Part shown: piece by piece, positions 1-34,821 of the stretch
Numbering within the stretch: the stretch's first letter is position 1
Layout: each line of letters starts with the position of its first letter
Assembly: GCA_022560615.1 (NCBI GenBank)
Contig: JADFSR010000039.1
Coordinates: 1 to 34,821 of the forward strand
DNA length: 34,821 bases
Source: Gemmatimonadota bacterium
Lineage (GTDB): Bacteria; Gemmatimonadota; Gemmatimonadetes; Longimicrobiales; Gaopeijiaceae
Direction of reading: 5' to 3'
The notes under the pieces: model-generated
The model's database searches: none
Seen by the model: only the letters and a program-made list of their open reading frames with translations
Told to the model about the DNA's origin: nothing
Position numbers and translations under genes: made by a program

Positions 1-118
1 GCACCTCTGGTCGATCCACCGGAAGATCATGCTGCCAAGGGCGACCCTACGAGGAGATCTACGACCTGATGGCGATGCGGGTTCTCACCGATTCGGTGCA
101 AAGCTGCTACGGAGCTGA
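1..118 (+). pseudogene. Broken partial duplicate of the rel (RelA/SpoT) synthetase region
   Basis: Bases 2-111 match bases 1699-1807 of the intact rel gene downstream. By eye there are four substitutions and one inserted C near position 35. The matching part encodes the start of the (p)ppGpp synthetase domain (HLWSIHRKIM, then MAMRVLTDSVQSCY in a different frame). The extra C shifts the frame, and the shifted frame ends at TGA 116-118. After base 111 the similarity to rel stops abruptly. The fragment begins at the window edge, so it may be the 3' end of a longer truncated copy lying to the left. It cannot make a working enzyme from what is visible. Few differences over about 110 bp suggest a recent duplication. 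An assembly error at a contig edge is an alternative. Confidence 0.8.
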
Positions 119-279
119 GGATAAGGATCATCGGGACTGCCATATCCGTTCCGATTCCACCATTCTCCCGCCCGTCCGTAAGCGGCAGCGTTCCGGAGCA
201 TTCAACGTCCAGGCACTTCCCGCCCCGAGCTGCGATCCCTTATCATGCGTTGTCCCCCTGCCACCTCTGGAGGCCTCCG

Positions 280-825
280 GTGCGTCGAGCTTCAACCGTC
301 CGCTACACCTACGCGGACCACCAAACCATCCCGGAAGACCACCGGCGCCACGAGATCGTGGACGGCGAGCTGTTCGTGACGCCCACGCCGCGGGTCAACC
401 ACCAGCGGGTAGCCGTTGACGTCATATTGGCGCTGGAGGCGCGGGCCCGCGAGCACGATCTGGGGATGGCTGTAGGCCCCATCACCGTGCACCTCCACGA
501 CGAGCTGGTGCTGGAGCCGGATGTCGTCTTCATCCGGAAGGACCGACTGGAGATCGCCGATCCCGAAGGGGACGTGCACGGTCCCCCCGACCTCGTGGTG
601 GAGATCCTGTCGCCGAGCAGCAAGAGCTACGACCGGAACCTCAAGCGGAAGCGCTATCTGGAGAGCGGGGTGGAGGAGGTGTGGATCATCGACATCGACG
701 AGCGAATGGTGGAGGTCTGGCGCCCGGAATCGGAGGAGCCGGAGCAGGTCAGGGACGTCCTGCGCTGGCATGTCGCCGGCCGCGCTTTCGAGATCCCGCT
801 CCTCGAGGTGTTCCGGGGGGTGTAG
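280..825 (+). CDS. Uma2 family (DUF820) endonuclease-like protein
   Basis: Protein of about 181 residues with the Uma2/DUF820 pattern. An N-terminal RYTYADHQTIPEDHRRHEIV-type segment is followed by DGELFVTPTPRVNHQ, then PDVVFI and PDLVVEILSPSSKSYDRNLK, then GVEEVWIIDIDERMVEVW. The family has a PD-(D/E)XK nuclease fold and is very common, often in many copies, in cyanobacteria and other environmental bacteria. Its biological role is poorly known. I chose GTG 280 because GGAGG at 269-273 lies six bases upstream and the protein then begins just before the conserved RYTY. A TTG at 250 in the same frame would add ten residues without family support. The gene sits between the broken rel duplicate and intact rel, which suggests it came with or after the duplication. 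Its substrate cannot be told from sequence. Confidence 0.85.
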   Translation: MRRASTVRYTYADHQTIPEDHRRHEIVDGELFVTPTPRVNHQRVAVDVILALEARAREHDLGMAVGPITVHLHDELVLEPDVVFIRKDRLEIADPEGDVHGPPDLVVEILSPSSKSYDRNLKRKRYLESGVEEVWIIDIDERMVEVWRPESEEPEQVRDVLRWHVAGRAFEIPLLEVFRGV

Positions 826-939
826 GCGACTGAGACCATCCGGACCTTTCGCCAGGAACCGGTGTTCCGAGCATTTCTGGACGGCCACGTATGCGCGGGT
901 CATCCTCGCACATCTACGATTGCCCGTACATTCAGAGAG

Positions 940-3165
940 ATGGCTACGACGTCGACCACCACTCCCCCGTCGACCCCGACCATCCGCGGCCTCCCCCGCC
1001 CCCTCGCCCGGGCTCTGGAAGCGTACGCGGATCGGCTGGACGTCGACGCGATTCGCGACGCCTACGAGCTCGCGGCAGAGGCGCATGCGGGACAGACCCG
1101 TGCGTCGGGGCAGGAGTACGTAACCCACACAATCGAAGTGGCGACTCTCCTCGCGCAGCTTCGACTCGACACCGCATCGATCATCGTCGGCCTGATCCAC
1201 GACGTGGTCGAGGACACCGAGATTTCGCTAGCGGACCTGGAGCAGCGCTTCGGCAGCGAAGTGGCGACGATCGTCGACGGCGTCACAAAACTGGGCAAGG
1301 TCCAGTTCCAGTCCGCCACAGAGCAGCAAGTCGAGAACTACCGAAAGATGCTGCTCTCCATGGCCGAGGATGCCCGGGTAATCCTTGTGAAGCTCGCCGA
1401 CCGAGTGCACAACATGCGCACGCTCGAGCACCTGTCCGAGAACAAGCGCCGACGGATCGCTCTCGAGACCCGTGAGATATACGCGCCGCTCGCTCATCGG
1501 CTGGGGATGGCCGCGATCCGGTGGGAGCTCGAGGATCTGGCGTTCAAGTTCTTGGAGCCGGACGCTTACGCGGCGCTCACCAAGAAGATCAAGCAGCGCC
1601 GCAAGGAGCGAGAGCGCCAGATCCTCGAGATGCGGCGCCCGCTCGAGGAGGCCCTCGAGGAGGCTGACATCCCAGCCGAGGTGACCGGTCGCCCTAAACA
1701 CCTCTGGTCGATTCACCGGAAGATCATGCTGCAAGGGCGACCGTACGAGGATATCTACGACCTGATGGCGATGCGGGTTCTCACCGATTCGGTGCAGAGC
1801 TGCTACGCCGCGCTCGGCATCATCCACAGCAAGTGGACGCCGATCCCGGAGCGTTTCCACGACTACATCGCGACCCCGAAGTCGAACATGTATCGGTCGC
1901 TGCATACGACCGTCTTCGGTCCGGGAAGGCGTCGCTACGAGATCCAGATCCGCACCCATGAAATGCACCGAACCTCGGAGTACGGGATCGCGGCGCACTG
2001 GCGATATAAGGAAGACGACGCAGCCCACCGAGGGGGGACCGAGGTCGACGAGGCGCTGACGTGGTTCCGACAAGTGTTGGAATGGCAACAGGATACGGCG
2101 GAGCCTGAGGAGTTCATGGAATTCCTCCGCATGGACCTCTTCAGAGGCGAGATCTTCGTTTTCACGCCGGAAGGAGACGTGAAAGCCCTTCCAACCGGCG
2201 CCACTCCCATCGACTTCGCGTTCTCCGTTCACACCGAGGTCGGCAACCACTGCGCCGGCGCCAAGGTGAATGGCCGCATCGCCCCACTGTCCCGTGAGCT
2301 CAAGAACGGCGATACGATCGAGATCCTGACCAACGCGAAGCAACGGCCGAGCCGAGATTGGCTGGCGTTCGTGAAGACGTCGCGGGCGCGGACGCGAATC
2401 CGGCAATGGATCCGCGTGGAGGAGTTCGATTCGGCGTTCAAGATCGGGAAGGACTTGCTGGACCGTGAGCTGAAAAAGGCGAAGCGGACGCTCCCGAGCG
2501 ATCCGCATGAGCGCCTCGAGGTGGCGATCGCGCTCGCTTACAAGGAGTTCGATCAGGTGTATGCGGCTCTCGGCCGGGGTGACGTCGGTCCAACCGCGGT
2601 CATCAAGCAGTTCTTCAGCGACCACGATCCTGCCGAGGTCGCCAAGCGCCAACCCACCGCGCTGGAGCGGATCGCGGCCCGCCTGAAGATCTCCGGCCGT
2701 GGCGTGCGCATTCAGGGCATGGACAACCTGATGGTGCGGTATTCGCGCTGTTGTCAGCCGGTGCCCGGAGATCCGGTCATCGGGTACATCACGCGCGGCA
2801 GAGGGGTCTCCATCCACAGGCAGGACTGCCCCAATGTGCTCGCGCTCTCCCGCGATCCTGAGCGACGCATCGAGATCGAATGGGCGGCGGAGAAAGGCGA
2901 TCGATTCTTCGTGAAGCTGTACATGCGGGGATCGGATCGCCGCGGGTTACTTTCCGACGTTGCCAAAGCGATCACGAATACCGGCACCGACATCTCTCAC
3001 GCGGACATGCGGACCACGGAGGGTGGGATGCACGGCGAATTCGTGGTCGAGGTGCGTGATCTGGCCCACCTCGAAAAGGTTCGCCGCTCGATCGGGCGCG
3101 TGAAGGGCGTTCTGGACGTCGAACGGAGAGAGCACTTCGATGACGATGACCTGGGCTGGGCGTGA
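940..3165 (+). CDS. rel: Bifunctional (p)ppGpp synthetase/hydrolase, RelA/SpoT (Rel) family
   Basis: Protein of 741 residues with the full long-Rel layout. An HD hydrolase domain comes first (His64, HD at 87-88, ED at 91-92, and LADRVHNMRT supplying the later Asn). Then come the ppGpp synthetase domain (about 240-400), the TGS domain (about 405-465), a Cys-rich segment (VRYSRCCQPVPGD, about 600) and a C-terminal ACT domain. It makes and degrades the stringent-response alarmones in the cytoplasm, on and off the ribosome. The hydrolase ligands look complete, so it should be bifunctional. The motif that is usually RxKD in bifunctional enzymes reads RFHD at 305-308. I chose ATG 940 because family similarity begins soon after it. 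A GTG at 862 in frame would add 26 unconserved residues. An imperfect palindrome (GGAAC-cggt-GTTCC, 855-868) lies between uma2 and this gene. Confidence 0.95.
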   Translation: MATTSTTTPPSTPTIRGLPRPLARALEAYADRLDVDAIRDAYELAAEAHAGQTRASGQEYVTHTIEVATLLAQLRLDTASIIVGLIHDVVEDTEISLADLEQRFGSEVATIVDGVTKLGKVQFQSATEQQVENYRKMLLSMAEDARVILVKLADRVHNMRTLEHLSENKRRRIALETREIYAPLAHRLGMAAIRWELEDLAFKFLEPDAYAALTKKIKQRRKERERQILEMRRPLEEALEEADIPAEVTGRPKHLWSIHRKIMLQGRPYEDIYDLMAMRVLTDSVQSCYAALGIIHSKWTPIPERFHDYIATPKSNMYRSLHTTVFGPGRRRYEIQIRTHEMHRTSEYGIAAHWRYKEDDAAHRGGTEVDEALTWFRQVLEWQQDTAEPEEFMEFLRMDLFRGEIFVFTPEGDVKALPTGATPIDFAFSVHTEVGNHCAGAKVNGRIAPLSRELKNGDTIEILTNAKQRPSRDWLAFVKTSRARTRIRQWIRVEEFDSAFKIGKDLLDRELKKAKRTLPSDPHERLEVAIALAYKEFDQVYAALGRGDVGPTAVIKQFFSDHDPAEVAKRQPTALERIAARLKISGRGVRIQGMDNLMVRYSRCCQPVPGDPVIGYITRGRGVSIHRQDCPNVLALSRDPERRIEIEWAAEKGDRFFVKLYMRGSDRRGLLSDVAKAITNTGTDISHADMRTTEGGMHGEFVVEVRDLAHLEKVRRSIGRVKGVLDVERREHFDDDDLGWA

Positions 3166-3171
3166 CGCCCC

Positions 3172-3196
3172 GAGACCGGCAACCGGAGACCGGCAA
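3172..3196 (+). repeat. Two 11-bp direct repeats between rel and the epimerase gene
   Basis: GAGACCGGCAA occurs at 3172-3182 and again at 3186-3196, with a 14-base period. It lies in the 46-base gap after rel. This may be slippage or the remnant of a site. No protein is known to bind it and it could be chance in GC-rich DNA. Confidence 0.4.
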
Positions 3197-3211
3197 ACTG
3201 AAGCGAGTTAG

Positions 3212-4183
3212 ATGAAACGAGCTTTGGTGTGCGGTGCCGGAGGTTTTATCGGTAGCCACCTGGTCCACCGACTCAAAGAAGAGGGTCTTTGGGTGCGGGG
3301 AGTCGACCTCAAGCTTCCGGAGTTCTCCGAAACTTCAGCCGATGACTTCGTCGTCGGTGACCTCAGGGACCCCGATGTCTGCAGCAAGGCCTTGGATGAA
3401 TCTTGTGACGAGGTGTACCAACTCGCCGCCGATATGGGAGGCGCAGGATTCGTCTTCACCGGTGAGAACGACGCGGACATCATGCATAATTCCGCGCTGA
3501 TCAATCTCAACATGCTAGAAGCGGGTCGCCAAGCTAACATGAAGATGATCTTCTATTCGTCCTCGGCTTGCATCTATCCGGAGCGGAACCAAATGGACCC
3601 GGATAACCCAAACTGTGCCGAGGACTCGGCGTACCCGGCTGCTCCTGACAGCGACTATGGCTGGGAGAAGCTCTTTAGCGAGCGGCTCTTCGATGCATTC
3701 GGGCGAAACTACGGGATGCAGGTCCGGGTTGCTCGATATCACAATATCTTCGGGCCCGAAGGGACGTGGCAGGGAGGCAAGGAGAAAGTGCCCGCCGCCC
3801 TCTGCCGCAAGGTTGCCCAGGCGGAGGATGGTGGGGAAATCGAGGTCTGGGGGGACGGTCTCCAGACTCGGTCCTTCCTTTACGTCGACGAGTGCATTGA
3901 GGGTACCCTTCGACTCATGCGATCCGATTGGACGGGCCCCGTAAATATCGGGTCCGACGAAATGGTGACCATCAAGGAGTTGGCCGACATGATCATTGCG
4001 ATCTCGGGCAAGCAGATCTCGCTTCGACATGTCCCCGGGCCACAAGGTGTTCGTGGGCGGAACTCTGACAACCGCCTGATCGAAGAGCGCCTCGGGTGGA
4101 GGCCGACCGCATCCTTACGAGACGGCATCGAAAAGACCTACCGATGGATCGAGCAACAAGTCGCGCACGATGTTGCTGCATGA
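3212..4183 (+). CDS. GDP-mannose 3,5-epimerase-like extended SDR
   Basis: Protein of 323 residues with an N-terminal NAD-binding GAGGFIGSH and the signature of GDP-mannose 3,5-epimerase (GME). Visible markers are SSACIYPE (Cys120), DYGWEKL (Tyr149, Lys153), GTWQGGKEKVPAA (Lys192), WGDGLQTRSF, VNIGSDEMV and GPQGVRGRNSDN. Plant GME uses Cys145, Tyr174, Lys178 and Lys217. All four map here with the same offset of 25, so both acid/base and redox residues are present. Known GME turns GDP-D-mannose into GDP-L-galactose and GDP-L-gulose. In bacteria the substrate may be another GDP-manno sugar. It starts a five-gene run and overlaps the next gene by four bases. Given an HddA-like kinase and an HddC-like guanylyltransferase downstream, C3/C5 epimerisation of a GDP-heptose is a reasonable alternative role. 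Confidence 0.88.
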   Translation: MKRALVCGAGGFIGSHLVHRLKEEGLWVRGVDLKLPEFSETSADDFVVGDLRDPDVCSKALDESCDEVYQLAADMGGAGFVFTGENDADIMHNSALINLNMLEAGRQANMKMIFYSSSACIYPERNQMDPDNPNCAEDSAYPAAPDSDYGWEKLFSERLFDAFGRNYGMQVRVARYHNIFGPEGTWQGGKEKVPAALCRKVAQAEDGGEIEVWGDGLQTRSFLYVDECIEGTLRLMRSDWTGPVNIGSDEMVTIKELADMIIAISGKQISLRHVPGPQGVRGRNSDNRLIEERLGWRPTASLRDGIEKTYRWIEQQVAHDVAA

Positions 4184-5187
4184 CGACCGCCCTCATCACC
4201 GGCATCACCGGCATGGTCGGTTCTCACCTCACCGACTACCTGCTCGACAACAGCGACTGGGACCTCGTTGGGCTCGCGCGTTGGCGCAGCCCTCTCGACA
4301 ACATCGAGCACCACCTGGATCGCATAAACCGCGGCGATCGGATCCGGCTGGTATATGGCGACCTGCGCGACTACGTCTCGATCCAGCGAGCGATCGAGAC
4401 TTCGAGGCCCGATTACGTCTTCCACCTGGCGGCGCAGAGCTATCCCCAGACGTCGTTCACCGCGCCGCTCGACACGCTCGAGACCAACATTCAGGGCACC
4501 GCACACGTGCTGGAGGCCATCCGGCACTCGGACTTCGATCCGGTTGTCCATGTGTGCGCGTCCTCCGAGGTCTTCGGCCGTGTCCCGAAGGAGCTCGTGC
4601 CGATCGGGGAGGAGACGACGTTTCATCCGGCGTCACCGTATGCGATATCCAAGGTGGGAACCGACCTGCTGGGGCGGTATTACGCGGAAGCGTATGGGAT
4701 GACGGTGATGACGACGCGAATGTTCACGCACACGGGGCCGCGCCGTGGTGACGTCTTTGCCGAGTCCACATTCGCCAAGCAGATCGCGATGATCGAGGCG
4801 GACCAGATACCGCCCGTGGTCAACGTGGGCAACCTGGATTCACTACGGACATTCGCGGACGTGCGCGACGCGGTGCGCGCGTATTATCTGCTCGTGACGC
4901 ATGACCCGGTCGGGGGGGAGTATTACAACATCGGAGGCAACTATTCTTGTACGGTCGGAGAGATGCTCGACACGCTGATCTCGTTCAGCGTCCGAGACGA
5001 CATCGAGGTAGCGGTCGACCCGGAGCGGCTCCGTCCCATCGACGCAGACCTGCAGGTGCCGGACACGTCGAAGTTCAGGGAGCACACGGGCTGGGAGCCG
5101 GAGATCCCATTCGAGACGACCATGCGGGACCTGCTCGATTACTGGCGCGTGCGCGTCGGCAAGGGCCAGAACTTCCTGACGCGGTAA
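4180..5187 (+). CDS. GDP-mannose 4,6-dehydratase-like SDR (possible GDP-heptose 4,6-dehydratase)
   Basis: Protein of 335 residues. It starts MTTALITGITGMVGSHL (dinucleotide-binding glycine motif) and carries CASSEVFG (Ser-Ser-Glu of the dehydratase active site), YAISKVG (Tyr-Lys pair) and TRMFTHTGPRRGDVF, typical of the GDP-mannose 4,6-dehydratase branch. The enzyme oxidises C4 and eliminates water across C5-C6 to give a GDP-4-keto-6-deoxy sugar. ATG 4180 overlaps the TGA of the previous gene (ATGA), which fixes the start; an in-frame upstream extension lies inside that gene and has no family similarity. Next to HddA- and HddC-like genes it may act like DmhA, on GDP-D-glycero-manno-heptose rather than GDP-mannose. 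Sequence alone does not settle the substrate. Confidence 0.88.
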   Translation: MTTALITGITGMVGSHLTDYLLDNSDWDLVGLARWRSPLDNIEHHLDRINRGDRIRLVYGDLRDYVSIQRAIETSRPDYVFHLAAQSYPQTSFTAPLDTLETNIQGTAHVLEAIRHSDFDPVVHVCASSEVFGRVPKELVPIGEETTFHPASPYAISKVGTDLLGRYYAEAYGMTVMTTRMFTHTGPRRGDVFAESTFAKQIAMIEADQIPPVVNVGNLDSLRTFADVRDAVRAYYLLVTHDPVGGEYYNIGGNYSCTVGEMLDTLISFSVRDDIEVAVDPERLRPIDADLQVPDTSKFREHTGWEPEIPFETTMRDLLDYWRVRVGKGQNFLTR

Positions 5188-5194
5188 GGCTGAG

Positions 5195-6181
5195 ATGATC
5201 ATCACGCGCGTCCCTTTCCGCGTCTCCTTCTTCGGAGGCGGCACCGACATGCCGGTCTGGTTCGAGCGCTTCGGTGGCGCCGTCCTGTCGACCACCATCG
5301 ACAAGTATTGCTACGTGACAGCGCGGCCGTTGCCGCCGTTCTTCGATCACAGGGTGCGCCTGGCCTACTCCCGGATCGAGCTGGTCTCCGAGCTCGACGA
5401 GATCCAGCATCCTCTGATCCGCGCAGCGCTAGAGCGCTTCAAGCGGACCGATATCGAGATCCACTACGACGCCGACCTGCCCGCGTGGAGCGGGCTGGGA
5501 ACGAGCTCCGCGTTCGGCGTCGGCCTTGTTGGGGCGCTGGGCGGGCTCGATGGGCGGCTACTGTCTCGCAAGGACCTCGCCATCGAGGCCATCCGACTCG
5601 AGCGACATGTGCTCAAGGAGCCGGGTGGGTATCAGGACCAGGTCGCCGCGGCGTACGGCGGCTTCAACCACATCGAATTCGATCCGACAGGTGACTTCGT
5701 GGTCCATCCGATCGTTCTTCCGCCCGAGCGACTGAAGGCATTGCAACGGTCCTTGCTGCTCTGCTACATCCCGAAGGCGCGCCAAAGTGGACAGGTATCA
5801 CCTGCGCGCAATTACGACCCGGAGGGGTACGATCATTTGCTGCGCTTCATCCACGATTCGGTGAAGTCGGCGCTGCGCATCATCTCGGCCGGGGAAATGA
5901 GAGATCTCGGCGACCTGTTGCACGAGACGTGGCTACGCAAGCGCGAGTTCCCTGGAACCACGAACGAGATGATCGACGAGGCGTACAACGCTGCGCGCGA
6001 TGCCGGGGCGACGGGCGGCAAGATCCTGGGGGCGGGGGCCGGCGGATTCATGATCCTGGTCTGCCCCGAGGAGATGCAGCGCGCGGTCCGCGAGCGGCTC
6101 GCCGACCTGCTGTTCGTGCCTTTTTCTTTCGAGCGCACGGGTATGCAGGTCATCCACTACCAGCCCGGGACCCCTCAATGA
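5195..6181 (+). CDS. hddA: GHMP kinase, D-glycero-D-manno-heptose 7-phosphate kinase (HddA)-like
   Basis: Protein of 328 residues beginning MIITRVPFRVSFFGGGTDMP, the characteristic start of HddA-type kinases. It is followed by GGAVLSTTIDKYCY, LPPFFDHRVR and EIQHPLIR. The GHMP ATP-binding motif DLPAWSGLGTSSAFGVGL is at about 93-110, and the C-terminal motif GGKILGAGAGGFMILVCP at about 270-287. HddA adds phosphate to C1 of D-glycero-D-manno-heptose 7-phosphate in the GDP-heptose pathway. The gene follows the dehydratase by seven bases and overlaps the next gene by four (ATGA), so it belongs to the same operon. The family also includes L-fucose and other sugar kinases, but the N-terminal signature favours heptose. 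GmhA and GmhB, the other steps of the pathway, are not in this window. Confidence 0.85.
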   Translation: MIITRVPFRVSFFGGGTDMPVWFERFGGAVLSTTIDKYCYVTARPLPPFFDHRVRLAYSRIELVSELDEIQHPLIRAALERFKRTDIEIHYDADLPAWSGLGTSSAFGVGLVGALGGLDGRLLSRKDLAIEAIRLERHVLKEPGGYQDQVAAAYGGFNHIEFDPTGDFVVHPIVLPPERLKALQRSLLLCYIPKARQSGQVSPARNYDPEGYDHLLRFIHDSVKSALRIISAGEMRDLGDLLHETWLRKREFPGTTNEMIDEAYNAARDAGATGGKILGAGAGGFMILVCPEEMQRAVRERLADLLFVPFSFERTGMQVIHYQPGTPQ

Positions 6182-7113
6182 CCGAGTCGCCGATCCTCGT
6201 CACAGGCGGTACCGGACTCGTCGGGCGGAACCTCGTCGAGCGTTTACGGGCCGACGGCCACCAGGTCGTCGCGACAGGGAGCGAGTGGGATCTGCGTGAG
6301 GCACAGGTGGCACGTGAGCTACTGCAGGAGATCCGCCCCAGGATCCTCTTTCACCTCGCGGCGCGCGTAGGCGGTATCTTTGCCAACTCGACGCAAAAGC
6401 CGGGATTCTATAGGGACAACGTGCTGATCAACACGCACGTGCTCGACGCTGCCGTCGATGCGGGCGTCGAGTATGTGTTCGCTATGGGCACGGGGTGTGC
6501 GTACCCCAAGCGCCTGGAGGGAGAGCTTCTTCGGGAAGAGGAGTACCTCGACGGCATCCCGGAGGAAACGAACGATGCGTACGCGTACGCGAAGCGCGGC
6601 ATGCTCGTTCACCTCGAGGCGCTGAAGGAGCACGGCGCCCTCGACTATTGCTACTGCCTCCCGGCGAACCTGTACGGGCCGCACGACAACTTCCACCTGG
6701 AGCACTCGCACGTGGTGCCGGCGCTCGTCCGGCGCTTCGTCGAGGCGACCGAGAGCGGAGCGCTGGAGGTAGCGATCTGGGGCGACGGCACGGCGATGCG
6801 CGATTTCCTCTACGTCGAGGACTGCGTCGACGCGATGATCCGCCTTCTGGACGAACGCTTTTCAGGGCCGGTCAATGTCGCGTCGGGCGAACAGACGACG
6901 GTTCGCGCGCTGGCTGAGACGATCACGGAGGCCGCGGGGTACACGGGGGAGATCACGTACGACACCACAAAGCCGGCGGGCCAGCGGGAGAGGGTCTTCG
7001 ACGTCCAGAAGATCGGCTCGACGGGTTGGAGCGCCGCGCACACTCTCGAGACCGGCATCAGCCGAACCATCGACTGGTTTCGCTCGCACCGCGGAGATTT
7101 CAGAGAGCGATGA
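6178..7113 (+). CDS. GDP-L-fucose synthase-like epimerase/reductase (extended SDR)
   Basis: Protein of 311 residues with TGGTGLVGRNL at the N-terminus. It has the GDP-fucose synthase (Fcl/WcaG) pattern: LAARVGGIFAN, GTGCAYPK (Ser/Thr-Cys of the active site), YAYAKRG (Tyr-Lys), LPANLYGPHDNFH, SHVVPALVRRF and WGDGTAMRDFLYVEDC. Family members epimerise C3/C5 of a GDP-4-keto-6-deoxy hexose and reduce C4 with NADPH. ATG 6178 overlaps the stop of the kinase gene. Following a 4,6-dehydratase and preceding an HddC-like guanylyltransferase, it would finish either GDP-L-fucose or a GDP-6-deoxy-heptose. The heptose-type neighbours tilt towards the second, but this is inference. Confidence 0.87.
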   Translation: MTESPILVTGGTGLVGRNLVERLRADGHQVVATGSEWDLREAQVARELLQEIRPRILFHLAARVGGIFANSTQKPGFYRDNVLINTHVLDAAVDAGVEYVFAMGTGCAYPKRLEGELLREEEYLDGIPEETNDAYAYAKRGMLVHLEALKEHGALDYCYCLPANLYGPHDNFHLEHSHVVPALVRRFVEATESGALEVAIWGDGTAMRDFLYVEDCVDAMIRLLDERFSGPVNVASGEQTTVRALAETITEAAGYTGEITYDTTKPAGQRERVFDVQKIGSTGWSAAHTLETGISRTIDWFRSHRGDFRER

Positions 7114-7126
7114 GCACGGCGGCGGA

Positions 7127-7852
7127 GTGACGGAAGCGATCCGGCAGGCCGTCGTACTTGCCGGGGGACTCGGAACCCGCCTCGGGGAGTTGACCGAGAA
7201 GCAGCCGAAGTCACTGCTGCCCGTGGGGGGGCGACCGTTTCTCGAGTGGCTGCTCGACAACCTTGCGCGCCAGGGAGTGACCAACATCGTCCTCGCCATC
7301 GGCCATCAGGCAGACTCGTTCTCGGAGTGGTTGGCGCGACTCGAGTCGCCGCTGGAGATAGAGACGTTCATCGAGAGCGAGCCACTGGGGACGGGTGGCG
7401 CATTGCCGCTTCTGCGCGAGCGGCTCGACCAGAGCTTCTTCGTGCTCAACGGCGACACGCTGTTCGACGCTTCTCTGCCCCGGGTCGGAAAGACTCTGCT
7501 CGACTCAGGGAAGCTCGGAGCCGTCGCACTCCGGAGGGTGCCGGACACGGCGCGATACGGACGCGTCAGGCTGGACGGAAGCAACGTCGTCGGATTCGCT
7601 GAGAAGAGCGCCCAGAACAACGAAAGCGGAGCGGGGCTCATCAACGGCGGCATCTACGCATTGCGCCGGGAAGCGATCGATCGGCTGGGGACGCCGTCGT
7701 CCATCGAGACCGAGCTCCTGCCGGCGCTGGTGGCGGAGGGTGCCCTGAGCGGCGTCGTCGACGAGGGCTTCTTCATCGACATCGGTCTGCCCGAGACGTA
7801 TGAACGGGCTCAGACGAGCGTGCCCGAGTGGTGGCAGGGCCGCAGCGAGTAG
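7127..7852 (+). CDS. hddC: Sugar-phosphate nucleotidyltransferase, heptose-1-phosphate guanylyltransferase (HddC)-like
   Basis: Protein of 241 residues. It has the nucleotidyltransferase signature VVLAGGLGTRLGELTEKQPK followed by SLLPVGGRPFLEW near the N-terminus, VLNGDTLFD (the metal-binding Asp region) near residue 105, and FIDIGLPETYERA near the C-terminus. The length and the last motif fit HddC, which joins GTP and D-glycero-alpha-D-manno-heptose 1-phosphate to give GDP-heptose. GTG 7127 was chosen because it lies after the previous stop, has a GGCGGA just upstream and gives the family N-terminus. It closes the five-gene GDP-sugar cassette. Other NTP-sugar transferases of the same fold (for example mannose-1-phosphate guanylyltransferase-like) are possible. 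Confidence 0.83.
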   Translation: MTEAIRQAVVLAGGLGTRLGELTEKQPKSLLPVGGRPFLEWLLDNLARQGVTNIVLAIGHQADSFSEWLARLESPLEIETFIESEPLGTGGALPLLRERLDQSFFVLNGDTLFDASLPRVGKTLLDSGKLGAVALRRVPDTARYGRVRLDGSNVVGFAEKSAQNNESGAGLINGGIYALRREAIDRLGTPSSIETELLPALVAEGALSGVVDEGFFIDIGLPETYERAQTSVPEWWQGRSE

Positions 7853-8060
7853 TGGGCGCGCTGGCCACGATCGGCCACGCGTCCCTTGGCGTCCCAACAA
7901 GGCATGGTCACGTTCCGGGGCTCACGGTAGCTTCGGGGGTGTTCTTCGCGGACCTCCGTCGAACTGATCAAGCTTGGCCATGACCCTCTGCCGAGATCGC
8001 CGAACTGCGGGACTTCATCTCCGTGGAGGCGCGCGTCGACCACCTGGAGGCTGAGAGGTG
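7853..8060 (+). other. Intergenic region between the GDP-sugar cassette and the toxin-antitoxin island
   Basis: About 208 bases with no convincing gene. TGGCC at 7862-7866 and GGCCA at 7873-7877 could form a short hairpin just after hddC, but no T-run follows, so a terminator is not secure. The last 65 bases contain a short open frame (AEIAELRDFISVEARVDHLE) with no start codon that runs into the mntA start. It could be the remnant of a decayed gene, but it is too short to assign. Confidence 0.4.
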
Positions 8061-8504
8061 ATGAGGAATTCCGAGCTTCGGGCGGAGCTCGACGCGCTGT
8101 GTAGTCGCTTCGGCCTGGCCGACATGTACGTGTTCGGGAGTCGCGCCGAGGAGGTCGCCGCCCGCGTCAGGGGAGAGCCCGACGGTGTTGCTGTGACTCG
8201 CCTGTCATCGGACATCGATATCGGTGTACAGCCGCTGCCTGGCGCTAGACTCGGTGGCGACGACGTCGTCCGGCTGACTCAGGAGCTGGAGTGCCTCTTC
8301 GAAGCCCCGCGCGTGGACTTGGTCGTGCTACCGGGGTCGAAGGCTTTCCTCGCGTTGGACGTGATCCGGGGGGAACTCCTCTACTGTAGTGACCGGGACG
8401 CACAGTCGGAGCACGAGCTCTACGTGCTGAGACGAGCCGGGGACCTGGCACCCTTCCAGAAAGCGCGCGAGGAGCTCGTCCTCTCTCGATATCTCGAGCG
8501 ATGA
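8061..8504 (+). CDS. mntA: MntA-like minimal nucleotidyltransferase antitoxin
   Basis: Protein of 147 residues with the MNT nucleotidyltransferase signature. VFGSRA is at 24-29, the SDIDI motif supplies Asp51 and Asp53, and a third acidic position is in RVDLVVLPG. In characterised type VII toxin-antitoxin pairs, MntA inactivates HepT by adding AMP residues to a tyrosine of the toxin. The stretch between GSRA and SDID is somewhat longer than in minimal members. ATG 8061 was chosen; a GTG at 8058 is equally possible, and GGAGG at 8046-8050 serves both. The stop overlaps the hepT start (ATGA at 8501), the usual antitoxin-first arrangement in this family. Confidence 0.85.
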   Translation: MRNSELRAELDALCSRFGLADMYVFGSRAEEVAARVRGEPDGVAVTRLSSDIDIGVQPLPGARLGGDDVVRLTQELECLFEAPRVDLVVLPGSKAFLALDVIRGELLYCSDRDAQSEHELYVLRRAGDLAPFQKAREELVLSRYLER

Positions 8505-8959
8505 CGCCGGATCGTCTCAGCCGGAAGGTCGTGACCGAGCGGTCCGACTGGGTGAGGGAGATGCTCGAGCGCATCCGCATGCTCCCTCTTGCGTCTCTTG
8601 AGGACTTCGCCTCGGATCAGCGGAACGTCGACGCCGCCGAGTCGTGCCTCAGAAGAGCGCTCGAGGCGCTCTTGGACCTCGGGCGGCACACTCTGGCCAA
8701 GGGCTTCGGCGACGCGCCCGCGGAATACAGACAGGTGGCGGAGCGCCTCGGCACCCAGGGTGTGCTCATGGAGGACGAGGCGGCGCTATTCGTCAAGATG
8801 GCGGGGTACCGTAACCGAATAGTGCATTTCTACGATCGCGTATCGGACGCTGAGCTGTACGAACTGTGTTCGAGCCGGCTGACGGATGTCGAAGTGGTTC
8901 TCGGCGGGCTCCACCGGTGGATCCGCGACCACCCGGACATGATTGACTCGGGCGTGTGA
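8501..8959 (+). CDS. hepT: HepT-like ribonuclease toxin (HEPN domain)
   Basis: Protein of 152 residues, mostly helical, with the HEPN motif R-x4-H-x-Y at Arg104, His109 and Tyr111 (sequence RNRIVHFY). In HepT proteins this is the RNase active site, and the tyrosine is the one modified by MntA. It overlaps the mntA stop by four bases, so the pair is translationally coupled. Its last 130 bases are antisense to the 3' end of the abiEii gene on the - strand. The family is well established as the toxin half of HepT/MntA; the RNA target here is unknown. Confidence 0.87.
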   Translation: MTPDRLSRKVVTERSDWVREMLERIRMLPLASLEDFASDQRNVDAAESCLRRALEALLDLGRHTLAKGFGDAPAEYRQVAERLGTQGVLMEDEAALFVKMAGYRNRIVHFYDRVSDAELYELCSSRLTDVEVVLGGLHRWIRDHPDMIDSGV

Positions 8960-9804
8960 CCCGAATCTTCCAGCTGCTCTCGCCGCACCGCGTTCGGATT
9001 GCGTCGGGCGTCATGAAGGGGGTCGAGGTGACAGTCGCTCCATCGAATCAGGTCGCGCCCTGCATCAACTGGATTGAACCCTTCGTAGGAGGATGCCGCG
9101 AGCACGTTGAGGTCATGGCAGAATTCTGGGTCTCGGATGTGAGCCGCGATCCGGGCACGTAGCTCGGCGGGCGAGATTCCTTCATGGTCGAGGTAGTGAT
9201 CGGCAGCTTGCGCGAGTTCAGTATCGGCGATGGGAAGCTCGCGACGAGCGAGCCAGATGTCGGATAGGTCCCGTCCCTTACGGCGCTGCGCCAGGGCCCT
9301 GAACTTCGTTCCAACCAATTCTGCTGGTTGGAACGTGAGGATGCCCGCTTTGCCGGCCCACCAGCGTGTGTCGACAACATGGTCGAGGCATACCAGGTCA
9401 AGGACCGGATCGGCGTCGGCGCAATTGACCTCGAACTTGATCGTGATGGGTGGGCCTGTTTCCGTGGGTGCTGATACCCAGAGGTTGATGCGCGTAGCGG
9501 TGACGTCGCAGCGGTCGTCACTCAAACCGAGATCTGTGGTAATCTCCCGCAAGGCGCTAGCGATGGTACCGTGTGCGACGCCACCAACGAGGACGTAGTC
9601 GAGGTCCTCACTGTACCGGCGTGGACGGTCCAGGTGCAGCTTGTGGAGACACGTTCCGCCCCGCCAAACGAGATGCTCTGCCGTGTCAGGATGCTGAGCT
9701 ACCGCTAACGCTAGGATCGAGAGGAGCAGGTCCTGTTCGACCTGACGGTCCTCGCGCCAAGGGACGGTCTTCCTCCATGCGGCCAAAACGGGCCTTGGTA
9801 TCAC
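8830..9804 (-). CDS. abiEii: AbiEii/AbiGii family nucleotidyltransferase toxin
   Basis: Protein of 324 residues with AbiEii motifs: HLVWRGGTCLHKLHLD then RRYSEDLDYVLVG (the G-G/S...D-x-D nucleotidyltransferase motif) and KFRALAQRRKGRDLSDIWLA (the K...R..RD..D motif). AbiEii is the toxin of the type IV AbiE toxin-antitoxin and phage-abortive-infection system and uses GTP. GTG 9804 overlaps the TGA of abiEi (GTGA on the - strand), which fixes the start. The reading frame runs 130 bases into the 3' end of hepT on the other strand. The last 60 or so residues look unlike a conserved AbiEii C-terminus, so the original stop may have been lost. The tail may or may not matter for activity. Confidence 0.85.
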   Translation of the reverse strand: MIPRPVLAAWRKTVPWREDRQVEQDLLLSILALAVAQHPDTAEHLVWRGGTCLHKLHLDRPRRYSEDLDYVLVGGVAHGTIASALREITTDLGLSDDRCDVTATRINLWVSAPTETGPPITIKFEVNCADADPVLDLVCLDHVVDTRWWAGKAGILTFQPAELVGTKFRALAQRRKGRDLSDIWLARRELPIADTELAQAADHYLDHEGISPAELRARIAAHIRDPEFCHDLNVLAASSYEGFNPVDAGRDLIRWSDCHLDPLHDARRNPNAVRREQLEDSGHTPESIMSGWSRIHRWSPPRTTSTSVSRLEHSSYSSASDTRS

Positions 9805-10583
9805 GCCGCTTGCTCCACAAGCGTGTTCACCACGACACCCCAACCGTGATCATGGCTCCCTCGCCTCTCTCCTGAAGAGACGAGAAGGGTGTGGTCGCCC
9901 GTGTCCGGGGAAGCAAGCTCGCGAAGCCGATCGATCTTGAGGTCCGGATGTGTTCGCGAGAGAAACCAGCCGCATCGGCGAACAGCAGCGCGAGAGCGGA
10001 GTCGCGCGGCTTCCACGAGCTTCTCCACGTCCAGATCCAGCCCCCCGAGGACTTCGAGAATGACATTGATCCCGGCGCCGGCTTCAGGTCGATCCGCGAG
10101 GTCGAGCACGCAGGTCTCCGGAGTCGCCACCGACAAGGACCCGGTGGGGCCGGTAAGGCCCTGGACGGCGCGCGCCGCAATGCCCGAGGCGGTGTAGAAC
10201 CGCAAGCGAATCCCGCCGATATCTCTATCGCCCACCTTGCCATCGCAGACCACTTGGAATAGCTGCGATGCTTGGTGGCTGGCCCCGTGACGAGCAGCAG
10301 CGGTGAGGAAGGCGAGGTAGTAGGCGCGACCAAGGTGGCGCATCATGTCGTCGATGAACCAATCGGCGGGTACGACTCCCCAGGAGCGGTACTCCGGCGG
10401 TACGAGCACGTAGAGCCCCTTCGTCGGGCTGAACAGTTTCTTTCGTGCCTTTGCCTTGTGCACGGCCCAGTAGGTGGTCTTCAAGGTCGCACCAGCACGC
10501 GCGGCTAATTCCGGCGCAGTGATAGTCACTACACCCTCAGATAGAAGCCTATCCCACAGCGGCGCAAATGTAAGTAAAGGCAT
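9801..10583 (-). CDS. abiEi: AbiEi family antitoxin and transcriptional repressor
   Basis: Protein of 260 residues. The N-terminal part (about 15-60) looks like a winged helix-turn-helix: VTITAPELAARAGATLKTTY, then KGLYVLVPPEY. The middle has the AbiEi core WGVVPADWFIDDMMRHLGRAYYLAFLTAAARHGASHQ, given here as its two ends (WGVVPADWFID and AARHGASHQASQ). AbiEi proteins neutralise AbiEii without a stable complex and repress their own promoter by binding inverted repeats upstream. Two perfect inverted repeats are present just upstream of this gene (10617-10669). The stop overlaps abiEii by four bases. The start at 10583 lies at the edge of a markedly AT-rich promoter, unlike the rest of the window, a possible sign of transfer. 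Confidence 0.86.
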   Translation of the reverse strand: MPLLTFAPLWDRLLSEGVVTITAPELAARAGATLKTTYWAVHKAKARKKLFSPTKGLYVLVPPEYRSWGVVPADWFIDDMMRHLGRAYYLAFLTAAARHGASHQASQLFQVVCDGKVGDRDIGGIRLRFYTASGIAARAVQGLTGPTGSLSVATPETCVLDLADRPEAGAGINVILEVLGGLDLDVEKLVEAARLRSRAAVRRCGWFLSRTHPDLKIDRLRELASPDTGDHTLLVSSGERRGSHDHGWGVVVNTLVEQAA

Positions 10584-10616
10584 GAATCTAAGTGTATAAC
10601 AAATATTGAAGTTGTT

Positions 10617-10669
10617 GCATACTAAGAAAATTGTATGCTGAGACGTGAAACTTTGGATTAGCCAAAGTT
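10617..10669 (-). promoter_or_regulatory. Candidate AbiEi operator: two inverted repeats in the abiE promoter
   Basis: GCATAC (10617-10622) pairs with GTATGC (10633-10638) across a 10-base spacer. AACTTTGG (10649-10656) pairs with CCAAAGTT (10662-10669) across five bases. Both are perfect and lie 34 to 86 bases upstream of abiEi in AT-rich DNA. A TATAC-like box lies between them and the start. AbiEi of other bacteria is known to bind two inverted repeats at its promoter and repress it. That these repeats are its sites is inference. Confidence 0.55.
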
Positions 10670-10833
10670 AGAAAGATTTTGATACGGAACGCAACTGTGT
10701 CAGAGTTGACTGTTCCGGTCGACTAGCCTACGCGGGTCGGCGACAGGGCCCTGCGACCCTCCTCCTTCGGCATTTCTTCGCCTACCTTCCAGGCCTCTCA
10801 TGATGTCCCTCTCGGAGCATACACCCGACCGCT

Positions 10834-12816
10834 GTGACCTCCTTCGAACTCGTCTCACGGCACGAGCCCGCGGGTGACCAGCCCACCGCGATAGTCGAGC
10901 TCAACGAAGGCCTCAAGCGGGGGGACACCGCGCAGGTTCTCCTGGGAGCCACAGGCACCGGGAAGACGTTCTCGATCGCGCACGTGATCGCTGATTACGG
11001 CCGGCCGACGCTCGTGATGTCGCACAACAAGACGCTCGCCGCGCAGCTCTACGGTGAGCTCAAGTCGCTTTTCCCGCACAACGCGGTCGAGTTCTTCATC
11101 TCGTACTACGACTACTACCAGCCCGAGGCCTACGTCCCTTCGACGGACACCTACATCGAAAAGGACGCCTCGATCAACGAGGACATCGAGCGGATGAGGT
11201 TGCGCACGACCTCGTCTCTCATGGAACGAGAGGACGTCATTGTGGTTGCGTCGGTCTCGTGCATCTACGGTCTCGGAAGCCCGATGGACTACCGGAGCCT
11301 GATGCTCCACGTCGAGGTCGGAGGCGAAAAACCCCGGCGCGACATCCTGCGCGGCCTTGTCGACATCCAGTACCGGCGCAACGACTACCTCTTCGAGCGC
11401 GGGACTTTTCGTGTACGAGGGGACACGGTCGAGGTCTTTCCGGCGTACGACGACCAGGCGATCCGCATCGAGCTCTGGGGCGATGAGGTCGAGCGGATCA
11501 CCCGCTTTGATCCGCTGACGGGAGAGATCATCACGACTCTGGACCGAACCGCGATCTATCCCGCGAGCCACTACGTGACCGAGCGTCGCACGATCGACGA
11601 GATGGCCCCCCTCATCCGCTCCGAGCTCGACGAACAGCTCGCCAGGTTCCGGAACGAGGGCAAGCTCCTGGAGGCACAGCGGCTCGAGCAGCGCACGAAC
11701 TTCGACATCGAGATGATGCTCGAGATCGGGACGTGCCCAGGGATCGAGAACTACTCGCTGTACACGAGTCGGCGCCGGACCGGTGAGCGGCCCGCGTGCC
11801 TGATCGACTATTTCCCGGCGGACTTCCTCACGATCGTCGACGAGTCGCACGTGTCCTTGCCGCAGATCAACGGCATGTACAAGGGCGATCGGTCCCGGAA
11901 GGAGACGCTGATCGAGCACGGGTTCCGACTTCCGTCCGCGCTCGACAACCGTCCACTCAGGTTCGACGAATGGGCGAGTCTGGTGCCCAAAGCGATCTAT
12001 GCTTCGGCGACACCCGGCGATTGGGAGATCGAGCGATCGGGTGGCGTCGTAGTCGAGCAGATCATTCGGCCGACGGGTCTGGTCGATCCCGCGGTGGACG
12101 TTCGTCCCGTGAAGGGGCAGGTGGACGACCTGCTCGCGGAGATCCGCGAGCGCGAGAAGAGAGGCGAGCGCGTGCTCGTGACGACGCTGACCAAGCGCAT
12201 GGCGGAAGACCTCGCTGAGTACCTCCAGTCGGTCGGCGTGCGCGTCCGCTACATGCACTCGGAGATCGACACCATCGAGCGCATGGCGATCCTGCGGTCC
12301 TTGAGACTGGGCAAGATCGACGTGCTCGTGGGCATCAACCTGTTGCGGGAGGGGCTGGATCTCCCAGAGGTGTCGCTGGTCGCGATCCTCGATGCCGACA
12401 AGGAAGGCTTCCTGAGAGATGGACGGTCGCTGATTCAGACCATCGGGCGCGCGGCCCGGAACGTGAACAGCCGAGCGATCATGTACGCGGACCGCGTCAC
12501 GAAGTCGATGCGGCGTTGCATCGATGAGACGAGTCGGCGGCGTGAGATCCAGATCGCGCACAACAAAGAGCACGGCATCACCCCCCAGACGATCCGGAAG
12601 AGCGTCGAGGAGATCGAGTTCTCGACACGCGTCGCGGACGCGCGCGAGGCGCCGGCCGTGGTCGCGGAGCCGCGTGAGACCTACGCCGACGAGGTGAACC
12701 GCGAGGAGTATATGAAGATCCTCGAGAAGGAGATGGAGGAAGCGGCGGAGGCGTTGGACTTCGAGCGCGCGGCGCTGATTCGGGATCAGTTGTTCGAGCT
12801 GCGGGCGGTGAAGTAG
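10834..12816 (+). CDS. uvrB: Excinuclease ABC subunit UvrB
   Basis: Protein of 660 residues, the normal UvrB length. It has Walker A GATGTGKT near residue 39, the beta-hairpin region [20 protein letters not shown] near 90-110, LTIVDESH (helicase motif II), QTIGRAARN (motif VI), and a C-terminal UVR domain ([20 protein letters not shown]). UvrB loads at DNA damage with UvrA and then recruits UvrC for incision in nucleotide excision repair. GTG 10834 gives the conserved N-terminus [17 protein letters not shown]; no better in-frame start is visible upstream. It is a housekeeping gene placed between the toxin-antitoxin island and the second half of the sugar-nucleotide genes. A TTGACT at 10706-10711 could be a -35 element, but the -10 is unclear. 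Confidence 0.97.
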
Positions 12817-12857
12817 TTTAGGGCCCTCACCATCTCCAAGACCTCACTCGGCACCAT

Positions 12858-14189
12858 ATGAAGATTGCGGTAGTCGGCTCGGGATACGTTGGCCTCGTCG
12901 CAGGTGCCTGCCTGGCCGAATCCGGCAACGACGTGATCTGTGCCGACATCGATCAGGACAAGATCGACGGTCTCAATCGGGGCGAGATCCCAATCTTCGA
13001 ACCGGGGCTGGAGCCGCTGATCGAGAGCAACCTCGAGGCGGGCCGCTTGAGTTTCACCACGGAGGTGCCTGAGGCGGTGCGCGCCTCCGAGATCGTTTTT
13101 ATCGCCGTGGGCACGCCACCGGACGAGGACGGCTCGGCCGACCTTCAGCACGTCCTGGCCGTAGCTCGCACGATCGGCGAGTCGATGAATGGCGAGAAGA
13201 TCGTGATCACGAAAAGCACCGTGCCGGTCGGCACCGCGAAGCGTGTGAGGGACGAGATCGAGTCGCGGACGAAGCATACGGTCCACGTCTGCTCGAACCC
13301 CGAGTTCCTGAAGGAGGGGGCGGCGATCGAGGATTTCATGAAGCCTGATCGCGTGGTGCTCGGTGTGGACTCGGAGTACGCTGCAGAGGTGCTTCGCGAT
13401 CTGTACGCCCCCTTCGTTCGCACGGGGCGCGAGATCTTGATCATGGACGTTCCTTCTGCCGAGATCACCAAGTACGCGGCCAACTCGATGCTGGCGATGC
13501 GGATCAGCTTCATGAACTCGATTGCGCAGCTGTGCGAGAAGGCCGGAGCCGACGTGAATGCGGTGCGACAGGGGATCGGCTCCGATACGCGCATCGGTTC
13601 GAGCTTCCTCTTCCCAGGGGTTGGATACGGTGGTTCTTGTTTTCCGAAAGATGTGCAAGCGCTCGCACGCACGATGAGCGAGCTCGGTGCCGACCCTTCG
13701 ATTCTGCAGGCGGTCGAGCACGTCAATCAGCGACAGAAGCGCATCTTGCTCGAGCGGCTCGTCGATCGGCTCGGGGAAGACCTCACGGGCCGCACCGTTG
13801 CGGTTTGGGGTCTCGCCTTCAAGCCGAACACCGACGACATGCGGGAAGCGCCGAGCATCGTCACGATCGAGGGGCTGCTCGAACGGGGGGCGCGTGTGGT
13901 CGCTCACGACCCCGTCGCGATGGACGAGGCCCGCCGTCGCTTCGGCGATCGTGTGGAGTTCGCGGACGTCAACTACGACGCCTTGCACGGTGCCGCCGCA
14001 CTCGTAATCCACACCGAGTGGCACCCATACCGGCGTCCGGACTTCGAGCGCATGCTCGATGCGATGGAGCGGCCGCTCGTCTTGGACGGCCGGAATCTCT
14101 ACGACCCGGACCAGATGGCCGAGAGGGGCTTCGAATACGTCTCCATCGGCCGCGCCGGCGTCGCGGTCAGGACGGAGCGCAGCGACTAG
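12858..14189 (+). CDS. ugd: UDP-glucose 6-dehydrogenase
   Basis: Protein of 443 residues. It has [19 protein letters not shown] (NAD-binding) at the N-terminus, [10 protein letters not shown], the UDP-glucose-type signature [20 protein letters not shown], and [16 protein letters not shown] with the catalytic Cys261. It oxidises UDP-glucose twice with NAD to UDP-glucuronate. The KEGxAxxDF pattern is that of UDP-glucose rather than of the WbpA-type UDP-GlcNAc dehydrogenases. It lies three bases upstream of the UDP-glucuronate decarboxylase and near a UDP-glucuronate 4-epimerase, which together use its product. The start is the first ATG after uvrB. Confidence 0.95.
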
Positions 14190-14192
14190 AGC

Positions 14193-16574
14193 ATGCGTGT
14201 ACTCGTCACGGGAGCGGCCGGCTTCCTCGGTTCTCATCTCGCTGAGCGATTTCTCAGAGAGGGTGATGAGGTCGTCGGGCTCGACAACTTCGTGACGGGT
14301 TCGCTCGATAACTCAGCGATTCTGGAAGCGTTCGAAGGATTCAGGCTGATCGAGCATGATATCTCGCAGCCGATCTTCTTCGACGAGGAACTGGATGGGG
14401 TCCTCCACTTCGCCTCTCCCGCGAGCCCCGTCGACTATCTCGAGATCCCGATTCAGACACTGAAGGTGGGTAGCCTCGGCACGCACAACGCACTCGGGAT
14501 CGCATTGGCCAAGGGTGCGCGTTTTCTCCTCGCCTCCACTTCCGAGGTATACGGGGATCCGCTCGTACATCCTCAGCCCGAGACCTACTGGGGCAACGTG
14601 AACCCCATCGGCGTTCGTGGCTGCTATGACGAGGCGAAGCGTTTTGCCGAAGCGATTACCATGGCGTACCACAGACACCATGGGGTCGATACGCGGATCG
14701 TTCGCATTTTCAACAGCATCATGGCGGATGAGACCATCATGCTGTTCAACGATGAGTCGATGCATATCGAGGCGGTCGAGGATTACTTCGACTCCCGCTC
14801 ATCCGATCAATTGATCGTCCGGCGGAAGATGCGCGTGCCCGCCTTCAACCCGGAGACGCTCCGAGTCGAGCTCCGAGAGGCGGACGCCCTCATCAAGTAC
14901 CCCTCGGGGGGCAAGGACTCGTATCGAGTGAGTATGCGGTACGGACGTCGTATCCGCGTGACAGGCGACCACAGTGTCTTCATTAAGGGGCTCGATGGTC
15001 GTCCCCAGGCCGTGCCCGTAAGAGACCTGAAGATCGGCGACTACGTCGGGATTCCCGCCAGGCTCCCAGTTGTCGAGCGCGATCTGCCAGACGTGGACCT
15101 CATGCAGCACTTCGTTGAAGCAGCGGATTCCGAGGAGGATCTGTGGGGGTGGGCCCTCGTCGGTGAAGGAATCACTCCGCTTCTGGACGAATGGCATGAC
15201 GAGATCTTCGAGCAGTTACTCAATAGTTCGCGCTACGATGGAAGCGTCAGGAAAAGGAACACGGTCGGCTGCGTATGGCGCTCGTGGAAGCGACAGAACA
15301 AGGTCCCGTTGTCGGTGGCGGCGAGGCTAGCTCGGCGGCACGGCGTCACCTGGCCGAGATCCGCGCGAATCGAGGCGTTCGGCACAGGCAAGTCGGTGTC
15401 GGTGCCGCGGCAGGTGCTGGTAACTCCGGACCTTCTTTGGCTCCTAGGCCTCTTCATCGCAGAAGGATGTCATGTAGACAGCCGCGGTACCTATCGGCTT
15501 CTTGTCTCGTCCGACGAGGAGTACGTGCTGCGAGCGGCGGAGATCTTTGAATCCACGCTCGGCCTCGTGCCTACGGTGATTCCGCCGCAGGACGGTCGAG
15601 GGCCCTCGCTCCATGTCGACGGCAAGACGCTCCTCGTACTGTTCCGGGACGTCTTCCAGGTCACGGGGTATTCGCGCGACATTCGCTTGCCCCGGTGGGT
15701 CCTCCAGCTTCCGCTCAGCCGCCTGAAGCACTTTCTGGAGGGGTATCGTGAGGGCGACGGCACCCACACCGGATATCCGGAATGTCGGGAGCTGGCCTTC
15801 AACACGGTGAGCGAAGGGCTGGCCACGGACCTCACCTACCTTCTGCTTCGCTTCGGGATCGTGGCGTCGGTGGGGCGGTACACGACGACGTTCAAGCAGC
15901 GCTACGGTGACCGGGAATTCCCCTTTTGGCGGGTGACCGTCTGTGAGCTCTCCGATTTCGATATCCTGACATGGGACGAGGGAGTGGAGCAGACGCTCAA
16001 TGCCACCCGCTCCGGCGACATCGTATGGGCGCGCGTCAACGACATCGAGCCGATCGAGGCATCTGAGTTCGTCTACGACTTCTCGGTCCCCGAGTACGAG
16101 AACTTCGTGGCGGGCAATGGTGTGTTTGCCCACAACACCTACGGACCTCGCATGAGGCCCGGAGACGGACGCGTCGTGTCGAACTTCATCGTGCAAGCGC
16201 TCCGCGGGGATCCGCTGACCCTGTACGGAGACGGTAGCCAGACACGGTCGTTCTGCTACGTGGACGACGAGGTCGACGGGATCTACCGGCTGTTCCACTC
16301 CGACCGCTCGGAACCGACCAACATCGGGAATCCGAACGAGTTCACGATCAAGGAGCTCGCACGAATCGTGTTGGAGGAGACCGGTAGCAAGTCCCCGATC
16401 GAGTCTTTGCCGCTCCCCGAGGATGACCCAAAGGTCCGGCAACCGGACATTTCGGTCGCGCGCGAGGTCCTCGGCTGGGAGCCGAAGGTCGAGATCCGAG
16501 ATGGTATCCGGCGGACGCTGCCGTTCTTCGAGGAGGAGCTGGCGCGTCACGACGCGCGCGCCCGCACGATATGA
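14193..16574 (+). CDS. UDP-glucuronate decarboxylase (UDP-xylose synthase) interrupted by an intein
   Basis: The reading frame is 793 residues, far longer than the usual 310-320. Residues 1-174 and 649-793 join into a 319-residue UDP-xylose synthase. The first part has [32 protein letters not shown] and GCYDEAKR (Tyr145, Lys149). The second has [31 protein letters not shown] and [12 protein letters not shown]. The join restores RIFN-TYGPRM, the conserved family sequence. Residues 175-648 are the intein, described separately. The enzyme decarboxylates UDP-glucuronate to UDP-xylose, using NAD as a bound cofactor. The catalytic Tyr and Lys are on one side of the intein and the sugar-binding loop is on the other, so activity should depend on splicing. 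The stop overlaps the next gene (ATGA). Confidence 0.93.
14715..16136 (+). mobile_element. Intein with LAGLIDADG homing endonuclease, inserted in UDP-xylose synthase
   Basis: A 474-residue in-frame insertion (residues 175-648). It begins with Ser175 ([10 protein letters not shown], block A) and has T-G-D-H at 257-260 (block [10 protein letters not shown]). It ends with the block F pattern [12 protein letters not shown]...GVFAHN, so the last residues are His647-Asn648 and the next residue is Thr649. These are the expected splice residues: Ser1, His-Asn and Thr+1. Two endonuclease motifs are visible, LLGLFIAEG ending near residue 425 and [10 protein letters not shown] at about 514-523, with the acidic residues Glu424 and Asp522 kept. 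It is therefore a full-length intein with a possibly active homing endonuclease, not a mini-intein. Insertion at a highly conserved active-site motif of the host is typical of inteins; a sugar-nucleotide enzyme as host is not. Confidence 0.95.
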
Positions 16575-16945
16575 TCGAGCAACCACGCAGAGTCGAGAAG
16601 CCCTGGGGCTATGAGCTCATCTGGGCCGAGACCGACCAGTACGTCGGCAAGATCCTGCACGTGAACGCGGGTGAGGCGCTCTCGCTGCAATACCACGAGA
16701 GGAAGGACGAGACGATCTACCTGCTGAGCGGCACGATGCTGTTCCAGGCGGGACCGTCAGCCGACGAGCTCGTGGACTACCATATGGAAGCGGGTCAGCG
16801 ATTCCATGTGACGACGGGCACGGTTCACCGCATGGTGGCTGAGACGGACGTGGACATCCTGGAGGCGTCCACTCCGCACTTGGAGGACGTGGTGCGCCTG
16901 GCGGACCGCTACGGGAGAGTCGAGCCAACTCCCGAGGGCTCATGA
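16571..16945 (+). CDS. Cupin, mannose-6-phosphate isomerase-like single domain
   Basis: Protein of 124 residues with a single cupin barrel. The first motif is [18 protein letters not shown] (candidate metal ligands His, Glu), and the second is [18 protein letters not shown]. It begins [13 protein letters not shown], like the start of the cupin half of type II phosphomannose isomerases and of many capsule-locus cupins. Such proteins may be sugar isomerases or epimerases, but stand-alone versions are poorly characterised. It overlaps both neighbours by four bases (ATGA at 16571 and 16942) and so is made with UDP-xylose synthase and UDP-glucuronate 4-epimerase. Its substrate is unknown. Confidence 0.85.
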
Positions 16946-17925
16946 CGCCTCTACCTTCGAACAGTTCGATTCTAGTCACCGGTGCCGCCGGGTTCCTAGG
17001 ATCTCACCTCTCAGAAAGTCTTGTTCATGCGGGGCATCGAGTGGTCGGGCTCGATTCCTTCGATAACTTCTACGACCGGGCCATCAAGGAGCAGAACCTT
17101 TCCCAGCTCCGTGCCGCCTCGACCTTCTCCCTCGTTGAGGGCGACATCCGAGATGGCGCAACGTTGGATAGCCTGCCGTCCGATGTGAGCCTCGTGGTGC
17201 ACCTCGCCGCGAAGGCAGGTGTGCGACCATCGATCGAGGATCCTCAACTGTACTCGAGCGTCAACGTGGATGGGACGTGGCGGCTGCTCGATTGGATGAG
17301 ACAGCGAGGCATTCCACATTTCGTTTTTGCCTCGTCCTCATCGGTGTATGGGAATTGTGACGTCGCGCCGTTTAGGGAGGACTTGGTCGTGGACCGACCG
17401 ATCTCCCCATATGCCGCCACGAAGCTCGCCGGTGAGCTCGCGTGTCATACCTATCATCACCTCCACGATCTGTCGGTGTTGGCCCTCCGTTTTTTCACCA
17501 TCTACGGCCCTCGCCAACGCCCCGATCTCGCCATCCACAAGTTCGCTCGTCTGATGCGCGCAGGGCAGTCGATTCCGATGTTCGGCGATGGTTCCACCGA
17601 ACGCGACTACACGTACATAGACGACATCCTCCAGGGGATTCTCGCGTCCATCGATCTGCTCCGGCGTTCTGAGCCGCTCTTCGAGATCGTCAACCTGGGC
17701 GAAAGCCGGACCGTGTCGCTGCACGAGATGATCCAGGTGCTCGGTGAGGAAATGGGGGTCGAGCCCGCTGTCGATCAGAAGCCGATGCAGCCGGGTGACG
17801 TTGAGCGCACCTACGCGGACGTATCTAAGGCGCGGGCGCTGCTCGCGTATGAGCCCAGCGTGGAGTTTCGGGACGGCGTGCGAATGTTCCTCGAGTGGTT
17901 CGACGACCCCGAGCGCAGCGGTTGA
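16942..17925 (+). CDS. UDP-glucuronate 4-epimerase-like extended SDR
   Basis: Protein of 327 residues. It has [16 protein letters not shown], the segment LDSFDNFYDRAIKEQNL (LDNFNxYYD-like, typical of UDP-glucuronate epimerases), HLAAKAGVRPSIEDP, ASSSSVYGN, SPYAATKLAGE (Tyr, Lys) and LRFFTIYGPRQRPDLAIHKF. Family members interconvert UDP-glucuronate and UDP-galacturonate through a 4-keto intermediate. With Ugd upstream making UDP-glucuronate, the role fits. It overlaps the cupin by four bases. No strong second candidate, though UDP-glucose 4-epimerase-like activity cannot be excluded from sequence alone. Confidence 0.88.
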   Translation: MTPLPSNSSILVTGAAGFLGSHLSESLVHAGHRVVGLDSFDNFYDRAIKEQNLSQLRAASTFSLVEGDIRDGATLDSLPSDVSLVVHLAAKAGVRPSIEDPQLYSSVNVDGTWRLLDWMRQRGIPHFVFASSSSVYGNCDVAPFREDLVVDRPISPYAATKLAGELACHTYHHLHDLSVLALRFFTIYGPRQRPDLAIHKFARLMRAGQSIPMFGDGSTERDYTYIDDILQGILASIDLLRRSEPLFEIVNLGESRTVSLHEMIQVLGEEMGVEPAVDQKPMQPGDVERTYADVSKARALLAYEPSVEFRDGVRMFLEWFDDPERSG

Positions 17926-17928
17926 GAA

Positions 17929-17945
17929 GGGCGGGCTCACCGCCC
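17929..17945 (+). terminator. Possible terminator hairpin after UDP-glucuronate 4-epimerase
   Basis: GGGCGG (17929-17934) pairs perfectly with CCGCCC (17940-17945) around a five-base loop, four bases after the stop codon. No T-run follows, so intrinsic termination would be weak. Position is the main support. Confidence 0.35.
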
Positions 17946-17986
17946 TACCAAGGTTTAGGTCCGGTTGGTTACGCAGGAGGTCTTGT

Positions 17987-18041
17987 CGCGATACCTTATT
18001 GCGATTCTTGAGCGCTCCCAGCGGATGTTGAAGGTATCGCG
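17987..18041 (+). repeat. 11-bp perfect inverted repeat upstream of the CapD/SqdB operon
   Basis: CGCGATACCTT at 17987-17997 and AAGGTATCGCG at 18031-18041 are exact inverted copies separated by 33 bases. This is long for chance in a gap of this size. It could be an operator for a dimeric regulator or the stem of an RNA leader controlling the operon that begins at 18238. Confidence 0.45.
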
Positions 18042-18100
18042 GCTCGAAGAGTTGGCTGAATGGTGGCTAATCGGGAGGCTCGTGACTGCTTGAGGAGCGT

Positions 18101-18238
18101 GTGCTGACAAAGGACGTGGAGAGGGTCTGGTCTGTCCTGTGCGATGTGGTCGAGTACTGGGACGGCTTCTTGGTTTCCGGGCGCCTCCCCGTCCTCGCAC
18201 CGGCCCGCGACCGCATCGTGCCCTCGGGTATGCTCTGA
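18101..18238 (+). CDS. Possible 45-residue small protein or leader peptide
   Basis: GTG 18101 has GAGG five bases upstream (18092-18095). The frame runs 45 codons and its TGA overlaps the ATG of the next gene (TGATG at 18236-18240). The product begins MLTKDVERVWSVLCDVVEYW and is not recognised. The coupling is what makes it worth listing. It could equally be a chance frame in GC-rich DNA; no homologue could be checked. Confidence 0.3.
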   Translation: MLTKDVERVWSVLCDVVEYWDGFLVSGRLPVLAPARDRIVPSGML

Positions 18239-19335
18239 TGAGCGACTGGACCGGCCGCAGAGTTCTCGTCACAGGCGTCTGCGGCACCGTAGGTCGCGAG
18301 ATCCTGCGTCAACTCGTTACGGAGGCCCCGACCGAGATCATCGGGATCGACAATAACGAGAGCGAGCTTTTCTTCCTGCAACAGGAGACGAGCGACCTCG
18401 ACACGCTCGTCACGCTCTCGCTCGGCGACGTACGGGACGCCGCCCGGTTGCAACGTGTCATGGAGGGCGTCGATACGGTCCTGCACGCGGCGGCGCTCAA
18501 GCACGTGCATCTGTGCGAGCAATCCCCTCGTGACGCGATTCAGACCAACGTGCTCGGCGCGCAGAACATCGTGGACGCCGCCGAGGCGAACGGCGTCGAG
18601 CGCGTCATTCTGACCTCGTCGGACAAGGCGGTGAACCCGACCTCGGTCATGGGCACTTCGAAGCTGATGGGAGAACGCCTCTTCACCGCGGCCTACCTTC
18701 GGCGGCGCGACCCGCGACCGATCTTCGCTTCGACGCGCTTCGGCAACGTTCTCGGGTCCCGGGGCTCGGTGATTCCGCTCTTCCACCGCCAGGTACATGA
18801 CGGAGGGCCGGTCACGATCACCGACCTCGATATGACGCGTTTCATCATGACGCTGCGCGAAGCCGTGAAGCTGACGATGGACTCGGTCTTTCTGGCGCAG
18901 GGCGGTGAGGTCTTCGTGACCAAGATGCAGGTCCTCCGGATCGAGGACCTCGCGCACGTGATGATCGAGGAGCTGGCGCCCGTGTACGGGCACGATCCGG
19001 ACGAGATCCGCATCGAGATCATCGGCGCGAAGATGGGCGAGAAGCTCTGGGAAGAGCTGCTCAACGAAGAGGAGGTCCGGCGCGCGGAGGAGCTGCCGAA
19101 CCACTTCGTCATCCATCCGGTGGTGCCGACGACGCTGGGAGGCAAGCTCGAGTACATCCACCCCAAAGCGCTCGGCACCGTCGAAGAGGCCTACAACTCG
19201 GCGCGCGAGAGGCCGATGACGCGCGAAGAGCTCCGCACGTACCTCAGGGAGCACGAGCTGCTCGAGGTCGACGGCGACGGGGGTGCAAGCAGCGAGGCGG
19301 GGCGGACCCGAGTCTGGGAGATGGCGGAACGATGA
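18238..19335 (+). CDS. CapD/PglF-like sugar-nucleotide 4,6-dehydratase (soluble, no membrane domain)
   Basis: Protein of 365 residues with VLVTGVCGTVGREILRQL at the N-terminus, LHAAALKHVHLCEQSP, the active-site set SSDKAVNPTSVMGTSK (Asp129, Lys130, and Met in place of the usual Tyr with Lys142), STRFGNVLGSRGSVIPLF and GAKMGEKLWEELL. This is the inverting or retaining UDP-GlcNAc 4,6-dehydratase branch (FlaA1, PseB, PglF). There is no N-terminal transmembrane region. The product would be a UDP-4-keto-6-deoxy-N-acetyl hexosamine. The start at ATG 18238 begins directly before the conserved core. Downstream aminotransferase and PglC-like transferase suggest a PglF-like role. It overlaps sqdB by four bases. 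Confidence 0.86.
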   Translation: MSDWTGRRVLVTGVCGTVGREILRQLVTEAPTEIIGIDNNESELFFLQQETSDLDTLVTLSLGDVRDAARLQRVMEGVDTVLHAAALKHVHLCEQSPRDAIQTNVLGAQNIVDAAEANGVERVILTSSDKAVNPTSVMGTSKLMGERLFTAAYLRRRDPRPIFASTRFGNVLGSRGSVIPLFHRQVHDGGPVTITDLDMTRFIMTLREAVKLTMDSVFLAQGGEVFVTKMQVLRIEDLAHVMIEELAPVYGHDPDEIRIEIIGAKMGEKLWEELLNEEEVRRAEELPNHFVIHPVVPTTLGGKLEYIHPKALGTVEEAYNSARERPMTREELRTYLREHELLEVDGDGGASSEAGRTRVWEMAER

Positions 19336-20486
19336 GGGTGCTCATCCTGGGCGGCGACGGCTACCTGGGTTGGCCCACCTCCATGTCACTCGCTGCCCGC
19401 GGCGACGAAGTCATGGCGGTGGACAACTACCTGCGCCGCACCATCGCACGGCAGACCTCGTCCGAAGCGCTGATGCCCAACCCGAATCTGGAGGAACGTG
19501 CTCGACTCTTCGAGCAGTTGACGGGGAAGAGCATCGAGGTCCGTATCGGAGACGTCACCGACTACCGAGTCCTCGAGAGCGTGGTTCGGGAATTCAAGCC
19601 TGAGGCGATCGTTCACTATGCGGAGCAGCCGTCGGGGCCGTACTCCATGCGGGGCTTCGACGAGGCGCGCTTGACACTCCAGAACAACTTGAACGCGACG
19701 TTCAACGTCATCTGGGCGGTCATGCAGCACGCACCTGACTGCCACATCGTGAAGCTCGGCACGATGGGGGAGTACGGGACGCCCGACATCGATATCGAGG
19801 AAGGATGGATCGAGATAGAGCACAAGGGGCGCAAGGACACGTTCCTGTATCCCCGTCAGGCGGGCAGCCTCTACCACACCACCAAAGTGCTCGATACCGA
19901 TCTGCTTTGGTTCTACGTGCGCACTTTCGGACTGCGCGTGACGGACCTCATGCAGGGACCTGTCTACGGCCTCTCGACCGATGAGTCGAATCTCGACGAG
20001 CGTCTGCTTCCCAACTTCCACTACGACGACATTTTCGGCACGGTGGTCAACCGCTTCCTCGTGCAGGCGGTGGCGGGAGTCCCGCTCACGGTGTACGGGA
20101 CCGGTGGACAGGTTCGTGGTTACTTGAACCTGCGTGATACGATGCAGTGCATTCAGTTGGCGCTGCGTTCGAGGGCGGATTCCGGCGAGTTGCGTGTCAT
20201 GAACCAGTTCACCGAGACGTTCTCGGTGAACGATCTTGCGGATCGCGTGCAGCGTGTCGGGAGCGAGCTTGGGCTCGCCGTCGAGGTACAGAACGTGCCG
20301 AACCCACGGAAGGAGGCGGAGGATCACTACTACAACCCCGCGCATTCCGCGCTGCTGGACCTCGGCCTCGAGCCGACCTACATGACCGATGAAGTGCTAG
20401 CTGCGATGATGCGTCAGGTGATCGCGTACGAGGATCAGATCGCCAGGGACCGGATTCCTCCGCGCGTGCGTTGGTCGACGGAATGA
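19332..20486 (+). CDS. sqdB: UDP-sulfoquinovose synthase (SqdB/SQD1/Agl3 family)
   Basis: Protein of 384 residues. It begins MRVLILGGDGYLGWPT, the family's GGDGYxGW form of the NAD motif. It continues with HYAEQPSGPYSM, VKLGTMGEYGTPDIDIEEGW (Thr144, Met145), PRQAGSLYHTTKV (Tyr181, Lys185), FGTVVNRFLVQ, LTVYGTGGQVRGYLNLRDT and NPRKEAEDHYYNPAH. The catalytic Thr/Tyr/Lys lie at almost the same positions as in plant SQD1. The enzyme adds sulfite to UDP-glucose to make UDP-sulfoquinovose, the donor for sulfolipid or, with Agl3 in Sulfolobus, for a surface N-glycan. No sulfolipid synthase gene (SqdX/SQD2) is recognised nearby, while glycan genes surround it. It overlaps both neighbours by four bases. 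Confidence 0.92.
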   Translation: MRVLILGGDGYLGWPTSMSLAARGDEVMAVDNYLRRTIARQTSSEALMPNPNLEERARLFEQLTGKSIEVRIGDVTDYRVLESVVREFKPEAIVHYAEQPSGPYSMRGFDEARLTLQNNLNATFNVIWAVMQHAPDCHIVKLGTMGEYGTPDIDIEEGWIEIEHKGRKDTFLYPRQAGSLYHTTKVLDTDLLWFYVRTFGLRVTDLMQGPVYGLSTDESNLDERLLPNFHYDDIFGTVVNRFLVQAVAGVPLTVYGTGGQVRGYLNLRDTMQCIQLALRSRADSGELRVMNQFTETFSVNDLADRVQRVGSELGLAVEVQNVPNPRKEAEDHYYNPAHSALLDLGLEPTYMTDEVLAAMMRQVIAYEDQIARDRIPPRVRWSTE

Positions 20487-21646
20487 CGGATGATAGCCGC
20501 ACACGTCTGGAGTTCTCGCCGCCGTTCCTTGGGGAGGAGGAGATCGCCGAGGTCGCCGAGGCCCTGCGCTCCGGCTGGATCTCTCGTGGACCGCGCACCC
20601 GCCAGTTCGAGGCAGCGTTCGCCGAGTACCTGGGGGCGCCGTCGGCCCTCGGCCTGAGCTCGTGCACAGCGGGACTCCACCTCGCTCTCATCGTCCTCGA
20701 GATCGGGCCGGGTGACGAAGTCATCGTGCCGACCATGACGTTCTGCGCGACCGCGAACGCGGTCGAGCACGTCGGCGCGAAGCCGGTGCTAGTGGACGTG
20801 GAGGCGGACACGCTCAACATCGACCCGAAGGCGGTCGAGAACGCGATCACGGAGCGCACGAAGGCGATCATGGTCGTGCACTACGGTGGCCATCCGGCTG
20901 ACTTGAACGCGCTGCAAGCCATTGCGGATCACCACGGGCTCGCGGTCGTGGAGGACGCCGCCCACTCGTTGCCGGCTCGGTACGAGGGTCGGACGGTTGG
21001 TGCCACGCCCAACCTCACGTCCTTCAGTTTTTACGCGACGAAGAACCTGACGACAGGAGAGGGTGGAATGCTCACGGGTGATCCCGCGCTCGTCGATCGA
21101 GCTCGAGTACTGAGCTTGCACGGCATCCAGACAGGGGCGTGGGATCGTCACTCGGAGGGCGGGACCTGGTACTACGAGGTCGTCGCGCCCGGCTACAAGT
21201 ACAATATGACGGACTTGGAGGCGGCGCTGGGCATGTGTCAATTGAAGAAGTTGGACAGCATGCAGGCGCGCCGGAGAGAGATCGTAGACCTTTATCAAGA
21301 GGCGTTCGCCGACATCGAGGGGTTGGAGTTGCCCTCCACGAGGCATGGCGTCGATCCTGCCTGGCACTTGTTCCCCATACGGGTGCGACCCGATGTTCTC
21401 GGCATAGACCGTGACCAGCTCGTTCACGGTCTGACCGAGCAGGGCATCGGCACTTCGGTTCACTTCATTCCACTACACGTGCAACCGTACTACCGAGAAA
21501 AGTACGGACTGACGACGGAGGATTTTCCAGTGGCGCATGACGCCTTCGAGCGCCTGGTGACCATTCCCTTGCATCCGGGGCTGAGCGACGAGGACGGAGA
21601 ACGAATCGTGGACGCGATCCGCGGCACAATATGCCAAAGGAAGTGA
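20483..21646 (+). CDS. DegT/DnrJ/EryC1 sugar aminotransferase, PglE-like
   Basis: Protein of 387 residues, PLP fold type I. It has the sequence FLGEEEIAEVAEALRSGWIS, the substrate/PLP region LSSCTAGLHLAL, VPTMTFCATANAV, VEDAAHSLPA and SFYATKNLTTGEGGML with Lys187 as the PLP-binding lysine. Family members transaminate a keto group on a nucleotide sugar with glutamate. Following a 4,6-dehydratase and preceding a PglC-like transferase, the expected product is a UDP-4-amino-4,6-dideoxy sugar, as in bacillosamine synthesis. ATG 20483 overlaps the sqdB stop (ATGA), which decides against the TTG a few codons upstream. Confidence 0.87.
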   Translation: MTDDSRTRLEFSPPFLGEEEIAEVAEALRSGWISRGPRTRQFEAAFAEYLGAPSALGLSSCTAGLHLALIVLEIGPGDEVIVPTMTFCATANAVEHVGAKPVLVDVEADTLNIDPKAVENAITERTKAIMVVHYGGHPADLNALQAIADHHGLAVVEDAAHSLPARYEGRTVGATPNLTSFSFYATKNLTTGEGGMLTGDPALVDRARVLSLHGIQTGAWDRHSEGGTWYYEVVAPGYKYNMTDLEAALGMCQLKKLDSMQARRREIVDLYQEAFADIEGLELPSTRHGVDPAWHLFPIRVRPDVLGIDRDQLVHGLTEQGIGTSVHFIPLHVQPYYREKYGLTTEDFPVAHDAFERLVTIPLHPGLSDEDGERIVDAIRGTICQRK

Positions 21647-21647
21647 C

Positions 21648-22334
21648 GTGATAGGTGTGACGACTCCGCTCGGCCGTGCCGTGAAGCGCGCTCTGGACAT
21701 GGCGTTGTCGCTCGCAGGGCTCGTCGTGCTTCTGCCGGTAACGCTGCTCGTGGCGGTCGCGGTGAAGCTGGACGGGCCCGGTCCGGTCTTCTTTCGGCAG
21801 GAGCGCGTCGGGCGGGGTGGGGAGATTTTCCGGATCTGGAAGTTCCGCACGATGGAGCTCGCTGTCGAATGCGAAGGTCCCTCGATCACGGTGGCGGGCG
21901 ATAAGCGCGTAACACGCGTTGGCCGGTGGCTGCGCAAGTGGAAGCTCGACGAGCTACCCCAGCTCATGAACGTGTTCGCGGGCAGTATGAGCTTGGTTGG
22001 GCCGAGACCGGAAGTCCCACGATTCGTAGCGTTGTATGACGAGGATCAGCGTGCCGTCCTGGCCTTTCGGCCGGGCATCACGGATCCGGCAACACTGGCC
22101 TACCTTGACGAGGAGGACATTTTGGACGGTGTGGCCGACTGGGAGTCGTACTACGAATCCACCGTGATACCGGACAAGATCGCCGCGAATCTGCAGTACA
22201 TGTCGAGGGCAACGATAACGTCGGACCTGGCCATCCTCGTGCGCACAGTGCTGAGGATACTGCATTCACCCGAGGGGGAGGATGACTGGCTTCCCTCCAG
22301 CCAGGTCCAGCTTCAGGAAGAGTCTCGCCGCTAG
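21648..22334 (+). CDS. Monotopic phosphoglycosyl transferase (bacterial sugar transferase, PglC-like)
   Basis: Protein of 228 residues. It has a single N-terminal hydrophobic re-entrant segment (about 15-37), GPVFFRQERVGRGGEIFRIWKFRTM split as FFRQERVGRGG and IWKFRTM, KWKLDELPQLMNVFAGSMS with the catalytic Asp101-Glu102 pair, and LVGPRPEVPRF. It transfers a phospho-sugar from a UDP-sugar to undecaprenyl phosphate at the inner membrane, the first step of lipid-linked oligosaccharide synthesis. It lacks the large N-terminal membrane domain of WcaJ/WbaP, so it is the small PglC-like type. GTG 21648 follows the previous stop by one base with AGGAAG upstream. With the dehydratase and aminotransferase just before, a UDP-amino-sugar substrate is likely. 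Confidence 0.9.
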   Translation: MIGVTTPLGRAVKRALDMALSLAGLVVLLPVTLLVAVAVKLDGPGPVFFRQERVGRGGEIFRIWKFRTMELAVECEGPSITVAGDKRVTRVGRWLRKWKLDELPQLMNVFAGSMSLVGPRPEVPRFVALYDEDQRAVLAFRPGITDPATLAYLDEEDILDGVADWESYYESTVIPDKIAANLQYMSRATITSDLAILVRTVLRILHSPEGEDDWLPSSQVQLQEESRR

Positions 22335-22340
22335 GAGCCC

Positions 22341-23591
22341 ATGAGATCCCTCTTCGCCCTCCTGCTGGCCACACTCTTCGTGGTCGGAGGGCTCGTGCGC
22401 AGTCAGACGACCGTCATGGAGGTGTACCTGCAGGCGTTCGTGGTTGCGACGCTGGTTCTGTTCGCGCTCTACATCGGCTTGGTGAGCGGGTCTCACGTGC
22501 GCTCTGCGACGCAGACGATGCCACGCATCGTAAAGTTCACAGGGATCGTGTGGGCAGTCACGGCAGGGGTCGTCGCTTACGGCATGCTGTTGTCCGTGGA
22601 AGGTGGTTGGGACAACCGCACGGCCATCGCGCTCGCGTCTCGCAACACGCCCCTTGCGCTGCTGCCGGTCTTTGCGTTCACGCTGCGGCGCGAGCGTGAG
22701 TGGCGCGTGGCGATGTGGTTCTTCGTGGGCATCGGCGTGGTATCGGCGCTCGTGGACTTGTCGTCCGTCGACGCGTTCGATACTCGGCTCACACGCTTGG
22801 TATCGGGGGAGTTCCACAACGTATACCACCACTACGCGCTCATCGTGGCGGTATTGGCGGTGCTCTTGCTGCCGGGCAGCGGGACCGTGCGGACGGGACT
22901 GTTGCTCGTACTTCCTTTTCTGCTATGGCGCACTATGCTCTCCCTCAGCCGCGGCCCGGTGGTGATCGCGGCACTCGCGTTCCTGTATGCGGTGGTCTTC
23001 TCCACGCCGCCGCGGGCGGGTCCGCTCTTGAAGCGTGGCTTCATAGCTGTCGCCCTAATCCTGCTCGCTTGGACGCCGCTGCAGTCGCTGACCCAGACTC
23101 GCTTGGCGGATGCGTACGAGGTCGCTTTCCTGAATCGAGCCAGCTACGCGGAGTGGGCTGTGAGCTACCGCTTGGCGGAGCTTCGGTCGGCTCTGGCGTA
23201 CGGCGGGGTGATGGGCGAGGGGTGGGGCGCGTCCGGCGACTTCTCTGCGGCCCTCAACTACACGAATTCTGCCCAGGCGGTCACGACCAAGTCGTACGTG
23301 CACAACCTGTTCGGCTTCGCGTGGTGGAAACTCGGGGTCATCGGGGGCGCGCTGGTGATCAGCTTGGTCGTATACACCGTGCGCAACATCAAGCTGTCGG
23401 TCGACCTGGGCGACCGAACCGGGGTGATCGTCGGCGGCATTCTCTTGATGTGGCTGCTGCACGGCATGTTCAACATGGACTTCGCTCGCACCGAGGTGAA
23501 TCTGCTCGTGGCTGCGACGATCAGCTACTTCGTCTCCAGGTCGTTCTGGGGTGAAGCGTTCTTCGAGCGGGAGCCCGTTGGCCCCCGCTGA
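22341..23591 (+). CDS. O-antigen ligase/polymerase-like integral membrane protein (Wzy/WaaL family)
   Basis: Protein of 416 residues with roughly ten to twelve hydrophobic segments across its length. A long loop holds Arg-rich stretches (about 250-300), followed by KSYVHNLFGFAWWKLGVIGG, which resembles the conserved HN...GxxG region of the Wzy_C/O-antigen ligase family. These proteins polymerise repeat units or ligate the finished glycan in the periplasm. Which of the two this is cannot be told from sequence. It sits between the initiating transferase and a Wzx-like flippase, whose start overlaps its last 41 bases. The position favours Wzy-like polymerisation. Confidence 0.78.
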   Translation: MRSLFALLLATLFVVGGLVRSQTTVMEVYLQAFVVATLVLFALYIGLVSGSHVRSATQTMPRIVKFTGIVWAVTAGVVAYGMLLSVEGGWDNRTAIALASRNTPLALLPVFAFTLRREREWRVAMWFFVGIGVVSALVDLSSVDAFDTRLTRLVSGEFHNVYHHYALIVAVLAVLLLPGSGTVRTGLLLVLPFLLWRTMLSLSRGPVVIAALAFLYAVVFSTPPRAGPLLKRGFIAVALILLAWTPLQSLTQTRLADAYEVAFLNRASYAEWAVSYRLAELRSALAYGGVMGEGWGASGDFSAALNYTNSAQAVTTKSYVHNLFGFAWWKLGVIGGALVISLVVYTVRNIKLSVDLGDRTGVIVGGILLMWLLHGMFNMDFARTEVNLLVAATISYFVSRSFWGEAFFEREPVGPR

Positions 23592-24990
23592 GGCGGAGAG
23601 CGTTCACCGGCTTTCGGTGAGCCGCCTGCTGAGCGGAAGTGTCTGGGCCTTTGGCGGCCGCGGTCTCGGAACCGTGCTCGCGTTGCTCATCAATGCCTTC
23701 CTTGCCCGACTCCTCACCCCCGATCAGCTCGGGGCCTATTTTCTGGCGTTCAGCGTAATGACCGTATTGGTGCTCGTGGCTCAGCTCGGGGGCAAGCCGA
23801 CGATGGTCCGGTTGGTCGCCGCGAGCCGCGCGACTGACCGCGACGGACGGGCCCGAGCCGCGGCCGGACGGGTCGTCCTGCTCGGACTCCTGGGTAGCGT
23901 CACGGTAGGCTCGGCCTGGTGGCTTCTGGGGGGCGAGTTGGCCGGCCGGCTCTTCGAGTCCGAGGACATCGGGCGGGTTTCTGGATTGATCGCGATCTGG
24001 GTCGGAGTGCTCGCGCTCGCCGAGCTGCACACCGAGGGGCATCGGGCGCTGGGAGATATCCGCGCGGCCGTGCTTCTCGGCTGGGTCGCGAACAACGTGG
24101 TGCTCGTCCTCGTCTTGGCGGTTGTGCTCGTCTCTGGGGTGAGCTTCGGTTTCCGGGCGGCGCTGGTAGTCTCGATCGTCGGAGCCGCGGTGACGCTGCT
24201 GATCGGCGCGGGGACACTGTGGAGGCGCCTATGGGCGCTGCCGCGAGGCCAGATCGCGCTACGGGAGGTCCTGACGGTATCGATGCCGCTTCTTGGCACG
24301 CACTTGCTTCTCTTCGTGGTCGGCCAGAGTGGTCTGTGGATCCTCGGCGCACTACGCCCGGAGGCGGAAGTCGCCCTATACGGCGCGGCATTCCGTCTGG
24401 TGACCGTCGTGAAGATGCCGCTCCTGATCGCGAACGCGGTCGTACCGCCCTTCATCAGCGACTACCATGCTCGAGGAGAGATCGAGGCTCTCGAGACGAC
24501 GCTGAGAGGCACCGCGACCGTCGCGGCGCTGCCCGCGCTGGTGGTGCTGGCCGCGTTCGCGATCGCTGGCGGACCCATTCTGGGTGTCGTCTTTGGCGAT
24601 CCGTACCGCGACGCGGCACTGCTGCTGGCCGTTCTGAGCCTCGGGCAGGCGGTCAACGTTTGGGCCGGATCGGCTGATATCACGCTGATGCTCACCGGCC
24701 ACCAAATCCCAATGCTGAGGGTGACTGCGATCAGCGGTGGCGCGGGGATCGTCGGTGCTATTTGGGCGGGCTCGCAGTACGGCGCTGCCGGGGTCGCCTG
24801 GGCGGCGGCCGCAACCTGGCTGCTCCAGGCGATCCTGATGCTATCGCTTGCCCGCAGGCTCGTGGGTGTGCGCCCTGGCGCGTCGTTTGCGCCCGCGTCG
24901 TTGAAAGCGGCGTACCAGCTGGTCATGCAGGGGCTCCGGGGCGGGGCCCAGGGGCAGGGGCAGGGGAAGGGGAAGCGGAAGCGCCGGTAG
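23551..24990 (+). CDS. Wzx-like oligosaccharide flippase (MOP superfamily)
   Basis: Protein of 479 residues with about twelve to fourteen transmembrane segments. The first part, LLSGSVWAFGGRGLGTVLAL then LINAFLARLLTPDQLGAYFL, is typical of polysaccharide flippases. It would move undecaprenyl-linked repeat units across the inner membrane. The frame starts inside the previous gene. GTG 23551 is used here, but TTG 23578 has GGGAG four bases upstream and may be the true start, giving a shorter cytoplasmic N-terminus. The C-terminus is unusual: it ends in a Gly/Gln/Lys/Arg-rich tail (GGAQGQGQGKGKRKRR) encoded by a short hexamer repeat. Confidence 0.85.
   Translation: MKRSSSGSPLAPAEAESVHRLSVSRLLSGSVWAFGGRGLGTVLALLINAFLARLLTPDQLGAYFLAFSVMTVLVLVAQLGGKPTMVRLVAASRATDRDGRARAAAGRVVLLGLLGSVTVGSAWWLLGGELAGRLFESEDIGRVSGLIAIWVGVLALAELHTEGHRALGDIRAAVLLGWVANNVVLVLVLAVVLVSGVSFGFRAALVVSIVGAAVTLLIGAGTLWRRLWALPRGQIALREVLTVSMPLLGTHLLLFVVGQSGLWILGALRPEAEVALYGAAFRLVTVVKMPLLIANAVVPPFISDYHARGEIEALETTLRGTATVAALPALVVLAAFAIAGGPILGVVFGDPYRDAALLLAVLSLGQAVNVWAGSADITLMLTGHQIPMLRVTAISGGAGIVGAIWAGSQYGAAGVAWAAAATWLLQAILMLSLARRLVGVRPGASFAPASLKAAYQLVMQGLRGGAQGQGQGKGKRKRR
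24940..24990 (+). repeat. G-rich hexamer repeat encoding the basic tail of the flippase
   Basis: Repeated GGGGCA then GGGGAA units end the flippase gene and encode alternating Gly-Gln then Gly-Lys, followed by Lys-Arg residues. G-runs on one strand could slip during replication or form a G-quadruplex. The tail is probably cytoplasmic. Confidence 0.55.
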
Positions 24991-25000
24991 GGAAGTCCGA

Positions 25001-25023
25001 GGAACCGCACCATGGGTGGTTCC
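25001..25023 (+). promoter_or_regulatory. Imperfect palindrome between the flippase and dehydrogenase genes
   Basis: GGAACC (25001-25006) and GGTTCC (25018-25023) are exact inverted copies, with partial pairing inside (GC.C with GG.GT). It lies in the 91-base gap and could be a hairpin that dampens read-through or an operator. No T-run follows. Confidence 0.35.
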
Positions 25024-25081
25024 GTGGGCATGCTTCGATAGATTCTCCGCGGACCTACACACCTTCCAAGACCGAGTTCCT

Positions 25082-26095
25082 ATGCCGGACATGGTCAGCC
25101 TCGTGCTCGACGGACCGCGCTCCATCGATATGCGACGCCAGGCGATGCCTGTGCTACCGGACGATTCCGTCCGAGCTGAGGCGATCGTCACGGGGGTGAG
25201 CGCAGGCACGGAACGCATGTGGTACGACGGCACGAACCCCGCTATCAAGAGCGGGCGTCGCGGATATCCGTACCACCCGGGTTACGAGTTCGTGGGTCGG
25301 GTCGTCGAAATGGGCCCGGAGGTGGTGGACATCGAGGCCGGCGAGCTCGTTATCGCGATGAAGCCTCACGGAAGCCATGCGATTCTGGGTCCTGCGGATT
25401 ACTGGGCGGTGCTCCCGGACGACATCTCCCCCGACGATGCGGTTGCGACCGCCTTGACCGCCACCAACCTGCACGCGCTTCATCGTGCGGGCCCGTTCGC
25501 AGGCGACGCGGTTGCCGTGATCGGGATGGGTACTCTCGGGCTCCTTTGCTGCCAGGTGCTGCGCGCCACCGGAGCGGGAGAGGTGATCGCGATCAGTCGC
25601 TCCGCGCGGAAGCGCGAGCTCGCCATCGAGTTGGGTGCGAGCCTGGCGCTCGACCCCGCCGACCCGGAGCTGACGGAACAGGTGCTCGACCGTACCGGCG
25701 ATCGGGGCGTCGACGTCGCAATCGAGTGGGCAGGGGTCGACTCGGCGGTCCACACGGCGATGCGGGTCGTGCGAAATCAGGGGCGGGTCGTGGTGGGGGG
25801 CTTCCACATCGAGCACTTCTCGGTCTCGGGTGAGATCTTCTTCTCGAAGGAGATCACCGTGCACAGCGTGCGCGGCTCCGGAAGCACCGCGACGACAAGC
25901 GAGTTCAACCGCTGGAGCCGCCGTGAGAACTTCGCCGCCGCCGCGAGCCTCGTGGCGTCCGGACTCGTGGTGGGGAAGCCGCTCGTCACGCATAGGGTTG
26001 TGGCCCCCGACCTCGCGGCGGCATACGACATCGTTTCCTCGCACGACCAAGAATTCATCCAGGTCGTGCTCGACTGGACTGACTCCGTGTCGTGA
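25082..26095 (+). CDS. Zinc-less MDR dehydrogenase, BchC-like
   Basis: Protein of 337 residues of the medium-chain dehydrogenase superfamily. It has VSAGTERMWYDGTNP, GYPYHPGYEFVGRVVEMGPEV, and the nucleotide-binding segment AVIGMGTLGLLCCQVLRATGAG, followed by GVDVAIEWAGVDSAV. The pattern SAGTER...PGYEFVG recalls BchC-type members. The catalytic zinc ligands are absent: GHE is GYE and the usual Cys in the GxC position is Ser. The only cysteines are the CC in the Rossmann fold, so the structural zinc site is missing too. It probably oxidises or reduces a sugar hydroxyl or keto group with NAD(P). ATG 25082 was chosen because similarity starts there; frame extends upstream without support. GTGA overlap with the next gene. 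Confidence 0.8.
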   Translation: MPDMVSLVLDGPRSIDMRRQAMPVLPDDSVRAEAIVTGVSAGTERMWYDGTNPAIKSGRRGYPYHPGYEFVGRVVEMGPEVVDIEAGELVIAMKPHGSHAILGPADYWAVLPDDISPDDAVATALTATNLHALHRAGPFAGDAVAVIGMGTLGLLCCQVLRATGAGEVIAISRSARKRELAIELGASLALDPADPELTEQVLDRTGDRGVDVAIEWAGVDSAVHTAMRVVRNQGRVVVGGFHIEHFSVSGEIFFSKEITVHSVRGSGSTATTSEFNRWSRRENFAAAASLVASGLVVGKPLVTHRVVAPDLAAAYDIVSSHDQEFIQVVLDWTDSVS

Positions 26096-27285
26096 CGATG
26101 GCGTTCTCTTTTTTCGCCTGGACCACCATCGCGTTGGTCGTCCTCACGTGGGTGGGATACCCACTCCTCCTGCACGTGCTCGTTGCAGTCTGGGGCCGCC
26201 GAGGGACGGACATGGGGACAGACGTAGCGGACGGAAGGCCTCCGTCCCTCACCCTGCTCATTGCCGCGCACAACGAGGCGGCTGTGCTCGAGCAGAAGCT
26301 CGAGAACTCGCTGGCTCTGGATTATCCTGCGGATCGCTTGGAGATCCTCGTCGCCTCCGACGGGTCTTCCGATCGAACCGTGGAGATCGCACGATTGTTC
26401 GCCTCCAGGGACGCACGCGTGCGCGTATACGATGGTGCTGGGGCGGGCAAGACCGCGACTCAAAACGCTGCGGTGGCACTCGCGACGGGAGACATCGTCG
26501 TCTTCACGAACGCTGACACGATGCTGCAGCCGGACGCTCTCGCCTTCATGACCAGCCACTTCGCCGACGAGGCTGTCGGCTGTGTGGGTGCCCGCATGCT
26601 GTGGAAGGACCCCACGCGGAGTCAGACCGGTGCCGGTACGAGTTTCTATTGGTCGTTCGAGCAGATGCTCTGGTCTTTGGAGAGTGCCCTCGGCGTGCTC
26701 GCTTGGGCTCCCGGAGCGTGTATGGCGGTGCGCCGTTCGCTATTCGAGCCGATGAACCCTGACTTCGGTGAGGACGTCGTTCTCCCGATACAGCTCGCCG
26801 GCCGCGGAGCGCGCGTGGTGTACGAACCGCGCGCGGTAGCGATCGAACAGGCCCATCGAGAAGCTGGAGCAGAGTTTCGGGTTCGCACGCGCATGGTGCT
26901 GCGCAGCTTTTCGGGCACCATGGCGGGGCTGCGCGAGCTGCCCTGGCGATCGGCTTGGACCGTGGGACTCGTCGTGCTCGTTCACAAGGTGTTTCGCTGG
27001 CTCACGCCGTACTTCCTCGGGCTGGGGCTCGTGGCGAGTCTCGGGCTCGCGATCGTGGCGGGTGACCTACTGTCCCTGAGCTTGCTGGGCGCGCAGCTAG
27101 CGATCTACGCGATGGCGACGGCCGGCTGGCTGATGGACCGCGTGGGCCTTCCGGCGGTTCCGCCCTTGACCTGGGTCTACTACTTCATGCTGTCCGTGCT
27201 CGCATCGGGGCTCGGGGTCGCGCGGGCGGTCCGCGGCGAGCGCATGGGCCGATTCGGCCCTGAGATCGGGGAGGGTCTAGGATGA
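26092..27285 (+). CDS. Membrane-anchored family 2 glycosyltransferase
   Basis: Protein of 397 residues. An N-terminal transmembrane helix (about 5-33) is followed by a GT-A domain: LTLLIAAHNEAAVLEQKLEN, EILVASDGSSDRTVEIARLF, VFTNADTM as the DxD-like metal site, GACMAVRRSLF, and FGEDVVLPIQLA (ED motif). Three or four C-terminal hydrophobic helices follow (about 290-385). Processive or single-addition transferases of this type add a sugar on the cytoplasmic face. GTG 26092 overlaps the previous stop; ATG 26098, two codons later, is an alternative. The acceptor and donor are unknown. Confidence 0.87.
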   Translation: MTMAFSFFAWTTIALVVLTWVGYPLLLHVLVAVWGRRGTDMGTDVADGRPPSLTLLIAAHNEAAVLEQKLENSLALDYPADRLEILVASDGSSDRTVEIARLFASRDARVRVYDGAGAGKTATQNAAVALATGDIVVFTNADTMLQPDALAFMTSHFADEAVGCVGARMLWKDPTRSQTGAGTSFYWSFEQMLWSLESALGVLAWAPGACMAVRRSLFEPMNPDFGEDVVLPIQLAGRGARVVYEPRAVAIEQAHREAGAEFRVRTRMVLRSFSGTMAGLRELPWRSAWTVGLVVLVHKVFRWLTPYFLGLGLVASLGLAIVAGDLLSLSLLGAQLAIYAMATAGWLMDRVGLPAVPPLTWVYYFMLSVLASGLGVARAVRGERMGRFGPEIGEGLG

Positions 27286-28526
27286 TCCGAGCGGCGGAGC
27301 CGACCCGGCACGCAGTCATCGTCGCCTTCTGGGCGGTGCTCACCCCCCGACAGATCCTTTTTCTGCAGACGCTCAAAGAAGAGGGATGGCGGATCACGGT
27401 GTTGGCGTGGGATCGCGAGGGCAGCGGGAAGGGGCCGGTTCTGCCCGAAGGGTTGGTCGACGAGGTTCGGCTGATATCGTTGCCCGCGCCTGCGTGGAGC
27501 TTGCGTCTGCTTGCCAGGCTGCCGCGCTATTATGCCAGGCTGTTGCGTGAGGTCGAGCGGATCCCAGGCCGGCCGATGTGGATTCTGACCCACTTCCTGC
27601 ATCTCCCCATCGCCCGCTTCCTTCGCGGGCGCGTGCTCTACGACGCCGCAGAGATGTACGCAGTCGATATGGGTTTTTACGCGGGCCCGTTGAGGCGGGT
27701 GGCTACCTCCATGCTCGATCGTATCGAATTGCTGTTGGTACGGGGCGTGGACGGCATCACGACGGTCGACTCTCTGAACGGTTGGCTGGAGACGCGGTAC
27801 CGGGGCATCGGGAAGCCCGTGCAAGTCCTGTGGAACCTGCCCGCACGAAGTGATGACGTGGTTCCGGGGCGCAACAGGACGCTCGATTTGACGGGCTCGT
27901 CGGGCGCCTCCGCTGGTTCCGGGGCGCAGGAGAGCCGGAAGCTGGTCGCCTATGCCGGGGGGCTCATGAAGGAGAAGGGCTTCCGTGTCATCCTGGAGGC
28001 GGCGGCTCGTGTGCTCGAGGTGTGCCCCGATACGCAGTTCGTCTTCTATGGTCGCCTGAAGGACGATGAAGCGGCCGTGAGTCGCCTGCTCGACCAGCTG
28101 GGACTCGGAGAGGCGGTTCGCTTCTTCTCCCACGTGCCGTATCCGGAGCTGTTGGTGGAGCTCCAGAAGTGCAGCGTGGGATTGGCGCCGTACCAGCCTG
28201 TCTATCACTACCCGTTGGTCTCCTCGGGGAACGCCCGCAAGATCTTTTCGTACATGCAGGCCGGCATCCCTGTGGTCGCCCCCGACTTCGGCGAGATCGG
28301 GAACGTCGTGCGTGAAGTGGAGTGCGGTCACTTGGTCGACACCGAAGATCCAGAGGCGCTTGCCGATGCGGTGATCGACCTGTTGGTGCACGCCGAGCAG
28401 GCTCATGCGATGGGCGAGAGGGGCCGCCGCGCGTTCGAGACCCGGTTCAGCTGGGAAGAGGAGCGCAGCAAGCTCATGGGACTCGTCGACTCGCTTGCGA
28501 AAAACGGGAAAGCTGCGGGCGAATGA
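27282..28526 (+). CDS. Family 4-like (group 1) glycosyltransferase
   Basis: Protein of 414 residues, GT-B fold. The C-terminal half has KLVAYAGGLMKEKGFRVILE, FVFYGRLKDDE, VGLAPYQPVYHYPLVSSGNA and KIFSYMQAGIPVVAPDFGEI, the nucleotide-sugar site of GT4-like enzymes. The first Glu of the usual E-x7-E is not obvious; the segment reads KIFSYMQAG. It probably acts in the cytoplasm and adds one sugar to the lipid-linked glycan. It overlaps both neighbours by ATGA, in a run with the preceding family 2 transferase. A Gly/Ser-rich linker (about 200-210) separates the two domains. Confidence 0.86.
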   Translation: MIRAAEPTRHAVIVAFWAVLTPRQILFLQTLKEEGWRITVLAWDREGSGKGPVLPEGLVDEVRLISLPAPAWSLRLLARLPRYYARLLREVERIPGRPMWILTHFLHLPIARFLRGRVLYDAAEMYAVDMGFYAGPLRRVATSMLDRIELLLVRGVDGITTVDSLNGWLETRYRGIGKPVQVLWNLPARSDDVVPGRNRTLDLTGSSGASAGSGAQESRKLVAYAGGLMKEKGFRVILEAAARVLEVCPDTQFVFYGRLKDDEAAVSRLLDQLGLGEAVRFFSHVPYPELLVELQKCSVGLAPYQPVYHYPLVSSGNARKIFSYMQAGIPVVAPDFGEIGNVVREVECGHLVDTEDPEALADAVIDLLVHAEQAHAMGERGRRAFETRFSWEEERSKLMGLVDSLAKNGKAAGE

Positions 28527-29155
28527 GCGTTGATTCACAGGAGCACTTTGCGGAGTTCGGCGAAGGTTGCGTCATCCAGCCCGGCGCAACCGTGGGGCTT
28601 CGCTACAAGGAGGGCTGCGAGCCGGTGGTCCTCGGTGACCATGTCACCATTCGGTCCGGGTCGGTGATCTACGCCGACGTATCGATCGGCGAGGCTTGTC
28701 AGACCGGTCACAACGTGATGATTCGTGAGAAGACCAGCATCGGCAGCCACGTGGTGGTCGGCACCAACACGGTCATCGACGGTCACGTCGACATCGGCGA
28801 CTTCGTGAAGATCGAGTCGGCGTGCTACATCCCGACGCATGTGACGATCGGGTCACGCGTCTTCTTCGGGCCGGGCGTGGTGCTCACGAACGATCGGTAT
28901 CCGCTGAAGGATCGACCCAACTACCGGCCGGAGGGTCCGATCATCGAGGACGGAGTGACGATCGGCGCCGGCGTCGTCGTTTCGCCGGGGGTCCGGATCG
29001 GTGCGGGCGCCTTCATTGCGGCGGGGGCGGTCGTCACCAAGGACGTGGCGCCCGGAACGCTCATCAAGGGCGTGCCAGGGCGGGCCTTCCCCATGCCGGA
29101 CAAGCTGAAGGAGAGCAACATGGCGCTCTCGTGGCGCCCGTTTCTCGAGGACTGA
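28523..29155 (+). CDS. Left-handed beta-helix N-acetyltransferase, WbpD/WlbB-like
   Basis: Protein of 210 residues made largely of hexapeptide repeats (for example VTIRSGSVIYADVSIGEACQ, then VVVGTNTVIDGHVDIGDFVK), ending with TIGAGVVVSPGVRIGAGAFI, AAGAVVTKDVAPG and GVPGRAF. Trimeric acetyltransferases of this shape use acetyl-CoA. Next to a Gfo/Idh oxidoreductase and a DegT aminotransferase it fits the WbpD step, acetylating the 3-amino group of UDP-GlcNAc3NA. A PglD-like role on the UDP-4-amino sugar made further upstream is the main alternative. ATG 28523 overlaps the glycosyltransferase stop. Confidence 0.85.
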   Translation: MSVDSQEHFAEFGEGCVIQPGATVGLRYKEGCEPVVLGDHVTIRSGSVIYADVSIGEACQTGHNVMIREKTSIGSHVVVGTNTVIDGHVDIGDFVKIESACYIPTHVTIGSRVFFGPGVVLTNDRYPLKDRPNYRPEGPIIEDGVTIGAGVVVSPGVRIGAGAFIAAGAVVTKDVAPGTLIKGVPGRAFPMPDKLKESNMALSWRPFLED

Positions 29156-30171
29156 TGAGCCCTCTCACGGTTGGGATCATCGGGTGTGGAAAGCAGGCGC
29201 CCAAGCATCTGCGTGGCTTCCAGGCCGATCGTGATGTCGAGATCGTGCTCGGCGACATCGACGAGGCGCGTGCCCGCGCGTTGGCCGAGAGCGAGGGCGT
29301 CCGTTGGGCGCCGGTCGACGAGATTCTTGCCGACCCGAGCATCGCCGCAGTTGATCTGTGCACGCCGACGACTACCCACGCGGGCCTGATCGAGCAGGCC
29401 GTTCTCAGCGGTAAGGCGTTCCTTTGTGAGAAGCCGCTCTGCCAGACGCTCGCTGAAGCCGAGCGCATCGGACGCGCAGTGCTGGCCCACGAGGCCATCG
29501 GCATGGTCGGCTTCGTCTACCGGCTCGTGCCCGCGTTCGAGGTCGGTGCGGAGGTCATGAAAGGGGTGGCCGAGACAGGCACCAGCGCGGTGCTAGGCCG
29601 CGTGGTATCCGCGACGTTCCGCATCGGAGGTCGGGGATCACATCGGCTCTGGAAACACCGGCGCGAGACCGGAGGCGGGGCGATCAACGAGATGCTCGTC
29701 CACATGCTCGACCTCGCGCTCTGGTACTTCGGAGATGCGAGAGAAGTCGTAGTGCACCGGCGTGAGCTGTTACAGCCCCAGCGTGTGATCGACGGAGTGG
29801 AGTATGCTGTGGATGCCGAGGACTACGTCGTGGTGAGCGTGCGAACCGAGAGCGGAGTGGAAGTGCTCATCCAGGCCGACCTCATCACTCCGGCATTCAG
29901 CCAGTCCGTCGAGGTCCAGGGCGCCAATGGCACGTTTCGTGGCTCGATCACCGCAGACGCACTCTCGTTCGTGCATACGCTGAAAGCGGTCGAGGGCTGG
30001 CCCGCTGGCCGGAACCTGATCGACACCACCCAAACCGATTTCTTCCAGGCCGAAGTGCGCACGTTCTTGGAAGCCGTGAGGGAAGGGCGAGCCCCGGTGC
30101 TGGGCAATGTGTTGGACGCCGTTCGACTCATGCGGGTCGTCGAAGAAATCAGAACAGCACCCGTTCGATGA
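29155..30171 (+). CDS. Gfo/Idh/MocA oxidoreductase, WbpB/WlbA-like
   Basis: Protein of 338 residues. N-terminal Rossmann fold VGIIGCGKQAPKHLRGFQ; then DLCTPTTTHAGL, the family motif AFLCEKPL with Glu-Lys-Pro, and the C-terminal segment GGGAINEMLVHMLDLALWYF with a conserved His. In the WbpB/WlbA pathway this enzyme oxidises C3 of UDP-GlcNAcA, the product then being transaminated and acetylated by the neighbours. The ATG at 29155 shares one base with the preceding TGA (TGATG), and its stop overlaps the aminotransferase (ATGA). A WbpA-type UDP-GlcNAc 6-dehydrogenase, needed for the substrate, is not in this window. Confidence 0.87.
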   Translation: MSPLTVGIIGCGKQAPKHLRGFQADRDVEIVLGDIDEARARALAESEGVRWAPVDEILADPSIAAVDLCTPTTTHAGLIEQAVLSGKAFLCEKPLCQTLAEAERIGRAVLAHEAIGMVGFVYRLVPAFEVGAEVMKGVAETGTSAVLGRVVSATFRIGGRGSHRLWKHRRETGGGAINEMLVHMLDLALWYFGDAREVVVHRRELLQPQRVIDGVEYAVDAEDYVVVSVRTESGVEVLIQADLITPAFSQSVEVQGANGTFRGSITADALSFVHTLKAVEGWPAGRNLIDTTQTDFFQAEVRTFLEAVREGRAPVLGNVLDAVRLMRVVEEIRTAPVR

Positions 30172-31283
30172 CGCAGAGGAAAGAGGTCTCGATCGCGAAG
30201 ATCGAGCTTACCGAGCATGAGATTGCGGCCGCGACAGCGGTGCTTCGGTCCGGCGCGCTACGCCAGGGCGCACAGTGCGCCGCCTTCGAGGACGAGTACG
30301 CGGAGTACGTGGGGGCGGAGCACGCGGTCACGTGCGCCAACGGCTCAGCCGCGCTGCACCTGCCGTTCTTCTGCATGCTCGATCCGGGGGACGAGGTGAT
30401 CGTGCCGTCGTTCACCTTCATCGCGACCGCGAGCATGGTGGCGCTGACCGGCGCGAAACCGGTGTTCTGCGACGTCGACCCGGACTCATTCCTACTCGAT
30501 TTGGGACTGGCGGAGGATCTCGTCACCGAGCGCACGAAGATGGTGGTGCCGGTGCACTTGTTCGGGAATCCGTGCTCGCGACGGGACACACGAGCGTTTG
30601 CGGATCGCCACGGGCTCGCGGTCGTGTGGGATGCCGCCCAGGCTCATGGAGCAAGGCTGGACGACTCCGACGTCGGTGCGTGGGACGACGCGGTTGCATA
30701 CTCGTTCTACCCCTCGAAGAACATGTTCGTCGGCGAAGGCGGGATGGTGTGCACAAACGACACGAATCTCGCCGAGCGCTTGCGCGAAGCTCGTGCCCAC
30801 GGGCAGACGGGCAAGTACTACCACACCTCGCTCGGCTTCAACTACCGGATGACGGATGTAGAAGCCGCCATCGGACGCGCCCAGCTGACGAGGCTCGACT
30901 CGATGCTGGAGGTGCGCCGGAGCGCCGCGGCGATCTTGCTCGAAGGACTCGAAGGGGTCTCGGGCGTCACGCCGCAGCAGGTCACGCCCGGATCCTCACA
31001 CGCATGGCACCAGTTCTGCATGACAGTCGATCCCGACGTCACGGGCGTGACCCGGGACGCTCTCGCCGAGCACTTGCTTGGAATGGGGGTGAGCACGGCG
31101 GTGCACTATCCGCGCGGGCTCCACCAGCAGCCGATCTTCCGTGAGATGTACGGCGATTTCGAGATGCCGGTCACGGACCGGCTCGCGGACCGGATCCTAG
31201 CGCTGCCAGTACACCACGGGCTGACTCCCGACGACGCTCACTACGTCGTCGCTTGCGTGCTCCGGGCGGTGTCGGGAGCGTAG
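30168..31283 (+). CDS. DegT/DnrJ/EryC1 sugar aminotransferase, WbpE/WlbC-like
   Basis: Protein of 371 residues. It has the PLP fold type I markers VTCANGSAALHLPFF, VPSFTFIATASMVALTGAKP, VWDAAQAHGA and SFYPSKNMFVGEGGMV (Lys184 as PLP lysine). In the context of the preceding acetyltransferase and oxidoreductase it probably transaminates a 3-keto UDP-sugar. It is a distant paralogue of the aminotransferase at 20483; the two genes probably act on different keto positions. The stop is followed after 24 bases by a methyltransferase gene. Confidence 0.87.
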   Translation: MTQRKEVSIAKIELTEHEIAAATAVLRSGALRQGAQCAAFEDEYAEYVGAEHAVTCANGSAALHLPFFCMLDPGDEVIVPSFTFIATASMVALTGAKPVFCDVDPDSFLLDLGLAEDLVTERTKMVVPVHLFGNPCSRRDTRAFADRHGLAVVWDAAQAHGARLDDSDVGAWDDAVAYSFYPSKNMFVGEGGMVCTNDTNLAERLREARAHGQTGKYYHTSLGFNYRMTDVEAAIGRAQLTRLDSMLEVRRSAAAILLEGLEGVSGVTPQQVTPGSSHAWHQFCMTVDPDVTGVTRDALAEHLLGMGVSTAVHYPRGLHQQPIFREMYGDFEMPVTDRLADRILALPVHHGLTPDDAHYVVACVLRAVSGA

Positions 31284-31307
31284 GGGTGGGGGGCTCGAGA
31301 CACGGGG

Positions 31308-32033
31308 ATGAGCATCGACCGCGGGCGTGAGGAGGCCCGCATCCGCGCGGTCTACACGAAGCGAGATCGCACCGGGAAGCGGGCGCTATCCGCCTCGGAG
31401 CGACCCGAGAACCGATTCTGGCGAAAGCGACGTGAGCAGGTCGCGCGCGCCTTGCTCGCCGACGCCGGCTCCGGTGACCTCTCGAGCGCTGAAGTGCTCG
31501 ACGTGGGCTGCGGAGCAGGGGACTGGCTCCGCACGCTTTGTTCTTGGGGAGCCGACCAGGGAAAGCTCCACGGAATCGATCTGCTCGAGGATCGCATTGA
31601 GGCTGCACGCGCGGCTGAGCCGGTCATCGACTTTCGTGTTGGCAGTGGATGGGCGCTGCCGTTCGACCGGGCGAGCATGGATCTCGTGTGCGCGAACACC
31701 GTCTTCTCGTCGATTCTCGAGCCCGATGCTCGGGACGCGCTGGCCGGCGAGATCCGGCGTGTGATGAAGCCGGACGGTTGGGCGCTCATCTACGACTTCC
31801 GCGTGAGTCACCCGCGCAATCCGGACACCGTCGGGATAGGCAGATCCGAGGTGCGTCGTCTCTTCACCGCCTTCGAAGCACGCACTCGCTCGCTGACCTT
31901 GGCCCCGCCGATCGCGCGCCCCCTGACGCGGGTGTCCGTAGGCTTGGCGCGTTTCGTGGAGGCCGGAGCGCCGTTCCTTCGTACGCACGCCCTACACTTG
32001 CTTGGTATCCCCCTTCCCCCTACCGTCCCCTAG
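31308..32033 (+). CDS. Class I SAM-dependent methyltransferase
   Basis: Protein of 241 residues with motif I VLDVGCGAGDWLRTL (about 63-77), then LHGIDLLEDRIEAA (acidic residue for the SAM ribose), FDLVC-like MDLVCANTVFSSI and IRRVMKPDGWALIYDF. It is the class I Rossmann methyltransferase fold, Methyltransf_11-like. The acceptor is not predictable; at the end of the glycan locus a sugar or terminal O-methylation, which can cap chain length, is plausible. The C-terminal third is less conserved and includes a hydrophobic stretch (FLRTHALHLLGIPLP). Confidence 0.83.
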   Translation: MSIDRGREEARIRAVYTKRDRTGKRALSASERPENRFWRKRREQVARALLADAGSGDLSSAEVLDVGCGAGDWLRTLCSWGADQGKLHGIDLLEDRIEAARAAEPVIDFRVGSGWALPFDRASMDLVCANTVFSSILEPDARDALAGEIRRVMKPDGWALIYDFRVSHPRNPDTVGIGRSEVRRLFTAFEARTRSLTLAPPIARPLTRVSVGLARFVEAGAPFLRTHALHLLGIPLPPTVP

Positions 32034-32048
32034 CGCCACCCTTCCCGC

Positions 32049-32825
32049 ATGGACCGCAAGTTGAAACTCGCGCGTCAGATCGTCGCGCGGGGCGTCGGCG
32101 CTTGGGAAGAGGATGACTTCGAGGCTGCGCTCAAGACGTTTCTCGGCGTGCTGGAGGACTTCCCGCACTTCGCCGACGTGCGCAACAAGGCCGGGCTGTG
32201 CGAGGCGATGTTGGGCCGGCTGGAGAAGGCTCTTCTCCACTTCGATGCCGCCCTGGAGAGGAATCCCTCGTACGCCGAGGCGCACCTCAACCGTGGCATC
32301 GTTCTGAACGAGCTGGGTCGACACGAGGAGGCGCAGAAGGCGTTCGACCAGGCCGGTCAGATCGACACGCGTGACTCGAGGGCGTTCCCGTCCGACGTGG
32401 GCAATCGGATCGCCGTGACGCACGCGCAGCTCGGGGACTTGTACCTGACCGTAAACCGTCCGGAGGAAGCGGCCACGCACTACGAGGCCGCGATCAACGT
32501 GCGGCCTCGCTTCATGGATATCCGCACCAAGTTCGCCGAATCTCTCATCAACGCCGGCGATCTCGACAAGGCGAAGACCGAGTTGGAGGTCATTCTCGAG
32601 TCATGCCCGGGATTCGTGGGCGCTCGGATCCGGCTCGGGGTCGTGCTTCAACGCACAGGGGACTCCGAGCGTGCGATTCGGGAGTGGGAACGGTGTGCGG
32701 TCGACGATCCGGAGGACATGCGTCCTCGTGCGTACCTCGCATCTGCAGGCGTGATGTTCCCGGATGTGCACAGCAACCCGGACGGTGACGCGTCGGGCGC
32801 AGACGTGGAGAGGAGCACGGACTAG
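32049..32825 (+). CDS. Tetratricopeptide-repeat protein, cytoplasmic
   Basis: Protein of 258 residues with about five TPR-like units, for example ALKTFLGVLEDFPHFADVRN, ALLHFDAALERNPSYAEAHL (with NRGIVLNELGRHEEAQKAFDQ) and AATHYEAAINVRPRFMDIRT. There is no signal peptide or lipobox, so it probably works in the cytoplasm as a protein-binding scaffold. It starts the group of three TPR-type proteins that follows the glycan locus. Its partner is unknown. The start is the first ATG after the methyltransferase, 15 bases downstream of that stop. Confidence 0.82.
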   Translation: MDRKLKLARQIVARGVGAWEEDDFEAALKTFLGVLEDFPHFADVRNKAGLCEAMLGRLEKALLHFDAALERNPSYAEAHLNRGIVLNELGRHEEAQKAFDQAGQIDTRDSRAFPSDVGNRIAVTHAQLGDLYLTVNRPEEAATHYEAAINVRPRFMDIRTKFAESLINAGDLDKAKTELEVILESCPGFVGARIRLGVVLQRTGDSERAIREWERCAVDDPEDMRPRAYLASAGVMFPDVHSNPDGDASGADVERSTD

Positions 32826-32836
32826 CGGCCCGATCC

Positions 32837-32858
32837 TTGCTGCTATATTCCGCAGCAA
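32837..32858 (+). promoter_or_regulatory. Perfect palindrome around a TATATT box upstream of the TPR lipoprotein
   Basis: TTGCTGC (32837-32843) and GCAGCAA (32852-32858) are exact inverted copies with TATATTCC between them. TATATT resembles a -10 element, so the site may be a promoter covered by an operator. No clear -35 is seen at the right distance. The gene starts 39 bases after the repeat. Confidence 0.4.
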
Positions 32859-32897
32859 ACCACGGACTTCTGACCCCTCGACCACGAACCCACTCCC

Positions 32898-33845
32898 ATG
32901 ACGTTTCGCCGCTTCCTCACGCTTGCCGCGATGTGCGGATTCACTGTCGCCGCGTGCGTCACGCGCACGACCGAGGAGAGCGCGTTGCGTAGGGGCGACC
33001 AGGCGTTCGCACTCGGCAACTACGAAGAAGCTCTCGCCGAGTACCGGCTCGCGGTACGACAGGGTGCGAACGACCCGGGCACCACAGTGAGGGTGGCGCA
33101 TACGTACGCGATTATGGGTCGGGTCGACGAAGCGAGCGCCTACTATGTGGAGGCGGCGTCGAAAGAAGAGGGGCTCGCGGATCAAGCGGTCGCCGACCTC
33201 ATGCGCCTCGCGCGCGAGGCGCTCGCCAGCGGGGACCGCTTCGCGATGGCGACCGCCGTCGAGACCTCGCTGCGGCTGCGCCCTGGGCTCGGTGTCGGAG
33301 AGATGTCGCTGCCGCTCGCGCGCCACTACTTCGGGAGTGGGGAGTATGGCAGGGCCTTGCCGTTCTACGAGAACGCGGTGGCCGAGGCAACCGATTCCGT
33401 TCCGGAGATCGTCTTCGAAGTGGGACTGGCGTACGAGGAGATCCGTGATTGCCGTCATGCGCTGATCTACTTCGAGCGGTTCCGGGAGATGGTTCGGCCG
33501 TGGGAGCGCGGCGAGGTCGACTGGTACATCGGGACGTGCGCCTTCAACCTGGCGCGCGAGCTACGGGGGCGCTCCGCGCTGAAAGAAGAAGAGCTCGAGC
33601 AGGCACTCATCCTCATCGAACGAGCGGTGGAAGTCGGTGAACCACGCAACATTCAGGCTCAGGCCTGGTTTGAGAAGGGCGACATCTTGGCCGAGATGGG
33701 GGAGTGCGAGCTCTCCATGGACGCGTACGCCCAGGTTCGCTATGCCGACCAGGCGGGTTCGCTCGTGGCGCGTGCTCAGCGAGCCTTCGATCAGATCCGG
33801 TTCGGCCGCGGGTTGGACCCCCTTCGCGACGGACGCTGTCGCTGA
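32898..33845 (+). CDS. TPR lipoprotein
   Basis: Protein of 315 residues with a lipoprotein signal (MTFRRFLTLAAMCGFTVAAC; lipobox VAAC with Cys20). TPR-like repeats follow: ALRRGDQAFALGNYEEALAE, a second unit at about 70-95 and GEYGRALPFYENAVAEATDS further on. It is expected to be anchored to a membrane and exported. Its location before a BamD-like gene suggests a role in envelope assembly, but the function is not known. A palindrome with a -10-like box lies just upstream (32837-32858). Confidence 0.83.
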   Translation: MTFRRFLTLAAMCGFTVAACVTRTTEESALRRGDQAFALGNYEEALAEYRLAVRQGANDPGTTVRVAHTYAIMGRVDEASAYYVEAASKEEGLADQAVADLMRLAREALASGDRFAMATAVETSLRLRPGLGVGEMSLPLARHYFGSGEYGRALPFYENAVAEATDSVPEIVFEVGLAYEEIRDCRHALIYFERFREMVRPWERGEVDWYIGTCAFNLARELRGRSALKEEELEQALILIERAVEVGEPRNIQAQAWFEKGDILAEMGECELSMDAYAQVRYADQAGSLVARAQRAFDQIRFGRGLDPLRDGRCR

Positions 33846-33866
33846 CGCTGCTGAGGCTGTCGCCGG

Positions 33867-33885
33867 CATGCGGCTCAGCCGCATG
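33867..33885 (+). terminator. Strong GC hairpin between the TPR lipoprotein and BamD-like genes
   Basis: CATGCGGC (33867-33874) pairs with GCCGCATG (33878-33885) around a three-base loop, and GTGC-TTGA-GCAC follows at 33885-33896. It lies 22 bases after the lipoprotein stop. No T-run follows directly, so it may attenuate or protect RNA ends rather than terminate fully. Confidence 0.4.
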
Positions 33886-33992
33886 TGCTTGAGCACGCTC
33901 CCGAGGCGTTATCTTCTTGTGCTGTGCCGCGCTCGCCCTGGCGGCTCGGCTCAATGAGTAGCCACGTTGTAGCGTCCACAGTCTCCAGCCCG

Positions 33993-34742
33993 ATGCGTTC
34001 TCTTAAACCACGATCGTTTCTTGTCGCTCTGATTCTGCTGGCAGCCGCGGCGTGCGGCGGCGGGTTCAATAGATACCAGGGCATGGATGCCGACGCCTTG
34101 TATCGGCTGGCGACCGAGGAATATGCCGAGAACGAATTCGACAACGCCGCTGATGCGCTGGATCGGCTATTGCTCGCCTATGCGGATTGGGATCGCTTGC
34201 CGGAGGCCCGCATGCTGCTCGGGCACGCACGCTACGCCGACCGTGACTACCTCACGGCCCGCTCCGAATACGTGCGATTCCTCGACCGCTACGGAGGACA
34301 CGCCGATGCGGTGATCGCCGCGTTGGGCGTGTGTCGGTCGCTCGCGGCGCTGTCGCCGGACATGCCGCGCGACCAGGTTTTCACGCGCGACGCCATCATT
34401 GTGTGCCGCAACGTGGTGCTGGACTACCAAGGGACTCCTGGGGCGATCGAGGCTGCCGGGCTCGCGAACAGGATGCGGCTGAAGCTGGCAGAGAAGGAAT
34501 ACGACACCGCGGACTTCTACTTTCGTCGCAAGATGTGGGACTCGGCGATCAAATACTACGAATTCGTAACGAGACTGTACGCTGAAACCGAGTTCGCACC
34601 CATGTCGCTTGCGGGGATATACCGCGCGAACGTGGCCATCGGGTACGAGGACGAGGCCGAGGCTGCGAAACAACGCCTGCTCGAACGGTATCCGGAATCT
34701 CCAGAGGCTGCCGCGATGCGGGGTAATGCATCGGGGTCCTGA
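33993..34742 (+). CDS. bamD: Outer-membrane assembly lipoprotein BamD-like
   Basis: Protein of 249 residues. The signal peptide ends in the lipobox AAAC (Cys21; MRSLKPRSFLVALILLAAAA precedes it). Five TPR-like helices follow: ADALYRLATEEYAENEFDNA, RLPEARMLLGHARYADRDYL, then KMWDSAIKYYEFVTRLY and a final helix ending LERYPESPEA. Length, lipobox and the pattern YxxAxxxFxxNxFxxAxxxF-like repeats fit BamD/YfiO, part of the BAM complex that folds outer-membrane proteins. ATG 33993 was preferred because it begins the signal peptide; an ATG at 33954 would add 13 residues. It supports a diderm host. Confidence 0.85.
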   Translation: MRSLKPRSFLVALILLAAAACGGGFNRYQGMDADALYRLATEEYAENEFDNAADALDRLLLAYADWDRLPEARMLLGHARYADRDYLTARSEYVRFLDRYGGHADAVIAALGVCRSLAALSPDMPRDQVFTRDAIIVCRNVVLDYQGTPGAIEAAGLANRMRLKLAEKEYDTADFYFRRKMWDSAIKYYEFVTRLYAETEFAPMSLAGIYRANVAIGYEDEAEAAKQRLLERYPESPEAAAMRGNASGS

Positions 34743-34821
34743 CGGGTCCGGCGTAGTTCCGCTCCGCCTCGGCCTCTTCGGGGGCCCCTTCGATCCTCCC
34801 CACAACGGTCCCGTCTCCGTG
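34743..34821. other. Right edge of the window, no feature recognised
   Basis: 79 bases after bamD. There is a GC-rich stretch (GGGGGCCCC at about 34778-34786) but no clean stem and T-run. A convergent gene on the - strand could end here; none can be supported. Confidence 0.3.

Follow-up and report, generated by a model that had tools for sequence, protein, structure and literature searches.

A SqdB-like sister clade paired with a Pen-like dehydratase: a candidate two-enzyme route to sulfonated sugars for bacterial surface glycans

Sulfoquinovose (SQ) has been described as a head group of phototroph lipids and as a building block in certain N-glycans of archaea (PMC12890257), and a further sulfonated hexose, 6-C-sulfofucose, is present in an N-glycan of Thermoplasma acidophilum, with a biosynthetic route described as unknown (PMC12421959). 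Agl3 of Sulfolobus acidocaldarius first forms UDP-Glc-5,6-ene from UDP-Glc and then adds sulfite to give UDP-SQ; because the reaction runs in two stages, it can be split. Pen/Pal of Bacillus thuringiensis consists of a UDP-GlcNAc 5,6-dehydratase and a follow-on short-chain dehydrogenase/reductase (SDR). Within the collection covered by our literature search, there was no report of sulfoquinovosamine.

The locus analysed here, a SqdB-like gene and its surroundings, lies in a stretch of 34,821 nucleotides (the window), a contig of a 4.50 Mb, 99% complete genome of a Gemmatimonadota bacterium. The genes of the cluster are as follows.

12858-14189, plus strand: UDP-glucose/GDP-mannose dehydrogenase (uronic acid supply)
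14193-16574, plus strand: UDP-glucuronate decarboxylase-like SDR, interrupted by an intein
16942-17925, plus strand: SDR epimerase/dehydratase, outside the conserved third-SDR cluster of the relatives
18238-19335, plus strand: CapD-family SDR, soluble, Pen-like (relative of the UDP-GlcNAc 5,6-dehydratase), with motif TSSDKAVNPTSVMGTSKLMGERL; ATGA overlap with the gene starting at 19332
19332-20486, plus strand: SqdB-like SDR of 384 aa, from the P101/N229/H231 sister clade of UDP-sulfoquinovose synthases
20483-21646, plus strand: DegT aminotransferase, ArnB/PseC-like; ATGA overlap with the SqdB-like gene
21648-22334, plus strand: phosphoglycosyl transferase (PGT), predicted to initiate the glycan on a lipid carrier
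22341-23591, plus strand: putative Wzy polymerase
23551-24990, plus strand: Wzx flippase
25016-26095, plus strand: zinc-type alcohol dehydrogenase, possibly sugar-nucleotide related
26092-27285, plus strand: GT2 glycosyltransferase
27282-28526, plus strand: GT4 glycosyltransferase
28822-31283, plus strand: GFO/IDH/MocA oxidoreductase and second DegT aminotransferase (amino-sugar pair)

The SqdB-like gene is joined by four-base ATGA overlaps to the upstream SDR gene (19332-19335) and to the downstream DegT gene (20483-20486), as the preliminary description had stated; the upstream SDR most likely starts at 18238, not at 18139. That description had also placed an initiating PGT, a polymerase and a flippase downstream, and here PGT and flippase stand (Bac_transf and Polysacc_synt matches), with the polymerase assignment weak (Wzy_C 22.0 bits, below the gathering score of 31.7). 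A cupin gene is also present among the upstream sugar genes. The intein at 14193-16574 carries a LAGLIDADG domain and is inserted in the RIFN/TYGPRM motif of its SDR host. Farther upstream, at 8058-8959 (plus strand) and 8830-10583 (minus strand), lie adjoining toxin-antitoxin-like pairs, Polbeta/HepT-like and AbiEi/AbiEii.

The product of 19332-20486 is a full-length SqdB homologue, matching the NCBIfam model UDPsulfquin_syn with 454 bits (E 2.9e-136) over residues 1-381 of 384 and, in a PDB search, SQD1 of Arabidopsis (1qrr) with 428 bits and 49% identity over the whole length, an identity that makes the fold plain. It has the NAD-binding Rossmann motif GGDGYxGW and retains Thr145-Met-Gly-Glu-Tyr and Tyr182-x3-Lys186 (SQD1 numbering). 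Its 454 bits do not reach the curated cut-off of 575 bits for NCBIfam NF041015; the control, the genome of S. acidocaldarius, home of the proven Agl3, likewise falls below that cut-off, and we dropped the low score as proof of another function. Where SQD1 and Agl3 have EQR, the window protein and its relatives have HYAEQP or a close variant, such that Arg101 becomes Pro, and the RxDYD motif of canonical enzymes (R229, D231) reads NFHYD. In Agl3, the R101A mutant is inactive (PMC4388408). Because Arg101, RxDYD and a score at the NF041015 cut-off are all lacking, we hold back the label UDP-sulfoquinovose synthase, which the preliminary description had applied: judged by its residues at positions 101, 229 and 231, and by its tie to a CapD-family dehydratase nearest a UDP-GlcNAc 5,6-dehydratase, that activity is not established.

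The substitutions are those of a clade. A scan of species genomes, with patterns that leave out the site of residue 101, returned 80 relatives from at least 10 phyla with 63-81% identity to the window protein, which together with that protein form a clade set of 81 sequences; the comparison set comprised 35 canonical sequences, among them Sinorhizobium meliloti sqdB and SQD1. Residue 101 is Pro in 81/81 clade members vs. Arg in 35/35 canonical sequences, and residues 229 and 231 are Asn (Ser in two) and His in the clade vs. Arg and Asp in all 35 canonical sequences. The clade is most cleanly marked by R101P, R229N and D231H, together with D40A (SQD1 numbering anchored on R101). In trees, the clade is monophyletic (support 100/100) on a long stem, and the canonical sequences form a single group (support 87/87) with one intermediate, of PSH type at the three positions (locus L143), at its base. 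A third SqdB-like group (L084 and L123-L125) has P101 but retains the RxD motif (PRD type), so that R101 may equally have been gained in canonical enzymes or lost in the clade. In L084, the gene after the PRD-type one encodes an iron-containing alcohol dehydrogenase.

Phyla are intermixed within the clade tree, which suggests horizontal transfer of the clade genes. Methylomonas sp. SURF-2, Salinivenus iranica and Rubrobacter marinus are among the cultured bacteria that have a clade member. The SqdB-like gene is absent from a genome of the same genus (G001), and among 298 Gemmatimonadota genomes the SqdB-like and partner proteins occur at 60% identity or above only in G000 and G038. An IMG/VR scan aimed at cyanobacterial sqdB-sqdX pairs yielded instead about 99 viral contigs (L153-L232) that encode SqdB relatives, of types RRD, PSH, PMY and PRD, possibly phage-borne sulfosugar genes. 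In some relatives (L028, L035 and L056), a gene for a NeuB-type nonulosonic acid synthase lies near the SqdB-like gene.

To define the conserved unit, we compared the neighbourhoods of 78 clade loci by all-against-all BLAST. A CapD-family SDR lies no more than 6 genes from the SqdB-like gene in 65/78 loci and directly adjoins it in 62/78, with an ATGA overlap in 14 of these 62. Nearly all these partners have the motif TSSDKAVNPT(N/S)VMGTSKLMGERL, which sets them apart from the long WbpM proteins, FnlA/CapE and PseB of the same loci. Against PDB, the best match of the partner is 6BWC (270 bits), followed by FlaA1 and CapE (about 180 bits) and chains of WlaL (PglF; about 165 bits). 6BWC is Pen, a UDP-GlcNAc 5,6-dehydratase (PMC8987622). 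In the tree, the partners form a group of their own that is not sister to Pen. At the position of the Pen Tyr, the partner shares Met with PglF and CapE, which makes a 4,6-dehydratase equally possible. The PglF identity given earlier to the upstream gene is rejected, since PglF and the long WbpM-type proteins are more distant: the gene encodes a soluble CapD-family SDR that is nearest Pen among solved structures. Distance matrices for the partner and the SqdB-like protein are correlated (Mantel r 0.65; permutation maximum 0.285), as is expected of a co-inherited pair; by itself, the correlation is no demonstration of interaction. About 33 loci (about 40%) also contain a third SDR of a single cluster, a relative of C4 epimerases such as WbpP and WbgU, in most cases directly beside the pair. 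The stress that had been laid on the PglE-like aminotransferase and the initiating transferase finds no counterpart in the relatives, where DegT is nearby in 12/78 loci and a PGT in 5/78, and the aminotransferase was accordingly rejected as part of the conserved unit.

PAPS reductase makes sulfite, and the clade neighbourhoods contain genes of this family (PF01507, 1.6e-44; NCBIfam phosphoadenylyl-sulfate reductase above cut-off). They occur in 18/81 loci from at least 4 phyla, in every case read in the same direction as the SqdB-like gene and in 15 within 3.1 kb of it, usually in the order PAPS reductase, SDR, CapD-like gene, SqdB-like gene; the flanking DNA examined at the other 63 of the 81 loci has none. 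With about one or two PAPS reductases expected per genome, and hence fewer than one in the approximately 1.2 Mb of flanking DNA examined, this DNA contains 18, in loci that are not all independent. CysD, CysN and CysC are found in some clade loci, and the canonical SqdB of Pelagovum also has a PAPS reductase gene next downstream. The linkage supports a C6-sulfonated nucleotide sugar as the predicted product of the clade. Searches of the host genome found neither a PF01507 protein (the family covering PAPS reductase and CysD; 14/14 controls positive) nor a sulfite reductase. It does encode a Sat-CysC fusion (ATP sulfurylase plus APS kinase) at 5725-7548 of locus L248, on contig C48. With only this fusion, and neither a PF01507 protein nor a sulfite reductase, no sulfite source was identified in the host.

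The results are best accounted for by synthesis of a sulfosugar by two enzymes, the SqdB-like enzyme and its Pen-like partner, for a Wzx/Wzy-type surface glycan and not for sulfolipid, a reading deduced from sequence to which we give a probability of roughly 0.45. According to this hypothesis, the partner would turn a UDP-hexose, most likely UDP-GlcNAc, into a 5,6-ene or a 4-keto/5,6-ene, and the SqdB-like enzyme, with bound NAD+, would oxidise C4, add sulfite to C6 of the enone and re-reduce C4, yielding a UDP-6-deoxy-6-sulfo-hexose or -hexosamine, such as UDP-N-acetyl-sulfoquinovosamine. Should the partner, like Pen, form a 5,6-ene from UDP-GlcNAc, only the second half of the Agl3 reaction would be left to the SqdB-like enzyme, and a role confined to that half would explain both the constant pairing and the altered pocket. 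In the approximately 40% of loci that have it, the conserved C4-epimerase-related SDR may set the configuration at C4. The sugar would then enter a lipid-linked repeat through PGT, glycosyltransferases, Wzx and Wzy; alternatively, a 4-keto intermediate may be captured by the DegT enzyme of the window. The parts of the hypothesis differ in strength. A sulfosugar is probably the product of the SqdB-like enzyme, and it may be an N-acetylated or otherwise differing one. A split two-enzyme route from UDP-GlcNAc, drawn by analogy, is put forward tentatively, with UDP-GlcNAc and, in this host, sulfite as the substrates that we infer. Somewhat more doubtful is the full proposal, in which joint action of the Pen-like dehydratase and an SqdB-like enzyme that adds sulfite gives UDP-N-acetyl-sulfoquinovosamine (or the C4 epimer), the donor with which at least 10 bacterial phyla would build sulfonated surface glycans.

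Two alternatives concern the reaction. The SqdB-like enzyme could be an ordinary UDP-sulfoquinovose synthase that acts alone on UDP-glucose and sulfite, like Agl3, with SQ entering the glycan and the dehydratase making a separate sugar of the repeat (QuiNAc, bacillosamine or similar), aminated by DegT. SqdB by itself does the whole reaction in other organisms, and whole-length 49% identity to SQD1, retention of TMGEY and YxxxK, sulfite-supply genes near relatives, and the DegT gene directly downstream in the window all fit this account. However, it leaves aside the three substitutions at positions invariant in canonical enzymes, one of them essential in Agl3, the co-divergence of the SqdB-like protein with its partner, and a dehydratase linkage far tighter than that of any downstream aminotransferase or reductase; we consider it unlikely. 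Alternatively, the enzyme might not make a sulfosugar at all and carry out only oxidation, dehydration or epimerisation, for example acting with the Pen-like partner to form a 5,6-ene or to re-oxidise one, with the PAPS reductases incidental. Agl3 without sulfite is a 5,6-dehydratase, Pen/Pal provides a precedent, R101, R229 and D231 are all changed, and the host has neither PAPS reductase nor sulfite reductase. Against this, the 18 same-strand PAPS reductases in the flanking DNA, most of them less than 3 kb away, are far in excess of the rate expected from one or two per genome, which makes the account improbable.

A further alternative concerns the destination of the sugar: SQ could be made for sulfolipid through an unrecognised glycosyltransferase, given that relatives in the family serve sulfolipid and that GT2 and GT4 genes lie downstream. 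An SqdX query in a neighbourhood BLAST returned nothing; a later motif scan returned SqdX-like GT4s adjoining four canonical SqdB genes, which we take to be SqdX from their position and recognised sequence type. With an SqdX-like query of this kind, the best match in the host genome is a generic GT4 (77 bits, 30% identity), vs. 420 bits in G144 and 284 bits in G061, with G077 positive as well; with this query, the preliminary description's observation that no SqdX-like transferase is nearby extends to the whole genome. The S. meliloti SqdD query, which had no positive control, had no match in the 99%-complete host genome. The best SqdX-profile score in clade loci is 117 bits vs. at least 625 bits for neighbours of canonical SqdB. 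Some canonical SqdB genes adjoin SqdX-like or SqdD genes, whereas clade members elsewhere, like that of the window with its PGT, Wzx and Wzy-like genes, lie within polysaccharide clusters. Rubrobacter marinus (G061) has both types, a canonical gene beside an SqdX-like GT4 and a clade member with a CapD-like partner, the clearest sign that the two types probably do different jobs. The sulfolipid reading, which we regard as highly improbable, is rejected, and the earlier proposal of a glycan destination is well supported: the SqdB-like enzyme very probably serves a surface glycan.

The clade and its dehydratase pairing suggest a little-known way in which bacteria may build sulfonated sugars into surface glycans. 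If the clade makes a sulfonated sugar for this purpose, organosulfonate production by non-phototrophic bacteria in many phyla has gone unrecognised, with relevance to the sulfur cycle and to annotation: clade genes are easily read as sqdB and hence mistaken for a sulfolipid marker. The two-gene unit is small and predicted to be soluble, and the biochemistry of Agl3 predicts the intermediate.

Compared with known systems, the locus combines features of several. With SQD1/SqdB (EC 3.13.1.1; Arabidopsis 1QRR, S. meliloti sqdB), it shares full-length homology and the GGDGYxGW, TMGEY and YxxxK motifs, but it differs in P101, N229 and H231, in belonging to a separate clade, in having a CapD-family partner and in lacking SqdX or SqdD. 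With the T. acidophilum 6-C-sulfofucose system, which is archaeal, the likeness would be a C6-sulfonated hexose in a surface glycan. With Pen/Pal, the likeness is the proposed scheme of two SDRs acting sequentially on an exo-glycal, the partner being nearest Pen among solved structures; the second enzyme here is SqdB-like, not Pal-like, and in the partner Met replaces the Tyr of Pen. With Agl3, which puts SQ into an N-glycan, it shares a branch of the enzyme superfamily and a glycan rather than a lipid context; Agl3 has Arg101, acts alone on UDP-Glc and serves N-glycosylation, whereas the SqdB-like enzyme has Pro101, an obligate-looking partner and a Wzx/Wzy-type cluster.
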